From positions 6,510,001-6,574,000 of the forward strand of contig NC_015957.1 in the NCBI RefSeq assembly GCF_000147815.2: a stretch of DNA of 64,000 nt. Reading direction: 5' to 3'. The notes below the pieces were generated by a model. That model did not search any database. It saw only the letters and a list, made by a program, of their open reading frames with translations, and had not been told where the DNA came from. Source of the DNA: Streptomyces violaceusniger Tu 4113. GTDB lineage: Bacteria; Actinomycetota; Actinomycetes; Streptomycetales; Streptomycetaceae. Each line of letters begins with the position of its first letter. Within the stretch, counting starts at the first letter, position 1. Below, one piece after another: positions 1 to 64,000 of the stretch. Both the position numbers and the translations under genes were made by a program.

Positions 1-447
1 GGCACCCGCGCGCAGCGCGGCGCGGAGCCGGGTCGCGTCGTCGAGGGTGCGCAGGGTGTGCACCCCGTCCAGCCGCGGAAGGGGCAGCGTTCTGGGCGTG
101 GCCCCGGTGGCGATGACGACGCCGTCGGTGCGCAGGGTGCGGCCGCCGGTGAGGCGGATCTCCCCGGCGGCGGTGTCCAGTGCCTCGGCCCGGGCGCCGA
201 GCAGCCATTCGGCGTCGAGTTCGGCCTCCTCCTCGGGATCGGTCAGGGCGAGGCGGCCCGGTCCCTCGTCCGGGTCGCCGTCCCCGGTCAGGAACTCCTT
301 GGACAGCGGCGGGCGGTCGTAGGGGCGGTGGCGCTCCTCCCCGACGACGACCAGCCGCCCGTCGTATCCCAGGGAGCGCAGGCCCCGCGCCGCGTGCAGT
401 CCCGCGAGCGAGGCCCCGACCACCGTGACCGTGGTGAGCGTCGTCAT
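1..447 (-). CDS. Ferredoxin-NAD(P) reductase, FAD-dependent (partial, C-terminus off the window)
   Basis: The leftward reading frame opens with ATG at 447 and runs off the left edge, so only the first 149 residues are seen. The start MTTLTTVTVVGASLAG contains the GxSxAG dinucleotide-binding signature usual in rubredoxin/ferredoxin reductases of aromatic-dioxygenase and P450 systems, and VIATGATPR is the second conserved FAD-family motif. The ATG overlaps the stop of the Rieske ferredoxin gene (ATGA at 444-447), so the two are translationally coupled. The inferred job is passing electrons from NAD(P)H through that ferredoxin to an oxygenase, most likely the Rieske oxygenase at 5854. The family is clear; the physiological partner is inferred from neighbourhood. 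Confidence 0.85.
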   Translation of the reverse strand, partial: MTTLTTVTVVGASLAGLHAARGLRSLGYDGRLVVVGEERHRPYDRPPLSKEFLTGDGDPDEGPGRLALTDPEEEAELDAEWLLGARAEALDTAAGEIRLTGGRTLRTDGVVIATGATPRTLPLPRLDGVHTLRTLDDATRLRAALRAGA

Positions 448-806
448 GCCACGGCTTCTTCCGGTGCCGCGTGCACGGGCTCGCCGGTAACGGTGCGCAC
501 CGCGGGGTGGACATACAGCATTCCGTCCACGACCGTGACAGCGTGGGTCCGTACGGGCTTGCGGGCGGGCAGACAGGTCGGCTCGCCGGACCGCAGATCG
601 AACAGCGCGGCGTGCAGCGGGCATTCGACGTAGCAGCCTTCCAGCCACCCTTCGGAGAGGGAGGCGTCCTGGTGGCTGCAGGTGTCATCGATGGCGTAGA
701 ACGCTCCGTCGGTGTGGAACACCGCGATCGTCGCGGTGGCGTCGCCGGCCTCGACACGCAGCGACTCACCCTCCGGCAAGTCCTCGATACGGCAGACGGG
801 AATCAT
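444..806 (-). CDS. Rieske [2Fe-2S] ferredoxin
   Basis: A 120-residue soluble protein of the bifunctional-ferredoxin type. The cluster ligands are visible as CSHQDASL (Cys-x-His) and CPLHAALF (Cys-x2-His), and the length fits stand-alone Rieske ferredoxins. It starts at ATG 806 behind a purine-rich GGGGGG stretch and is followed directly by the ferredoxin reductase in ATGA overlap. Such pairs supply electrons to Rieske non-haem iron oxygenases, and one lies at 5854-7011 on the other side of the IclR gene. The pair is divergent from iclR across 151 bp. The oxygenase partner is inferred. Confidence 0.9.
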   Translation of the reverse strand: MIPVCRIEDLPEGESLRVEAGDATATIAVFHTDGAFYAIDDTCSHQDASLSEGWLEGCYVECPLHAALFDLRSGEPTCLPARKPVRTHAVTVVDGMLYVHPAVRTVTGEPVHAAPEEAVA

Positions 807-957
807 TGGCCCCCCTCACGTTGATCGGTATCATGCGTTGTGGATAGTGCACTGAAAAGCGCGATGCGCAACAGAATCCAGATCGGGAAGGCAGCCGTCA
901 AGAGTTCCCCGGACCGAGGGGCCCCACGCAGAGCCACCGGATGGTGAGATCAGAACC
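807..957. promoter_or_regulatory. Divergent promoter region between Rieske ferredoxin and iclR-type gene
   Basis: This 151-bp region must hold promoters for the leftward ferredoxin/reductase pair and the rightward IclR gene. One CGCAACA element lies at 867-873; two similar elements (1942-1948 and 1961-1967) lie ahead of the mycothiol dehydrogenase gene, so it may be part of an IclR operator. No convincing -10/-35 pair was picked out. Confidence 0.35.
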
Positions 958-1755
958 ATGACGAACACGACCGAGGATCGGGCCGAGGAAAAGCGGGGGG
1001 CCTCCGGGGCAGTGCAGTCGGTGGACAGGGCGGTGAGCGTCCTGGAGATCCTTGCCAGGCTCGGCGAGGCCGGAGTGACCGAGATCGCCGACGAGCTGGG
1101 GGTCCACAAGTCGACCGCCTTCCGGCTGCTCGGCGTTCTGGAGAACCGCGGACTCGTCGGGCAGGAACGCGACCGGGGGAAGTACTACCTGGGCGCCGGG
1201 GTGCTCAGACTCGCCGGCGCCGCCGCCATCCGCCTGGACATCTCGCAGGAGGGCGCCCCGGTGTGCCGGGCACTGGCCGACGAGACCGGTGAGACGGCCA
1301 ATATCGCCGTCCTGGACGGGGACGCGGCGGTCAACATCATGCAGGCGCGCGGCGCCGCGGCGGTGACCGCCTTCAACTGGCTGGGGCGGCGCACCGCGCT
1401 GCACGCGACCGCGAGCGGCAAGGTGCTGCTCGCACATCTGTCGGGCGAACGCCGGGAGCGGCTGGTGACGCGAAAGCTGCCGCGGTTCACCGAGCACACC
1501 ATCACCACCTCCGCCGAGCTGCGGCAGCAGCTCGAGACGGCGGCCGAGCGCGGCTACGCCTATTCATGCGAGGAGTTGGAGATCGGGCTGAACGCGGTGG
1601 CGGCTCCGGTGCGCGGCCACGACGGCGCGCTCATCGGGGCGATCGGCGTCTCGGGCCCGGCATACCGGATGGCGCAGAGCCGGCTGCCCGATCTGGCCGA
1701 GTACGCCGTGAAGACCGCCGAGGAGCTGTCCCGGCGGATGGGCTTCCCCGGCTGA
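958..1755 (+). CDS. IclR family transcriptional regulator
   Basis: A 265-residue protein with the usual IclR layout. An N-terminal winged helix-turn-helix (VTEIADELGVHKSTAFRLL, about residues 40-60) is followed by a C-terminal effector-binding domain that includes ATASGKVLLAHL and a late GAIGVSGPAYRM segment typical of the family. It is transcribed alone and ends in a strong terminator. It sits between the leftward ferredoxin pair and the rightward demethylation genes, so it is the obvious candidate regulator of both; the effector (betaine-type compound or a degradation product) is inferred. The ATG at 958 has only a weak Shine-Dalgarno (gagatc). Confidence 0.93.
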   Translation: MTNTTEDRAEEKRGASGAVQSVDRAVSVLEILARLGEAGVTEIADELGVHKSTAFRLLGVLENRGLVGQERDRGKYYLGAGVLRLAGAAAIRLDISQEGAPVCRALADETGETANIAVLDGDAAVNIMQARGAAAVTAFNWLGRRTALHATASGKVLLAHLSGERRERLVTRKLPRFTEHTITTSAELRQQLETAAERGYAYSCEELEIGLNAVAAPVRGHDGALIGAIGVSGPAYRMAQSRLPDLAEYAVKTAEELSRRMGFPG

Positions 1756-1780
1756 GCCGCCACATCACCCCACCCACCCG

Positions 1781-1812
1781 ACGAGGGGGCCGGACGACTC
1801 CGGCCCCCTCGT
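1781..1812 (+). terminator. Intrinsic terminator-like hairpin after the IclR gene
   Basis: Perfect 14-bp inverted repeat (arms 1781-1794 and 1799-1812) with a 4-nt loop, 25 bp past the IclR stop. There is no U-tract, as is common in Streptomyces. Confidence 0.8.
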
Positions 1813-1941
1813 CGCGTCTGTGGCCAGGGGCGCCGAGGAGCGTGTGACCGACGCGAAACCCCCAGTCAGCGCCGGTTTACAGGCGGTTTTCGCGAACCCC
1901 TTGACCGCACGGGGCGGCGACTTTCAGGATGTCTCTCATCG

Positions 1942-1967
1942 CGCAACATGCCGCGCTATACGCAACT
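1942..1967 (+). promoter_or_regulatory. Direct CGCAAC repeats, possible IclR operator
   Basis: CGCAACA (1942-1948) and CGCAACT (1961-1967) are repeated 19 bp apart, about 115 bp upstream of the mycothiol dehydrogenase start. The same core occurs in the iclR promoter region at 867-873. The rest of the 1756-2079 gap shows only the terminator and a good Shine-Dalgarno (GAGGAG) before 2080. Confidence 0.3.
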
Positions 1968-2079
1968 GGGTGGTAACCGACGACCGTTGAAACGGCCTCG
2001 GCCTCACCCTCCATCGAGGCAGTCATGCCAGCTCCCGTGCACCGGTCCCTGCGATCGCAGGAGAACAGAGGAGTGAGCC

Positions 2080-5660
<3,581 letters not shown>

Positions 5661-5732
5661 CGCGAGCGCGTGCCGAGAGCGCGTGCCGCGAGCGTCCGCG
5701 AGCGCGGGAATCGACCGCTTGGAGGACCCCTG

Positions 5733-5843
5733 ATGGCCCCCACTCACGCTGTGATCGTCCCGGGCCCCGGCGGCATGGGCCGTGCCGCCGCCCACCCCCT
5801 CGAACTCTTCGCCCCCCGACGGCTGTTCGCCGCGCCCGCCTGA
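5733..5843 (+). CDS. Possible 36-residue small protein or remnant
   Basis: An ATG at 5733 has GGAGG at 5721-5725, a good spacing, and opens a 36-codon frame starting MAPTHAVIVPGPGGMGRAAA and ending at TGA 5843, 10 bp before the next ATG. The first half resembles a nucleotide-binding glycine-rich loop, so it may be the stub of a decayed dehydrogenase, a leader peptide, or chance. The preceding 60 bp contain imperfect repeats of cgagcgcgtgccg. Confidence 0.25.
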   Translation: MAPTHAVIVPGPGGMGRAAAHPLELFAPRRLFAAPA

Positions 5844-5853
5844 GGAGAACCCC

Positions 5854-7011
5854 ATGACTGTGGCTCCCGAGTCCCCCGCCGCCACGACCCCCAGTCTGCT
5901 CGCCACTCTCCCCGGCCACTGGTACACCGCTCCCGGGATCTTCCGGCGGGAGCAGGAGCACCTGTTCGAGGCCATGTGGTTCTGCGCGGTGCGCGGGGCC
6001 GATGTGGACCGGCCGGGTGCGTTCCGCACCGTGCAGGTCGGCCGGGAGAGCGTGCTGATCACCCGCAACCGACAGGGTGAGCTGCGGGCGTTCCTCAACA
6101 TCTGCCGTCACCGCGGCGCCCGGCTGTGCACCGAGGAGTCCGGGACGGTGCGGCGCTCGCTGCAGTGCCCGTACCACGCCTGGACCTACGATCTGGACGG
6201 CAGGCTCACCGCCGCCCCCAACCTTCAGAAGATGCCCGATATCGACCGGGTCGAGCGCGGACTGGTGCCGGTGCGGCTTCGCGAATGGCTCGGCTATGTC
6301 TGGGTCTGCCTGGCCGAGGATCCACCATCGTTCGAGGAGACGGTCGTCGGGGCGGTGGCCGACCGGCTCGGCGACGCGGCATCCGTGGAGCGCTACGGCG
6401 TGGCGGGGCTGGCGCTGGGCCGCCGGATCTCCTATGACGTCCGGGCCAACTGGAAGCTGATCGTCGAGAACTTCATGGAGTGCTACCACTGCGCGACGAT
6501 CCATCCCGAACTCACCGAGGTGCTGCCGGAGTTCGCCGACGGCCTCGCGGCGCAGTATTTCGTCGGGCACGGCGCCGAGTTCGCCGAGGAGGCCCAGGGG
6601 TTCACGGTGGACGGCAGCGAAGGGTTCCGCCGCATCGCAGGGATCGCCGAGGAACAGGACCGCCGCTACTACGCGATCACGGTACGGCCGCAGGTCTTCC
6701 TCAACCTGGTCCCCGACCACGTGATCATGCACCGGATGTTTCCGCTCGCCCCCGATCGCACACTGGTCGAATGCGACTGGCTCTACGCACCCGAGGTGGT
6801 GGCGTCCGAGCGGGATCTGTCGAAGTCGGTGGAGCTGTTCCACCGGGTCAACGCCCAGGACTTCGACGCCTGTGAGCGCACCCAGCCCGCCATGGACTCC
6901 CGCGCCTACCGCGACGGCGGGGTACTCGTCCCCAGCGAACACCACATCGGCGCCTTTCATCGATGGGTGACCGACCATGTCCCGACCCCCGACGCGGAGG
7001 AATGCCCGTGA
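5854..7011 (+). CDS. Rieske non-haem iron oxygenase, alpha subunit (glycine betaine/stachydrine demethylase type)
   Basis: A 385-residue protein that starts at ATG 5854, after TGAGGAG in the overlapping stop of the small frame. Rieske cluster ligands are C84/H86 (CRHRGARLC) and C105/H108 (CPYHAWTY). The mononuclear iron site shows as NFMECYHCATIH, with H212 and H217. The NFxEcYHC pattern is characteristic of the GbcA-like branch that demethylates quaternary amines, rather than aromatic dioxygenases. The inferred reaction is oxidative N-demethylation releasing formaldehyde, using electrons from the ferredoxin/reductase pair at the left end. It overlaps the aldehyde dehydrogenase start (GTGA). 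Confidence 0.88.
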   Translation: MTVAPESPAATTPSLLATLPGHWYTAPGIFRREQEHLFEAMWFCAVRGADVDRPGAFRTVQVGRESVLITRNRQGELRAFLNICRHRGARLCTEESGTVRRSLQCPYHAWTYDLDGRLTAAPNLQKMPDIDRVERGLVPVRLREWLGYVWVCLAEDPPSFEETVVGAVADRLGDAASVERYGVAGLALGRRISYDVRANWKLIVENFMECYHCATIHPELTEVLPEFADGLAAQYFVGHGAEFAEEAQGFTVDGSEGFRRIAGIAEEQDRRYYAITVRPQVFLNLVPDHVIMHRMFPLAPDRTLVECDWLYAPEVVASERDLSKSVELFHRVNAQDFDACERTQPAMDSRAYRDGGVLVPSEHHIGAFHRWVTDHVPTPDAEECP

Positions 7012-8474
7012 CGGACCTCTTCATCGGTGGCCAGTGGACCGAAGCGATCGACGAACGCACCCGTGAGATCCGCTGCCCCGCCGACGGATCGCTGGTGGCG
7101 GTCGTCGACGAGGGCGGCGGCAAGGACGCGGCCGAGGCGGTGGCCGCCGCCCGGCAGGCGTTCGACCAGGGGCCCTGGCCCCGAACCCCGGTCGGGGCGC
7201 GCGGCGATCTGCTGCTGCGCGTCGCCGGTCTGGTGGAGCGCGACAAGGCCGGGCTCGCCCGGGCTGAATCGCTGGACACCGGGAAGCGACTGGCCGAGAG
7301 CGAGCTGGACATCGACGGTGTGGTGGCGTGCTTCCGCTACTACGGAGAGCTCGTGCGCACCGAGGCGGACCGGGTCGTGGACACCGGCACCGAGCACACC
7401 GTCAGCCGGGTGGTCTATGAACCGGTCGGGGTCTGCGCGCTGATCACCCCGTGGAACTATCCGCTGCTGCAGACCTCGTGGAAGGTCGCCCCCGCGCTCG
7501 CCGCGGGCAACACCTTCGTACTGAAGCCCAGTGAGCTGACCCCCAGCACGGCGATCGCCCTGATGCGGCTGCTGGCGGAGGCCGGGCTGCCGGGCGGGGT
7601 GGCCAATCTGGTGCTCGGCCCGGGCGCCGAGGCCGGGGCCCCGCTCACCGACAACCCCGATGTGGACATGGTGTCCTTCACCGGGGGCCTGCGCACCGGG
7701 CGCCGGATCATGGCCGCCGCCTCGGGCACGGTCAAGCGGACCTCGCTGGAACTGGGCGGCAAGAACCCCAATATCGTCTTCGCCGACGCGGACTTCGAAA
7801 CCGCCGTGGACTACGCGCTCACCGCGGTCTTCCTCCACTCCGGGCAGGTCTGCTCGGCCGGGGCCCGGCTGTTGGTGGAGGACCCCGTGCACGACGCCTT
7901 CGTCGAGGAGGTCGTGCGCCGCGCCCGCGGGATCCGGCTGGGCGGGCCGTTCGACGAGCGGGCCCAGACCGGCCCGCTGATCTCCGCCGCGCACCGGGCC
8001 AAGGTCGAGGCGTATGTGGCGACGGGGCTCGCGGAGGGCGCCCGGCTGCGCTGCGGCGGCGGCCGCCCCGACGATCCGGCCCTGGCCGACGGCTACTACT
8101 TTCTGCCGACCGTCCTCGACCGCTGCCACAACGGTATGTCGGTACTGGCCGACGAGTCCTTCGGGCCGGTGCTCACGGTGGAACGTTTCGTCGGCGAGGA
8201 CGAGGCGGTACGGCTGGCCAACGACACCGTGTACGGGCTCGCCGGGGCCGTATGGTCCGGCGACGAGGGGCGGGCGCAGCGGGTGGCCTCCCTGCTGCGG
8301 CTGGGCACCGTATGGATCAACGACTACCACCCCTATCTGCCGCAGGCGGAGTGGGGCGGGTTCAAACAGTCGGGGAGCGGACGGGAGTTGGGGCCCTGCG
8401 GGCTCGCGGAGTACCGGGAGGCCAAGCACATCTGGCGCAATACGCGGCCGCGTCCGCAGGGCTGGTTCGCCTGA
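7008..8474 (+). CDS. NAD(P)-dependent aldehyde dehydrogenase (betaine aldehyde dehydrogenase type)
   Basis: Using the GTG at 7008, which overlaps the previous stop and lies 7 nt after CGGAGG, this is 488 residues; an in-frame ATG at 7002 sits too close to that Shine-Dalgarno. Class hallmarks are present: ITPWNYPLLQTSWKVAPALAAG, the general base Glu in LELGGKNPN, the nucleophile Cys in HSGQVCSAG, and WINDYHPYLPQAEWGGFKQSG near the end, which is typical of betaine and related aminoaldehyde dehydrogenases. It ends the demethylation operon. Oxidation of betaine aldehyde to glycine betaine would feed the Rieske enzyme; other aminoaldehydes are possible substrates. Confidence 0.88.
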   Translation: MTDLFIGGQWTEAIDERTREIRCPADGSLVAVVDEGGGKDAAEAVAAARQAFDQGPWPRTPVGARGDLLLRVAGLVERDKAGLARAESLDTGKRLAESELDIDGVVACFRYYGELVRTEADRVVDTGTEHTVSRVVYEPVGVCALITPWNYPLLQTSWKVAPALAAGNTFVLKPSELTPSTAIALMRLLAEAGLPGGVANLVLGPGAEAGAPLTDNPDVDMVSFTGGLRTGRRIMAAASGTVKRTSLELGGKNPNIVFADADFETAVDYALTAVFLHSGQVCSAGARLLVEDPVHDAFVEEVVRRARGIRLGGPFDERAQTGPLISAAHRAKVEAYVATGLAEGARLRCGGGRPDDPALADGYYFLPTVLDRCHNGMSVLADESFGPVLTVERFVGEDEAVRLANDTVYGLAGAVWSGDEGRAQRVASLLRLGTVWINDYHPYLPQAEWGGFKQSGSGRELGPCGLAEYREAKHIWRNTRPRPQGWFA

Positions 8475-8488
8475 CGGGGCATCCGCCC

Positions 8489-8577
8489 GGGCCCGGGGCG
8501 GCACGGCGAGACGGCTGCACGACGAGGCGGCGGCACGACGAGGCGGCGGCACGGCGAGGCGGCGGCACGGCGAGGGC
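8489..8577 (+). repeat. 16-bp tandem repeat
   Basis: About five head-to-tail copies of a 16-bp unit close to gacgaggcggcggcac. Two are identical (8521-8536, 8537-8552), one has a single change (8553-8568), two are diverged upstream and one is partial. It is non-coding and lies just after the aldehyde dehydrogenase stop. Confidence 0.8.
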
Positions 8578-8624
8578 CGCGCTGCGCCATTCGGGTGAGC
8601 TCCGGTCAAGGACATTGCCCGCAC

Positions 8625-8665
8625 CCCACCGGAATGGGTTACTGAATCCGTCCGATTCCGGTGGG
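8625..8665 (+). terminator. Inverted repeat, likely operon terminator
   Basis: Perfect 11-bp arms (8625-8635 and 8655-8665) around a 19-nt loop, between the aldehyde dehydrogenase stop and the giant repeat gene. The right arm contains a GTG (8661) in frame with the giant gene, which argues for the later ATG at 8718 as its start. Confidence 0.55.
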
Positions 8666-8717
8666 CTGCCCATCCTTTCCGGTGGAGTGGAAGACGCCTT
8701 GCCAGATCGGAGCCGTC

Positions 8718-11700
8718 ATGCCCTGTCGCCCGCATGGACTCATCCTTGTCACCGATCCCGGTGAGAACTGCATCGCCGTGGTCGACCCTGAGTCCCGCAG
8801 GCTCGTCCCGACGCTCAGCGCACCGATCCCGCTCCCGGCGCGGTGCATGCCCGACCGCCTGGTGGTGCACACCGCGCTCGACGGCCTCGACGCGCTGGCG
8901 GCCTTCCACCGCGGCACCCTGCTGGACACCCTCCCCGGCGGCCCGGACGCCCCGGCACTTACCGGGGTGGGGCCGGGTGAGTGGCCCGGCATCGAAATCG
9001 CCCGTTCCCTGGGCACGTTCGAAATCTTTAACCAGTTCTCCGGGATCTTTCCCGACCAGGGCCCCTACAGCGGCGGGACCTTGGTGACCATCATCGGCAG
9101 CCACTTCTCGGGCGCCACCGCCGTGTTCTTCGGCTCCCGCCGGGCGGCGACCTTCTCCGTTCTCGACGACCAGACCATCATCGCGGTGACCCCCTCGGGG
9201 ACCGGAGCGGTCCCGGTCAAGGTCACCACTCCGGGCGGTACGGCCCCCATCGGCTACTTCTACTACGTCGCCTGGCCCACCCTGACCGGGCTCCTGCCCA
9301 TCGCCGGCCCGATCGGCGGGGGCAATATCGTCGAGCTCACCGGCGTCAATCTGAGCACCGCGCGGCTGGTGCGTTTCGGCACTGCCATCGCCTCCCCCAC
9401 GGCCGTCTCCGACCAGCATCTGCTCGTGACCGCTCCCCCGGCCTCGGGGCCCGGCACCGTCTCGCTGTACGTCATCAGCGTGGGCGGAGTGAGCAACCGG
9501 CTGCTCTACACCTACGCGCCCGTGCCGGTCGTCACCGATGTCAGCCCGTCCACCGGGTCGGTCGCGGGCGGCGAGACCATCGTCCTGACGGGCACCGGGC
9601 TCACCTTTGTCACCGGCGTCACCATCGGCGGAGTCCCCGCGGCGTCCTTCGAGTCGTACTCCGACACCCTGCTCGCCGTGGTGACGCCCCCGGGCGTCCC
9701 CGGCCCCGCCGACATCACCGTCACCACCGCCGGGGGCAGTGTGACGGTGCCGGGCGGCTTCACCTACACGGCGTCGACCACGACGGCGGTCACCTCCGTG
9801 CCCGATCCCTCCATCGTCGGCCAGCCGGTGACCCTCACCGCCGTGGTGACGGGCATCCCGCCCACGGCGGGCACCCCCACCGGCACCGTCACCGTCGACT
9901 TCGGCGACGGCAGCCCGAGTGTGAACGTGTCCCTCACCGGTGGCACGGCCACCGTCAGCCATGTCTACGCCGCGCCGTCGGTCACTCAGTACGCCGTCAC
10001 CGCCGAGTACAGCGGCGATCCGTACTTCACGCCCTCCGCCGGGACGGACACCCAGACCGTCGAGGCGGCGGCGACCACCACCACGGTGGTCTCCACCCCC
10101 GATCCGTCCGTGCCCGGACAGTCCGTCACCTTCGTGGCCCAGGTGGCCCCCGCGCCGCCGGGGGCCGGTGCGCCGACCGGGACGGTGACGTTCGACTTCG
10201 GCGACGGCACCCAGACCGTCACCCTCCCGCTGGCGAACGGGGCGGCGACGGTGGCCCATGCCTACCCGGACGTCGCCGGGAGCCCGTACGCGGTCACCGC
10301 CACCTACAACGGCGACACGAACTTCACCTCCTCCGTGGGAACCGACAGCCATACCGTCGAGCAGGCCGGGACGGCCACCTCCGTGACCTCCGCGCCGGAC
10401 CCCTCGGCGGTGGGCGAGCCGGTCACCGTCACCGCCACGGTCACGGCGATCTCCCCGGGAGCGGGAACACCGACGGGCACCGTCACCCTCGACTTCGGCG
10501 ACGGCACCCCACCCGTGACGCCACCCCTCACCGGCGGCACGGTGACCGCCACCCACACCTACACCGGCGCCACCGGCAGCCCGTACAGCATCACCGCCGC
10601 CTACAGCGGCGACAGCAACTTCTCGCCCTCCACGGCGACCGACCGTCAGTCGGTGGGGCAGGCCTCGACCACGACCGCCGTGGCCTCCGCCCCCGACCCC
10701 TCGGCGGCGGGCGAGCCGGCCACCGTCACCGCCACGGTCACGGCGATCTCCCCGGGGGCGGGAACACCGACGGGCACCGTCACCCTCGACTTCGGCGACG
10801 GCACCCCACCCGTCACCGCGCCCGTGTCCGGGGGCCAGGCGACGGCCACGCACACCTACACCTCCGCCGCGGGCAGTCCGTACCCCATCTCCGCCACCTA
10901 CAGCGGGGACGCGGACTTCCGGACGTCTCTCGGCACCGACTCGCAGACCGTCCAGCCGGCCGCCACCGCGACGGCCGTGACCACCGCGCCCGACCCCTCG
11001 ACGGTGGGCGATCCGGTGACCTTCACCGCCACGGTCACGGCCGTTCCGCCCGGCGCGGGCGCCCCCACCGGCACGGTCACCTTCGCCCCCGGGGACGGCA
11101 CCCCGCCCATCACCGCGACCCTCATCGGCGCCACGGCCACCGCCACCTACGCCTACACCGACACCGCCGGCAGCCCGTACACGGCCACCGCCACCTACAA
11201 CGGCGACATCGACTTCACCGCCTCCAGCGGCACCGACACCCAGACCGTCGAACCGGCCGCCACCGCCACCGCCATCGCCTCGGTGCCCGCCCCCTCCACC
11301 GTGGGCCAGGCGACGACGTTCGTCGCGAAGATCACCCCCGGGACTCCGGCGGCCGGTTCGCCGACGGGCACGGTGACGTTCGAGTTCAGCGACAACACCC
11401 CACCCGTCACGGCGCCCGTCACCGGCGGCACGGCCACGGTCGTCCACACCAACCCGGAGACGGCGACGCCGTACACGGTCGCCGCCACCTACAGCGGCGA
11501 CCAGAACTTCCAACCGTCCTCGGCGGCGGGCACCCATCAGGTCGTCCAGGCCGTATCGACCACGGTGGTGACCGACTCGCCGTCCCCCTCGGTGACCGGC
11601 GAGCCGGTGACCTTCACCGCGACCGTCTCGGCCGCCCCACCCGCCTCCGGCACCCCGACCGGCACGGTCGCCTTCGACTTCGGCGACGGCACCGCGCCCG

Positions 11701-14700
11701 TCGTCCTCCCCCTCACCGGCGGTACGGCGACCACCGATCACGCCTACACCACCGCGGCCGGCAGCCCGTACACGGTCACCGTCAGCTACGACGGCGACGC
11801 CAACTTCGTGCCATCCGTAGGCACCGGCCTCCACCCCGTCGACCCGGCCGCGACCAGCACCACGATCACCGCCACGCCCGACCCCACCGTCACGGGCGAG
11901 CTGGTCACGGTCACCGTGGCCCCCACCGGGCCCGGCGCGGGCACCCCGACCGGGCCGGTCACCATCGACTTCGGCGACGGCACCCCGCCGGTCACCGCCG
12001 AGCTGGTGGCCGGCTCCGCGTCGGTCATCCACGCCTACACCAGCACGGCCGGCAGCCCCTACACCGTCTCGGCCGAGTACGGCGGCGACACCGACTTCGC
12101 CCCGTCCGAGAACACCCTCGAGCACGCCGTCGCACCGGCCTCGACCACCACCGTCGTGAACTCGTCGCCGAGTCCGTCGGCGGTGGGCCAGAGCGTGACG
12201 CTGATCGCGCGGGTGGCGCCGGTGCCGCCGGGCGCGGGCGCGCCGACCGGCACCATCACCTTCGACTTCGGCGACGGCAGCGCGCCCGCCACCGCGCAGG
12301 TGGCGGGCGGTGTGGCCACGACGTCACACGCCTTCACCTCCACCGTGGGCAGCCCGTACACGGTCACCGCCACCTACAGCGGGGACGCCAACTTCGCCGC
12401 CTCCACCGGCACCGCCGTCCACCAGGTGGAGATGAGCGTGTCCGCCACCTCGACGACGGTGAGCTCCGCTCCGGACCCGTCCGTCGCGGGCGAGTCGGTC
12501 ACCGTCTCCGCGACGGTCGCGGTCCTCCCGCCCGCCGCGGGCACCGCCACCGGGACGGTGACGTTCCACTTCGGCGACGACAGCCCGGCCGTCACCGTCC
12601 CGCTCACCGGCGACACGGCGACGACCAGCCATGTCTACACCTCCACCGCGGGAAGCCCCTACACGATCAGCGCCGAATACAGCGGCGACGGCGACTTCAC
12701 CGGGTCGACCGGGCTCGACACCCAGACGGTCACCCCGTCCTCGTCGTCCACGGCGATGAGCTCCGCTCCGGACCCCTCCGTGACTGGCCAGCCGGTCACC
12801 TTCACCGCGACCGTCACCCCGGGCCAGGCGGGTGCGGGTACCCCGACCGGCACGGTGACGTTCGACTTCGGCGACGGCAGCCCGTCGGTCAGGGCGCCCA
12901 TGACCGACGGGACGGCCATCGCCGTCCACGCCTACCCCTCCACCGCGGGCAGCCCGTTCGACGTCACCGCCACCTACAGCGGGGACGCGAGCTTCACCGG
13001 ATCCACGGACACCGGCACCCGGACCGTGGCCCCGGCGGCCACCTCCACCGCCGTCTTCTCCTCGCCGGACCCGTCCCAGTCGGGCCAGCCGGTGACCGTC
13101 ACCGCCAATGTCACGGTCCTCGCCCCGGGGTCGGGCACACCCGACGGCACGGTCGTCTTCGACTTCGGCGACGGCACTCCGACGGTCACCGCCACCAGCG
13201 TGGCCGGAGTGGCGACAGTCACCCATGCCTACACGGGGACGTCCGGCAGCCCGTACACCATCACCGCCACGTACGACGACGACGGCGGCTTCGCCTCCTC
13301 CACCGGCACCGACGTCCACCCCGTGCAGCCGGCCTCGACCACCACCACGGTGACCGCCGATCCCGACCCGTCGGTGGTGGGCGAGCAGATCACGGTCACC
13401 GCGACGGTCGCACCACTGCCACCGGGGGCCGGGGTGCCGACCGGCACGGTCACCTTCGACTTCGGCGACGGCACGGCACCGGTCACCGTGCCGCTGGCCG
13501 GAGGGGCCGCCATCCTCGCGCACGCGTACCCGAGCAGCCTCGGCAGCCCGTACACGATCACCACGACGTATGACGGCAGCGACGGCTTCAGGTCCTCGGT
13601 GAACACCGAGACCCATACGGTCCTGCAGGCCGCGACGACCACCACGATGAGCTCCGCGCCGCAGCCCTCCGTCGTGGGCCGGCCGGTCACCTTCACGGCG
13701 ACCGTGGCGCCGGTGGCACCGGGCGGGGGCTCGCCGACCGGAACGGTGACCTTCGACTTCGGTGACGGCAGCGCCCCGGCCGCGGTCCCGGTCGTCAACG
13801 GCCTGGCGACGGCCGTGTACGCCTATACGAGTGCGGCGGGCAGCCCGTACCCCGTCACCGCCGCCTACGGCGGCGATCCCGACTTCACGGCCTCCGGTGA
13901 CACCGTCGCCCACTCCGTCGGCCGGGCCCCGACCGCGATGGCGGTGACCTCGACACCGGATCCGTCGGTGACGGGCCAGCCGGTGACCGTCACCGCGACC
14001 CTCTCGGTCGTCGCCCCGGGAGCCGGAACCCCCACCGGCACCGTCACCTTCGACTTCGGCGACGGCACACCGATCGTCACCGCACCGGCCACGGCCGGGG
14101 TGGCGTCGGCCACGCACACCTGGGCCGACACCTCGGGCAGCCCGTACACCATCACGGCGGACTACAGCAGCGACGGCGACTTCACCGCCTCCAGCGGCAC
14201 CGTCACCCACACCGTCGCCCCGGCCGACACCCACACCGATGTGGTGTCCTCCCCCGATCCATCGGTGACGGGCGAGCCGGTGACCATCACCGCGGCCGTC
14301 TCCGCCGTCGCCCCGGGAGCCGGAACCCCCACCGGCACCGTCCTCGTCGACCCCGGCGACGGCACGGCCCCCGTCACCGCCTCCCTGACCGGAGGCGTGG
14401 CGACCGTCACCCACGCCTACACCGAGGCCTCCGGCAGCCCGTTCACCATCACGGCCACCTACAGCGGCGACGCCGACTTCACCGCCTCCAGCCGCACCGA
14501 CTCCCAGAACGTCGGCCTCGCCGCGACCACCACCACCGTCAGCGGCCTGCCGGAGCCGTCGTTCACGGGCCAGCCGGTGACGTTCCAGGCGCGGGTGGTG
14601 CCGGTCGCCCCGGGCGAGGGCTCGCCCACGGGCACGGTGACCTACGACTTCGGCGACGGAACCGCGCGGGTCGACGTCCCGGTGTCGGACGGTGTGGCGA

Positions 14701-17700
14701 CCGCCGTGCACACGTACGCGACCGCGGCGGGCGGCCCGTACACGGTCATCGCCGCCTACGGCGGGGACGACCACTTCATCGGCTCCGTGGACGCGGAAAC
14801 GCACTTCGTCGAGCAGGCGTCGTCGACCACGACCGTCGATTCGTCACCGAATCCGTCGGTCACGGGCCAGCCGGTGACCGTCACCGCGACCCTCTCGGCC
14901 ATCGCCCCGGGGGCCGGAACCCCCACCGGGACCGTCACCTTCGACTTCGGTGACGGCACGCCGACCGTCACCGCACCGGTCACCGGCGGGACGGCCACCA
15001 TCAGCCATGGCTATCCCACCGCCCTCAACAGTCCGTACACCATCACGGCGGACTACAGCGGCGACGCCGACTTCGCCGCGTCCAGCGGCACCGCCACCCA
15101 GAGCGTCGCCCCGGCCGCGACCGACACCACGGTGACCTCGGCCCCCGACCCGTCGGTGCCGGGTCAGCAGGTGACCATCGGCGCCACCGTCGCACCGGCC
15201 GCGCCCGGAAGCGGAATCCCCACCGGGAGCGTCATCTTCGATCCCGGCGACGGCACCCCGCCGGTCACCGCACCGCTCACCGCGGGGTCGGCGAGCATCA
15301 CCCACACCTACACCGGCACCTCCGGAAGCCCCTGCACCATCACCGCCGCCTACAGCGGCGACGCGGACTTCACCGCCTCCACCGGCACGGACACCCAGAC
15401 GGTCGGTCAGGCGGACACCGCCACCGCCGTGGTCACCTCTCCGGACCCGTCCGTGGCGGGTGAAGTGGTCACCCTCACCGCCAGGGTCTCGGCCGTGGCT
15501 CCGGGGGCGGGCTCCCCCACCGGCACCGTCACCTTCGACTTCGGCGACGGCACGCCGACCGTCACCGCACCGGTCACCGGCGGGTTGGCGACCGCCACCC
15601 ATGCCTACGCCACCTCGGTCGGCAGCCCCTTCACGGTCACCGCCGCCTACAGCGGAGACCCCGACTTCGCCCCGTCCACCGCCACCGGGACACATACGGT
15701 GCTGGTGAGCGCCGCCACCACATCGACCACCGTGACCTCTTCCCCGGACCCCTCGGTGACGGGCCTGCCGGTGACCTTCACCGCGACCGTGGCACCGACC
15801 CCGCCCGGCGCCGGAGTGCCCACCGGCACCGTCACCTTCGACTTCGGCGACGGCTCGGCGCCCGCCACGGCGTCGCTGTCCGGCGGCGTGGCGACCGTCG
15901 TCCACGCCTACTCGACCGCGGCGGGCAGCCCGTACACGGTCACCGCCGGCTACAGCGGGGACGTCAACTTCAGCACCTCCGCGGGCACGGACACCCATAC
16001 GGTCACCCCGGCGGCGACGACCACGGCGGTGGCCTCCGCACCGGATCCCTCCGTGGTCGGCCAACCGGTGGCCCTCACGGCGGCCGTGGCTCCCGTCGCC
16101 CCGGGCGCGGGCGTGCCCACCGGCACCGTCATCTTCGACTTCGGCGACGGCTCTCCGGTCGCGTCGGCGTCGCTGACCGGCGGGGTGGCCACGATCAACC
16201 ACGCCTATGCGAGCGCCGACGGCTTCACGGTGACCGCGACCTACGCCGGTGACACCAGCTACACCTCGTCCACCGGCACCGACACCCAGACCGTGCACCA
16301 GGCGGCCACCGCCACGGCGCTGGTCTCCTCGCCGAACCCCACGGTCAGCGGTCAGCCCGTCACCCTCACGGCGACGGTGGTGCCGATCATCCCGGGGGCG
16401 GGGGTGCCGACCGGGACGGTCACCTTCTCCTTCGGCGACGGCACACCGACCGTCACCGCTCCGCTCTCCGACGGCCTCGCGTCCGTCAACCACTCCTTCA
16501 CGGGTGCCGCCGGCGGCCCGTACACGGTCACGGCCACCTACAACGGGGATGCCGACTTCACCGCCTCCACCGGCACCAATGTCCAGATGGTCAACAGGGC
16601 GGCCACCACGACGGCGGTGACCTCCTCCCCCGATCCCAGCGTCACCGGGCAGACCGTCACCCTCACCGCGACGGTCTCCGCGCTCGCCCCGGGCACCGGG
16701 ACACCCACCGGCACCGTCACCTTCAACCCCGGCGACGGCACACCGGCCATCATCGCGACCCTGTCCGGTGGCACGGCCACCGCCACCCACGCGTACACCA
16801 GCGCCGTCGGCAGTCCCTACGCCGTCAGCGCCACCTACAACGGCGACACCGGCTACACCGCCTCCACCGGCACCGACACCCAGACCGTGGGCCGGGCGGC
16901 CACCACCACGACCGTCACCTCCTCGCCCGACCCCACCGTCGCCGGCCAGACCGTGACCCTCACCGCCACCGTCACCGCGGTCGGGCCCGGCGCCGGAACC
17001 CCGACCGGCACCGTCACCTTCACCTACGGCGACGGCACACCGGCCGCCACGGTGCCGGTCGCCGGGGGTGTGGCCACCGTGACCCACGTCTACGCGGGGA
17101 CCTCGGGCAGCCCCTATGCCGTCACCGCCACCTACAACGGGGACACCGGCTATACGACGTCCACCGGCACCGACACCCAGACGGTCAACAGGGCGGCCAC
17201 CACCACGACGGTCGCCTCCTCGCCCGACCCCAGTGTCACGGGCCAGGCTGTCACGCTCACCGCCACGGTGGCGTCCCTTCTGCCCGGCGCCGGAATCCCG
17301 ACCGGGACGGTCACCTTCTCCTTCGGCGACGGCACCCCGACCGTCACCGCGCCCCTGTCCGGTGGCACGGCCACCACCAGCCATGCCTACACCACCCGGA
17401 CCGGCAGCCCCTTCACGGTCACCGCCACCTACAACGGGGACGCCAACTACACGACGTCCACCGGCACCGACACCCAGACCGTGGGCCGGGCGGCCACCAC
17501 CACGGCCGTGGTCTCCGCCCCGGACCCCTCGGCGACCGGGCAGTCCGTGACCCTCACCGCCACCGTGGTATCCGTCTCCCCGGGCGTCGGAACCCCGACC
17601 GGCACCGTCACCTTCTCGTTCGGCGACGGTACGAACAACAGCACCGCGACCCTCTCCGGCGGCGTCGCGACCGTCACCCACACCTACACCACCAAGACCG

Positions 17701-18377
17701 GCAGCCCCTTCCCCATCACGGCCACCTACAACGGGGATACCAACTTCAGCGCCTCCAGCGGCTCCGACACCCAGACCATCGGCACCAAGATCGCGACCGC
17801 CACCACGGTGACATCGATCCCCGACCCCTCGGTGGTGGGTCAGCCGGTGACCATCAAGGCGACGGTCTCGTCCGCGACCGGTACCCCGGCCGGGGCCGTC
17901 ACCTTCTCCTTCGGTGACGGCACCAACACCGCCGTGGGAATCCTGCTCAGCGGTATCGCGACCGTCACCCACACCTACACGACCACCACCGGGAGCCCGT
18001 TCACCATCACGGCCACCTACAACGGGAACGACAACTTCGCCACCTCCAGCGGCACCGACACCCAGACTGTCAACAAGACGGCCACCACGACATCCGTGGT
18101 CTCCTCCCCGAACCCCTCGACGGTGAGCGATCCGGTGACCGTCACCGCGACCGTGTCCCCCGTCGCCCCCGGCACGGGGACGCCCACCGGGACCGTCACC
18201 CTGGCCATCACCGAGCGCACCCCCCAAGTGGTGACACTGGTGAACGGCACCGCCTCCGCGACGTTCAACCCGCTGCAGAAGGGGACGCACACCGTCACCG
18301 CCAACTACAACGGCGACGTCAACTACGCGACCTCCTCGGCGACCACCACACAGACGGTGGTCACCGGTCAGGGGTAG
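8718..18377 (+). CDS. Giant IPT/TIG and Ig/PKD-like repeat protein
   Basis: With the ATG at 8718 (GGAG at 8709-8712), the protein has about 3,219 residues. Residues 1-100 include LILVTDPGENCIAVVD, resembling one blade of a YVTN/NHL beta-propeller. Residues about 105-350 hold three IPT/TIG domains (GGTLVTIIGSHFSGATAVFFG and two relatives). From about residue 351 to the end are 29 repeats of about 98 residues, each opening with a PDPS.xGQPVT motif, then GTPTGTVTFDFGDG, then HxYT..GSPYTVTATYxGD. I find no Sec or Tat signal, no membrane helix and no LPXTG anchor. Such Ig/IPT proteins are usually surface, adhesive or fibre-like; the function here is unknown. The stop lies 10 bp from that of the convergent SMC-like gene. 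Confidence 0.88.
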   Translation: MPCRPHGLILVTDPGENCIAVVDPESRRLVPTLSAPIPLPARCMPDRLVVHTALDGLDALAAFHRGTLLDTLPGGPDAPALTGVGPGEWPGIEIARSLGTFEIFNQFSGIFPDQGPYSGGTLVTIIGSHFSGATAVFFGSRRAATFSVLDDQTIIAVTPSGTGAVPVKVTTPGGTAPIGYFYYVAWPTLTGLLPIAGPIGGGNIVELTGVNLSTARLVRFGTAIASPTAVSDQHLLVTAPPASGPGTVSLYVISVGGVSNRLLYTYAPVPVVTDVSPSTGSVAGGETIVLTGTGLTFVTGVTIGGVPAASFESYSDTLLAVVTPPGVPGPADITVTTAGGSVTVPGGFTYTASTTTAVTSVPDPSIVGQPVTLTAVVTGIPPTAGTPTGTVTVDFGDGSPSVNVSLTGGTATVSHVYAAPSVTQYAVTAEYSGDPYFTPSAGTDTQTVEAAATTTTVVSTPDPSVPGQSVTFVAQVAPAPPGAGAPTGTVTFDFGDGTQTVTLPLANGAATVAHAYPDVAGSPYAVTATYNGDTNFTSSVGTDSHTVEQAGTATSVTSAPDPSAVGEPVTVTATVTAISPGAGTPTGTVTLDFGDGTPPVTPPLTGGTVTATHTYTGATGSPYSITAAYSGDSNFSPSTATDRQSVGQASTTTAVASAPDPSAAGEPATVTATVTAISPGAGTPTGTVTLDFGDGTPPVTAPVSGGQATATHTYTSAAGSPYPISATYSGDADFRTSLGTDSQTVQPAATATAVTTAPDPSTVGDPVTFTATVTAVPPGAGAPTGTVTFAPGDGTPPITATLIGATATATYAYTDTAGSPYTATATYNGDIDFTASSGTDTQTVEPAATATAIASVPAPSTVGQATTFVAKITPGTPAAGSPTGTVTFEFSDNTPPVTAPVTGGTATVVHTNPETATPYTVAATYSGDQNFQPSSAAGTHQVVQAVSTTVVTDSPSPSVTGEPVTFTATVSAAPPASGTPTGTVAFDFGDGTAPVVLPLTGGTATTDHAYTTAAGSPYTVTVSYDGDANFVPSVGTGLHPVDPAATSTTITATPDPTVTGELVTVTVAPTGPGAGTPTGPVTIDFGDGTPPVTAELVAGSASVIHAYTSTAGSPYTVSAEYGGDTDFAPSENTLEHAVAPASTTTVVNSSPSPSAVGQSVTLIARVAPVPPGAGAPTGTITFDFGDGSAPATAQVAGGVATTSHAFTSTVGSPYTVTATYSGDANFAASTGTAVHQVEMSVSATSTTVSSAPDPSVAGESVTVSATVAVLPPAAGTATGTVTFHFGDDSPAVTVPLTGDTATTSHVYTSTAGSPYTISAEYSGDGDFTGSTGLDTQTVTPSSSSTAMSSAPDPSVTGQPVTFTATVTPGQAGAGTPTGTVTFDFGDGSPSVRAPMTDGTAIAVHAYPSTAGSPFDVTATYSGDASFTGSTDTGTRTVAPAATSTAVFSSPDPSQSGQPVTVTANVTVLAPGSGTPDGTVVFDFGDGTPTVTATSVAGVATVTHAYTGTSGSPYTITATYDDDGGFASSTGTDVHPVQPASTTTTVTADPDPSVVGEQITVTATVAPLPPGAGVPTGTVTFDFGDGTAPVTVPLAGGAAILAHAYPSSLGSPYTITTTYDGSDGFRSSVNTETHTVLQAATTTTMSSAPQPSVVGRPVTFTATVAPVAPGGGSPTGTVTFDFGDGSAPAAVPVVNGLATAVYAYTSAAGSPYPVTAAYGGDPDFTASGDTVAHSVGRAPTAMAVTSTPDPSVTGQPVTVTATLSVVAPGAGTPTGTVTFDFGDGTPIVTAPATAGVASATHTWADTSGSPYTITADYSSDGDFTASSGTVTHTVAPADTHTDVVSSPDPSVTGEPVTITAAVSAVAPGAGTPTGTVLVDPGDGTAPVTASLTGGVATVTHAYTEASGSPFTITATYSGDADFTASSRTDSQNVGLAATTTTVSGLPEPSFTGQPVTFQARVVPVAPGEGSPTGTVTYDFGDGTARVDVPVSDGVATAVHTYATAAGGPYTVIAAYGGDDHFIGSVDAETHFVEQASSTTTVDSSPNPSVTGQPVTVTATLSAIAPGAGTPTGTVTFDFGDGTPTVTAPVTGGTATISHGYPTALNSPYTITADYSGDADFAASSGTATQSVAPAATDTTVTSAPDPSVPGQQVTIGATVAPAAPGSGIPTGSVIFDPGDGTPPVTAPLTAGSASITHTYTGTSGSPCTITAAYSGDADFTASTGTDTQTVGQADTATAVVTSPDPSVAGEVVTLTARVSAVAPGAGSPTGTVTFDFGDGTPTVTAPVTGGLATATHAYATSVGSPFTVTAAYSGDPDFAPSTATGTHTVLVSAATTSTTVTSSPDPSVTGLPVTFTATVAPTPPGAGVPTGTVTFDFGDGSAPATASLSGGVATVVHAYSTAAGSPYTVTAGYSGDVNFSTSAGTDTHTVTPAATTTAVASAPDPSVVGQPVALTAAVAPVAPGAGVPTGTVIFDFGDGSPVASASLTGGVATINHAYASADGFTVTATYAGDTSYTSSTGTDTQTVHQAATATALVSSPNPTVSGQPVTLTATVVPIIPGAGVPTGTVTFSFGDGTPTVTAPLSDGLASVNHSFTGAAGGPYTVTATYNGDADFTASTGTNVQMVNRAATTTAVTSSPDPSVTGQTVTLTATVSALAPGTGTPTGTVTFNPGDGTPAIIATLSGGTATATHAYTSAVGSPYAVSATYNGDTGYTASTGTDTQTVGRAATTTTVTSSPDPTVAGQTVTLTATVTAVGPGAGTPTGTVTFTYGDGTPAATVPVAGGVATVTHVYAGTSGSPYAVTATYNGDTGYTTSTGTDTQTVNRAATTTTVASSPDPSVTGQAVTLTATVASLLPGAGIPTGTVTFSFGDGTPTVTAPLSGGTATTSHAYTTRTGSPFTVTATYNGDANYTTSTGTDTQTVGRAATTTAVVSAPDPSATGQSVTLTATVVSVSPGVGTPTGTVTFSFGDGTNNSTATLSGGVATVTHTYTTKTGSPFPITATYNGDTNFSASSGSDTQTIGTKIATATTVTSIPDPSVVGQPVTIKATVSSATGTPAGAVTFSFGDGTNTAVGILLSGIATVTHTYTTTTGSPFTITATYNGNDNFATSSGTDTQTVNKTATTTSVVSSPNPSTVSDPVTVTATVSPVAPGTGTPTGTVTLAITERTPQVVTLVNGTASATFNPLQKGTHTVTANYNGDVNYATSSATTTQTVVTGQG
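9772..18372 (+). repeat. 29 tandem coding repeats of about 297 bp
   Basis: The DNA encoding the Ig/PKD-like modules is itself an array with a period close to 297 bp. Some neighbours are nearly identical: 10436-10518 and 10733-10815 differ at very few positions. Others have drifted; for example, several modules carry FxPGDGT in place of FDFGDGT. The final module is shortened and lacks the DFGDG segment. Confidence 0.9.
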
Positions 18378-18387
18378 CCCGCGGGGC

Positions 18388-21300
18388 TCACGGCCGGTCC
18401 GCCGCCTCGACGGGCGCATCCCCGCCCGCTTCGGGGCGGCGGTACATCCGTGTCGCGGTGATCTGGCCGTGGACCTGCTGCTCCTCCGCCGGCTCCCGGA
18501 CCGGCAGGCCGGGCCGCAGATGCTCCTCGACACTGATGTACTTCAGCCCGGCCCGCAGATCCGCGTCATTGCGCAACCGGATCACCAGCGGGAACTCGGC
18601 CAGAGCCGTGGTGTCGAACAGCCCCGTCGTATAAAGGAGCTGGACCCCGAGCGCGTCCGCGACCGCCCGCTGAAGCTCCAGCAGATAGGTGGCGTTGGCG
18701 CGGCCGATGGGGTTGTCGAGGAAGAGGGTGCCCGCGTGGCGGTGCTTGTCGCGGCCCCGGTCGTTGCTGCGCAGGGCCGCCATCGTGCAGTACAGCGCGA
18801 TGGCGGCGGTGAGCAACTGGCCGCCGGAGAACACATCGCCCATCTGTCCCACCGGCACCCGCTCGGCCCGCAGCACCGCGTCCGGTTTGAGGATCTCGAC
18901 GGCCACCCCGCGCGGCTGGAGCGCGGCCTGGACCCCGCGCAGCAGCAGCGACATGCCGTCCCGCCGCAGATCGGAGTTCTTCCGGACGGCGGAGCGGGTG
19001 GCCTCGTCGATGACCTCGCCGAGCCGCTCGGCGAGCGTGGCCTGGTCGGGGTCCTCGAAGCGGATCCGCAGGAACTCCTGCCCCGACCACTCGCCGAGCC
19101 CCTCCGGGAGCCGGGAGAGCCGCTGCGCCGAGCGCAGGGTGGCCAGGCAGGACTCGACCAGGCCGCGCAGCCGGTCCACGATGGAGTCGCGGTTGCGCTC
19201 GAGCTGCTCCAGCTCGTCGGTGAGCACGCGCAGCCGGGGCGCGAACGCGTCGGCCCAGGCGGCGGCGTGCTCGGGCAGCGCGGCCGCCGGGAGTTCGCGG
19301 ATCTGCTGGCGGGCGGGGGTGCGCACCTGCTCGTAGCGGGTGGAGTTGGCGTGCCGCACCAGCACATCGCCGGCCTCCCGCACCGCCGACTCGGCCCCCG
19401 ACAGATCGGCGGCGCAGCCGCGCAGTGAGCGGCGGGTCTCGGCGGCGGCCTGACGGGCCTCGGCGAGACCTCCGGCGTACGGCTCGGGCCGCTCGCCGTC
19501 GTCCTCCGCGCCGGGGCCCTCGCGCAGCAGATCCCGCAGCAGGGCGGCGGTCTCGTCGAAGCCGCCCGCCCCGTCCTCGGCGGAGCGGTGGGCGCGCACC
19601 AGGTCGGCGTGGGCGGTACGGGCGGTGTCCAGGGCGTCCGTACGGGCGGCCAGTTCGCCATTGGCGGTGCGCAGCAGCTCCTTCGCCTGCTCGGCGTCGG
19701 CCGGGACCGTCTCCTCCGGCAGCTCCGTGTGGGCGTCGCCGTCGGCGGGGGCGAGCCGCTCGGCCTCGCCACGCAGCCGCCCGAGCTGCTCGCTCGCCGC
19801 CGACGCACGGCCCTCCAGCATCTGGACCAGCGATTCGGCGCGGGCGGCGGCGGCCTGCCGGGAGGGTCCGTCGGCGCCGTCGGTGCCCTCCAGAAGCTGG
19901 GCGGCGCGGGTGCGGACCTTGTTGGTGAGCCGGTCGAGGGAGGCGAGCGCGGCGCTCTCGTCGCTTTCGGCGCGGGCCTGTTCGGCGCGCAGATCGGCGC
20001 CGACGCCGACCTTCTCGTAGACCTGGGAGGCGGCGCGGTACGCCTCGCGGAGCGCGGGCAGCGAGGTGCTGGGCGGCTCGGTGTCCTCGCCGAGGTCGTC
20101 GGGGGCGCCCGCGATCTCCGCGCGCTCGGCGCGCAGGGCGCGGGCGGTACGGTGCGCGTCGTCGGCCGCGCGCTGGGCGGCGCGCCGGTCCTCGTCGGCG
20201 GAGCGGGCCCGGTCCACGCAGCCCGCGGCGCGCTCCTCGTACTCGGCGGCCTCCTCGGCCAGTTCGCGCAGCCGGGTCTGCCAGGTGGCGCGCTCCCGCA
20301 GCCGGTACGCCAGACCGGCCAGCGCGTCCGCCACCCGTCGGGCCCGCTGCGCCGTCTCCTGGCGCTCGTCCCGGACGCGGGCGGCCTCGGTGGCGGCCTC
20401 GTCGGCCTCCGCCCGTGCCGTACGCGCCTCCACCAACTCGCGCTGCGCGGTGTCGGCGGTCTCCCGGCCGGTCTCCGCCGCCGCCGCGAGCTCCGCGAGC
20501 CGCCCGGGCGGGCAGCCGGTGCGAAAGGAGGCGAGCCGCGCGGACAGCGCCCGGTCCCCGGCCAGCCGGGCGGCGAGCGCCCTGATCTCCGCGTCCCGCT
20601 CGGTGGCGCGGGCCCGCAGCTCGCGCCGCTCGTCGTCGGCGGCGCGCTCGTCGTGCATCGCCGGGTTCGGCGGCACGAGGAAGACCCCGCTGTCCTCGGT
20701 ACCGGGTGCGGGCGTCGGCGCGAGCAGCGCGGCGGACGTCCCGACGGCCACGGCGGACCGCGGCAGCAGCGACGCCTGCGCGAGCACCGCACGGGCGCGG
20801 GCGTGGGTGTCGGGGTCGGTGATGACGACGCCGTCCACCAGCTCGGGGCGGGCCGCGAGCACGGCGGCGTGGTCGACGGGGTCCACGGCCTGGGCGAGGT
20901 AACGCCAGCCGGGGAGGGCGGGGATGCCGTGCTCGCCGAGGTATTCGACGGCCGCCAGCACATCGGGGCTGGGCGGCAGCAGCCCCCCGTCACCGAGCGC
21001 GCCCAGGATCCGCGCGTCCTCGGCGGCGGCGGTCCGCAGCTCGAAGAGCTGCCGCTCGGCGGAGGCCACGCTCTCCTCGAGGAGCTCACGCAGCGCCTCG
21101 GCGTTGCGGTCCAACTCCTCGGCGGTCAGCGGCCCGTCACCGAGGGGCCGCTGGGCGGGGCGGGCGCGGTCGCTGCGGTCCCGGCCGGGTGCACCACCGG
21201 GCTCGGGGGTCCAGCAATCGGAGTCGTCGGTGAGGTCGGTGGGGTCGGTGAGGTCGGTGGGGTCGGTGGGGTCGGTGTTGGTGGCGTCGGGGTCGTCGGC

Positions 21301-24300
21301 GTCGTCGGGGCCGGTGTCGGTGTCGGTGTCGGCGTGGGTGACGTTGGCGTGGACGACGTCGGGGGCAGCCTCCGACTCGGCCCGACCGCTGTGGGCGGCA
21401 TCGGCAGCAGCCTCCGTCCCGGCCCGAGCACCCCGGGCGGCATCAGCAGCAGCCTCCGTCCCGGCCCGACCGCCATGGTCGGCATCGGCGGCAGCCCGCG
21501 ACTCGGCCCGGCCCTCGTCGCCGTCCCCGACTCGAGCCGATACCTCCCCGGGCGGCCGGGAGTCGGCCGCCACGGCCCGGGCGCCGTCGCGCGGGCCATC
21601 CTGGCATGGGCCGCCGTCGCCCAGCAGGGCGTCCTCCTTCTGGTCGATCCGCACCGTCACCCGCCCCGCGGGCCGCGACTCCGCCGCGAGCGGACGACGC
21701 CGATGGGCCTGCCCCGGCCCCGCCTCCGCGTCCTCGGGAGGAGCCGCTCCCTGCCAAGCGGAGCGCGTCTCCTCCGCCTCACCCACCGGTCCGGCGTCCG
21801 GTAGCCGGCCGCCAACGGAAGCAGCATCGCCGGCCATGTGCTGGGCGGTGCCTGCCTCGCCCACCCGGCCGGTGCCCGAGAGCCCGTCGCCCGTGGCGGC
21901 GGGGGAGCCCCCCGCCTCTTCAACGCCACTCGTCACCTGGCCCCAATGGCGCGGCTCACCGACCGTACGCGGGCCGGAAAAGCCATCTCCGCGCGCCGGG
22001 TCGCCACCCGCCGGCCGGTCGCCCACGGAAGCGGCATCGCCCATGCGCTCGGCCGGGCCTGCCTCGCCCACCGGGCCGGTGCCCGAGAGCCCGTCGCTCC
22101 CTGAGGCGGGGGCGTCTTTCGCGCTCATACCCGGGCGCGCCTCGTGCGCCGGGCCGACGGGCGGCTGTCCATACTCGACGCCTGCGGCAGCGTCCGCCGC
22201 GCCCGCGACGCCGTCCGTCCACCGGGCCGCCGGGCCGGTCGCGGCCGAGCCCAGAGCGGCGGCCTCGTTCTCCGGGGTGGCGGTCAACTCGTCCGTGGCG
22301 TACGCCGGGTAGGCACCCGGCTCGTAGCCCTCCTCGCCCGGGAGATGTTCGCGGGTGCCGCCGGGTGGCTCCTCAAAGGCGTAGGCGTGGTCGGCGGGTG
22401 CGGGCTCGTCGTCCAGGGGGATGGTGCGGGTGGAGGCGCGGAAGGCGGCCGGGAGTTGGGAGAGGCCGATGTCGTCCGCGTCCTCCTCGTCCACGCGGAC
22501 CGTGATCCACCCGGCCCGGTCGGAGTCGGTCGGCAGGGCGCGGGCGCCCCGCCGACGCACGGCGCCCGCGTCCGGAATGCGCACCGTCACCCCGCCCGCC
22601 GCGCGCGCGTCCGCGGCCGAGGGGCGGGCGGCGCTACCGCGCGGGGCGGGGACGGAAGGCTGCGGCAGGCCCAGCAGTTCGACCAGGCGCTGCTCCGCGC
22701 CCAGCGCCTCCGCGGCGCGCCGCTCCGCGTCGTACGCGGACTCCGCGGCCCGCGCCGCGTCCACCGCTCGCGCCGCGGCCAGGTCGGCGCGGGCCTCCTC
22801 GGCGGCGGCCGACTTCGCGTGGTCGGCGGTGCGCCGAGCGGTCTCGCGGGCCTCGTCGAAGGCGGCGACCGTGGTCTTCTCGGCGTCGCTCGCGGCGAGG
22901 GCGGCGCGGGCCGGGTCGGCGTCTGGGGCGGAGTCGTCGAGCCAGCCTGCGCGGACGGCCTCGGCGGTCTCCTGCTCGACCTCGGCGAGCCGCTGGCGCA
23001 GATGCTCGGCGTCGCTGCGGGCGCGCTGGGCCGCCGTGGCGGCGGAGGTGGCGTCGCGGTGGGCGGCCTCGCCGGCCTCCTGGAGGGCGGCGGAGCGCTC
23101 CTCCTCCTCGCCCGCGACCCGCTCTCCGTCGGCAGCCGCCGCGTGCAGGGTGCGAACGAGGTCGCCGGCGGCCTTGGCTCGGGCGGCGAGCGCGGGGGCG
23201 GCGTCCCGCTCGGCCTCGCGGATGGCGGCGGCCACGCGCACGGAGCGGTCGGCGGCGGCCCGGTGGCGCAGCACGGTCTCGGCGGCCTGCCATGCGGAGT
23301 GCAGAGTGCGGGCGTCGTTGAGCTCGCGGCGCTGCGCCGCGGCGCCCTTCTCGGCGGCGGCCAGCGCCAAGGAGGCGTGGCGGTAGGCGAGTTCGGCGGC
23401 GACGAGGTCGCTGCGGCTGCGCGCTGCCTCGGCGTCGGTGACGGCCTGGGCGGCGGAGCCGACACGCTCGGCGAGTTCGGCGGCGCGCGCCCGTTCCTCC
23501 GCGCCGCGTGCGGACAGCCGCCGGGCGAGCCTACGGGTGCGGCGCTCGGCGCCCGCGTGCACGCCGCGGGCCTGCTCGCGCCGCTCCGCGGCCTCCGCGA
23601 TGCGCTGGAGCAGATCGAGCGAACCGGCGGTGAAGTCGCGCTCGGCGGTCAGCTCGGCGCGGCGGCCCAGCTTGTGGGCGAAGCCGTGGACGAGGTCGGC
23701 GAGCCCGTCGGTGTCGCGGGTGTCGGTGACCGCGCGCAGCAGGAGATCGGTGAAGTCGGAGTCGTTCTTGACCGCGAAGAGCCCGGCGGCCTCACCCTCG
23801 TCGGCGTTCATCTCCCGCTGGTAGCGGAAGAGTTCGGGGTCGAGGCCGAGCTCGCCGAGGTGTTCGTTCCAGCGCTCGTGGATCTCCACCCAGACCACGT
23901 CGAGATGCGGATACGCCTTGGCGGCCTCCGTTAGGGCGTCACGGAAGCCCTTCATGGTGCGGCGGCGGCCGCGTGCGGTGGAGGCGCCCTCGACGGCGGG
24001 CCGCACCGCCGCGGATTCGGCGACCGGCAGCGAGTCCAGGCTCATCCCGGGGCCGGGCCGGAAGGAGTACCACGCCTCGGCGAACTTCCGCGGGTCGTTG
24101 GAGACCTGGCGGCCGCGCCATTCGCTGACCTTGCCGACGACGACGGTCTCACCGGTGACGGTGTGCTGCCACTCCAGCGCGACATGGCCGCAGTCGTCTG
24201 CGAGCAGGAACTTGCGCAGCACACCGGAGCTGGCGCCGCCCAGGGTGTTGCGATGGCCGGGCAGCATCACCGAGAAGATCAGCTTGAGCAGGACGGACTT

Positions 24301-24504
24301 GCCGCCGCCGTTCTCCAGGAAGAGCACACCGGCGGGGGCGGGGCGGCGCGGCGGGCCGACCGGCTCCTCCTCGAAGAACTCCGCCTGGGTGGGCGCGGGG
24401 CTGGGCACCGGCTCGCCGACTCCGCGCAGGTCCAGCACGGTGTCGGCGTAACGCGCACCGGCCGGTCCGATGGAGTAGAGGCGGATCCGGGACAGCTCGT
24501 ACAT
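18388..24504 (-). CDS. SMC-like (MukB/JetC-type) ATPase with large disordered insertion
   Basis: The ATG at 24504 (MYELSRIRLYSIGPAG) gives 2,038 residues. The N-terminal P-loop is LFLENGGGKS, with GKS at 68-70 and Leu where the first Gly of the motif is expected. The C-terminal head has the ABC signature VFSGGQLLTAAIALY (about 1893) and Walker B AGTLFLDNPIGRAN (about 1930). Between them lie Ala/Glu/Arg-rich coiled coils, a hinge-like globular segment at about 1170-1255, and a low-complexity region of nearly 500 residues at about 620-1105. It is the last gene of an operon with a winged-helix-like and a kleisin-like protein, the arrangement of Muk/Mks/Wadjet condensins. A role in chromosome or plasmid DNA handling is inferred; no nuclease (JetD-like) gene is adjacent. 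Confidence 0.82.
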   Translation of the reverse strand: MYELSRIRLYSIGPAGARYADTVLDLRGVGEPVPSPAPTQAEFFEEEPVGPPRRPAPAGVLFLENGGGKSVLLKLIFSVMLPGHRNTLGGASSGVLRKFLLADDCGHVALEWQHTVTGETVVVGKVSEWRGRQVSNDPRKFAEAWYSFRPGPGMSLDSLPVAESAAVRPAVEGASTARGRRRTMKGFRDALTEAAKAYPHLDVVWVEIHERWNEHLGELGLDPELFRYQREMNADEGEAAGLFAVKNDSDFTDLLLRAVTDTRDTDGLADLVHGFAHKLGRRAELTAERDFTAGSLDLLQRIAEAAERREQARGVHAGAERRTRRLARRLSARGAEERARAAELAERVGSAAQAVTDAEAARSRSDLVAAELAYRHASLALAAAEKGAAAQRRELNDARTLHSAWQAAETVLRHRAAADRSVRVAAAIREAERDAAPALAARAKAAGDLVRTLHAAAADGERVAGEEEERSAALQEAGEAAHRDATSAATAAQRARSDAEHLRQRLAEVEQETAEAVRAGWLDDSAPDADPARAALAASDAEKTTVAAFDEARETARRTADHAKSAAAEEARADLAAARAVDAARAAESAYDAERRAAEALGAEQRLVELLGLPQPSVPAPRGSAARPSAADARAAGGVTVRIPDAGAVRRRGARALPTDSDRAGWITVRVDEEDADDIGLSQLPAAFRASTRTIPLDDEPAPADHAYAFEEPPGGTREHLPGEEGYEPGAYPAYATDELTATPENEAAALGSAATGPAARWTDGVAGAADAAAGVEYGQPPVGPAHEARPGMSAKDAPASGSDGLSGTGPVGEAGPAERMGDAASVGDRPAGGDPARGDGFSGPRTVGEPRHWGQVTSGVEEAGGSPAATGDGLSGTGRVGEAGTAQHMAGDAASVGGRLPDAGPVGEAEETRSAWQGAAPPEDAEAGPGQAHRRRPLAAESRPAGRVTVRIDQKEDALLGDGGPCQDGPRDGARAVAADSRPPGEVSARVGDGDEGRAESRAAADADHGGRAGTEAAADAARGARAGTEAAADAAHSGRAESEAAPDVVHANVTHADTDTDTGPDDADDPDATNTDPTDPTDLTDPTDLTDDSDCWTPEPGGAPGRDRSDRARPAQRPLGDGPLTAEELDRNAEALRELLEESVASAERQLFELRTAAAEDARILGALGDGGLLPPSPDVLAAVEYLGEHGIPALPGWRYLAQAVDPVDHAAVLAARPELVDGVVITDPDTHARARAVLAQASLLPRSAVAVGTSAALLAPTPAPGTEDSGVFLVPPNPAMHDERAADDERRELRARATERDAEIRALAARLAGDRALSARLASFRTGCPPGRLAELAAAAETGRETADTAQRELVEARTARAEADEAATEAARVRDERQETAQRARRVADALAGLAYRLRERATWQTRLRELAEEAAEYEERAAGCVDRARSADEDRRAAQRAADDAHRTARALRAERAEIAGAPDDLGEDTEPPSTSLPALREAYRAASQVYEKVGVGADLRAEQARAESDESAALASLDRLTNKVRTRAAQLLEGTDGADGPSRQAAAARAESLVQMLEGRASAASEQLGRLRGEAERLAPADGDAHTELPEETVPADAEQAKELLRTANGELAARTDALDTARTAHADLVRAHRSAEDGAGGFDETAALLRDLLREGPGAEDDGERPEPYAGGLAEARQAAAETRRSLRGCAADLSGAESAVREAGDVLVRHANSTRYEQVRTPARQQIRELPAAALPEHAAAWADAFAPRLRVLTDELEQLERNRDSIVDRLRGLVESCLATLRSAQRLSRLPEGLGEWSGQEFLRIRFEDPDQATLAERLGEVIDEATRSAVRKNSDLRRDGMSLLLRGVQAALQPRGVAVEILKPDAVLRAERVPVGQMGDVFSGGQLLTAAIALYCTMAALRSNDRGRDKHRHAGTLFLDNPIGRANATYLLELQRAVADALGVQLLYTTGLFDTTALAEFPLVIRLRNDADLRAGLKYISVEEHLRPGLPVREPAEEQQVHGQITATRMYRRPEAGGDAPVEAADRP
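21232..21276 (-). repeat. 9-bp microsatellite inside the SMC-like gene
   Basis: Five tandem copies of a 9-bp unit, g(a/g)ggtcggt on the plus strand, encoding the DPTDPTDLTDPTDLTD run of the ATPase insertion. Adjacent DNA continues as degenerate GTCGGT/GTCGTC triplet-rich sequence to about 21330. Confidence 0.85.
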
Positions 24505-24572
24505 GGCGGCGGACTCTCGTTGTCGGAAGGGGTGGTGATATCGGGCGGGCGACGACGGGGCAGGGGCAGGGT

Positions 24573-25457
24573 TCAGGAGTGGAAGGGGAGACCGGCGTCG
24601 GCCACCAGATCGAGGTCGTCGCCCTCGTCGGGGGGCAGCAGGGTCGCGCTGCCGTCGCTGACGGGGACGACACCGAGCTCCAGCAGCTCGGCCATGGCGG
24701 CGGTGGCCGCCATGTCGCGCACCTGGAGCTGATAGCGGGCGGTTGTGCGGTAGGTGCCACCGGACTCGTCCCCGGTGCGCTGCAGAAAGCCGGAGTCGAC
24801 AAGGAAGGCGAGGGCCTTGCCGACAATGCCGGTGGTGGAACCGGCGAGCCTGCGCGCGTCCTTGGTGGCGCCGGTCGCGCTGCGCCGGGCGTACACCCGC
24901 CAGGCGGATTCCAGCCCGGGCGCACCGGTGGCGGGGTCGGTGTTCTCCCCCTGCTCCTCGGCGCGCTCCTCCAGTCGCCGGCACGCCTGGCGGACGAAGG
25001 CGTCGACGCCGTTGACGGTGACCCGGCCGATATAGCCGTCGTCGGCGAGGTCCTCGGGGCGGGGGAACGCCAGGGCGGCGACGGCGAGATGGGCGAGGCC
25101 GTGCAGAAAGCGGTCGGCGGAGTCGGTGGCGGCCCGGCGGGCGTAGTCGCCCATGCGGACGGCGAAGACGGAGTCCTCGGCGGCGGTCACGGCCATTCCG
25201 GCGCGGGTCGAGACCTCCAGCACGATGAGCCCGAGCCCGGCGGCGACGGCGTCGGCGAGGCGCGCGAACGCCGGTTCGTCGCGGTGGCGGCGCAGCAGCT
25301 CAGCGTATTCGACGTCCCGTGCGGGCAGCAGCTTGGGCTGGAGTCCGAAGGCCACCAGCCGTGCGGCGTCGGCCGCGTCGGCGGGCGTGATCCCGGGCGC
25401 CGCCGGGGCGGGTGCCGCGTCCGGCGGTGTCATGTCGTCGATGTCGTACTCGGTCAC
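24573..25457 (-). CDS. Putative winged-helix accessory subunit of the SMC-like complex
   Basis: 294 residues from GTG 25457, with a clear AGGAGG Shine-Dalgarno 7 nt upstream. It is acidic and mostly helical in appearance, without membrane segments. LDGFLQRTG-like text near residues 220-235 (ALAFLVDSGFLQRTGDESGG followed by YRTTARYQLQVRDMA) looks like a winged-helix wing with a DNA-binding or dimer module. Size and position between a kleisin-like gene (46 bp upstream) and the SMC-like ATPase (68 bp downstream) match MukE/JetB-type KITE subunits. The assignment is by architecture, not by recognised similarity. Confidence 0.6.
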   Translation of the reverse strand: MTEYDIDDMTPPDAAPAPAAPGITPADAADAARLVAFGLQPKLLPARDVEYAELLRRHRDEPAFARLADAVAAGLGLIVLEVSTRAGMAVTAAEDSVFAVRMGDYARRAATDSADRFLHGLAHLAVAALAFPRPEDLADDGYIGRVTVNGVDAFVRQACRRLEERAEEQGENTDPATGAPGLESAWRVYARRSATGATKDARRLAGSTTGIVGKALAFLVDSGFLQRTGDESGGTYRTTARYQLQVRDMAATAAMAELLELGVVPVSDGSATLLPPDEGDDLDLVADAGLPFHS

Positions 25458-25503
25458 GGCTGAACCTCCTCGCGCGGGGCGTATTCGCTGGTCATAGCGG
25501 CCA

Positions 25504-27036
25504 TCAGGCCACCTCCGCCCGGTCGGCCGCCATACCGGCCGCGTCCAGCAGGGCGGTACCTACTATCAGGTCGGCGCCGCCGAACTCGGGATCGTCCAGC
25601 TCGGTGCCGTCGTCCACGGCGAACAGCAGCCGCTGCTCGCCCTGGCGGTAGGCGGTGCCGACCGGGGGGCTGGCGGCGTGGACGGCGAGGAGGGCGATCA
25701 GATACGGCAGTTCGGGGTCGCGGCGGCGGGCGTCGGCGAGCAGCCCGGACAGCCGGCGGGGGGCGTCGGCGGGCAGCTCGAGCAGCTCCATGGCCACCGC
25801 GAGCTGCTCCTCGCTGAAGCGGCTGTCGTCGGGGGTGACGATGAGGTCCGGCTCGGGCATCTCGGCGCCGAGGTGCTCGCGCTCCACGGGCGGGGTGAGC
25901 AGCATCTCGACCAGGTCGCCCATGCGCACCGAGGTCGGGGTGCGCAGGCCGGTGCCGCGGGCGAAGAACGCGTCGGTGACCCGGCCCGCGCGGTCGAGGG
26001 GGAGCGGGAGGACCGGGGCCAGTAGCTGTCCGTACAGGTCGTATCCGGAGCGTGGGGCGGGGGGTGCGAAGGCTTGGCGGTCCTGCTCGGCGCGGAACAG
26101 CGGACCGGCCTCCAGCAGCCGGGACTGGAGCTGGGTGTGGCGCCGGATGCAGTCCTTGACGATGTCGACGAGCTCGGCGGCGCGCCGCTTGTGCTCGGCG
26201 CTCTCCGCCTCGTCGCGCGCCTTACGGATGTTGGTGAGGATCGCGTTCTCATGGCGGTAGCGGTCGGCGACGTGGTCGAGCGCCTCGCTGATCAGCTCGG
26301 GGACGGTGCTCAGCCAGTCGACGGCTCGGACGTTGCGCCGGGTGGCGTCGAGGGTGCGGCGCAGCGTCTCCGAGTACTGCACGGTGCGGTAGCGGGCCTG
26401 CTCGGCGGCGAGTTGGGCGTCGGCGAGCCGGCCCCGGCTGATGAGGACCTCCAGCTTGACCTCGGCGGCGATCTGGGCGCTGGTGACATCCGTGTCGAGG
26501 GCGCCGACCAGGACGTTGACCGCCTCGTCGGTGGCGCGGAGATAGACGCTGCCGCCGGGGCCGGGCACCTCTTCGATCAGCTTGAAGTCATAGTCCCTGC
26601 GGACATACACCCCATCGGGCCCGAAGGTGCCGTAAACGGCGCGGAAGCCGCGGTCCACACTGCCGACGTTGATCAGGTTCTCCAGCACCCAGCGGGCGAC
26701 CCGGTCGTGCTCGGCGGCGGGGCGCCCGGGGGCCTGGGCCGCGACGCGGGGCAGCAGCCTGGCCACTATCTGCTCGTGGTCGGCGCCGGTGTCGAAGTCC
26801 ATGTGGAGCGTGACGAGGTCGATGGCCGCGAGGGCGACCTCCGCCATCGCGTACACCCCGTACTCCCCCGCCAGGTTGGCCTTGCGCGCGTCGAGGTCGT
26901 GCAGCGGCGCGGTGCAGGCAAGCGCGCGCAGCCGCCGGGCCAGGCCCTCGTCGGCGGCCGGGCCCGGGGCCGGCCGGGCAGCCCCTTCAGCGGTGTTGAG
27001 CTGGGGCGCGGCGGCCCCCGGGGGTGGAGATGTCAC
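25504..27036 (-). CDS. Putative kleisin-like subunit (MukF/JetA-type) of the SMC-like complex
   Basis: 510 residues from the GTG at 27036 (VTSPPPGAAAPQ); an earlier in-frame GTG at 27132 would add 32 residues of non-conserved-looking sequence. The N-terminal half has helical text that could form winged helices (GEYGVYAMAEVALAAIDLVTLHMDF) and YVRRDYDFKLIEEVPGPG. The middle is a long helical stretch (AQIAAEVKLEVLISRGRLADAQLA through HENAILTNIRKARDEAESAEHKRRA) such as kleisins and DUF3375-like proteins use to contact SMC necks. The C-terminus is acidic. It heads the operon. Function is inferred from partner genes and layout. Confidence 0.6.
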   Translation of the reverse strand: MTSPPPGAAAPQLNTAEGAARPAPGPAADEGLARRLRALACTAPLHDLDARKANLAGEYGVYAMAEVALAAIDLVTLHMDFDTGADHEQIVARLLPRVAAQAPGRPAAEHDRVARWVLENLINVGSVDRGFRAVYGTFGPDGVYVRRDYDFKLIEEVPGPGGSVYLRATDEAVNVLVGALDTDVTSAQIAAEVKLEVLISRGRLADAQLAAEQARYRTVQYSETLRRTLDATRRNVRAVDWLSTVPELISEALDHVADRYRHENAILTNIRKARDEAESAEHKRRAAELVDIVKDCIRRHTQLQSRLLEAGPLFRAEQDRQAFAPPAPRSGYDLYGQLLAPVLPLPLDRAGRVTDAFFARGTGLRTPTSVRMGDLVEMLLTPPVEREHLGAEMPEPDLIVTPDDSRFSEEQLAVAMELLELPADAPRRLSGLLADARRRDPELPYLIALLAVHAASPPVGTAYRQGEQRLLFAVDDGTELDDPEFGGADLIVGTALLDAAGMAADRAEVA

Positions 27037-27166
27037 GTCGCACAGAGTAGGCGGTCGCACCGACAACGTACGAAACGGCACGGAGATCCCGGTATGAGGC
27101 ACCAGATCCCCCTGGCGTGGACGCGTGTACACCGGCGCGTCCCCCGCACCTCACCGATCCGTCAGT

Positions 27167-28300
27167 CTACGGCTCACCGGCCGGTGGTCCGTCCAGGGCG
27201 AGCACCGCGAAGGTGGCCAGCCAGTGGTCGCCGGTGAAGTCCCCGGAGTCGGTGGCCGGGAGCCCGGCGGCCAGATGGTCACGGGCCGCCGTCCGCAGCA
27301 CATCCGCCCGCGGATCGCCGTGCGGCAGGGCGGCGGCCAGGCGGCGGAGCGCGGCGGCCCGGCTGAGGATGAGGCCGAGGAGATGACCGATCTGCGGATC
27401 GGCCGGGTCGGAGACGACGGGCGGGGTGAGCACGGTGACGGGCTCACCCCATTCGACGCCGGGCAGGAAGCGTTCCAGCCAGCGCGCGAACCCCTCTTCC
27501 TTCAGCACCCGGCTCATCGCCTCGGCCTCGGTGAGCGCGGGCGAGAGGAAGTCCTGCCCGGAGGGCTCCCAGTGGACGGGGGCGTCGTGGTCGTCGGCGA
27601 ACCAGCCGAGGACGGCCTCGGTGACCGGTTCGACGATCGTCTCGACACCGGCGGCGGCCGCGCTGTCCAGGACCAGGCCGAGGGCGAAGGCGCTGTTGGT
27701 GTGGACGCCGTGCCGCACCGGGTAGGTGGCGCGTGCCAGCCATCCGCTCAGCAGTGCGCTGACGGCGTCGGCGGCCGGTTCCAGGGCCTTCGCCCAGCGC
27801 TCGCCCGCGGGTCCCGGGAGGCTTCGGCACTCGGCGGTCAGCGCGAGCAGCCAGGCCCATCCGTAAGGGCGCTCGAAGGAGGGATGGGCACGGAGATAGC
27901 CCGCCTCGGCGGCCAGGGCATCGACCGTAAGGTGCCCGTCCAGTACGGCGGTGACCTCGTCGGCGCGGATGAGGTCCGGGCAGCGGCGCAGCAGCCGGAC
28001 CAGCAGCCAGTGCATATGGACCGCGGAGTGCCAGTCGTAGGAGCCGTAGAAGGCGGGGTGGTGCCGGCGCGGCTCCACCAAGTCCTCGGGTCCGCGCAGC
28101 AGATGCGCCGGGGCGTTGGGGTAGGCCCGGGTGACGTTGGCGGTGGCGAGGGCGGCGAACCGGGCCGCGTACCGGCCGAGTTCGCTCCCCCTCTCGTCCG
28201 GCCCGTCGAATTCGTTGGACTCGTTCGGCTCGTTCGGCTCGTGCGGCTCGTGCGGCTCGTGCGGCTCGTGCGGCTCGTGCGGCTCGTGCGGCTCGTTCAA
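27167..28300 (-). CDS. DUF2891 family protein
   Basis: The likely start is TTG 28300, which overlaps the pcp stop as TTGA and has GGGAG 7 nt upstream, giving 377 residues. The first 30 residues are a His-Glu-Pro tandem tract encoded by a 9-bp microsatellite. After that the sequence matches what I know of DUF2891: YDWHSAVHMHWLL, HGVHTNSAFALGLVLD and HWEPSGQDFLSPALTEAEAM, conserved His/Asp/Glu-containing motifs in an all-helical protein reminiscent of alpha/alpha-toroid enzymes. The function of the family is not known to me. Coupling to pcp and the 5-oxoproline transporter genes suggests a part in peptide or 5-oxoproline metabolism. Confidence 0.85.
   Translation of the reverse strand: MNEPHEPHEPHEPHEPHEPHEPNEPNESNEFDGPDERGSELGRYAARFAALATANVTRAYPNAPAHLLRGPEDLVEPRRHHPAFYGSYDWHSAVHMHWLLVRLLRRCPDLIRADEVTAVLDGHLTVDALAAEAGYLRAHPSFERPYGWAWLLALTAECRSLPGPAGERWAKALEPAADAVSALLSGWLARATYPVRHGVHTNSAFALGLVLDSAAAAGVETIVEPVTEAVLGWFADDHDAPVHWEPSGQDFLSPALTEAEAMSRVLKEEGFARWLERFLPGVEWGEPVTVLTPPVVSDPADPQIGHLLGLILSRAAALRRLAAALPHGDPRADVLRTAARDHLAAGLPATDSGDFTGDHWLATFAVLALDGPPAGEP
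28225..28296 (-). repeat. 9-bp microsatellite at the 5' end of the DUF2891 gene
   Basis: Eight tandem 9-bp units: two TCGGCTCGT, then six GCGGCTCGT on the plus strand. They encode NEP followed by six HEP and one further NEP triplet, starting one codon after the TTG start. Confidence 0.95.
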
Positions 28301-28941
28301 TGCGTTGCTCCCTCGGCGATGCGCAGGTCGGTCCGGGTGCGCACGGCCGCCCCGATGATCGCCCGCAGCGCGTCGGCGGACATCGCGGCGGGCAGGGCGG
28401 GTTCGGCGCGGTCCACGACCTGTTCCGGCGCGTACGGGAGGTGGACGAAGCCGCCGCGCAGCGCGGGCCGCTCGGTGGCGATGAGATGGGCCAGGCCGTA
28501 GAAGACGTGGTTGCACACGAAGGTTCCGGCCGTCTGCGAGACGGCGGCCGGAATCCCGGCCTCGCGGACGGCCGCGACACACGCCTTGACGGGCAGGGAG
28601 GCGAAGTAGGCGGCAGGGCCGCCCTCGACAACCGGTTCGTCGATGGGCCGCCGTCCGGCGTTGTCGGGTATGCGGGCGTCGTCCACGTTGATCGCGACCC
28701 GCTCGACGGTGACACCGGGACGGCCGCCGGCCTGGCCCACGCACAGCACCAGGTCGGGGTCGGCCTCCTCCACGGCTGCGGCCAGCTCCTCGAGCGCGGT
28801 GCCGAAGACGCATGCGAGCTGTACGGCCGTGACCTCGGTCCCGGGCGGCGGAGCGGCGGCGACGAGGGAGACGGCCTGCCACGACGGGTTGACGTCCGAG
28901 CCCGCGAAGGGCTCGAAGCCGGTGAGAAGAACTCGGGTCAC
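28297..28941 (-). CDS. pcp: Pyroglutamyl-peptidase I (pyrrolidone-carboxylate peptidase)
   Basis: 214 residues from GTG 28941. It is a cysteine peptidase of family C15 that removes N-terminal pyroglutamate from peptides, releasing 5-oxoproline. The catalytic triad is visible: E80 (GVTVERVAIN), C143 (QTAGTFVCNHVFYGL) and H167 (GGFVHLPYAPEQ). Length and motifs are canonical. It follows the DUF979 gene by 10 bp and its stop overlaps the DUF2891 start. Its product is the substrate of the pxpABC enzyme encoded divergently, so the locus forms a pathway from pyroglutamyl peptides to glutamate. Confidence 0.95.
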   Translation of the reverse strand: MTRVLLTGFEPFAGSDVNPSWQAVSLVAAAPPPGTEVTAVQLACVFGTALEELAAAVEEADPDLVLCVGQAGGRPGVTVERVAINVDDARIPDNAGRRPIDEPVVEGGPAAYFASLPVKACVAAVREAGIPAAVSQTAGTFVCNHVFYGLAHLIATERPALRGGFVHLPYAPEQVVDRAEPALPAAMSADALRAIIGAAVRTRTDLRIAEGATH

Positions 28942-28951
28942 AGCGGCCCCC

Positions 28952-29920
28952 TCAGAAGGCGAAGAGCGAGATGATGGCGATGTTGCAGACCAGCAGCGCC
29001 CCGGCGGTGGGGATCTGCGCCTTGATGGGCCCGTACTGGTCCTTGAGTTCCAGCAGCGCGGCGGGCACCAGGTTGAAGTTGGCGGCCATGGGGGTCACGA
29101 GCGTGCCGCAGAAACCGGCCAGCATGCCGACGGCGAGGACGACGGGCGGATCCCCGTGCATCTGCTGGATGAGCACGGGCCAGCCGATGGCGGCGGTCAT
29201 CACCGGGAAGGCGGCGAAGGCGTTGCCCATGATGATGGTGAACAGGGCCATTCCGATGCAGTAGACGGCCACGGCGATGTACTTCTGGCCGTCCGGCAGC
29301 AACTGCTCGGTGATCTTGCCGACCTGGGTGCCGACCCCGGCCACCTGGAAGATGGAGCCGAGCACGGCGAGCAGTTGGGGCAGCAGCAGCGCCCAGCCCA
29401 TGGACTCCAGCAGGCTCCGGCCGGCGTGCAGGGGCACCGAGGGCCGCCGCTCGCGCACCACGACCATGGCGACCAGCAGCCCGGCGATCGCGCCGAAGCC
29501 GAGGCCGAGGATGGTCTCGCTGCCCTCCTCCAGGACGGGTTCGCCACCGATGTGCCAGTGCTTGACGGCCGAGGCGCAGACGACGGCGACCAGCGGGATG
29601 GTGAGCGCCGGGACGAACAGTTTGCTGCCGAGCCGGGCGGCCGTGGCGGTGCGCTGCTCGGGGGTGGTGGTGTTCGGCACGCCGCGCCCGGTGAGCTGGA
29701 AGCCGCCGAGGCAGACCATGGCGAGGACGGCGACGCCCAGCGGTTCGGCCGGGGCCTTCTTCTCCACCACCCAGCTGCTGTAGAAGAAGCAGCCGCCGAG
29801 CAGCCCCCAGAAGGCGGCCGAGCCAAGGCGCTTGGGGTTGCTGCGGTCGACGGCCATCTGGGCGGCCATGGCGAGGAAGACGGCGCCGACGAGCCAGTAG
29901 AACCACTCCGCCTTGATCAC
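28952..29920 (-). CDS. 5-oxoproline transporter subunit, DUF979 family
   Basis: 322 residues from the GTG at 29920, overlapping the DUF969 stop (GTGA). It is an integral membrane protein with about eight to nine hydrophobic segments, starting AEWFYWLVGAVFLAMAAQMAV and ending ALLVCNIAIISLFAF. GMLAGFCGTLVTPMAANFNLVP is a conserved-looking re-entrant or substrate region. DUF979 and DUF969 proteins always occur as a pair and are predicted, from their association with pcp and pxp genes, to import 5-oxoproline; the context here agrees. Direct proof of substrate is not in the sequence. Confidence 0.85.
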   Translation of the reverse strand: MIKAEWFYWLVGAVFLAMAAQMAVDRSNPKRLGSAAFWGLLGGCFFYSSWVVEKKAPAEPLGVAVLAMVCLGGFQLTGRGVPNTTTPEQRTATAARLGSKLFVPALTIPLVAVVCASAVKHWHIGGEPVLEEGSETILGLGFGAIAGLLVAMVVVRERRPSVPLHAGRSLLESMGWALLLPQLLAVLGSIFQVAGVGTQVGKITEQLLPDGQKYIAVAVYCIGMALFTIIMGNAFAAFPVMTAAIGWPVLIQQMHGDPPVVLAVGMLAGFCGTLVTPMAANFNLVPAALLELKDQYGPIKAQIPTAGALLVCNIAIISLFAF

Positions 29921-30639
29921 TTGGCTTCCTCCGCGGTGCGGCTGCCCTTGGCAGCGGATCGGCCGCCGGCGGCGGCGAGGTCGTGGTCCAGGGAGCGGTC
30001 CAGGCGCAGCAGCCGGAAGCCATGGATGAGGAACGCGCAGACGGCGGTGGGGATGGCCCACAGCGCAAGCTGCAGCGGCTCCAGATGGGTGTGGTACGTG
30101 GTGTTGACGAATCCGGTGATCAGCAGGATCGAGCCGATGGCCAGGAAGCAGTCCTCGCCGAAGAACAGCCCGACCGTGTCGGCGCTGGCGGAGTACGAAC
30201 GGACGCGCTCGCGGACCCGCTCGGGCAGCGGGCCGTGGCGGCGTTCCGCGGCGCCCTCGGCCATCGGCGCGACCATGGGCCGCACGCTCTGGGCGGGGCC
30301 GCCGATGCTGGTGAGGCCGAGCGCGGCGGTGAGCTGGCGCAGCGCCAGGTAGAGGGCGAGGAACCGGCCGGTGGTGAGCTTGCCGAGCCGCCCGATGAGG
30401 GTCCGGGCCTGCTCCTGGAGGCCGTTGCGCTCCAGGAGGCCGATCACGGGCAGGGTGATGACGAAGATCGTCACCGAGCGGCTGGAGGCGAAGCCGTCGC
30501 CGAAGGCCGCCAGGATCTCCTGGGGCGAGAGCTTGGCCAGCAGTCCGGTGGCGATGCCGGCGACCCCCACCACCAGCAACGGGTTGCGTCGTGTGGCGAA
30601 TCCGAGGATCACCACGAGGACGCCAAGGAGAACGATCAT
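29917..30639 (-). CDS. 5-oxoproline transporter subunit, DUF969 family
   Basis: 240 residues, first gene of a four-gene leftward operon (DUF969, DUF979, pcp, DUF2891). Hydrophobic segments include MIVLLGVLVVILGFATRR at the very N-terminus and SILLITGFVNTTYHTHL further on. TSIGGPAQSVRPMVAPMAEGAA is a conserved-looking polar loop with glycines and prolines. The C-terminal 30 residues are charged and probably cytoplasmic. It is predicted to form one permease with the DUF979 protein. An operator-like palindrome matching the one before pxpA lies 64-86 bp upstream of its ATG, pointing to co-regulation by the adjacent GntR protein. Confidence 0.86.
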   Translation of the reverse strand: MIVLLGVLVVILGFATRRNPLLVVGVAGIATGLLAKLSPQEILAAFGDGFASSRSVTIFVITLPVIGLLERNGLQEQARTLIGRLGKLTTGRFLALYLALRQLTAALGLTSIGGPAQSVRPMVAPMAEGAAERRHGPLPERVRERVRSYSASADTVGLFFGEDCFLAIGSILLITGFVNTTYHTHLEPLQLALWAIPTAVCAFLIHGFRLLRLDRSLDHDLAAAGGRSAAKGSRTAEEAK

Positions 30640-30702
30640 GCGTCCAGCCTTCCGCGCAGAAGGACCTCACGGGGGCGTGAGGAGAGTGCACCGGAGGCTA
30701 GG

Positions 30703-30725
30703 CGTTCGTTCAACGATCCGACAAG
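30703..30725. promoter_or_regulatory. Operator-like site of the 5-oxoproline regulon (transporter side)
   Basis: On the minus strand this reads CTTGTCGGATCGTT followed by gAACGAAC, with core palindrome TCGTT-c-AACGA. The 14-mer is identical to the site before pxpA. A further half-site, GTCGGATCGTT, lies at 30753-30763. Confidence 0.75.
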
Positions 30726-30779
30726 AGCCTGAAACGAACTTGTTCCGGCTCCGTCGGATCGTTTACCGCTGGGAAACCT

Positions 30780-31583
30780 CTATCGCCGGGACATCTTCCG
30801 CCCGTAGGCATCAGCCAACTGCCCCTGGGAATCGTCCAGATAGGAGGCGAGCAGCCGCTCCGCCTCCACCGCGTCGCCGCTCTGCAGCACCTCGAGGATC
30901 TGGCGGTTGCGCACCAGATAGGGGGCGTAAAAGCGGCGGGGGTCGGCCATGACGTGGAAGACCAGCCGGAGCTCGGCCAGCACCCCGCGCATGAGTTCGT
31001 CCGCGCGGGGACTTCCGGCGAGGGAGACGATCGCCTGATGGAAGCGGATATTGGCGGTGGACAGCTCCTCCCAGGCCCGGTCCCGCGCGGCGCGCTCGCC
31101 CGCCAGGACCGCCGCCTCGACCGCCTGGACCGCGTAGGGCGGCTCGCCCAGACCGCGCACCGTCGCGCATTCGACGAGCCGGCGCACGCGGTAGATGTCA
31201 TTGAGGTCGTCCACCGTGACGACGCGGACGAACACCCCGCGGTTCAGCTCGTGCACCAGCAGCCGCTCATGGGTCAGCAGGCGGAACGCCTCACGGAGGG
31301 TGTTGCGCGAGACGCCGAGCGCGCCGCCCACGCTGTCCTCGGACAGCCGGGTGCCGGGCGGGAAGAACCCCTCGGCGATGCGGTCGCGCAGGATGTCGGC
31401 GACGCGCTCCGCCGTGCTGGTGCGCCCCAGCAGGGCCCGGTCGGCCTCGAGCCCGGCGGCGAGACCGGAGACCTGGGGGTACCCGGCCGCCTCCGCCGCC
31501 TCCGGCATCTCCGGCGACTCGTCCGACGATTCCTCCGACGACTCGCCGGACCGGCGATTTACGCCTTTTGTCCCGTTCGCCAC
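30780..31583 (-). CDS. GntR/FadR-type transcriptional regulator (FCD domain), likely 5-oxoproline regulator
   Basis: From the GTG at 31583 the protein has 267 residues; an upstream in-frame TTG at 31631 would give 283. After a Ser/Glu-rich, poorly conserved N-terminus, the winged helix is at about 55-120 (GGALGVSRNTLREAFRLLTHERLLVHE). The C-terminal part is an all-helical FCD ligand-binding domain (RRLVECATVRGL, ANIRFHQAIVSLAGSPR, LRLVFHVMADPRRFYAPYLVRNRQIL), whose His/Asp residues commonly bind a metal and a carboxylate effector. It lies between the two 5-oxoproline operons, each preceded by the same palindrome, and one copy overlaps its own promoter region, so autoregulation is likely. The effector is inferred to be 5-oxoproline. 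Confidence 0.9.
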   Translation of the reverse strand: MANGTKGVNRRSGESSEESSDESPEMPEAAEAAGYPQVSGLAAGLEADRALLGRTSTAERVADILRDRIAEGFFPPGTRLSEDSVGGALGVSRNTLREAFRLLTHERLLVHELNRGVFVRVVTVDDLNDIYRVRRLVECATVRGLGEPPYAVQAVEAAVLAGERAARDRAWEELSTANIRFHQAIVSLAGSPRADELMRGVLAELRLVFHVMADPRRFYAPYLVRNRQILEVLQSGDAVEAERLLASYLDDSQGQLADAYGRKMSRR

Positions 31584-31661
31584 ATCAGCCCCAGTTCGAT
31601 GTCTCGTTCGTCCCGTATAGCGAGAAGTCAAGCCCAGAAACCGTCACCGGACAACAACCAT

Positions 31662-31683
31662 CTTGTCGGATCGTTCAACGATC
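31662..31683. promoter_or_regulatory. Operator-like site of the 5-oxoproline regulon (pxp side)
   Basis: CTTGTCGGATCGTTCAACGATC, of which GATCGTT-c-AACGATC (31669-31683) is a perfect palindrome. It sits 62-83 bp upstream of the pxpA ATG and about 80-100 bp upstream of the GntR start, so one bound protein could control both. Confidence 0.78.
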
Positions 31684-31744
31684 GCTTACCTTGTGGTGCC
31701 ATCCACAGCCCCTCACGTATCCCCCACGCCCCGAACGGACGGAT

Positions 31745-32524
31745 ATGACCGCATCCTTGGCGAACCTGTCCATCGACCTCAACGCCGACCTCGGCGAGGG
31801 GTTCGGCCGCTGGGAGCTCACCGACGACGAGGCCCTGCTGTCCATCGTCACCAGCGCCAATGTCGCCTGTGGCTTCCACGCCGGGGACCCCTCGACCATG
31901 CGCCGGGTGTGCGAGCTGGCCGCCGAGCACGGGGTGCGCATCGGGGCCCAGGTCTCCTACCGTGACCTGGCCGGTTTCGGCCGGCGCAGCATGGACGTCC
32001 CGCCACGGGAGCTGACCGACGAGATCGCCTATCAGATCGGCGCACTGGAGATCTTCGCCCGCGCCGCCGGGGCGCGGGTGCACTACGTCAAGCCGCATGG
32101 CGCGCTCTACAACCGCAGCGTGCACGACGAGGCGCAGGCCGCCGCCGTGGTCGAGGGCGTCCGACTGGCGGCCGGCGGTCCGCTGCCGGTGCTGGGGCTG
32201 CCCGGATCCCGGCTGCACGAGGCGGCCCGCGCGACCGGGCTGCCGGTGATCGCCGAGGCGTTCGCCGACCGCGCCTACACCGCCGCCGGGACCCTCGTAC
32301 CGCGCGGCGAGCCCGGCGCCGTGGTCTCCGACCCGGACACGGTGGTCAAGCGCGCCCTCGGCTTCGCCCGGGACCGCGCGGTGACCTCGATCGACGGAGA
32401 GCGCATCGAGGTGGACGTGCGCTCGCTGTGCGTTCACGGGGACACCCCCGGCGCCGCCGACCTCGCCCGCCGGGTGCGGGGCGAGCTGACGGCCGCCGGA
32501 GTGCGCGTGGCGGCGTTCATATGA
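31745..32524 (+). CDS. pxpA: 5-oxoprolinase subunit PxpA (LamB/YcsF family)
   Basis: 259 residues from ATG 31745. The opening SIDLNADLGEGFGRWEL, the NVACGFHAGDPSTMRR segment, and VKPHGALYNR are family hallmarks and contain the conserved Asp/His residues of the YcsF fold. PxpA, PxpB and PxpC together hydrolyse 5-oxoproline to glutamate with ATP. It overlaps pxpB (ATGA). The promoter region contains the operator-like palindrome shared with the transporter operon. Confidence 0.95.
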   Translation: MTASLANLSIDLNADLGEGFGRWELTDDEALLSIVTSANVACGFHAGDPSTMRRVCELAAEHGVRIGAQVSYRDLAGFGRRSMDVPPRELTDEIAYQIGALEIFARAAGARVHYVKPHGALYNRSVHDEAQAAAVVEGVRLAAGGPLPVLGLPGSRLHEAARATGLPVIAEAFADRAYTAAGTLVPRGEPGAVVSDPDTVVKRALGFARDRAVTSIDGERIEVDVRSLCVHGDTPGAADLARRVRGELTAAGVRVAAFI

Positions 32525-33189
32525 CCCTGCGGTCCCTGCCCGTCGGCGAGCACGGGCTGCTCATCGAGGTCGACAGCGGCGAGGCGGCCGAGGCGCTCCA
32601 CGCCGAGCTGCTGCGCCGCGCCGCCGCGCGGGAGCTCCCGGCCGTACGCGAGATCGTGCCCGCCGCCCGCACCGTGTTCCTCGACGGGCTCGCCGACCCC
32701 GGGCGGCTCGCCGCCGAGCTGCCCGGCTGGCGGATACCGCCGCTGGACCGCGGCGACAGCGAGATCGTCGAGGTGTCCGTGCGCTACGACGGGCCCGATC
32801 TGGCCGAGGTCGCGAAGCGGTGGGGGGTGACGCCCGAGGAAGCCGTAAGGATCCACTCCGGGACCGAGTTCCGGATTGCCTTCTGCGGCTTCGCGCCCGG
32901 CTTCGGCTATCTGACGGGGCTGCCCGAGCGGTTCCATGTGCCGCGCCACGCGACGCCCAGGACCCGGGTGCCGGTCGGCTCGGTGGCCCTCGCGGGCGGG
33001 TACACGGGCGTCTATCCGCGCTCGTCCCCCGGCGGCTGGCAGCTCATCGGCACCACGGACGCCGTGCTGTGGGACACCGCGCGGAAACCGGCGGCGCTCT
33101 TCACTCCCGGCACCCGCGTCCGTTTCATCCCGGTACGGGCTACGGCGGACCCGGCGCCGGACCCCACCCCGGGAGGGACGGCGCCATGA
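32521..33189 (+). CDS. pxpB: 5-oxoprolinase subunit PxpB (KipI family)
   Basis: 222 residues from ATG 32521, overlapping the stop of pxpA. KipI-family signature segments are present: the N-terminal LPVGEHGLLIEVDS, then EIVPAARTVFLD, and the cyclophilin-like C-terminal part with AFCGFAPGFGYLTGLPE and PRTRVPVGSVALAGGYTGVYPRSSPGGWQLIG. It is one half of the ATP-using PxpB-PxpC complex, which was long annotated as an allophanate-hydrolase subunit. It overlaps pxpC (ATGA), so the three subunits are likely made in fixed ratio. Confidence 0.95.
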   Translation: MTLRSLPVGEHGLLIEVDSGEAAEALHAELLRRAAARELPAVREIVPAARTVFLDGLADPGRLAAELPGWRIPPLDRGDSEIVEVSVRYDGPDLAEVAKRWGVTPEEAVRIHSGTEFRIAFCGFAPGFGYLTGLPERFHVPRHATPRTRVPVGSVALAGGYTGVYPRSSPGGWQLIGTTDAVLWDTARKPAALFTPGTRVRFIPVRATADPAPDPTPGGTAP

Positions 33190-34103
33190 CCGACAGCGCC
33201 TTCGTCGTCGTACGCCCGGGAGCCCTGACCACCGTCCAGGACCTGGGCCGCGTCGGCCATGCCCATCTCGGGGTGCCCCGCTCGGGTGCGCTCGACCAGC
33301 CCGCCCACCGGCTCGCCAACCGCCTGGTGGGCAACGCCGAAGGGGCCGCCACCCTGGAGACCGCGCTGACCGGCTGTGCGGTGCGGCTGCGCCGCCCGGC
33401 CACGGTCGCGGTCACCGGCGCGCCCTGCCCGGTCACGGTCGACGGCCGGCCCGCCGCGTGGGGAGCGGCCGTACGGGTGCCGGCGGGCGCGCTCCTGGAG
33501 GCCGGGGCCGCCGCCCACGGGGTGCGCAGCTATGTGGCGTTCGACGGTGGTGTCGAGGCCGAGCCGGTGCTCGGCAGCCGGGCCACGGATGTGCTCTCCG
33601 GGCTGGGCCCGGCGCCGCTCGTGGACGGCGCGGTGCTGCGGCTCGGGCCACCGGGCGGGCCCGCGCCCGGTGTGGACGGGGTACCGCATCGGGGCGTCGC
33701 ACCGGAGCTGGTGCTTCCCGTGGTGCTCGGCCCGCGCGACGACTGGTTCACCCCGGCGGGGCTGCGCACCCTCACCACCGGGGAGTTCCGGGTCTCGGCC
33801 GCGAGCAACCGGATCGGCCTGCGGACCGAGGGCCCCTCGCTGGAACGGGCGAAGGACGGTGAGCTGGCCAGTGAGGGGATGGCGCTCGGCGCGCTCCAAG
33901 TCCCGCCGGACGGACGGCCGGTGCTCTTCCTCGCCGACCATCCGACGACCGGCGGCTACCCGGTCGTGGGCGTCGTGCCGGAGCCGTATCTGGCCGCCGC
34001 CGCGCAGGCCGTCCCCGGCACCCCGGTGCGCTTCACCCCGCTGGGCCGGGCCTCCTGGGGACCGCCTGCGCGGCGCAACGTCGCGGACGGGCTCGGCTAT
34101 TAA
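33186..34103 (+). CDS. pxpC: 5-oxoprolinase subunit PxpC (KipA/biotin-dependent carboxyltransferase-like)
   Basis: 305 residues from ATG 33186. Family features are VVRPGALTTVQDLGRVGHAHLGVPRSGALD at the N-terminus (first 20 residues given by VVRPGALTTVQDLGR), later SNRIGLRTEGP, and FLADHPTTGGYPVVGVV near the C-terminus. It closes the pxpABC operon. After its stop there is no simple terminator; a set of REP-like repeats follows at 34226-34402. Confidence 0.94.
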   Translation: MTDSAFVVVRPGALTTVQDLGRVGHAHLGVPRSGALDQPAHRLANRLVGNAEGAATLETALTGCAVRLRRPATVAVTGAPCPVTVDGRPAAWGAAVRVPAGALLEAGAAAHGVRSYVAFDGGVEAEPVLGSRATDVLSGLGPAPLVDGAVLRLGPPGGPAPGVDGVPHRGVAPELVLPVVLGPRDDWFTPAGLRTLTTGEFRVSAASNRIGLRTEGPSLERAKDGELASEGMALGALQVPPDGRPVLFLADHPTTGGYPVVGVVPEPYLAAAAQAVPGTPVRFTPLGRASWGPPARRNVADGLGY

Positions 34104-34459
34104 CAGGCCCTTGCGCCAGCAGGTGTCCGACGGATCTTGACGCCTGCGGCGGGCCGCTCCCCGCCCCGCCCCTTCCCTCAACTGGGGCTCCGCCCCAGGC
34201 CCCGGGGTCCAGGGCGGAGCCGCTGCCACGCGGCGGAGCCGCATATCGATGCGATCCAGCCCCTCCGGCGTCCGAGGAGCGGGGTCCTGGGGCGGAGCCC
34301 CGGCGGCGGCCGGGGGCCGGGCCCCACGCGGCGGAGCCGCATATCGATGCTGCGGGAAGGGGCGGGGAGGGGAAAGCGTCGATATGCGGCCCCGCCGCGT
34401 GGTCCGTCGGACACCCCGTAACCCGCCCTGGCCCGGACAGGACCCAGCCCCGGCAGCCC
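34104..34459. other. Intergenic, REP-like repeat region between pxpC and the wbl gene
   Basis: These 356 bp hold no credible gene. Besides the 27-bp repeats listed separately, GGGGCTCCGCCCCAG (about 34185-34199) recurs in inverted orientation at about 34287-34301. Such elements could fold into strong hairpins and end transcription from both converging genes. Confidence 0.6.
34226..34402. repeat. Three copies of a 27-bp REP-like element
   Basis: The element ccacgcggcggagccgcata plus tcgatgc occurs directly at 34226-34252 and 34324-34350, and inverted with two changes at 34376-34402. The second and third copies face each other across 25 bp and could form a long hairpin. Confidence 0.85.
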
Positions 34460-34726
34460 CTAGCGGGCCCGCCGTGCGCCGACCCGCTCCCTGCGCTGTG
34501 CCTTGCGGCGCAGGGAGCGGCGCTCCTCCTCACCGACGCCGCCCCAGACCCCGTGGGTCATCCCGGTCTCCAGCGCGTACTCCAGGCATTCCTGGATCAC
34601 CGGACAGCGGTGGCAGACCTCCTTGGCCCGCGCCTCCTGCTGCTGGGCGGCCGGGCCCGCCACTCCCACCGGGAAGAACAGCTCCGGGTCCTTGTGCGTG
34701 CATTCGGCCTTCTGCCACCAGGCCAT
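34460..34726 (-). CDS. WhiB-family iron-sulfur regulator
   Basis: 88 residues. The four cluster cysteines are C9, C38, C41 and C47 (C-x28-C-x2-C-x5-C), followed by the G-V-W-G-G turn at 59-63 and a basic C-terminal tail (RRSLRRKAQRRERVGARRAR) for DNA binding. These are all defining features of the actinobacterial Wbl family, which bind a [4Fe-4S] cluster and usually act with the primary sigma factor. It resembles but is not clearly WblE or WblA, so no symbol is given. It lies alone, convergent with pxpC, and upstream DNA (34727-35025) must contain its promoter. Confidence 0.93.
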   Translation of the reverse strand: MAWWQKAECTHKDPELFFPVGVAGPAAQQQEARAKEVCHRCPVIQECLEYALETGMTHGVWGGVGEEERRSLRRKAQRRERVGARRAR

Positions 34727-35025
34727 GGCTGCCCCTTCCGTGAACGACGGTGCTGTAAGCGCCCGCCGTCGGACTCACACGCATGGTTCGCGAGCGGGCG
34801 CCGCCCGGGAATCATGCGGGCGCGTCCTAGCGGGCTTCGATAAGGGTCGGGTTTCCGATCGTGGCGGCGGCAAACGGATCCAAACGCGCCATGGCTCACA
34901 CCGGACTTCCTCGGTGAGCGCCGGGACGGCCTCGGCCCGTCCCCGGGGGCGTCAGCCCCGCCACGCGACGGTGAGCGGTCATGCGTCCAATCCGGCATCA
35001 GCCACCGGCCACCGGCCACCGGCGA
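34727..35025. other. Intergenic region upstream of the wbl gene
   Basis: No gene is seen in these 299 bp. The region holds the leftward promoter of the WhiB-like gene and the 3' flank of the 5-oxoprolinase gene. I could not identify a convincing promoter or hairpin. Confidence 0.5.
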
Positions 35026-38000
35026 TCAGTCCCCGGCCTCCTCCGCCGGGCCGTAACCGCCGCCGCCCGGCGTGTGGACGACGAGGATGTCCCCCACCCC
35101 GACGTCCGCCGCGTCGCGGCCCGCCAGGCGGTCCACCGAACCGTTGGCGCGCTCGATCAGATTCGCGCCCAGCGCGCCCGGTTCGCCACCGCCCATGCCG
35201 TACGGGGGCACCCGGCGGTGGCCGGTGAGGAGGGCGATGGTCATCGGCTCCAGGAAGCGGATGCGGCGGGTGACGCCGTGGCCGCCGCGCCAGTGGCCGC
35301 GGCCGCCGCTGTCCCGGCGGATCGCGAAGCTCTCCACCCGCACCGGATAGCGCCACTCCAGCACCTCGGGGTCGGTCAGCCGGGAGTTGGTCATATGGGT
35401 CTGTACGGCGTCCGCGCCGTCGAAGCCGTCTCCCGCACCCGAGCCGCTGGCGACCGTCTCGTAGTACTGGACGCGGTCATTGCCGAAGGTGACGTTGTTC
35501 ATCGTGCCGGAACCCTCGGCCTGGACGCCCAGGGCCGCGTACAGGGCGCCCGTGACGGCCTGGGAGGTCTCGACGTTCCCGGCGACCGTGGCGGCCGGGA
35601 AGACGGGCGCCAGCATCGAGCCCTCGGGGATGCGGACCTCGATGGGCTTGAGGCAGCCGCTGTTGAGCGGGATGTCCTCGGCGACCAGCGTCCGGAAGAC
35701 ATAGAGCACGGCCGCCATGACCACCGAACTGGGCGCGTTGTCATTGCCCGGCCGCTGAGGCGAGGTGCCGGTGAAGTCCAGAAGGGCGCCGCGCGCCGTG
35801 CGGTCCACCGTAAGGGTGACGTGGATGACGGCCCCGCTGTCGGTCTCGTAGCGGTACGAGCCGTCGCCGAGGCCGGTCACGAGGCGGCGCACCGACTCCT
35901 CGGCGTTGTCCTGGACGTGCCCCATATAGGCGTGCACGACATCGAGGCCGAACTGCCCGATCATCCGGCGCAGTTCCTGGATGCCCTTCTCGTTGGCGGC
36001 GATCTGGGCGCGCAGATCGGCGAGGTTGGCGTCCGGGGCGCGGGACGGATACGGCCCGCCGGTCAGCAGTTCACGGGTCTCCCGCTCGCGCAGCGCCCCG
36101 TCCCGTACCAGCAGCCAGTTGTCGAAGAGGACGCCCTCCTCCTGGATGGTGCGGCTGAAGGCGGGCATGGAACCGGGGGTGATGCCGCCGATCTCGGCGT
36201 GGTGGCCGCGCGAGGCGACGAGGAAGAGCAGTTCGTCTCCCGCCTCGTCGAAGACCGGGCTGACCACGGTGACATCCGGCAGGTGGGTGCCTCCGTGGTA
36301 CGGGTCGTTGATCGCGTACACATCGCCGGGCCGCATCGTGTCCCCGTTGCGCCGCAGCACCTCCTTGATGGACTCGCCCATGGAGCCCAAGTGCACCGGG
36401 ATGTGGGGGGCGTTGGCGATGAGATTGCCCTCGGCGTCGAAGAGGGCGCAGGAGAAGTCGAGCCGCTCCTTGATGTTGACGGAGTGGGCGGTGTGCTCCA
36501 GGCGCACGCCCATCTGTTCGGCGATGGCCATGAAGAGGCTGTTGAAGACCTCCAGCATCACGGGGTCCACCTCGGTGCCGACCGCGGTGGTGCTCGGCCG
36601 CGGCCGGACCCGGGTGAGCAGCAGATGGCCGCCTTCGCCCGCGGTGGCCTGCCAGCCGGGGTCGACCACAGTGGTGGCGTCCTCCTCGGCGATGATCGCG
36701 GGCCCGGTGACCCGGTCCGACGGGCGCATACGGTCGCGTTCATGCAGAACGGTCCGCTGCCATCGCCCTTCCGCGAACATCCTTACGGTCGTCACGGGCG
36801 CCAGTTCGCCCTCCCTGGGCGGCCGCTGAACGGCATGGCCGCCGGTGGGCCCGGACGCGCCGACCGCCTCGACCGACACCGCCTCCACGACCAGTGGCTT
36901 GTCCATGGTGAACGCGTAGCGCGCGCGGTGTGCCCGGACGAACTCCTCGGTCATCGCGGTGACAGAGCCCAGCGGGACGGGGATGCTGGAGTCGGTGCCC
37001 GCGTACCGCAGATGGACGCGAACGACGGTGTCCAGGGTGTCCTCGGGGACACCGTCCGCGAGCAGTTCGTCCCGGGTCTGGCCGGCCAGCCGCGCACACA
37101 GCTCGCGCACGCGCGGCAGCGTCTGCTCGCCCAGCTCCGCCTCGACGGCCTGCTCGCGCATGGCGGTGGCGTCGGCCACCCCGATGCCGTACGCGGAGAG
37201 CACCCCCGCGAGCGGCGGCACGATCACCGTGCCGATGCCGAGCGCGTCGGCGACCGCGCAGGCGTGCTGGCCGCCCGCGCCGCCGAAGCTGGTGAGCGCG
37301 TAGCGGGTCACGTCACGGCCGCGCTGCACGGAGATCTTCTTGACCGCGTTGGCCATGTTGAGCACCGCGATGTCCAGGAAGCCCACCGCGGCCTCCTCCG
37401 GTCCGCGCCGGTCGCCGGTCGCCTCCGCGATCTCCTCGGCGAGCGCGCCGAAGCGCTCCCCGACCGCTCCCGCGTCCAGCGGCTGATCGGCGTGCGGGCC
37501 GAAGACCGCCGGGAAGTGGTCCGGCTGGATCCGGCCGAGCATCACATTCGCGTCGGTCACGGTCAGCGGGCCGCCGCGCCGGTAGCAGGCGGGGCCGGGG
37601 ACGGCCCCGGCCGAGTCCGGCCCCACCCGGTAGCGCCGGCCGTCGAAGTGGAGCACCGAACCGCCGCCCGCCGCCACGGTGTGGATGTTCATCATCGGGG
37701 CGCGCATCCGCACCCCGGCGACCTCGGTGCCGAAAACGCGCTCGAACTCGCCCGCGTAGTGCGAGACATCGGTCGAGGTGCCGCCCATGTCGAAGCCGAT
37801 GACGCGGTCGTGTCCGGCCTCGCCGGAGGAGCGCGCCATGCCCACCACACCGCCCGCCGGTCCGGACAGCACCGCGTCCTTGCCCCGGAAGTGCGCGGCC
37901 TCCCGCAACCCTCCGTTGGACTGCATGAACATCAGCCGGATACCGCGCAGTTCGACGGCCACGTCCTCCACATAGCGGCGCAGGATGGGCGAGAGATACG

Positions 38001-38637
38001 CGTCGACCACGGTGGTGTCGCCGCGTGACACCAGTTTCATCAGCGGGCTGACCTCATGGGAGCAGCTCACCTGCGCAAAGCCGAGGTCCCGCGCCACCGC
38101 GGCGAGGGCCTGTTCGTGGGCGGCGTGCCGATAGCCGTGCAGCAGGACGACGGCGGCGCTGCGGAAGCCGTCGCGGTGGGCGGTGCGCAACGCCTCGGCG
38201 GCGGCGTCGAGGTCCAGGGAGCGGACGACCTCGCCGTGGGCGTCCACCCGCTCGGGGATCTCCACCACCCGGTCGTACAGCGCCTCGGGGAGCAGGATCC
38301 GGCGGTCGAAGAGGCGGGGGCGGTTCTGGTACGCGATGCGCAGCGCGTCCCGGAAGCCTTCGGTGACGACGAGGACGGTCGGCTCGCCCTTGCGCTCCAG
38401 CAGGGCGTTGGTGGCGACCGTGGTGCCCATCTTGACGACGTCGATCATGTCGGCCGGGACCGGTTCACCGGGGCCGAGCCCCAGCGTCTGCCGGATCCCG
38501 GCGACAGCGGCGTCGGTATAGCGCTCGGGGTGGTGGGAGAGCAGCTTGCGGGTGACCAGGCGGCCGTCCGGACGCTTGCCGACGACGTCCGTGAAGGTTC
38601 CGCCCCGGTCGATCCAGAATTCCCAGCGACCCGTCAC
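35026..38637 (-). CDS. ATP-dependent 5-oxoprolinase / hydantoinase A-B fusion (OPLAH type)
   Basis: 1,203 residues from GTG 38637, which overlaps the SGNH hydrolase stop (GTGA). The N-terminal HyuA-like half starts [19 protein letters not shown] and includes [35 protein letters not shown] and [13 protein letters not shown]. The C-terminal HyuB-like half includes NPYHGG-type text ([18 protein letters not shown]), [33 protein letters not shown] and [16 protein letters not shown]. Length and fusion order match eukaryote-type 5-oxoprolinase, which cleaves 5-oxoproline to glutamate with ATP; a hydantoinase substrate is the alternative. It lies only 0.9 kb from the unrelated pxpABC genes yet is linked translationally to glycosyltransferase genes instead. 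Confidence 0.9.
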
Positions 38638-39872
38638 CCCGCCATTGTCGCAGCGGGCGGCGGTGTGTCGGCGATGAGCGGATCGGCGGGCGGGTGGGAC
38701 AGCGGGGCGGCGGGCGCGGGTGCGGGCTGCTGGGCGAGCGGGTCGGCGGACGAGGGCGTGGGCCGCTCGGTGAGGGAGCCGGCGGGCGGGTGAGGGAGCA
38801 GGGCGGGCGCCGGGCCGCTGGTCACCGCGGTGAGCGCGGCGAGAGTCGCCCGCCGGTCGCGCTCCTCCAGCAGATGTGCGGTGCCCCGGAGGCGGTGCCT
38901 CCACTCCAGGGCCGCCAGCGCGACCAGGCCGGGCAGAAGGTCGGTGCAGCGGTCCGCGATCCACCGGGTGCCGCGGGTCGCCATCCACCACGCGGAGGCG
39001 GCGCGCGAGGGCGCGATGCCATCGAGCTCCAGGGACGGCGGGGCGCCGGTCGCGACGGACCGGGCGCCCAGGGCGCTGTGGAACTCCCTGGCCAGCAGCC
39101 GGTGCCCGAGCTCGCTCGGATGCAGCCGGTCCACGCTCCACGCCCGCCGCTCGGCCACCCAGCTATGGTCGCCGAGCTCCACATGGACCGCCTCGTACCG
39201 CTGGGACAGCGCGTGCACCACGGTGTTCACCGCGCGCATCCGGCGCCCCAGCGGGCGCGCGAGCGCGGAGGGCAGCCCCAGCATCCGCCCGGGGTCGGGC
39301 AGGCAGGCGGTGAGCACCACGGCGCCGTCGGCGCGCAGCGCGCCGATCGTGCGGTCGAGGGCCTCGGCGACCCGGTGGATGTCGAACGAGTCGCGCAGCG
39401 TGTCGTTCCCGCCGACCACGACCGAGGCCAGATGCGGGCGGGCGCGGCGGGCTTCGACCAGTTGTTCATCGGCGACATCGGCGGCCAGTGCCCCGCTGCG
39501 GGACACATTGACGAACTCCACGGGCTCGTCGGGGTGCGGCCCGGTGGCGGCCGCCAGCAGCGCGGCCCAGCCACGCCATCCGCCGCCGGGCGCCGGGTCG
39601 CCGAGCCCCTCGGTGAGCGAGTCGCCGAGGGCGGCGAACCGCAGCCTGCGCGGCTCCGCGCCGTCGCCCGGGCCCGGCGTGGGGCCGGGCGTCCGCCCGG
39701 CCGCCGAGTGCGGGGCAGTGGTGGAACCCTGCCCCGCACCCTCCGTCTCCGTCTTCCTGAGGCCGGCCTCCGTAAGGACGGTGTCCCTGACGACGGCCTC
39801 CGTAAGGACGTTCTCCGTACGAGACGGTTCCGTACCAGCGCGGTCCCCCGTGTGAGCGCCGGCTGCGCTCAC
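38634..39872 (-). CDS. SGNH/GDSL-type hydrolase
   Basis: 412 residues from GTG 39872, overlapping the GT4 stop by GTGA. Catalytic blocks are plain: block [15 protein letters not shown] (nucleophile Ser, about residue 80), block [15 protein letters not shown] (Gly/Asn oxyanion), and block [16 protein letters not shown] (Asp-x-x-His). The first 70 residues are low-complexity and the last 70 are Pro/Ala-rich with three PADPL-like repeats; neither looks like a signal peptide. The family hydrolyses esters of lipids, sugars or cell-wall polymers. Coupling to two glycosyltransferases suggests trimming of a glycan acyl group. Confidence 0.85.
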
Positions 39873-41098
39873 CGCACACCGCCGATTGCCCGGTGCTCGG
39901 AGACCGCCGTGGCGGCCGGAAGCGCTGCGGCCGGGACCCGGCCGCCGTCGGCGCACCGGACGCCCTCGGTGGACGCCTCGTGGGCGGTCAGGAAGGAGGC
40001 GACCGCGGCGGGCCAGCCGTAGCGCTCGGCGCGTGCCCGGGCCGCCGCCCGGCGGAGGGGCTCCGAACGGGCCAGAACGCGCTCCACGGCGTCCGCGAAG
40101 GCCGTTCCGTTGTCCGCGGCGGTGTCGCCCGCGGCGCCGACGATGTCGGGCAGCGCGGAGAGCGCGCTGACGACGACGGGCGAACCGCACGCCAGCGCCT
40201 CCAGCGCCGCGAGGCCGAAGGTCTCCGCCGGGCCCGGCGCCAGCACGACATCGGCGCTCGCCTGGATGGCGGCGAGCCCCGCCCGCTCCGCCACATGGCC
40301 GAGGAAGACGGCCGGAAGCCCCTCGGCGTGGGCGCGGGCCTCCAGGCGCGGCCGCAGCGGCCCGTCCCCGGCGACCACGAGCGCCGCGGAGACGCCCCGC
40401 CGCCGCAGCTCGGCGAGCGCGTCGAGCGCCCGGCCCGGCCGCTTCTCGGGCGAGAGCCGCGAGCACATGGCGAGGAGAACGGCCGCCTCGCCGCGGTGGT
40501 GATCCCGCAGCGCGGCGTCGTGGTGGGAGGGGTGGAAGTGGCCGAGATCCACGCCCAGAGGGGCGCGTACGACATTCCGCGCGCCGATCCGTACAAACTC
40601 GCGCGCCGCCCACTCGGTGGTACAGACGATCCGCGAGTACGCCCGCGCGGTACGGAGGTTGAGCCGGTCCGCGGCGCCCTGGGCGAACCCGTCCGGCACA
40701 CCCCAGGTGCGCAGCACGGCGTCCGCGCTCTCGTGGGAGACCATCACGGCCGGTACGCGGACGCGCCGCGCCCACTCCCCCGTCCAGCGGAGGGTGGTGC
40801 GGTCCGACACCTCGAGCCGATCCGGTGCCAGGCAGTCGAGCAGCCGGGTCAGCCGGCGCCGGTCGGTCAGGACGCGATAGCCGCCGGTGCCGGGGATGGT
40901 CGGCCCGGGCAGCGTGATCACCCGCCCCTGCCGGGTCTGCTCGTCCGAGACCCGCTCGCCCGGCACCACCAGGACGGCCTCGTGCCCGGCCGCCTGATAA
41001 CCGGCCCCGAGCTCGCGCAGCGCGGTGCGGAGGCCGCCGGAGGCGGGGGTGACGAAGTTGGCCAGCCGGACGATGCGCAGGCCCTTGCCGTCGCTCAT
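39869..41098 (-). CDS. Glycosyltransferase family 4 (GT-B)
   Basis: 409 residues from the ATG at 41098, which has GGGAGGAGAG just upstream; an earlier in-frame ATG overlaps that Shine-Dalgarno. The GT-B fold is shown by RIVRLANFVTPASGGLRTAL at the N-terminus, VRAPLGVDLGHFHPS and MCSRLSPEKRPGRAL in the second Rossmann domain. The donor-site E-x7-E motif appears as LAPGPAETFGLAALEALACGSPVV. Such enzymes transfer hexoses such as mannose to lipid or sugar acceptors at the cytoplasmic face. A paralogue lies 119 bp upstream on the same strand. Confidence 0.9.
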   Translation of the reverse strand: MSDGKGLRIVRLANFVTPASGGLRTALRELGAGYQAAGHEAVLVVPGERVSDEQTRQGRVITLPGPTIPGTGGYRVLTDRRRLTRLLDCLAPDRLEVSDRTTLRWTGEWARRVRVPAVMVSHESADAVLRTWGVPDGFAQGAADRLNLRTARAYSRIVCTTEWAAREFVRIGARNVVRAPLGVDLGHFHPSHHDAALRDHHRGEAAVLLAMCSRLSPEKRPGRALDALAELRRRGVSAALVVAGDGPLRPRLEARAHAEGLPAVFLGHVAERAGLAAIQASADVVLAPGPAETFGLAALEALACGSPVVVSALSALPDIVGAAGDTAADNGTAFADAVERVLARSEPLRRAAARARAERYGWPAAVASFLTAHEASTEGVRCADGGRVPAAALPAATAVSEHRAIGGVR

Positions 41099-41216
41099 GC
41101 TGCTCTCTCCTCCCATGGAACTCACGCTGTGTGCCTTTCATTCGCTTCTCCGCCCACGCGGCGCAGAAGCGCGGGCATCGCGACCACCTGCGGCCCGGCG
41201 GCCGCGCGTACGACGC

Positions 41217-42383
41217 TCATGCCGCCACCGCCGTACGGGCCGCAAGCACCTCGGTGTAGTGGTCGATCAGCTGGTCGCCGATCGCCGCCCAGGTGCGGCC
41301 CTCGACCGCCTCCCGGCCGGCGTGCCCCAGTGCCGCGCGCAGCTTCGCGTCGGCCGAGAGCAGCGATACGGCGTCGGTCACCTCGGTCGCGTCCCCGGGC
41401 GGCACCAGCAGTCCCGTACGCCCGTGGTCGATGAGGTCGAGCGGGCCGCCCGCCGCGGGGGCAACCACCGGGACGCCGCTGGCCTGGGCCTCCTGCACGG
41501 TCTGGCAGAAGGTCTCCTGGGGCCCTGTGTGGGCGAAGACGTCCAGGGAGGCGAAGACGCGGGCCAGGTCGTTGCCGGTGCGGCGGCCGAGGAAGCGGGC
41601 CCTCGGCATGGCCGCCCGCAGCGCGGGCTCGCTCGGCCCGTCCCCGACCACGACCACCTGGACGCCGGGAAGCTGGCTCAGCGGCGCGAGCAGCTCGACG
41701 TTCTTCTCCGGGGCGAGGCGGCCGATGTATCCGACGATCAGCTCACCGCCGGGGGCGAGGGAGCGGCGCAGCTCCGGGTCGCGGCGCGAGGGGTGGAAGC
41801 GCTCGGTGTCGACCCCGCGCGGCCACAGCCGGATCCGCGGCACCCCGTGCTCCTCGAGGTCGCGGGCGGAGGCGGTGGAAGGAGCCAGGGTGCGGTCGGC
41901 GGCGGTGTGCACGGCGCGGATGCGCCGCCAGGCCGCGTTCTCGCCCGCGCCGAGGTAGGTGCGGGCGTAGGAGCCGAGGTCGGTCTGGTAAACGGCCAGC
42001 GCCGGTATCCGCAGCCGGAGCGCGGCGGTCATCCCGCGCGCGCCCAGCACGAAGGGGCTGGCGAGGTGGACGACGTCGCTGTGGTGGGAGGTGATGGCGG
42101 CGGCGAGCTTACGGCTGGGCAGTGCGACCCGGACCTGCGGATAGCCGGGCAGGGGCAGGGAGGGGATACGGACGACGGGGTACGGATGCGACCGGTCGAG
42201 CTCCCCTTGGCTCTCGGGTGGCCCGCCGGCCGTGGCGGGCGGTGGGCCTCCGGGGGGACCCGCCGGTGCGATGACCAAGGGGTGATGACCACGGCGGTGG
42301 AGATGGTCGGCCGTCTGCAGCGTGCAGTGAGCGACGCCGTTGATGTCGGGTGGGAAGGATTCAGTCACGATGGCGACACGCAT
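41217..42383 (-). CDS. Glycosyltransferase family 4 (MgtA/PimB-like mannosyltransferase)
   Basis: 388 residues from ATG 42383. MRVAIVTESFPPDINGVAHC and the downstream RLWPRGVDTERFHPSRRDP, GYIGRLAPEKNVELLAPL and FAHTGPQETFCQTVQEAQASGVPVV follow the pattern of actinobacterial GDP-mannose-dependent alpha-mannosyltransferases acting on phosphoinositide or glucuronosyl lipids. There is no signal peptide; the enzyme acts at the membrane's inner face. It is the first gene of a leftward set (GT4, GT4, SGNH hydrolase, 5-oxoprolinase). Confidence 0.9.
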   Translation of the reverse strand: MRVAIVTESFPPDINGVAHCTLQTADHLHRRGHHPLVIAPAGPPGGPPPATAGGPPESQGELDRSHPYPVVRIPSLPLPGYPQVRVALPSRKLAAAITSHHSDVVHLASPFVLGARGMTAALRLRIPALAVYQTDLGSYARTYLGAGENAAWRRIRAVHTAADRTLAPSTASARDLEEHGVPRIRLWPRGVDTERFHPSRRDPELRRSLAPGGELIVGYIGRLAPEKNVELLAPLSQLPGVQVVVVGDGPSEPALRAAMPRARFLGRRTGNDLARVFASLDVFAHTGPQETFCQTVQEAQASGVPVVAPAAGGPLDLIDHGRTGLLVPPGDATEVTDAVSLLSADAKLRAALGHAGREAVEGRTWAAIGDQLIDHYTEVLAARTAVAA

Positions 42384-42699
42384 ACCGGTGTTGTCGGCGT
42401 ACGAAGGGTGGCTCCGGCATCGTGCACGTTTCGCGCCGTAGAACGTCCCATGAGCGTTGGCCTTCGCGCTCCCCGGGTCCTCCTCAGCACCCCGGCGAGA
42501 TCACATCAAACCCGCATAAACCCGCCTCAATGGCCGACCGGTCACTCGGCGCGAAACTGTCGCCCGGGTGAACACCCTGTTCGGGTGACGCGGAGGTACG
42601 GAGGGTGACGATCCCTTCACCCTCCCGGGGAAGACGCCTCTGCCGCCTCCGAGGTTGCGCGCCCCGGCGCGAGATCGCGCTGCGGGGCGGCCGGCCGGA
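42384..42699. other. Intergenic region with a hairpin
   Basis: No gene is seen in these 316 bp. They hold the promoter of the leftward GT4 operon and, at 42600-42625, a hairpin that probably ends transcription of the HEAT-repeat gene. Confidence 0.6.
42600..42625 (-). terminator. Hairpin downstream of the HEAT-repeat gene
   Basis: Perfect 9-bp arms (GGAGGGTGA at 42600-42608, TCACCCTCC at 42617-42625) around an 8-nt loop, 75 bp past the HEAT-repeat gene's stop in the direction of transcription. Confidence 0.55.
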
Positions 42700-44124
42700 T
42701 CAGAAGTCCGGGGTTTCGGGCCCGATGCGGCTGCGGACGGCCGTCTGGACCTCGGCCTCCTCCGCCGGGTCGGCGGCCAGCCGGCGGAGCTGTTCGACGA
42801 CGCGGGTGTCGGCGGTGGCGGCGTGCCGGGCGGCGAGTTCGCGGGTGCTCTCCTCGCAGTCCCAGAGGCATTCGACGGCGAAGCCCGCCGCGAAGGACGG
42901 ATCGGTGGCGGCCAGCGCGCGGGCGGCGCGGCCGCGCAGGTGCGAGGAGGCCGTCTCGCGGTAGACATGGCGCAGTACGGGCGCGGCGCAGGTGATCGTC
43001 AGGCGCCCGGCGCCGTCGACGAGCGTCCACAGGATCTGGGCGTCCGGGCCCTCGGCCCGGACCGTGCGGCGGAGGGCGGCGAGCACGAGCGGGGTGTCGT
43101 ACTGTCCGCCGCGGCAGGAGAGCATCGCGGCCGCCGCGTCGCCGAGGGCGTCGGGGCGGTGGGCCCAGACGCGGGCCCGGTCGAGGGCGGAGATGCTGCG
43201 CATGCGTTCGAAGGCGGAAAGGGCCGCCTGGGAGACCAGCTCCGAGGCGTCCGGCTCGGTCACGGCCGCCTCGATCAGGTCGAGCACCTCGGGGTCGCCG
43301 ATCTCCGCGAGATGCCGCAGCGCGGCGGTGCGGGCGGCGTCGGGGGCCGACGCGGCGGCGGCGAGGAGTTCGGGCCGGTCCTCGGGTCCGGCGACGGCGG
43401 CCAGGCAGCGGGCCGCCGCGTCGGGGCGGCGGGCGTCCGGCTTCAGATCGTGCTCCCGCTGGGCCCACAGCAGGATGTCGTGGACGCTCCATCCGGGGCG
43501 CGGTCCCGAGGGCCGCATCTGGCGCTGCCACCGGTCGAAGGCGCCCTGCTCCGCCGCCGCGCGCACCCGCGGTCCGTGGTGCGGGTCGCCGGCCCACAGC
43601 CGCCAGGGCCGGGGCTCGTAGGCGCCGCGTACGACGGCGGCCAGCTCGGCGTCGCCCTCGGAGGTCTCGGGGAAGCGGGCGAGGACCGCGGGGGCCAGGC
43701 CGCGCAGCCCGGGGTCGTCGTCGCGCAGGGCCAGCTCGTCGAGGGCCCATTGCCAATTGCTGCCGGCCGCGGTGTAGCGGCGCAGCAGCCGCAGGGCGTC
43801 CGCCCTGCCGTAGGCGGCGAGGTGGCCGAGGACGGAGAGGGCGAGCCCGGTGCGCGCCTCGTCGTCGTTGACCAGGTCGTCGGGGTGGAACAGATGCTGT
43901 TCGATTTCGTCGAGCTCGGCGTCGAGGTCCAGGCAGAGCCTGGCGTAATAGAGCGAGCGGTTCTCGACCTGCCAGTCACGGCGGGGGTCGCGCAGCACAC
44001 AGTGGTGCAGTGCCGCGAGCGCCTCGGCCCGCGGCGCGGCGAGGGCATGCAGGGTCCCGTCGCCGCGGCCTCGCTGAAGGAGGCCGAGCAGGGTGCCGCT
44101 GGGCGCTATGTCTGGATCGAACAT
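42700..44124 (-). CDS. HEAT-repeat-like helical protein of unknown function
   Basis: 474 residues from the ATG at 44124 (MFDPDIAPSGTLLGLLQRGRG), chosen because the sequence becomes conserved-looking there; upstream in-frame starts would add up to 66 residues. The body is a series of helical hairpins rich in Ala, Leu and Arg: AARCLAAVAGPEDRPELLAAA, TAALRHLAEIGDPEVLDLIE, QAALSAFERM, RGRAARALAATDPSFAAGFA. This is a solenoid pattern of the HEAT/PBS-lyase class, usually a scaffold for protein binding. It has no membrane segment and no signal. Similar proteins occur in many streptomycetes, but I know of no function. It is divergent from the PAS/SpoIIE gene across 316 bp. Confidence 0.75.
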   Translation of the reverse strand: MFDPDIAPSGTLLGLLQRGRGDGTLHALAAPRAEALAALHHCVLRDPRRDWQVENRSLYYARLCLDLDAELDEIEQHLFHPDDLVNDDEARTGLALSVLGHLAAYGRADALRLLRRYTAAGSNWQWALDELALRDDDPGLRGLAPAVLARFPETSEGDAELAAVVRGAYEPRPWRLWAGDPHHGPRVRAAAEQGAFDRWQRQMRPSGPRPGWSVHDILLWAQREHDLKPDARRPDAAARCLAAVAGPEDRPELLAAAASAPDAARTAALRHLAEIGDPEVLDLIEAAVTEPDASELVSQAALSAFERMRSISALDRARVWAHRPDALGDAAAAMLSCRGGQYDTPLVLAALRRTVRAEGPDAQILWTLVDGAGRLTITCAAPVLRHVYRETASSHLRGRAARALAATDPSFAAGFAVECLWDCEESTRELAARHAATADTRVVEQLRRLAADPAEEAEVQTAVRSRIGPETPDF

Positions 44125-44440
44125 GAGGTCAGCATCCGGTGCGGGAGGTTCGCTGGCAACGGGATTTCCGTCGATCGGCATTCTTGCCGATGTCCTGGCG
44201 CCGTATGCCTGATGAACGGCGTGGGACTGAGGGACTCCCGAGCGCCGCAGCCTACCCGGAATCGCGCCCTCCGCCGATTCCCGCCCGATATGCCCCCGGA
44301 AGGCCATCGGCATATGCCGCAAGCACCACCGGATCGGGTATTGCCAAACCGCTTACGGGATGTCGCAGCCTGTGCAAGAGTCGTTACCGGTCCCTCCCCC
44401 CTCAAGACCCGGCCGCGCCGCGCCCGTATCGGAGAACGTC
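44125..44440. other. Divergent promoter region
   Basis: The 316 bp between the HEAT-repeat and PAS/SpoIIE genes contain no supported gene; both promoters should lie here. I see no clear operator or hairpin. The PAS/SpoIIE start is preceded by GGAGA at 44431. Confidence 0.5.
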
Positions 44441-46003
44441 ATGCCGTCCCCCCGCTCCGCGGACCATCCCGCCGTTCCACCTCCCCAGCGTGACACGGTC
44501 GACGCCCTCATCTCGCAGACCCAGCGGCTCCGCGGCGGGCTCGACGCCGTCCGCCGCGACACCGTCGCGGATCTGGGCGGTACGGACGACGCGCAGGTGC
44601 GCTGGCAGCGAGCACTGTGCGAGCTCGCCGTCCACCAGCTGGACGATCTGGGCCGGCATCTGGGCGAGCTGCGCGAGGGACTGCTCGCCGATCCCCCCAG
44701 GACGGACGAGGGGACCGAAGCCGACGCGACGGGGACGGACGGGGGGACGGAAGCCGACCCGACGGGGACGGCCGGGGGGACGGAAGCCGACCCGACGGGG
44801 ACGGCCGAGGCCCCGGCCGGGAGCGCTGCCACCGGCCGCGGTTCGCTGCTGAGCCGGGTCGGCAGCGCCGAGTGGAACCTCCTCTCCGACGGGGTCACCT
44901 GGTCCGACGAGCTGTGCCGGATCTTCGGCCGCGACCCCGGTGACGGCGGGCTCACCCTCGACGAGCTGCCCTCCTGGGTCTTCTCCGAGGACCAGCCGAT
45001 CCTGACCGCGATGGTCACGGACTGCCTGGTGGACGGAAAGCCGATCGACGGCGAGTTCCGCGTCGTGCGCGCGGACGAGGTGGTGCGCACCATCCATATG
45101 GCGGGCGAGCCGGTGCTCGACACCGACGGCAGCACCGCCTCCATGTGGGCCGTGCTCCGGGACGTGAGCGAGCTGCGGCGTAGCGAACGGGCGGTGCGCG
45201 AAAGCCGGGACACCCTCAGCCACCAGCGGCGGATCGCGCGGACCGAGCGCCGGCTGGCGGTGGAGGTGCAGGAGGCCGTGCTGCCGCCGTGGCGCGGCTC
45301 CCTCCGGCTTCCGGCCGGCGACGGCCTTCCGGGCGCCGGACCGGTGGCCGACGGCGCCGCCCTCGACCTCGCCGCCCACTACCTCCCCTCCGAGTCCAGC
45401 GCCCAGATCGGCGGCGACTGGTACGACGCGCTCGAACTGCCGGACGGACGGACCCTGCTGAGCGTCGGCGGCCTCACCGGCCATGGTGTGACCGCGACCT
45501 GCGGCATGGCCATGCTGCTCGGCGCGGTGCGCGGCATGGCGGTGGCCGGGATCGAGCCGGGCCCGCTGATGGGGCGGCTCAACCAGTTGCTCGCCGTCTC
45601 CTCCCAGCCCGCGCTGGTCGGCGCCGCCTGCGGGCAGTACGACCCGCGCACCCGCACCCTGGTGTGGGCGCAGGCCGGACACCCCGCCCCGCTGCTCTTC
45701 CGCGACGGGACGGGGCGCCCGCTGCGCTCTTGCGACGGCGTGCTGCTCGGCGCCACGACGGGCGCCGCGTATACCCAGTCCGAGGAGCGGCTGGAGCCGG
45801 GCGATCTGCTGGTGCTGCACACCGGACGGCTCGCCCGGGACGCCGAGGGCGCCACCGAGCGGCTGCTCGCACTCGCGCCACGGCTGACCGCCGCCCATGG
45901 CGCACAGGAGTGCGTACGGACCGTGGCCGAGACGTTCGGCGACGAGCCGCGCGAGAACGACGCCTGTGTGCTGATCGCCAGGGTCACCGGTGCCCGCGCA
46001 TGA
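44441..46003 (+). CDS. PAS domain protein with degenerate SpoIIE/PP2C phosphatase domain
   Basis: 520 residues from ATG 44441. Residues 1-90 are helical; about 90-125 is a linker of three 11-residue repeats (GGTEADPTGTA). Residues about 140-260 are a PAS fold (WNLLSDGVTWSDELCRIFGRDP through WAVLRDVSELRRSE). Residues about 265-515 resemble the RsbU/SpoIIE phosphatase fold. The first motif GGDWYDALEL is intact, but VGDVxGHG has become VGGLTGHG, the TDGL motif has become TGRL, and the C-terminal DD motif reads END. Loss of these metal-binding Asp residues suggests a pseudophosphatase. A role in anti-sigma or anti-anti-sigma signalling, with no catalysis, is inferred. Confidence 0.85.
   Translation: MPSPRSADHPAVPPPQRDTVDALISQTQRLRGGLDAVRRDTVADLGGTDDAQVRWQRALCELAVHQLDDLGRHLGELREGLLADPPRTDEGTEADATGTDGGTEADPTGTAGGTEADPTGTAEAPAGSAATGRGSLLSRVGSAEWNLLSDGVTWSDELCRIFGRDPGDGGLTLDELPSWVFSEDQPILTAMVTDCLVDGKPIDGEFRVVRADEVVRTIHMAGEPVLDTDGSTASMWAVLRDVSELRRSERAVRESRDTLSHQRRIARTERRLAVEVQEAVLPPWRGSLRLPAGDGLPGAGPVADGAALDLAAHYLPSESSAQIGGDWYDALELPDGRTLLSVGGLTGHGVTATCGMAMLLGAVRGMAVAGIEPGPLMGRLNQLLAVSSQPALVGAACGQYDPRTRTLVWAQAGHPAPLLFRDGTGRPLRSCDGVLLGATTGAAYTQSEERLEPGDLLVLHTGRLARDAEGATERLLALAPRLTAAHGAQECVRTVAETFGDEPRENDACVLIARVTGARA
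44706..44804 (+). repeat. 33-bp coding tandem repeat in the PAS/SpoIIE gene
   Basis: Three head-to-tail copies of a 33-bp unit encode the 11-residue motif GTEADPTGTAG and variants, forming an acidic Thr/Gly linker between the N-terminal helices and the PAS domain. Boundaries are approximate. Confidence 0.8.
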
Positions 46004-46118
46004 CGCGGCTTCACGCGTCGGCGTGGCGCGGTGATCGACCCTCGTAAGGCGTTGGCTTCCCGTACGGGTGACTTGTTTCGTGACAGTTGACTCGTCGTAA
46101 GGCGTTGCCCCTCGTCGG

Positions 46119-46132
46119 GCCCCTTGTGGGGC
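46119..46132. terminator. Short hairpin between convergent genes
   Basis: GCCCC-ttgt-GGGGC, a five-bp stem in the gap between the PAS/SpoIIE gene and the convergent NsdA-like gene. The same gap repeats tcgtaaggcgttg twice (about 46043 and 46094). Confidence 0.35.
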
Positions 46133-46163
46133 TCGTCAGGGCCTATGAGCCGTGGCCCGGCCG

Positions 46164-47672
46164 CTAGACGGCCGCGCTCCTGGCGATGGAGCCGGATCCT
46201 TTCAGCCCCGCGCCGCCCTTCCCCGCGCCACTCTTCGGCATCACCTGCTGGATCTCCTCACGCAGCTCCCGGATGGCCGGTGTCGTGCTGTACCGCCCGG
46301 TGAGCCGGTACATCTCGCGCAGCCGGTCCCAGGTGCGATGCGAGGAGTTCTGCTCGATCGTCAGCAGGGCCAGCCGGGCATAGCGCTCGGCCTGCTCGGG
46401 ATCGTCGCCGATGAAACAGGCCGAGGCGATGGAGATGTGGTCGAAGATCTGGGACCGCTGGCGCCCGCCCTCCCGCATCCGCAGCGCCTTCTTGGCATGG
46501 CTCTCGGCGATGCCCGCCGCCCCCGGCTCGTGCTCGGCGAGGGTGCGGTAGACCAGCCCCTGCATCCCGTACAGATCCGCCTCGTTGAAGAGCTGCATCC
46601 AGCTCGGCGCCGGTCCTTCGTCCCGGTCCGAGATGAACAGCTCCTCCGCCTCGCCCAGGGCGCGGCGCACCGCCTGGCCGTGGCCCTTGGACGCCTGCGC
46701 CCATGCCTCGATGGTGCAGAACATGGCCCGGGTGCACGGCAGCGCCGCCTCGCCCGCACCGGTCTTGGCCAGCTTCATCAGATCCAGGGCGTCGTCCGGG
46801 CGGCCCAGGTGGACCATCTGCCGGGCGGCCCGGGAGAGTGCCTCGCCGGCCCGGGGGCGGTCGCCGCCCTCGCGGGCCGCGTGGGCGGCGATGACGAAGT
46901 ACTTCTGGGCGGTGGGCTCCAGGCCGACGTCATGGGACATCCAGCCGGCGAGCACCGCCAGATTGGCCGCCACCCCCCACAGCCTGCGCTGCAGATGCTC
47001 GGGGTGGCGATAGGCGAGCATCCCGCCCACCTCGTTGAGCTGGCCGACCACGGCCTTGCGCTGGAGCCCGCCGCCGCGGGCCGCGTCCCAGGCGCGGAAG
47101 ACCTCGACCGAGGTCTCCAGGGCGTCGATCTCCTGGGAGCCCACGGGGGCGGCCTCATAGCGGTCGAAGCCCACGGGGTCGAGGGACAGGGGATTGTCGG
47201 TACGGGGCGCGTCGGTGGCGAGGGTGGGGTCGGAGAGCAGAAACTCGCTCATGGCTCCGGTGATGGCGGATCCTGCGGCGAGCGCGGCGCCCGCACCCAC
47301 CAAGCCGCGTCGGTTGAACATAAGGTCCATTCCCGTGAATTCGGTGAGGACCGCGGCCGTGGACTCGGGCGGCCAGAGCAGCCCGTCGGCGGGCTGTCCC
47401 TTTCCCGAGCGCCCCCCTCGTCCGAACCCGAGGTCCTCAGTGGTCACGACTCGACCGAGACGCTCGGTGAACAGGGCCGCCAGCACCTTGGGCACGGGAT
47501 CGCGCGGCGTCTCGCCGGTGTCGATCCAACGCCGCACCCGCGAGGTGTCGGTCGCCAGTTGCGGATGGCCCATGGCCGCCGCCTTCCGGTTCACGAGCCT
47601 CGCGAGCTCCCCCTTGGACCATCCGGCGAGGCCGAACAGGTCCGCAAGACGGGTGTTGGGTTCCCTCGTCAC
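46164..47672 (-). CDS. NsdA-like regulatory protein (helix-turn-helix plus TPR-like repeats)
   Basis: 502 residues from GTG 47672. The N-terminal 70 residues look like a DNA-binding domain tied to a substrate-like signature ([19 protein letters not shown], then [20 protein letters not shown]). Residues 115-160 form a Gly/Ala-rich spacer. The C-terminal two thirds are helical repeats of TPR type ([69 protein letters not shown]). This layout is that of NsdA, a negative regulator of sporulation and antibiotic production in Streptomyces, and of related proteins. Orthology was not tested, so no symbol is given. It is divergent from the phosphotransferase gene. Confidence 0.75.
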
Positions 47673-47735
47673 GTCAAGCCCCCAGGTTCCTCGGCTGACT
47701 TGACAGTAACGGTCCCGTCACGAGCCGTGCGACTA

Positions 47736-47765
47736 TTCGCCAGGGTTCGCCAGGGTCCGCCAGAT
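47736..47765. repeat. Three 10-bp direct repeats in a divergent promoter
   Basis: ttcgccaggg twice (47736-47745, 47746-47755), then the related tccgccagat (47756-47765). The exact helical-turn spacing puts all copies on one DNA face, as expected for cooperative protein binding. Confidence 0.6.
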
Positions 47766-47918
47766 GGTGTGCCACCCGCACAGGGGTGTGATGTAGGAGT
47801 GCGTTACCCGGCCCCGTGGCGGATCGAGCTGAACCGACCGCATTCCCCAGGGTGCGGCCCCGCCTGGGGGCCGGGTGCGTACGCAACTCGTCGGCACACG
47901 AAGGGATCTGTATCGCCC

Positions 47919-49022
47919 ATGTACGCAGCGTCGTCCTCCGTGTCCGCCCCGCCCCGGCCGTACCGGCGCCCGCTGCCCGGCTCTGGGCCGTACCTCGATC
48001 CCGCCCACGGCGGCCGGGCCCGGCGGACCGCCGCCCCCGGCACGGTGCCGCCTCGCGGGAGACTCGACTTGTCCGGTCCACAGGGTGCGCAGCTCCGCAC
48101 CGCGATCACCTCGGTCCATCGCATCTGTCCGGAGTTCAACCCGGTGCAGGTGCTGCGGCGCAGCGGACGGTCCGTGCTCCTGATCGGGGCGACCGGGCGC
48201 AGCACCGCGGTGGCCAAGTGCCTGCTGGACCACTCCCCCGCGTGGGCCGAGCGGTTCCGCCGGGAAATAGCGATGTACCGCACGTTCGTCCGCCAGCGTC
48301 CGCCGGTGCGGGTGCCCCGGCTGATCGCCGCCGACCCGGACAACTGCGCGCTGGTCATCGAGCGGATGCCCGGGCGGATCGCGGCCGCGCAGCGCCACCC
48401 CACCGAGCCCCCGCCGCGCGCCGATCTGGGGGCGGTGCTGGGCGCGATCCGCAGGGTCAACCAGTGGCGGCCGCCCGCCAATCTGTTCGACGCCCCCATC
48501 GACTACGCCGCCCGGCTGACCCGCTATCACGAGCTCGGGCTGCTCACCGACCGGGACATGGGCGATCTGCAGAAGCTGCTGCGCGGCGTCTCGCACGCCT
48601 GGGGGCGGCAGACCCCGGCACAGTTCTGCCATGGCGACGCCCTGTTGAACAATGTCCTGCTGTCCCCCGCGGGCCCGGTGCTCCTCGACTGGGACCACGC
48701 GGGCTGGTATCTGCCCGGCTATGACCTGGCCACGCTGTGGACGGTGCTGGGCGACGCCCCTGTCACCCGCCGCCAGATCAGCCAGTTGGCGCAGGCGGCG
48801 GGCCCGGCCGCGCGGGACTCCTTCCTGGTGAATCTGATGCTGGTGCTGACGCGGGAGATCCGCCAGTACGAGACCGCGGTGCAGCGCACCATGCACGATC
48901 CCGCCCCCGTGGTGCCGGGCGCGGTCCCGGCCGGTGAGGAGCAGCGGCTGTTGCTGCGCCGGCTGCATGACGACTGCGCGCTGGCTCGGCGCGCGGTGCG
49001 GGCGGCGGTCGGCACCCGCTGA
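47919..49022 (+). CDS. Kinase-fold phosphotransferase (APH/choline kinase-like)
   Basis: 367 residues from ATG 47919. The catalytic loop [15 protein letters not shown] (Brenner H-x-D-x4-N) and the metal-binding [20 protein letters not shown] identify the aminoglycoside-phosphotransferase/choline-kinase superfamily. The nucleotide-binding N-lobe is less clear ([20 protein letters not shown]). The first 60 residues are Pro/Arg-rich and disordered. Family members phosphorylate small hydroxylated compounds (antibiotics, sugars, choline), so the substrate here is open. The gene is divergent from the NsdA-like regulator and ends in a strong hairpin, so it is probably monocistronic. Confidence 0.82.
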
Positions 49023-49043
49023 GCGGAGGCGGATGGCGGCAGG

Positions 49044-49075
49044 GGCGCGTCACCGGTCTGGACCGGTGACGCGCC
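49044..49075 (+). terminator. Strong intrinsic terminator hairpin
   Basis: Perfect 15-bp arms (49044-49058, 49061-49075), realistically a 14-bp stem with a 4-nt loop, 22 bp after the phosphotransferase stop. Confidence 0.85.
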
Positions 49076-49117
49076 GCAGTCGGGCTGACATGCGAACACG
49101 CGTCTGGGTGACGGCGA

Positions 49118-49146
49118 TTGACGTCACGCCTGGCAGCGCATATCTC
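49118..49146 (+). promoter_or_regulatory. Candidate promoter of the amidase gene
   Basis: TTGACG (49118-49123), a 17-bp spacer, then TATCTC (49141-49146): a plausible -35/-10 pair for the main vegetative sigma factor. It lies 37 bp before the ATG, which itself has GAGGAGG upstream. Confidence 0.5.
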
Positions 49147-49182
49147 TAAGTGGCTCGGCCCGGCCCGCTTGAGGAGGCTGCA

Positions 49183-51207
49183 ATGCCAGAATCCGCACAG
49201 GACAGCGCCCACGACGCGAACAGAACCCCGTCCGGCCCCACCCGGAGAACCACACTGCGGACCGCGGGAGCCGCGGCGTCCGCCGCCCTTCTGCTCCCGC
49301 TGGTCTCGGCGACACCCGCCGCCCATGCCGACCAGCCACGGGCCGACGGTCCTCCTGCCGACGGCGGCGCCCTGCAGCGCGCCTTCACTGCCGCGGCCGC
49401 CGAATACGGCGTTCCGCTCAGCGTGCTCCTCGGCGTCTCGTATCTCCAGTCGCGCTGGGACGGCCACCGAGGCGCGCCCAGCGTCACCGGCGGCTACGGG
49501 CCCATGCATCTCACCGACGCCCACACCGCCCTGCTCACCGCCCCGCACCACAGCCAGGGCACCGAGGACGCGCGCGGCGATCTCGCCCGGCCCCTGAGGG
49601 TCCCCAAGGCCACCGTTCCCGAGCCCCGGCAGCTACCCGCCCGGCTGCGCACCCTCGGCCGGGCCGCGGAGCTCACCGGGCTGTCCGCGGAGGCGCTGCG
49701 CGGCGATGAGAGCGCCAATGTGCGCGGTGGCGCGGCCCTGCTGGCCGCCACGCAGAAGCGGCTGGGGCTGCCGCCGAGCGAGGACCCGGCCGGCTGGTAC
49801 GCGGCGGTGGCGGCCTACTCCGGCGCCGATGACGCCACGGCCGCGGCCGCCTTCGCCGACGAGGTGTACAAGGTGATCCGCGGCGGTGCCACACGGACGA
49901 CCGCCGACGGTGAGCGGGTCTCCCTCGACGCGGCGCCCGCTCTCGCGCCGGACACCCGGCAGTTGCGGACGCTCGGTCTGCCGTCCCGTGCCCGGGATCC
50001 GCATGTCGAGGCCCCCAAGGATGTGTCCTGCGAGTGGATCCCGGCGCCCTACGAGGAGTTCGGGGAGAACGACTACGGCAACCACGACCTGGGCGACCGT
50101 CCCACCTCGCAGTCCATCGACTACATCGTCATCCATGACACCGAGGGCTCCTGGGACACCACCATCAAGCTGGTCCAGGACCCCACCTATGTGTCCTGGC
50201 AGTACACCCTGCGCTCCTCCGACGGGCACATCGCCCAGCATGTGCCGCTCAAGGACGTGGCCTGGCACGCGGGCAACTGGTACGTCAACGCCAAGTCCAT
50301 CGGCCTGGAGCACGAGGGATTCCTGACCGCTCCGGACGCCTGGTACACGGAGGCGATGTACCGCTCCTCGGCGCGGCTGGTGCGCTATCTCGCCAAGCGG
50401 TTCGACATTCCGCTGGACCGCCAGCACATCCTGGGCCATGACAATGTGCCCGGCACCACCACCGCCACCATCGCGGGCATGCACACCGACCCCGGCCCCT
50501 ACTGGGACTGGGCGCACTACTTCACCCTGCTCGGCGCGCCCTTCCGGCGCACCGCGGGCTCCTCCGGCGGCCTGGTCACCATCCGCCCCGACTACGACAC
50601 CAACCGGCCCGTCTACACCGGCTGTGAGACGGCGGGCCAGGCGTGTGCCCCGCACGGCTCGGCCGCGGTGCGGCTGCACACCGCGCCGCGTGCGGACGCC
50701 CCGCTGGTCAAGGACATCGGGCTGCGTCCCGACGGCTCCGACTCGACGACCGGGGTCAATGACACCGGCGCCCGCGCCACCACCGGGCAGCAGTTCGCGG
50801 TCGCGGGCCGTGAGGGCGACTGGACGGCGATCTGGTACCTCGGCCAGCGGGCCTGGTTCCAGGACCCCGAGCGGCGGCCGACGGCGGTGAGCGCCAAGGG
50901 GCTTGTGGTGACGCCCAAGGCCGGGGCGAAGGAGGTTCCGGTGTACGGCCGCGCCTATCCGGAGGAGGGGGCGTATCCGGAGGGTGTGCCGGTGCAGGCG
51001 GTTTCGCCGCTGCCGTACAAGCTGCTCGCCGGGCAGTCCTATCCGCTGGGGCTGCGGACGCGGGGCGAGTATCTGTGGGCGCCCACCTTCGATCCGGCCG
51101 GTCACAAGGTGGTGCGCGGCCAGGACGTGTACTACCAGATCCAGTTCGGGCACCGGGTGGCGTTCGTCCGGGCCGCCGATGTGACGGTCCGGCGCTCGGG
51201 GAAGTGA
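49183..51207 (+). CDS. Secreted N-acetylmuramoyl-L-alanine amidase (Tat-exported, Amidase_2)
   Basis: 674 residues from ATG 49183. The N-terminus has a twin-arginine signal ([22 protein letters not shown], motif RRTTLR, with an Ala-x-Ala-type site at AAHADQ about residue 48). A lysozyme-like helical segment follows. The Amidase_2 zinc site lies at about 305-445: YIVIHDTEGSWDTT (His), VAWHAGNWYVNAKSIGLEHEG (His and the catalytic Glu), and GMHTDPGPYWDW (His). After about 455 are sequences resembling SH3-like wall-binding repeats. The enzyme cleaves the stem peptide from muramic acid in peptidoglycan and acts outside the cell, presumably in wall remodelling. Confidence 0.93.
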   Translation: MPESAQDSAHDANRTPSGPTRRTTLRTAGAAASAALLLPLVSATPAAHADQPRADGPPADGGALQRAFTAAAAEYGVPLSVLLGVSYLQSRWDGHRGAPSVTGGYGPMHLTDAHTALLTAPHHSQGTEDARGDLARPLRVPKATVPEPRQLPARLRTLGRAAELTGLSAEALRGDESANVRGGAALLAATQKRLGLPPSEDPAGWYAAVAAYSGADDATAAAAFADEVYKVIRGGATRTTADGERVSLDAAPALAPDTRQLRTLGLPSRARDPHVEAPKDVSCEWIPAPYEEFGENDYGNHDLGDRPTSQSIDYIVIHDTEGSWDTTIKLVQDPTYVSWQYTLRSSDGHIAQHVPLKDVAWHAGNWYVNAKSIGLEHEGFLTAPDAWYTEAMYRSSARLVRYLAKRFDIPLDRQHILGHDNVPGTTTATIAGMHTDPGPYWDWAHYFTLLGAPFRRTAGSSGGLVTIRPDYDTNRPVYTGCETAGQACAPHGSAAVRLHTAPRADAPLVKDIGLRPDGSDSTTGVNDTGARATTGQQFAVAGREGDWTAIWYLGQRAWFQDPERRPTAVSAKGLVVTPKAGAKEVPVYGRAYPEEGAYPEGVPVQAVSPLPYKLLAGQSYPLGLRTRGEYLWAPTFDPAGHKVVRGQDVYYQIQFGHRVAFVRAADVTVRRSGK

Positions 51208-51323
51208 GCCTGGCGGGCCGTCAGTCCGCAGCGGGAGAGTGGTAGAGGGGCCATCCGGGGGCCGTGAGCGACCGTGTCGGCCGTGTGCCGTACGGGCGGG
51301 TCACGGCCCCTCGGCGGGACTCC

Positions 51324-51824
51324 TCAGCGCTGCTGGAACATCTCCGCGGGCAGCGGCTTGAGCAGCCGGTACAGATCGTCGGTGATCGGCCGGTCCCAAC
51401 TGGCGATGGTGACGAGCACACCGTCGCTGCGGTCGAACTGGGCGCAGGAGATCCGGCCCTCGGAGAGCTTGATCCGGCGGACGATGAGGAGGTTGTCCTC
51501 ATGCATGACCGGGCTGTCCTCGGTGTCCACCACATGCACCGGCTCGTCGTTCCCGAGGGCCGCCAGAAGCTGGGTGACTTCGAACGGCGGCTGGCCCTCC
51601 GCGACCTCCCGGGCCGGGGATCCCTCGGGCAGATTGCCGATGATCATCGCCGGGCCGCGGCCGCCGAACAGGTCGTAGCGCAGGAAGACGCCCTGGCAGG
51701 TGCCGTCCGGAGCGGGCAGCAGCCCCGCCCCGAGGTCGCCGGGCCAGTCGCCCGGGTCCATGGCGAGGACATCGAAGTCCGGCCCGGTGGGCGTGGCGGC
51801 GCTGCGGCGGCGGAGGAAGGACAT
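51324..51824 (-). CDS. Conserved hypothetical protein
   Basis: 166 residues from ATG 51824, with GGCGGAGGAAGG-type purine sequence encoded just after the start but no strong upstream signal. It has no recognised domain. It is acidic, with no signal or membrane segment, and ends in KPLPAEMFQQR. Text such as VHVVDTEDSPVMHEDNLLIVRRIKLSEGRISCAQFDRSDGV reads like a compact alpha/beta protein and has the feel of a widely kept streptomycete protein. It is convergent with the amidase and follows the LuxR-type gene on the same strand by 62 bp, but is not obviously linked to either. Confidence 0.7.
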   Translation of the reverse strand: MSFLRRRSAATPTGPDFDVLAMDPGDWPGDLGAGLLPAPDGTCQGVFLRYDLFGGRGPAMIIGNLPEGSPAREVAEGQPPFEVTQLLAALGNDEPVHVVDTEDSPVMHEDNLLIVRRIKLSEGRISCAQFDRSDGVLVTIASWDRPITDDLYRLLKPLPAEMFQQR

Positions 51825-51885
51825 GCGGACATGGTACGTGGCCGCGTGCCGGTTACCGTGCCGGGGAGCGGGCGGGCCGCACCCC

Positions 51886-54825
51886 TCATCCGGGGTCGGG
51901 CGCCGGGCGCTGGGGAAGGCCGACGGTGGGGGTGATCAGCCGCTTCGCCAGCCCGGCCCGGTCGGTGCCGACCTTACGGTAGACATCGGAGAGCAGCCGG
52001 GCCACCTCACGCTCCTCCAGCCCCGTCGCCTCGCCGATCCGGGCGTCCGGCCAGCCCTCGGCGGCCCGCTCGGCGACGGCCTGCTCCTGCGAGGTCAGCG
52101 GGCTGGTGTGAGCGACCCGCAGTTGCATGGGGCGCAGTCCGGCCGCGGACAGCTCGTCGCGGGCCCGGGCCGCGAGCGCGTCGGCCCCGCAGCGCACCGC
52201 CCCCTCCAGACCGCGGTAGAGCCGGTCGCCGGCCTCCTGGGGCAGGCCGATACGGCGCAGCGCGGCGCCGTGGTCGACCAGCGCCACGGCCAGGTCGTAG
52301 GCGGCCGGTGACCGCATCAGATGGCTGACGGCCTCGGCCAGCAGTTTGATCCGGTCCGGGCCCTGGGTCACGGTGGCCGCGGTGTGCAGCGACTTACCGA
52401 TCGCGGAGTGGGTGCCGAACTGACGGGCGCGGCGCACCGCGTCGTCGGCGACCTCGACGGCCTGCGGGGGATCGGTCAGCGCGAGGGCCTGGGCGAGGTG
52501 GGGCTGCCAGGGGCACCAGGCGGGGTTGCGCATCCCGCGCCCGTCCATGCGGCGGCCGACCTCGGTGAGCTGGTGCCGGGCCTCGCGGTGGAGATTGGCG
52601 GCCAGCAGCAGCTCACCGCGGACCGCCGGTACGTCGGGGCAGAGCGTGGCCTGCGGAAGGGTCTCGCCACGGTGCCCGGCCGCGAACTCCTGCGCCTCGC
52701 GGACCCGGCCCTGGCAGATCAGCGTTCCGATGAGGGTGCCGACCGCGGTCCAGTGCGCGGGGGTCGAGGAGCCCACCAGATCGGCGATCCGCATCCCCTC
52801 CCGGGCCAGTTCCTCCGCCTCGCCGAGCGCGCCGCGGCGCAGACGGGCGTAGCCGAGAAGAGTGAAGCCGAACGCCAGATGGGAGCCGCGCCAGCCCTTG
52901 CGCTCGCATTCGGCGATGCCCTTGTTGAACAGCTCCTCGGCGCGCCCGGGCTGGTCGCAGTGGAGGAAGACCAGGGCGACCAGGATCGGCACCTCGAAGC
53001 CCCAGTCGTCATCGGTCCAGCTGAGGCCGTCGCCGAGGGCCTCCTCCGCGTAGTGCAGTGCGGTGGCGACCGGCTCTCCGCGCGTCATCGCGTCCCAGGC
53101 GCGCAGTCCCAGCAGATAGCGCTCGGCCATGCCGCGGCCGGTGAGATGGTCCGCGAGCCGGGCGAGCCGCCGGGAACGGGCGGGCGACTCCTTCTCGTCG
53201 GCGCGGAACATGTTCCACATCAGCTGCTCGGTCTGCATCCGCAGCCGGGTGCGGGCGCTGGTGGCCCGCCCGATCTCGGCGGCGACGACCTGGGCGGCCT
53301 CCTCCATATGGCCGCTGTGGCCGTATGCCTGGGCGAGCCGGTAGGTGATCGCCTCGCGCAGGTCGGGGCCGAGCGCGGGCTCCTCGAGCGCGGCCCGCAG
53401 ATGGTTGACGGTGACGTCGGGCTCGGTGAGCTGGGCGGCGCAGCCCAGCTCGTACAGCACGGCGGGGCGCTCCTCCAGGGCGGGTGGTTCGCGCAGCGCC
53501 CGGGCCAGACAGCGGCGCCCGGCGTCGGGGGCTCCGGCGCGCAGATACTCCCGGGCGGCGGCCCGCAGATGGTGCACCACCCAGGGATCACCTTCGGGGT
53601 GCATTTCCAGCAGATGCCGGCCGGCGGCCGCGGAGCCCAGGCCCGCGCCGAGCACCACGGTGGCGGCCTGGCCGTGCATGGCCACCCGCAGGGCGCCGGG
53701 GATGGCCTGGTAGACGGCGGTGGCGATGAGCGGGTGGAGGTATTCGAGGGGCCGGGTGGCGTTTCCGGGGCGCGGCGGGGCCAGGATCCGCGCGTCGACG
53801 AGCCGCGCCACCACATCGGCGGCCTCGGTCTCGCTGAGCCCGGCGACATTGGCGGTCAGCGCCGGGGTGGCCTCGATGCCGAGGACGGCGACGGCCCAGG
53901 CGAGGCGGACGGCGGCGGTGCCGAGGCGGGTCAGCCGGTCGTTGAGCCCGCTGTCCTTGGCCGAGGAGACCAGTTCGCGCAGCGCGGGCAGGTTCTCCGA
54001 CTGCGGTTTCAGCCGGCGGTCGCGGATCTTGGCGGTGAGCTCGGTGATCTCCCAGGGGTTGCCGCCGGTCATCGCCCAGCACTCGCGGCAGAACGCCTCG
54101 TCGGCGTGGTCCCCGAGGACCTCCCGGACGATCCGCCCGACTCCGCTCGGGGTCAGCGGAGCCAGCACATGGGGACGTGATCCCTGGCGCTCGACAAGCG
54201 CCCGTATCACGGCGACGTCGGCGGTCAGGCCCTCCGGGCGGTAGCCGACGGCGAGCAGCAGGGGCAGGTCCGCGGTGCGGGAGGCGAACCGGGTCAGCCA
54301 GTCCAGCGATTCGGGGTCGGCCCAGTGGACATCGTCGAGGATCATGACGACCGGGGCGTGTTCCACGGCGAAGCGGGTCACCAGCCAGTCGAGGCCGTCG
54401 CGGACGCCCTGCGGATCGGGTGCGCCGCCGTTGCCCGAGACCACCAGGCCGACCGCGGGCGCGACGATGTCGTACCAGGCGCCGAGGATCCTGCGGTGCT
54501 CGTCCTCGCCGGTCGCCGCGAGCACCGGCTGGAAGAGCTGACGCACCACATGGAAGGCCGCGCCCTGTTCATGTTCACCGCCACGGGCCCGGAGCACGGT
54601 GCAGCCGCGTGCGCCGGCCCTCCGGCGCGCCTCGCCGAGCAGCGCGGTCTTGCCGACGCCGCCGGGGCCCTCGAAGGCGATCACTGCGCCGCCGCCGGTC
54701 TCGGCCCGATCGGCGGGTTCCGTCCCGCACAGCTCGGTCAGCGCAGCGTCCAGCGCGCGCAGCTCCCGATCCCGCTCCAGCAGTGTCCGGCGCGTCCGGT
54801 CCTGTTGGCTCATGTCCTCCGCCAC
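51886..54825 (-). CDS. Large LuxR-family regulator with AAA ATPase domain (LAL type)
   Basis: The likely start is GTG 54825, preceded by GGGGAAG; an ATG at 54813 is closer to its own Shine-Dalgarno than usual. The product has 979 residues. The ATPase Walker A is GPGGVGKT (about residues 53-60) and Walker B is VVMILDDVHWAD (about 160). A long region of helical TPR-like repeats follows. The C-terminal HTH at about 905-960 is recognisable (LTSQEQAVAERAAEGWPDARIGEATGL), but the usual TVKxH segment reads REVARLL, so DNA binding may be altered. Such proteins commonly activate secondary-metabolite genes. It is divergent from the terpene synthase across 236 bp. Confidence 0.85.
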   Translation of the reverse strand: MAEDMSQQDRTRRTLLERDRELRALDAALTELCGTEPADRAETGGGAVIAFEGPGGVGKTALLGEARRRAGARGCTVLRARGGEHEQGAAFHVVRQLFQPVLAATGEDEHRRILGAWYDIVAPAVGLVVSGNGGAPDPQGVRDGLDWLVTRFAVEHAPVVMILDDVHWADPESLDWLTRFASRTADLPLLLAVGYRPEGLTADVAVIRALVERQGSRPHVLAPLTPSGVGRIVREVLGDHADEAFCRECWAMTGGNPWEITELTAKIRDRRLKPQSENLPALRELVSSAKDSGLNDRLTRLGTAAVRLAWAVAVLGIEATPALTANVAGLSETEAADVVARLVDARILAPPRPGNATRPLEYLHPLIATAVYQAIPGALRVAMHGQAATVVLGAGLGSAAAGRHLLEMHPEGDPWVVHHLRAAAREYLRAGAPDAGRRCLARALREPPALEERPAVLYELGCAAQLTEPDVTVNHLRAALEEPALGPDLREAITYRLAQAYGHSGHMEEAAQVVAAEIGRATSARTRLRMQTEQLMWNMFRADEKESPARSRRLARLADHLTGRGMAERYLLGLRAWDAMTRGEPVATALHYAEEALGDGLSWTDDDWGFEVPILVALVFLHCDQPGRAEELFNKGIAECERKGWRGSHLAFGFTLLGYARLRRGALGEAEELAREGMRIADLVGSSTPAHWTAVGTLIGTLICQGRVREAQEFAAGHRGETLPQATLCPDVPAVRGELLLAANLHREARHQLTEVGRRMDGRGMRNPAWCPWQPHLAQALALTDPPQAVEVADDAVRRARQFGTHSAIGKSLHTAATVTQGPDRIKLLAEAVSHLMRSPAAYDLAVALVDHGAALRRIGLPQEAGDRLYRGLEGAVRCGADALAARARDELSAAGLRPMQLRVAHTSPLTSQEQAVAERAAEGWPDARIGEATGLEEREVARLLSDVYRKVGTDRAGLAKRLITPTVGLPQRPAPDPG

Positions 54826-55061
54826 GTTCTTCCCCTCCGGCAGGTGACGCCGAGCGTAGCGCGGATGGCACGCTCCGTAGCCCCTCAATGGGGGTATTTC
54901 CGCCGGGTATTGCCAGTGGCACACGCCAATTCACTGCCTCCTCTATCGATGCCACGTTCCGCACGCGAGGATGACCGGATTCACCGGGTTGGCCAGACGC
55001 CGCGCAAGCCTGTGGTAAAGCGGGCTCGGCCGCCCGACCAACGAAGGGGGCGGACACGACG

Positions 55062-56216
55062 ATGCACGCGCACGCTTCGCGACCACAGGCCCGGCAGACG
55101 ACACTGCTGCGACGGGCGGCCCTGTTCGACTTTCCGGCCTCCGCCGACCTCAGTCCCGGCACCGAGGCGGCCAGGCACCACACCATCCAATGGCTTTCGC
55201 GGTTCGGCGTCTTCGAGGGCCATGAGTCCGTCGCGGAGTACGACGCGCTCCGCTTCGACGTGCTGGCGGGCCTGTTCTACCCCCGGGCGACCGGCGCCGA
55301 CCTGAACCTGGGCAGTGACCTCGTGGGCTGGTACTTCGTCTTCGACGATCAGTTCGACGGGGAGCTGGGCTCCCGTCCGGAGGCCGTGGCCCGGCTGGTG
55401 GCGGACGTCATCCGGATCACCGAGGAGGACACGGCCCACGGCAGGGCACAGGACGGCGAAGGGCCGCTCCTGGAGAGCTTCCGCGACCTGTGGCGCCGGA
55501 TCAGCTCCGGGCGGCCGCAGGTGTGGCGGGACCGCTTCCGCCACCACTGGCTGGAGTACCTGCACTCCTACCACCGCGAGGCCCTGGAGCGGACCGGCGC
55601 CCTGCCCGGAGCCGGCGGGGACGCACCGCGCTCGGTGGAGGCCGTGCTGGCGCTGCGGCGTCACTCGATAGGCGTACAGCCCTGTCTCGACCTGAACGAG
55701 CCGTTCGGCGGCTACACCCTGCCGCCCGCGCTGCACGGCGGCTTCCCGATGGCGCGGATGCGGGAGGCTACGGACGATGTGGTGGTCTTCACCAATGACA
55801 TCGCTTCCCTGGACAAGGAACTGGCCGTGGGCGATGTCCACAACAGCGTCATCGTCCAGTGGGAGCGCGCGGGTGGTGAACTGGAGGACGCGGTACGCCA
55901 TATCGCCGACCTCGCCAACGCACGCTACCGCTGGTTCGAGGAGACCGCGGCCAGGCTGCCGGCGCTGCTCACCGAGGCGGGGGCGGACCCGGGCACCCAC
56001 CACGCCGTGGGGCGCTATGTGGACGGCATGCGGCATGTGATGACCGGCAATCTGGGCTGGTCGGTGCGGACGGCACGCTACGACGAGCGGGGCACCGAGG
56101 CGGTCAGCGGGGGACGGCAGCGGCCCTGGGCCCAGTTGACCGGCGCGGAGGAGCTGATCCGCGCGGGGCGGGGCGCGCCGCTGCCACCGCTGGGCAGCGG
56201 CTCGGGCTCCCGGTGA
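55062..56216 (+). CDS. Class I terpene synthase (probable sesquiterpene cyclase)
   Basis: 384 residues from ATG 55062. The first metal-binding motif is DDQFD (residues 95-99, in YFVFDDQFDGELGSRPEA). The second is the NSE/DTE-type triad NDIASLDKE (about 245-253), followed by the basic effector region VRTARYDE near 345. Size and motif spacing fit bacterial terpene synthases that ionise farnesyl diphosphate with three Mg ions. The precise product cannot be read from sequence; a volatile sesquiterpene is most likely. No prenyltransferase, P450 or other tailoring gene lies next to it. The C-terminal 30 residues are low-complexity. Confidence 0.92.
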   Translation: MHAHASRPQARQTTLLRRAALFDFPASADLSPGTEAARHHTIQWLSRFGVFEGHESVAEYDALRFDVLAGLFYPRATGADLNLGSDLVGWYFVFDDQFDGELGSRPEAVARLVADVIRITEEDTAHGRAQDGEGPLLESFRDLWRRISSGRPQVWRDRFRHHWLEYLHSYHREALERTGALPGAGGDAPRSVEAVLALRRHSIGVQPCLDLNEPFGGYTLPPALHGGFPMARMREATDDVVVFTNDIASLDKELAVGDVHNSVIVQWERAGGELEDAVRHIADLANARYRWFEETAARLPALLTEAGADPGTHHAVGRYVDGMRHVMTGNLGWSVRTARYDERGTEAVSGGRQRPWAQLTGAEELIRAGRGAPLPPLGSGSGSR

Positions 56217-56238
56217 CCGGTGCGCGGAAGCCGACGCG

Positions 56239-56304
56239 TTCGGAGCGCTCTCAGCTCGCGTGGGGCGCTCAGCTCGGGCGGGGCGCCCACCTCGTATGGA
56301 GCGC
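56239..56304. repeat. Short repeats between terpene synthase and acyl-CoA ligase
   Basis: Three imperfect copies of a gcgctcagctcgcg-like sequence across about 66 bp, just downstream of both convergent stops. They may act in termination. Confidence 0.45.
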
Positions 56305-58137
56305 TCAGCTCGCGTAGAGCTGCTCGATCTGCGCGGCGCACATCTTGTAGATCGCGTCGCGCCGCAGTTTGAGCGAGGGCGTCAACAGCCCGTCCTCCAC
56401 GGTGAATTCCTTCGGGAGGATACGGAAGGCCCTGATCGACTCCGCCCTGGACACCGAGAGGTTCGCCGTGGAGACCGCCTGCTGGATCTCCGCGTGCAGC
56501 GCCTTGTTCGCCGACGCGTGCTCCCGGCCGACCGGAAGCCGCGCGCCGACGACCTGGTGCCAGCGTGCCAGCATCTCGGCGTCCAGGGTGATCAGCGCCC
56601 CCACGAAGGGCCGGTTGTCGCCCACCAGGACGCACTGCGAGATCAGCGGATGCGCCCGCAGCCGCTCCTCCAGGGGCAGGGGGGAGACGCTCTTACCACC
56701 GCTGGTGATGATGATGTCCTTCTTACGGCCGGTGATGGTGAGATAGCCCTCGCCGTCGAGGAAGCCGAGGTCTCCGGTGTGCAGCCAGCCGTCGCGCAGC
56801 GCGGCCCCGGTGGCCTTTGGATCGTCCAGATAGCCCCCGAAGACGGTGCCGCCGCGCACCCATATCTCGCCGTCCGGGGCGATGCGCACCGTCGTGCCCG
56901 GCATCGGGCGGCCCACCGTGCCGTGCCGGGGACGGCCGGGCGGCTGTGCGGTGATCGCCGCCGTGGTCTCGGTGAGGCCGTAGCCGTTGTAGACGGTGAT
57001 CCCGGCGCCGGCGAACGTCAGCCCCAGCTCCCGGCTGAACGGTGAGCCACCGGTGACCGCGTAGCGCACCCGGCCGCCCAGGACGGCTCTCAAGCGCCGG
57101 TAGACCGTCCGGTCGAAGACGGCGTGCGTGGCCCTGCGCCCCGGGCCCGGTCCCTTCCCGCCACCCTGTGACTGCTGCTCGACGGCCGCGGCGTAACGCA
57201 CCGCCGTGGCCATGGCCTTGTGGAAGACCACGCCCCGGCCCGCGTCCTGGGCGGCGGTCCGCGCGGCTCCCAGGATCTTCTCGAAGATGTAGGGCACCGC
57301 GAAGACGCAGGTCGGGCGGAAGCTCTGGAAGGACGGCAGCAGGGCGGACGGGGTGAGCTCGGGTTCATGCCCCATGAGGATGCCGCCCCGCACACAGAGC
57401 ACCTGGACCATCAGTCCGTAGATATGCGCCAGCGGGAGGAAGGCGAGGATGGCGGGCTGCACCCCGGGCTCGGCGAACAGCCCGCTCCAGCCCGCGAACA
57501 GGGTGTCGCATTCGGCGGCGAGATTGGCGTGGGTGATCAGGCATCCCAGGGGCTGTCCGGTGGTGCCCGAGGTGTAGCAGATGACCGCCGTGCAGCGCGG
57601 TTCCACGAGCCACCGCCGCTCGGTGACCAGTTCCTCGTGGACGTCGGCGCCCCGCCGCCACAGCTCCGCCACGCACCCCTGGTCCATCTGCCAGATGGAG
57701 CGCAGCCAGGGGAGGGCGTCGCAGACGGCGCCGACCGTCATGGCATGGTCCTCGCCCTCGACCACCACGGCCACGGCCCGCGTCTGGGCCAGGATCCAGC
57801 GCACCTGTTCCGCCGAGGAGGTGGGGTAGACGGTCACCACCTGGGCGCCGACCGACCACAGGGCATAGCTGAACAGCGTCCATTCGTACCGCGTCCGCGC
57901 CATCAGTGCCACCCGGTCCCCGAACCGCACGCCCTCGGCCAGCAGGCCCTTCGCCAGCGCCAGGACCTCGTCCCGGAAGGTCCCGGCGGTCACCGGAGTC
58001 CACCGGCCGCGGTCGGCGGCGTCGCGCCGGGCGAGCTGGGCCCTGTCCGGTTCGCGGTCCGCCAGTTCGTAGACCGAGTCCGCGAGCCCGCCCGCGCGCA
58101 GCGGTTCCACCGTGTGAGGGAGACTGAATTCGCGCAC
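56305..58137 (-). CDS. AMP-dependent long-chain acyl-CoA synthetase
   Basis: 610 residues from GTG 58137 (VREFSLPHTVEPLRAGG), 5-10 nt after GGGGGT. The adenylating-enzyme hallmarks are present: phosphate-binding loop YTSGTTGQPLGCLITHANL, YNGYGLTETTAAIT, the hinge GWLHTGDLGFLDGEGYLTITGRKKDIII, and a late PSLKLRRDAIYK region that supplies the catalytic Lys. In the phosphate loop the usual Lys of PKG is Leu (QPLG). Length and motif style resemble the long FACL/FadD15 type. It is transcribed leftward on its own; substrate unknown, with fatty acids most likely. Confidence 0.88.
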   Translation of the reverse strand: MREFSLPHTVEPLRAGGLADSVYELADREPDRAQLARRDAADRGRWTPVTAGTFRDEVLALAKGLLAEGVRFGDRVALMARTRYEWTLFSYALWSVGAQVVTVYPTSSAEQVRWILAQTRAVAVVVEGEDHAMTVGAVCDALPWLRSIWQMDQGCVAELWRRGADVHEELVTERRWLVEPRCTAVICYTSGTTGQPLGCLITHANLAAECDTLFAGWSGLFAEPGVQPAILAFLPLAHIYGLMVQVLCVRGGILMGHEPELTPSALLPSFQSFRPTCVFAVPYIFEKILGAARTAAQDAGRGVVFHKAMATAVRYAAAVEQQSQGGGKGPGPGRRATHAVFDRTVYRRLRAVLGGRVRYAVTGGSPFSRELGLTFAGAGITVYNGYGLTETTAAITAQPPGRPRHGTVGRPMPGTTVRIAPDGEIWVRGGTVFGGYLDDPKATGAALRDGWLHTGDLGFLDGEGYLTITGRKKDIIITSGGKSVSPLPLEERLRAHPLISQCVLVGDNRPFVGALITLDAEMLARWHQVVGARLPVGREHASANKALHAEIQQAVSTANLSVSRAESIRAFRILPKEFTVEDGLLTPSLKLRRDAIYKMCAAQIEQLYAS

Positions 58138-58544
58138 GACACCCCCTGTTTTCGGCCGACTTGCCGCCCCGCGCAACGGGGAAGTGGGAGGGAAAACTAC
58201 CGGCCGGGGCCGGGGCTGCATAGAGCGGTGGACGATTCTGTTCCCGCCCGCGGAGGCCTGGTGCGACCTGCCGGTGTTACCGTGAGTCACCCTCACGTTT
58301 CCACACGGAAAGTGATGAGGTCGTGAACCTTCGATGAACGCTTGGGAAATCAGACTCCGTCGGCGTGTCCGGCGACGCGCGGATCCACCCGGGCGTTCCG
58401 CGTCCTGATTCTGGCCGATAACGCACGCACCGCCGTGGGCCGGGCGCCGCGGGGCCGGGGCCACGGCGTGCTCCTCCGAGGGGCGACATGCCAGGGGCGG
58501 GCGGGTCCGGCCGGACCTGCCCGCCGCTGATCGGCGATCCCGGT
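58138..58544. other. Intergenic region upstream of the acyl-CoA ligase
   Basis: These 407 bp contain no supported gene. CGTGAG-tcacc-CTCACG (58281-58297) is a palindrome about 145 bp upstream of the ligase GTG and may be an operator. Other DNA here probably includes the ligase promoter and the 3' flank of the DUF397 gene. Confidence 0.5.
58281..58297. promoter_or_regulatory. Palindrome upstream of the acyl-CoA ligase
   Basis: 6-bp arms CGTGAG and CTCACG with a 5-bp spacer, in an otherwise non-coding 407-bp gap. A regulator-binding site is possible; no matching site was seen near other genes. Confidence 0.35.
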
Positions 58545-58790
58545 TCAGGTGAGGTCGAACTCGCCCTCACGCGCGCCCAGGACGAACGCACGCCACTCGG
58601 CCGGGGTGAAGACCAGCGCCGGGCCCTCGGGACGACGGCCGTGGCGCATCGCGATGAAGCCCTCGACGAAGGCGATCTCCACATCGCCCACACCCTGGCT
58701 ACTCGACTGCCACTGGGCGCCCGAGAGATCGAGATCGGGCTTCTCTGCGCTTCCTGTCAGTGGCTGTGCGGTGGTGGTGGTGTCGGCCAC
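58545..58790 (-). CDS. DUF397 domain protein
   Basis: 81 residues from GTG 58790. DUF397 proteins are small streptomycete proteins typified by LSGAQWQSSSQGVGDVEIAFVEGFIAMRHGR and FTPAEWRAFVLGAREGEFDL, both present here. They usually lie beside a helix-turn-helix (XRE) gene and take part in developmental or antibiotic regulation, as in BldB- and AbaA-like systems. No XRE partner is adjacent here, so it is an orphan. It is transcribed with the ltp genes but 93 bp downstream of them. Confidence 0.88.
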   Translation of the reverse strand: MADTTTTAQPLTGSAEKPDLDLSGAQWQSSSQGVGDVEIAFVEGFIAMRHGRRPEGPALVFTPAEWRAFVLGAREGEFDLT

Positions 58791-58883
58791 GTCAGCTCAT
58801 CCTCCCGGATCGTCGTCCGCGCCCCACCCTAGCGATCGTGACCGGTGCCGCACAGGCCACGAAAGAAGGACTAAGGAGGAGAC

Positions 58884-60050
58884 TCAATCGGCGGGCGGCG
58901 TGTCCGCGACCACCCACATCGAGAAGAACTGCGAGCCCCCGCCATAGGCGTGGCCGAGCGCCTTACGGGCTCCGTCGACCTGGTGTTCGCCCGCCCGTCC
59001 GCGCACCTGGAGCGCGGCCTCGGCGAACCGCAGCATCCCGGACGCGCCGATGGGGTTGGTGGACAGCACCCCGCCCGAGGGGTTGACCGGAAGCTCGCCG
59101 TCGATCTCGGTCACCCCCGACTCGGTGAGCTTCCAGCCCTCGCCCTCGCCCGCGAAGCCCAGGTTCTCCAGCCACATGGGTTCGTACCAGCTGAAGGGCA
59201 CATACATCTCCACCGCGTCGATCTCCCGGCGCGGATCGGTGATCCCGGCCTGGCGGTAGACGTCGGCCGCGCAGTCCCGGCCCGCTCTCGGCGAGACGCA
59301 GTCCTTCCCCGCGAAGAGCGTCGGCTCGCTGCGCATCGCGCCGCCGTGCATCCAGGCGGGCGGATACGGGGCGCGGTCCGCGCCGGCCCGGTCGGTGAGC
59401 ACCATGGCGCAGGCGCCGTCCGAGGAGGGGCAGGTCTCCGAGTAGCGGATGGGGTCCCACAGCATCGGGGACGACCGCACCTTCTCCAGCGTCAGATCGT
59501 GCTCATGCAGATGCGCGTAGGGGTTGCGCAGGGCGTTGCGGCGATCCTTGTAGGCCACGAGGGCGCCGATACCGGAGGGCGCGCCGGTGCGCCGCATGTA
59601 CGCCCGTACGTGCGGGGCGAAGAAGCCGCCCGCCCCGGCCAGCAGCGGCTGCTGGAAGGGGATGGGCAGGGACAGCCCCCACATGGCGTTCGACTCCGAC
59701 TGCTTCTCGAAGGCGAGGGTGAGCACGGTCCGGTGGACACGGGCCGCGATCAGGCCCGAGGCCACCAGCGCGGTGGAGCCGCCGACCGAGCCGGCGGTGT
59801 GCACGCGCAGCATCGGCTTGCCCACCGCGCCGAGCGCGTCGGCGAGGTACAGCTCGGGCATCATGACGCCCTCGAAGAAATCGGGCGCCTTGCCGATGAC
59901 GACGGCGTCGATGTCCGCCCAGGTCAGCTCGGCGTCCTCCAGGGCCCGTACGGCGGCCTCCCGGACCAGCCCGGCGAGGGAGACGTCCCGGCGTGCGGCG
60001 GTGTGCTTGGTCTGGCCGATCCCGACGACGGCCACCGGCTCCTTGGTCAC
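58884..60050 (-). CDS. ltp3: Thiolase-fold lipid-transfer protein (Ltp3-like, probable aldolase)
   Basis: 388 residues from GTG 60050, overlapping the previous stop by GTGA. It is a thiolase-fold protein (VTKEPVAVVGIGQTKHTAARR, EGVMMPELYLADALGAVGKPM) of the SCP-x/Ltp branch. The expected nucleophile Cys is absent (HTAGSVGGSTALV). The His of the usual GHP motif is Asn (NPSGGVLSTNPIGASG), and there is no C-terminal Cys. These losses are characteristic of Ltp2/3/4-type carbon-carbon lyases rather than true thiolases. Length and gene order match Rv3523-type Ltp3, needed for C24-branched sterol side chains in rhodococci. The equivalence is inferred from context and motifs. Confidence 0.82.
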   Translation of the reverse strand: MTKEPVAVVGIGQTKHTAARRDVSLAGLVREAAVRALEDAELTWADIDAVVIGKAPDFFEGVMMPELYLADALGAVGKPMLRVHTAGSVGGSTALVASGLIAARVHRTVLTLAFEKQSESNAMWGLSLPIPFQQPLLAGAGGFFAPHVRAYMRRTGAPSGIGALVAYKDRRNALRNPYAHLHEHDLTLEKVRSSPMLWDPIRYSETCPSSDGACAMVLTDRAGADRAPYPPAWMHGGAMRSEPTLFAGKDCVSPRAGRDCAADVYRQAGITDPRREIDAVEMYVPFSWYEPMWLENLGFAGEGEGWKLTESGVTEIDGELPVNPSGGVLSTNPIGASGMLRFAEAALQVRGRAGEHQVDGARKALGHAYGGGSQFFSMWVVADTPPAD

Positions 60051-61120
60051 AGGACATCCCCTTCCAGGACCGCCACCAGGTTCTGCTGCAGACACGGGCC
60101 CGAGGTGGCATGGGCGAGGGCCCGGTCGGCGGCGCCGCGGTGGATGGCGGCGGCGGCCTCGCCGAGGCGGATCAGCCCGGCGGCCATCATGGGGTTGGCG
60201 GCCAGCGCTCCGCCGGACGGATTGACGCGTACGCCCTCCCCCAGCCCCGGCCCCAGCTCGCGGCGGAGGATCAGCTCCTGCGAGGTGAACGGCGCATGCA
60301 GCTCGGCCAGGTCGGCGGGAGCCTCGAAGGCGCCCGCGCGCTCGGCGGCGAGCCGGGTGGACGGGGAGCGGGTGAGGTCCCGTACGCCGAGGCTGTGCGC
60401 CTCGGTCCGGTGGTCCATGCCGCGGATCCAGGCCGGGCGGTGGCAGAGCCGGCGCGCGGTGTCCCCGGCGGCGAGCACGACGGCGGCCGCGCCGTCGCCG
60501 ACCGGCGGGCAGTCGTGGCGGCGCAGCGGCCGCACCAGATACGGGTCGTCCAGGAGAGCCTCGGGCGGCGGTGAACCGGTCACCTGCGCATGCGGATTGT
60601 CCTCGGCCGCGGTCCGGCTGCGCGCGGCGACCGCGGCCAGCGCCCGCTCGTCGGCGCCGCTGTCCTCCGCGTCGAGCAGCGCCCGGGCCTGGAGGGCGGC
60701 GAGGGAGACCGAGTCCGGCCACAGGGGCGCCACGTAGTACGGGTCGAGCTGGCGGGTCAGGACCTCCCGGAGATCACCGGGTGAGGACTTGCCGTAGGAG
60801 TAGACGAGCGCGGTCTCCGCCTCCCCCGTCAGCAGCCTCGTCCATGCCTCGTACAGCGCCCAGGCGCCGTCCATCTCCACATGGGACTCCGAGATCGGCG
60901 GCCAGGCGCCGACGCCGTCGAGGGCCATGGTGAAGGAGAAGGCCCGGCCCGCCAGATAGTCGGAGGAGCCGGAGCAGGTGAAGTCGATCTCGCCCGCCTG
61001 GAGTCCGACCGCGTCGAGCACCTCATGGAGGACGGGCATCAGCATCTCGACCTCGGAGACCTCCGCGCTGTCGCGTCGGTGATCGCTCTGGCCGAAGGCG
61101 ACGATGGCAACCTCTCGCAT
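60047..61120 (-). CDS. ltp4: Thiolase-fold lipid-transfer protein (Ltp4-like, probable aldolase)
   Basis: 357 residues from ATG 61120, directly abutting the DUF35 stop (0-bp gap) and overlapping the downstream ltp3-like gene. It is a thiolase superfamily member (EVAIVAFGQSDHRRDSAEVS, LVYSYGKSSPGDLREVLTRQ) without the catalytic Cys in the expected place. The His of the GHP motif is again Asn (NPSGGALAANPMMAAGL). Its size equals that of Rv3522-type Ltp4. Together with its neighbours it forms the aldolase part of a C24-branched side-chain module. Confidence 0.82.
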   Translation of the reverse strand: MREVAIVAFGQSDHRRDSAEVSEVEMLMPVLHEVLDAVGLQAGEIDFTCSGSSDYLAGRAFSFTMALDGVGAWPPISESHVEMDGAWALYEAWTRLLTGEAETALVYSYGKSSPGDLREVLTRQLDPYYVAPLWPDSVSLAALQARALLDAEDSGADERALAAVAARSRTAAEDNPHAQVTGSPPPEALLDDPYLVRPLRRHDCPPVGDGAAAVVLAAGDTARRLCHRPAWIRGMDHRTEAHSLGVRDLTRSPSTRLAAERAGAFEAPADLAELHAPFTSQELILRRELGPGLGEGVRVNPSGGALAANPMMAAGLIRLGEAAAAIHRGAADRALAHATSGPCLQQNLVAVLEGDVL

Positions 61121-62080
61121 CTACAACAGCTCCTTGTAGGTGTCGTAGTCGGCGTCGGGTTCGCCGGTGGGGCGGTAGTGGTCGGGGTAGCGGCTGGCCT
61201 CGCTCCATACGGGCTCCACGCGCAGCCCCATGCGCACCTGGTCGTAGGGGATGCCGCCGACGCGCCCGTGGAGGGCCAGACCGGCGCCGTCCAGGGCGAT
61301 ATGGGCGTAGACGTACGGCACTTCGATATCGAGGTTGCGGGCCTTGATGTTCACGATGCAGAAGGTGGTGACCGTGCCGCGCGGGCCGACCTCCACCTGC
61401 TCGTCGGTGGCGACCCCGCAGGTGGGGCAGGCGCCCCGGGGCGGGACGTACACCTTGCGGCAGGACGGGCAGCGCTCCCCTTGGGTGGTGCGGCCGGCGA
61501 GGGCCTTCAGATAGCGCGACTGGGCGCGGCCGGGTGCGTAGGTGTAGTCGAGGCGGGCGGGGGCCACGATGCCGGTGACGGGGTCGGTGAACTCCCCGTT
61601 GTGCGGCACGGCTTCGCCGCCCTCGGCGCCGTCGTACGGCTCGAAGCAGGCGATGTCGGTGATGGCGCCCACGCGCTCCCCGGCCCAGCGGATCCGCACC
61701 CGCATACCGGTGCGCACCGCGTCGGGGCCGGGTGCGTCGACGGCGTGGAGGAGGGCGGTGTCCGCGCCGTCCAGCCGCACCAGCACCCAGGCGAAGGGGG
61801 TGTCCAGGGGCTGGCCGCGGCGCGGCGCGGGGTTCCAGGCCCAGGTGGTGACGGTGCCGGTGGGGGCGACCTCGACCAGGTCGGACAGCTCGTCGGCGGT
61901 GACCGGGTCGTATTCGACGGGCGGCATCAGCACCCGGCCGTCGGTGGTGCGTACGCCGAGCACGGTGCGTTCGCGCAGTCCGGTGAGGAAGGCGCTCTGC
62001 ACCGGTCCGAGGGAGCGGGTGAAGGGGAACTCGACGACCAAAGGCGCCTGGAGCACCTCGGGTGAGGGAGCCGGGGTCAT
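61121..62080 (-). CDS. DUF35 OB-fold and zinc-ribbon protein, probable partner of the Ltp aldolases
   Basis: 319 residues from the ATG at 62080 (MTPAPSPEVLQAPLVVEF). The zinc ribbon is CPSCRKVYVPPRGACPTCG (about 203-221) and is followed by an OB-fold (VGPRGTVTTFCIVNIKARNLDIEVPYVYAHIALDG). DUF35 proteins pair with thiolase-like Ltp proteins, as ChsH2 does with Ltp2, and are needed for their activity or stability. It abuts the Ltp4-like gene, and the order DUF35-ltp4-ltp3 is that of M. tuberculosis Rv3521-Rv3522-Rv3523. The zinc-ribbon and OB calls are direct from sequence; the partner is inferred. Confidence 0.85.
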   Translation of the reverse strand: MTPAPSPEVLQAPLVVEFPFTRSLGPVQSAFLTGLRERTVLGVRTTDGRVLMPPVEYDPVTADELSDLVEVAPTGTVTTWAWNPAPRRGQPLDTPFAWVLVRLDGADTALLHAVDAPGPDAVRTGMRVRIRWAGERVGAITDIACFEPYDGAEGGEAVPHNGEFTDPVTGIVAPARLDYTYAPGRAQSRYLKALAGRTTQGERCPSCRKVYVPPRGACPTCGVATDEQVEVGPRGTVTTFCIVNIKARNLDIEVPYVYAHIALDGAGLALHGRVGGIPYDQVRMGLRVEPVWSEASRYPDHYRPTGEPDADYDTYKELL

Positions 62081-62139
62081 GGGGGGTGCGTCTCCTTCCG
62101 CGCGGCCGGCGTGGGGCGGCGGCCTGAGGTGTTGGGGGA

Positions 62140-62946
62140 TCACGCCCGGCGGTAGACCGGCGGCCGCTTCTCCGTGAAGGCTTTCGAACCCTCCTTGGCG
62201 TCGGCGGTGTCGAAGACCGGCCAGCCGCGTTCGAGTTCGGACTTCAGGCCGTCGGATTCGGTCATCTCGGCGGTCTCGTAGACGGACGCCTTGACCGCCT
62301 CGACGGCGAGCGGACCGTTGGCGTTGATGAGTTCGGCGATCTCCAGGGCCTTCCCCAGCGCCGTGCCGTCCGGGACGACATGGCCGATCAGCCCGATCCG
62401 CGCCGCCTCCTCGGCCGGGTAGGGGCGCCCGGTCAGCAGCATCTCCAGGGCATGGGTGCGGGGCAGTTGGCGGGCCAGCCGTACGGTGGAGCCGCCGATG
62501 GGGAACAGCCCGCGCCGGACCTCGAAGAGCCCGAAGGTGGCGCCGCGGCCCGCGACCCGGATGTCGGTGCCCTGCAGGATCTCGGTGCCGCCCGCGACAC
62601 AGGGGCCCTCCACGGCGGCGATCACCGGCTTGCGCGGCCGATGGTGGCGGAGCATCGCCTTCCAGTGCAGATCGGGGTCGGCCGCGAGGCGGTCGCGGAC
62701 GTGCTGTCCGTCCATCCGGCCGCCGCCCGCGAGCGCCTTGAGGTCCATTCCCGCGCAGAAGGCCCCGCCGGCGCCGGTGAGCACCACGGAGCGCACGGCA
62801 TCGTCCTCGTCGGCCTCGGCCCAGCCGTCGTACAGCCCGACCAGCATCGGCAGCGACAGCGCGTTCCTGGCCTCTGGCCGGTTCAAGGTGAGCACCAGGG
62901 TCGCGCCGACGCGCTCGACGATGAGGTGTTCGGTCCCGCTTGTCAC
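62140..62946 (-). CDS. echA19: Enoyl-CoA hydratase (EchA19-like)
   Basis: 268 residues from GTG 62946. Crotonase features are plain: TLNRPEARNALSLPML, VVLTGAGGAFCAGMDLKAL (oxyanion hole), GPCVAGGTEILQGTDIRVAG (catalytic Glu) and GLIGHVVPDGTALGKALE. KEGSKAFTEKRPPVYRRA ends it. Much of this text is what I recall from EchA19 of the KstR regulon. It is the first gene of the leftward operon (echA19, DUF35, ltp4, ltp3) and faces fadD19 across a 165-bp promoter region with a KstR-type site. The presumed reaction is hydration of an unsaturated steroid side-chain acyl-CoA. Confidence 0.87.
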   Translation of the reverse strand: MTSGTEHLIVERVGATLVLTLNRPEARNALSLPMLVGLYDGWAEADEDDAVRSVVLTGAGGAFCAGMDLKALAGGGRMDGQHVRDRLAADPDLHWKAMLRHHRPRKPVIAAVEGPCVAGGTEILQGTDIRVAGRGATFGLFEVRRGLFPIGGSTVRLARQLPRTHALEMLLTGRPYPAEEAARIGLIGHVVPDGTALGKALEIAELINANGPLAVEAVKASVYETAEMTESDGLKSELERGWPVFDTADAKEGSKAFTEKRPPVYRRA

Positions 62947-62968
62947 GACGTCCTCCCGTCTCGAGACC

Positions 62969-62982
62969 TAGAACAGGTTGCA
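62969..62982. promoter_or_regulatory. Perfect KstR-type operator match
   Basis: TAGAACAGGTTGCA fits the published KstR consensus TnnAACnnGTTnnA at every fixed position. It lies 23 bp before the echA19-like GTG and about 130 bp before the fadD19-like ATG. Confidence 0.7.
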
Positions 62983-63004
62983 GCAGGGGAAGGCCGACTT
63001 CAAG

Positions 63005-63031
63005 AGAAATCTGATGCTCAGTCAGATTTCT
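63005..63031. promoter_or_regulatory. 27-bp inverted repeat, possible TetR-type operator
   Basis: AGAAATCTGA (63005-63014), 7-bp spacer, TCAGATTTCT (63022-63031). It is perfectly symmetric and AT-rich in a GC-rich genome, placed between the KstR-type site and the fadD19-like gene. The spacer contains a further TCAG, giving overlapping CTGA/TCAG symmetry. Confidence 0.65.
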
Positions 63032-63111
63032 TCGACCGGGGGCCTTCCCACCTCATCCCCGCGCGGCTCTAATGAGCGCCGAGCCGCCGGATCGAGGGGT
63101 CAGGAGGAGCC

Positions 63112-64000
63112 ATGGAGTACAACCTTGCCGACCTGTTCGAGTCGATCGTCGACACGGTGCCAGGCAGAGAGGCGCTGGTGTACCTGGACCACCCCGGCAC
63201 CGGAGCCGAGCGGCGGCTCACCTACGCCCAGCTCGACGCCGCCGCCAACCGGCTCGCCCACCATCTGCGGGACAGCGGCATCGCCCCGGGCGAGCATGTC
63301 GGGCTGCATCTGTGCAACGGTGTCGAGTACCTCCAGACCGCCCTGGCCTGCGTGAAGATCCGGGCGGTGCCGGTGAACGTCAACTACCGCTACGTGGAAG
63401 AGGAGTTGGTCTATCTCTACCGCGACGCGGACCTGGCCGCGCTGGTCTACGACGCCGAGTTCGGCGAGCGGGTGGCCGCCGCGCTGCCGCACACCGACAG
63501 CCTGCGCCATCTGGTGCGGGTCGGCACCGGGGACGGCCCCCGTACGTCCGTGGCGTTCACCGACGCCGAGGCGTCCGGGTCGCCCGAGCGCGGCTTCCCG
63601 GCGCGGTCCGCCGACGACCGCTTCATCATCTACACCGGCGGCACCACCGGTATGCCCAAAGGCGTGATGTGGCGGCAGGAGGACCTCTTCTTCTCCGGAC
63701 TGGGCGGCGGCGCTCCGACCGGCCGGCCCGTCGGGCGCCCGGAGGAGCTGGCCGAGCGGGTGGCCGCGGGCGGCGAGGGGCTGGTCTTCTTCCCCACCCC
63801 GCCGCTGATGCACGGCACCTCCACCCTTACCGCCTTCATCGGGTTCAACTTCGGTCAGAAGGTGGTGCTGCACCGAAAGTTCGTGCCCCAGGATGTGCTG
63901 AGGACGGTCGAGAAGGAGAAGGTCACCACCGTCTCGCTGGTCGGCGACGCGATGCTGCGACCCCTGGTGGACGCCCTGACCGGCCCCCTCAAGGGCACCG
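63112..64000 (+). CDS. fadD19: Acyl-CoA synthetase, FadD19-like (partial, runs off the window)
   Basis: The first 296 residues from ATG 63112, after GGAGGAGC. The adenylating phosphate loop IIYTGGTTGMPKGVMWRQED is canonical. VNVNYRYVEEELVYLYRDAD and GERVAAALPHTDSLRHLVRV closely follow the wording of FadD19-type steroid acyl-CoA ligases, which activate cholestenoate-type side chains including C24-branched ones. It is divergent from echA19 and shares its KstR-type promoter region. The rest of the gene, including the C-terminal catalytic Lys, lies outside. Confidence 0.85.
   Translation, partial: MEYNLADLFESIVDTVPGREALVYLDHPGTGAERRLTYAQLDAAANRLAHHLRDSGIAPGEHVGLHLCNGVEYLQTALACVKIRAVPVNVNYRYVEEELVYLYRDADLAALVYDAEFGERVAAALPHTDSLRHLVRVGTGDGPRTSVAFTDAEASGSPERGFPARSADDRFIIYTGGTTGMPKGVMWRQEDLFFSGLGGGAPTGRPVGRPEELAERVAAGGEGLVFFPTPPLMHGTSTLTAFIGFNFGQKVVLHRKFVPQDVLRTVEKEKVTTVSLVGDAMLRPLVDALTGPLKGT

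Follow-up and report, generated by a model that had tools for sequence, protein, structure and literature searches.

Three consecutive genes read leftward in the window, by which we mean the whole stretch of 64,000 nucleotides from Streptomyces violaceusniger Tu 4113 that was analyzed. As a sequence-only reading of this DNA had claimed, they follow the order kleisin, KITE and SMC, all on the minus strand, with a giant Ig-repeat gene convergent on one side and a DUF2891 gene upstream on the other. The features, numbered from the first nucleotide of the window, are as follows.

8661..18377, plus strand: convergent Ig-like repeat gene, separated from the SMC stop by 10 bp and occupying the expected place of JetD; outside the complex
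18388..24504, minus strand: SMC ATPase, JetC3-like, 2038 aa from an ATG (PADLOC PDLC00588, 1400 bits)
18676..18738, minus strand: Walker B stretch HAGTLFLDNPIG, with LFLDNPIG, SMC residues 1923-1943
18790..18837, minus strand: ABC signature stretch, with DVFSGGQ from residue 1890, SMC residues 1890-1905
20821..20928, minus strand: hinge-like segment beginning GIPALPGWRYLAQ, SMC residues 1193-1228, aligned in 35/35 SMC rows
21142..22653, minus strand: low-complexity region on the N-terminal side of the hinge, SMC residues ~618-1121, aligned to gaps in the JetD-bearing copies
24283..24324, minus strand: Walker A LFLENGGGKSVLLK, with LFLENGGGKS from residue 61, SMC residues 61-74
24573..25457, minus strand: KITE, JetB/MukE-like, 294 aa
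25504..27036, minus strand: kleisin, JetA3/MukF-like, 510 aa from a GTG at 27036
27167..28882, minus strand: upstream DUF2891 gene, given as its longest frame, with the domain at residues 241-562 (417 bits); outside the complex

The kleisin reading frame is open beyond its GTG start, up to 27132, and the mechanical ORF for the SMC likewise begins upstream of the ATG chosen here. Gaps of 46 bp (kleisin/KITE) and 68 bp (KITE/SMC) separate the genes. The N-terminal P-loop and the C-terminal SGGQ and Walker B described earlier from the letters alone do indeed lie in the ATPase, starting at residues 61, 1890 and 1923; the hinge was named from its position and not from a domain model. NGGGKS, FSGGQ and LDNP were kept in all 25 JetD-less SMC rows, and LDNP in the 10 JetD-bearing rows as well (35/35), while the JetD-bearing rows varied slightly elsewhere (NGGGKG in 2, NTGGKS in 1, WSGGE in 1). 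In the window SMC the Walker B aspartate is followed by Asn, not by Glu, and it is this position that holds the catalytic Glu in most ABC ATPases.

We compared the proteins with known families. PADLOC assigned the kleisin to Wadjet type III JetA3 (PDLC00567, 627.5 bits, E 4.9e-189) and the SMC to Wadjet type III JetC3 (PDLC00588, 1400 bits); a JetA3-type profile name alone does not prove function, and PADLOC profiles may include JetD-less members. Foldseek comparison of the predicted folds with the PDB ranked MukF first for the kleisin and MukE/JetB first for the KITE, with modest scores and weak E-values (2.4e-3 and 2.8e-3). The earlier suspicion that the proteins fall outside TIGR02677-02680, the NCBIfam families of Wadjet type II, was borne out, with no match at E<=1 for the trio, yet the kleisin and the SMC do belong to Wadjet type III in PADLOC. 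The Muk families of Pfam likewise gave nothing at E<=1 for the three proteins, and TIGR02168, the SMC of Smc-ScpAB, did not match the window SMC; a canonical SMC is encoded elsewhere in the same genome (C3:1840841-1845346, 923 bits). Matches of the trio to CCDC71L, SpiroCoCo_C and ICE_TraI_Pfluor were all below those families' own cut-offs in Pfam and NCBIfam and were set aside. Searches of PDB sequences with kleisin and KITE profiles found no SMC partner, and one match at E 7e-6, to a designed protein over the last 55 profile positions, was taken as an artefact. The trio is also homologous to jetABCD operons, with which it shares the gene order A-B-C. Together with the PADLOC and fold matches, this homology agrees with the identities first proposed and is strong evidence that the genes encode a putative kleisin, KITE and SMC related to Wadjet type III.

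No nuclease subunit had been visible to the sequence-only reading, and we found no JetD adjoining the trio or elsewhere in the genome. JetD_C (PF09983) gave no match in the window's genome better than E 0.70, and a JetD3 profile none at E<=1e-5. When 117 loci, among them the window, were searched in six frames with a profile of 15 type III JetD proteins, none was found at E<=1e-3 (best E 0.0017, 13 bits). The same profile recovered JetD in 19/19 JetD-bearing loci, of which four (L104, L105, L163 and L167) were outside the profile. Eighty of the 117 loci had been picked by kleisin identity only; the remaining fetched loci were selected for lacking JetD or for being undecided, which makes their negative result partly a matter of choice. 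None of the 80 had a JetD, and in 65 of them the sequence continues for 1.5 kb or more past the SMC gene, as it does in 99 of all 116 fetched loci. Nine loci break off ahead of the expected JetD position or only slightly past it (L112, L119, L121, L122, L128, L131, L132, L134 and L136) and were assigned neither way.

The neighborhood was examined in 94 core loci, many of them cut by contig ends, in which genes of a 5-oxoproline type, for LamB/YcsF (54/94), DUF969 (34/94) and pyroglutamyl peptidase (19/94), lie upstream, named by Pfam on the window's own genes, and a sensor-kinase-like gene lies downstream in 48/94. By median positions this commonest same-strand downstream gene begins ~1 kb past the SMC, and thus no nuclease gene was seen in the operon. 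Neighbors outside the window (sensor kinase, gap, pgk, tpi, transposase) were named by eye from protein starts.

A profile search placed JetA3 in 147 of 150 Streptomyces genomes and in 148 of 150 Streptomycetaceae, covering 17/17 genera, with only part of the first-look candidates scored per genome. Two of the three negative Streptomyces genomes are 78 and 82% complete, and the third, 98% complete, is in 1140 contigs. A pattern search of named genomes listed at least 594 matches, 531 of them encoding a kleisin relative, and the best 80 kleisin-relative matches among those listed were all from Streptomyces. Of these 80 loci, 65 span 8 kb or more counted from the start of the kleisin, and the kleisin, KITE and SMC are all full-length in 65/65. 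The kleisin and KITE are under purifying selection, with dN/dS of 0.07-0.20 (13 comparisons, seven loci). The trio is thus a core gene set of Streptomycetaceae, near-universal and syntenic. Among 31 single-contig genomes for which a core position was listed, by rounded sizes, the core operon was in the outer quarter of the chromosome in 27 and not near the middle; passages of PMC10482375 report that Streptomyces Wadjet systems are enriched towards chromosome ends.

JetD-bearing relatives occur in the same genus, sporadically. The JetD3 profile was positive in 12/150 Streptomyces genomes, one of them weakly (E 5e-6), among the 13 best candidates per genome, and by contig and coordinate the match adjoined the core JetA3 copy in none of the 12. 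JetD_C was found in 18/150. We give both counts because PF09983 misses some type III JetD proteins: it gave no hit in G007, although BLAST (79 bits) and the JetD3 profile both detect a JetD in the second copy of that genome; the G007 JetD is itself a row of the JetD3 profile, as are 6 other Streptomyces JetD proteins. More than one JetA3 match was present in 13/150 Streptomyces genomes, and both copies were fetched in 8 of them (leaving out G022, G089, G093, G127 and G140). In these eight the second copy was a complete jetABCD, with JetD after it (L101-L107 and L115), and the core copy was JetD-less in seven, the contig of the eighth (L112) ending inside the SMC gene. Across 15 JetD rows, the acidic residues E155, E201, D254, D256 and E334 (first-row numbering) are invariant, and we take them to form a TOPRIM-type site. 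The kleisin of the window is 34-60% identical to eight JetD-bearing kleisins and 30-31% identical to two more distant ones.

SMCs of the Streptomyces jetABCD copies are ~1480-1500 aa long (that of L103 is split over two frames), and the window SMC owes its unusual length to ~500 residues ahead of the hinge, a stretch in which Ala, Gly, Asp and Pro are frequent and which is absent from its JetD-bearing relatives. The 12 JetD-bearing rows include one fragment; in the other 11, Walker A and the hinge are 602-607 residues apart, against 643-1132 in 13/13 Streptomyces core rows; a similar measure gave 643-1110 in 64 named loci. The same distance was 602-605 in ten rows from Pseudonocardiaceae and 606-688 in seven from family f18, in which the hinge-to-signature distance was instead longer, 740-847 against 680-694 in JetD-bearing rows. 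The pre-hinge stretch is therefore characteristic of the Streptomyces core and does not accompany JetD loss in general.

JetD-less copies are present in at least two actinobacterial families besides Streptomycetaceae. In a class sample, JetA3 was found in 51/345 genomes, 33 of them Streptomycetaceae and 18 from f18, a family that is presumably Frankiaceae; JetD_C was found in 35/345. Within f18 itself JetA3 was present in 19/35 genomes, and of 18 loci fetched eight were JetD-less, three had JetD and seven were scored neither way. An order sample had JetA3 in 23/249 genomes, 18 of them f46 (Pseudonocardiaceae). Twenty of its 26 listed places were fetched, among which were ten closely related f46 loci without JetD; eight of these have gap downstream, plus pgk and tpi where the sequence reaches (read by eye). 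Three genomes of JetD-less f46 loci also carry JetD-bearing second copies (L154, L156 and L161). Elsewhere in the order sample, JetD was present in L163-L165 and L167 and absent from L166, L168 and L169. In genus g188, JetA3 was found in 19/19 genomes and JetD3 in 4/19 (with a subset of each genome's first-look candidates scored for JetD3), three of the four JetD3 matches lying ~6.7 kb from a second, lower-scoring JetA3.

A first tree, of the kleisin alone, suffered from long branches and poor support at its deep nodes, and one of all three proteins (2206 columns, 47 rows, LG+G4) took its place. Long branches, those of JetD-bearing rows among them, and uneven composition call for caution with this tree also. 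The cores of Streptomyces, of f18 and of Pseudonocardiaceae were each recovered as a clade (100/100), and JetD-bearing copies were interspersed among these cores; L131, which has 1.2 kb beyond the SMC and was assigned neither way for JetD, was placed with the f18 core in the tree and the tests. A single clade for all three JetD-less cores was rejected (p-AU 4.6e-5). In L164 and L156 the SMC gene is in two open frames, of which the longer piece alone entered the main tree; a quick tree without both loci rejected the single clade as well (p-AU 4.8e-6). A clade of the Streptomyces and f18 cores together is compatible with the data (p-AU 0.34), so we do not claim three losses. With L166 counted, four changes along the tree are needed to account for where JetD is present. 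If JetD is ancestral, rejection of the single clade implies at least two losses of it, and with JetD-bearing rows as outgroup this would be the simplest account, on a tree that by itself also allows re-gain of JetD. Among kleisin and KITE sites conserved in 90% of JetD-bearing rows, none was changed in all three JetD-less clades, so that nothing in these two proteins points to the loss of a nuclease partner.

We favor, with moderate confidence, the reading that the trio is a nuclease-free JetABC derived from Wadjet type III, an MksBEF-like second condensin beside the canonical SMC. A second condensin fits best because the motor is intact, family-wide and nuclease-free and occurs alongside a canonical SMC. 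JetD would have been lost from an ancestral type III operon, rather than gained by the others. The three proteins would assemble into a complex that would probably extrude DNA loops in the manner of a condensin, acting on the chromosome in parallel to Smc-ScpAB, as is thought for P. aeruginosa MksBEF; a chromosomal function is what we infer. We counted the following points against a condensin: no kleisin or KITE site change is shared by the JetD-less clades, the operon usually lies in the outer quarter of the chromosome, JetA3 is present in only 19/35 f18 genomes, and the Foldseek E-values are weak.

The main rival is plasmid silencing without cutting. JetABC would fully extrude small circular plasmid or phage DNA and compact or silence it, as proposed for Smc5/6, whose restriction through compaction is described in passages of PMC10586767. 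The DNA-measuring ABC part of Wadjet is present with its ATP motifs intact, and no site conserved in JetD-bearing kleisins and KITEs was lost in all three JetD-less clades, both of which such silencing would accommodate. However, conservation, synteny and near-universal presence set the operon apart from its sporadic JetD-bearing paralogues, so that of the two options first raised for this locus a housekeeping Mks-like complex fits better than a plasmid-restriction variant, and we regard silencing as unlikely. More doubtful still is a working Wadjet whose nuclease comes in trans, either as a JetD encoded in a different operon or as a nuclease unrelated to JetD. Twelve Streptomyces genomes have JetD3 elsewhere and 18 have a JetD_C protein, but 138/150, the window's genome among them, had no JetD3 match in their 13 best candidates, and the commonest downstream gene stands ~1 kb from an operon in which no nuclease gene was seen. 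That a subunit is missing might suggest the decaying remnant of a defense operon, a very improbable account that is largely contradicted by full-length genes in 65/65 loci, dN/dS well below 1 and retained ATP motifs. Least credible is a RecN/SbcC-type repair ATPase next to two unrelated genes. A long coiled-coil ABC ATPase by itself would be compatible with it, but the JetC3 (1400 bits) and JetA3 (627 bits) scores, the best fold matches of kleisin and KITE and the jetABCD gene order largely contradict it.

If the trio is a second condensin, Streptomyces has a further core condensin that has so far been overlooked. Its presence could then be part of the reason why this genus, whose chromosomes are linear and multi-copy, tolerates the deletion of smc; a table row in PMC4255302 gives the deletion as tolerated in S. 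coelicolor. A second core SMC complex would alter how that tolerated loss is read. The passages on Streptomyces chromosomes found in PMC13121528 and PMC8410768 name SMC and no other Streptomyces condensin, and the portions of the open-licence PMC literature that were searched held no description of a JetD-less JetABC of Streptomyces. Where one genome carries both a JetD-bearing and a JetD-less paralogue, the pair offers a natural comparison of a defense motor with a likely chromosome motor. We propose, tentatively, that in Actinobacteria nuclease loss may repeatedly have converted an SMC system directed against plasmids into a housekeeping machine of the chromosome, at least twice independently: once or twice in Streptomycetaceae and f18, and once in Pseudonocardiaceae.

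Compared with Wadjet type III (JetABCD, with a DUF3584-type JetC in PADLOC), the trio has the same JetA3 and JetC3 matches and the order A-B-C but is without JetD and forms a conserved core operon, its Streptomyces genes not overlapping and its SMC having extra residues before the hinge. MksBEFG/EptABCD of corynebacteria and mycobacteria are likewise actinobacterial SMC complexes with kleisin and KITE, but they keep a nuclease, bound to the kleisin in C. glutamicum according to passages of PMC10123090, whereas the trio has none. MukF and MukE are its best fold matches, but no Pfam Muk family matched at E<=1, and MukBEF, in the relevant passages of PMC10586767, replaced Smc-ScpAB in its hosts, whereas a canonical SMC is present beside the trio. 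The trio is a kleisin, KITE and SMC set without a nuclease, as in MksBEF- or MukBEF-like condensins, and like MksBEF of Pseudomonas aeruginosa it stands alongside Smc-ScpAB. By profile it belongs to the type III branch, MksBEF being compared here by description and not by sequence, and its SMC family measures ~1500-2000 aa, whereas a passage of PMC4255302 describes MksB as short-coiled. Passages of the review PMC10586767 already suggest the path of JetD loss for P. aeruginosa MksBEF. As far as the literature searched shows, the novelty lies in the type III cases from actinobacteria and in their recurrence, by which the proposed origin of MukBEF and MksBEF from Wadjet through loss of JetD would gain further, repeated and testable cases.

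Next to the SMC gene of the JetD-less operon, separated from its stop codon by a gap of only 10 bp, ends an Ig-like repeat frame:

8661-18377, convergent with the SMC gene: Ig-like repeat frame, 3238 aa

The operon is also adjoined by a 5-oxoproline-type gene cluster (27167-34103), which comprises DUF2891, pyroglutamyl peptidase, DUF979, DUF969, a GntR/FCD regulator, LamB/YcsF and carboxyltransferase domains.

Directly upstream of the accessory jetABCD of one Streptomyces genome (G106), we identified transposase-like frames by eye (L101:1194-3980), which is in keeping with a mobile copy. In a second Streptomyces genome (G089), the JetD3 profile matched close to either end of the 9.24-Mb contig C1, at 15693-16697 and 9222617-9223441, and this pair is possibly located in terminal inverted repeats.

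Two further, more distant JetABC loci without JetD (L168 and L169), whose subunits share 32-42% identity with those of a JetD-bearing second copy in Streptomyces (L107), are not among the rows of the three-protein tree; they may represent additional JetD losses beyond those in the tree.

The catalytic Glu is the usual residue at the position of the Asn in LDNP. We observed that LDNP at Walker B (18676-18738 in the window) is common to type III SMCs with and without JetD, across 35 aligned SMC rows.
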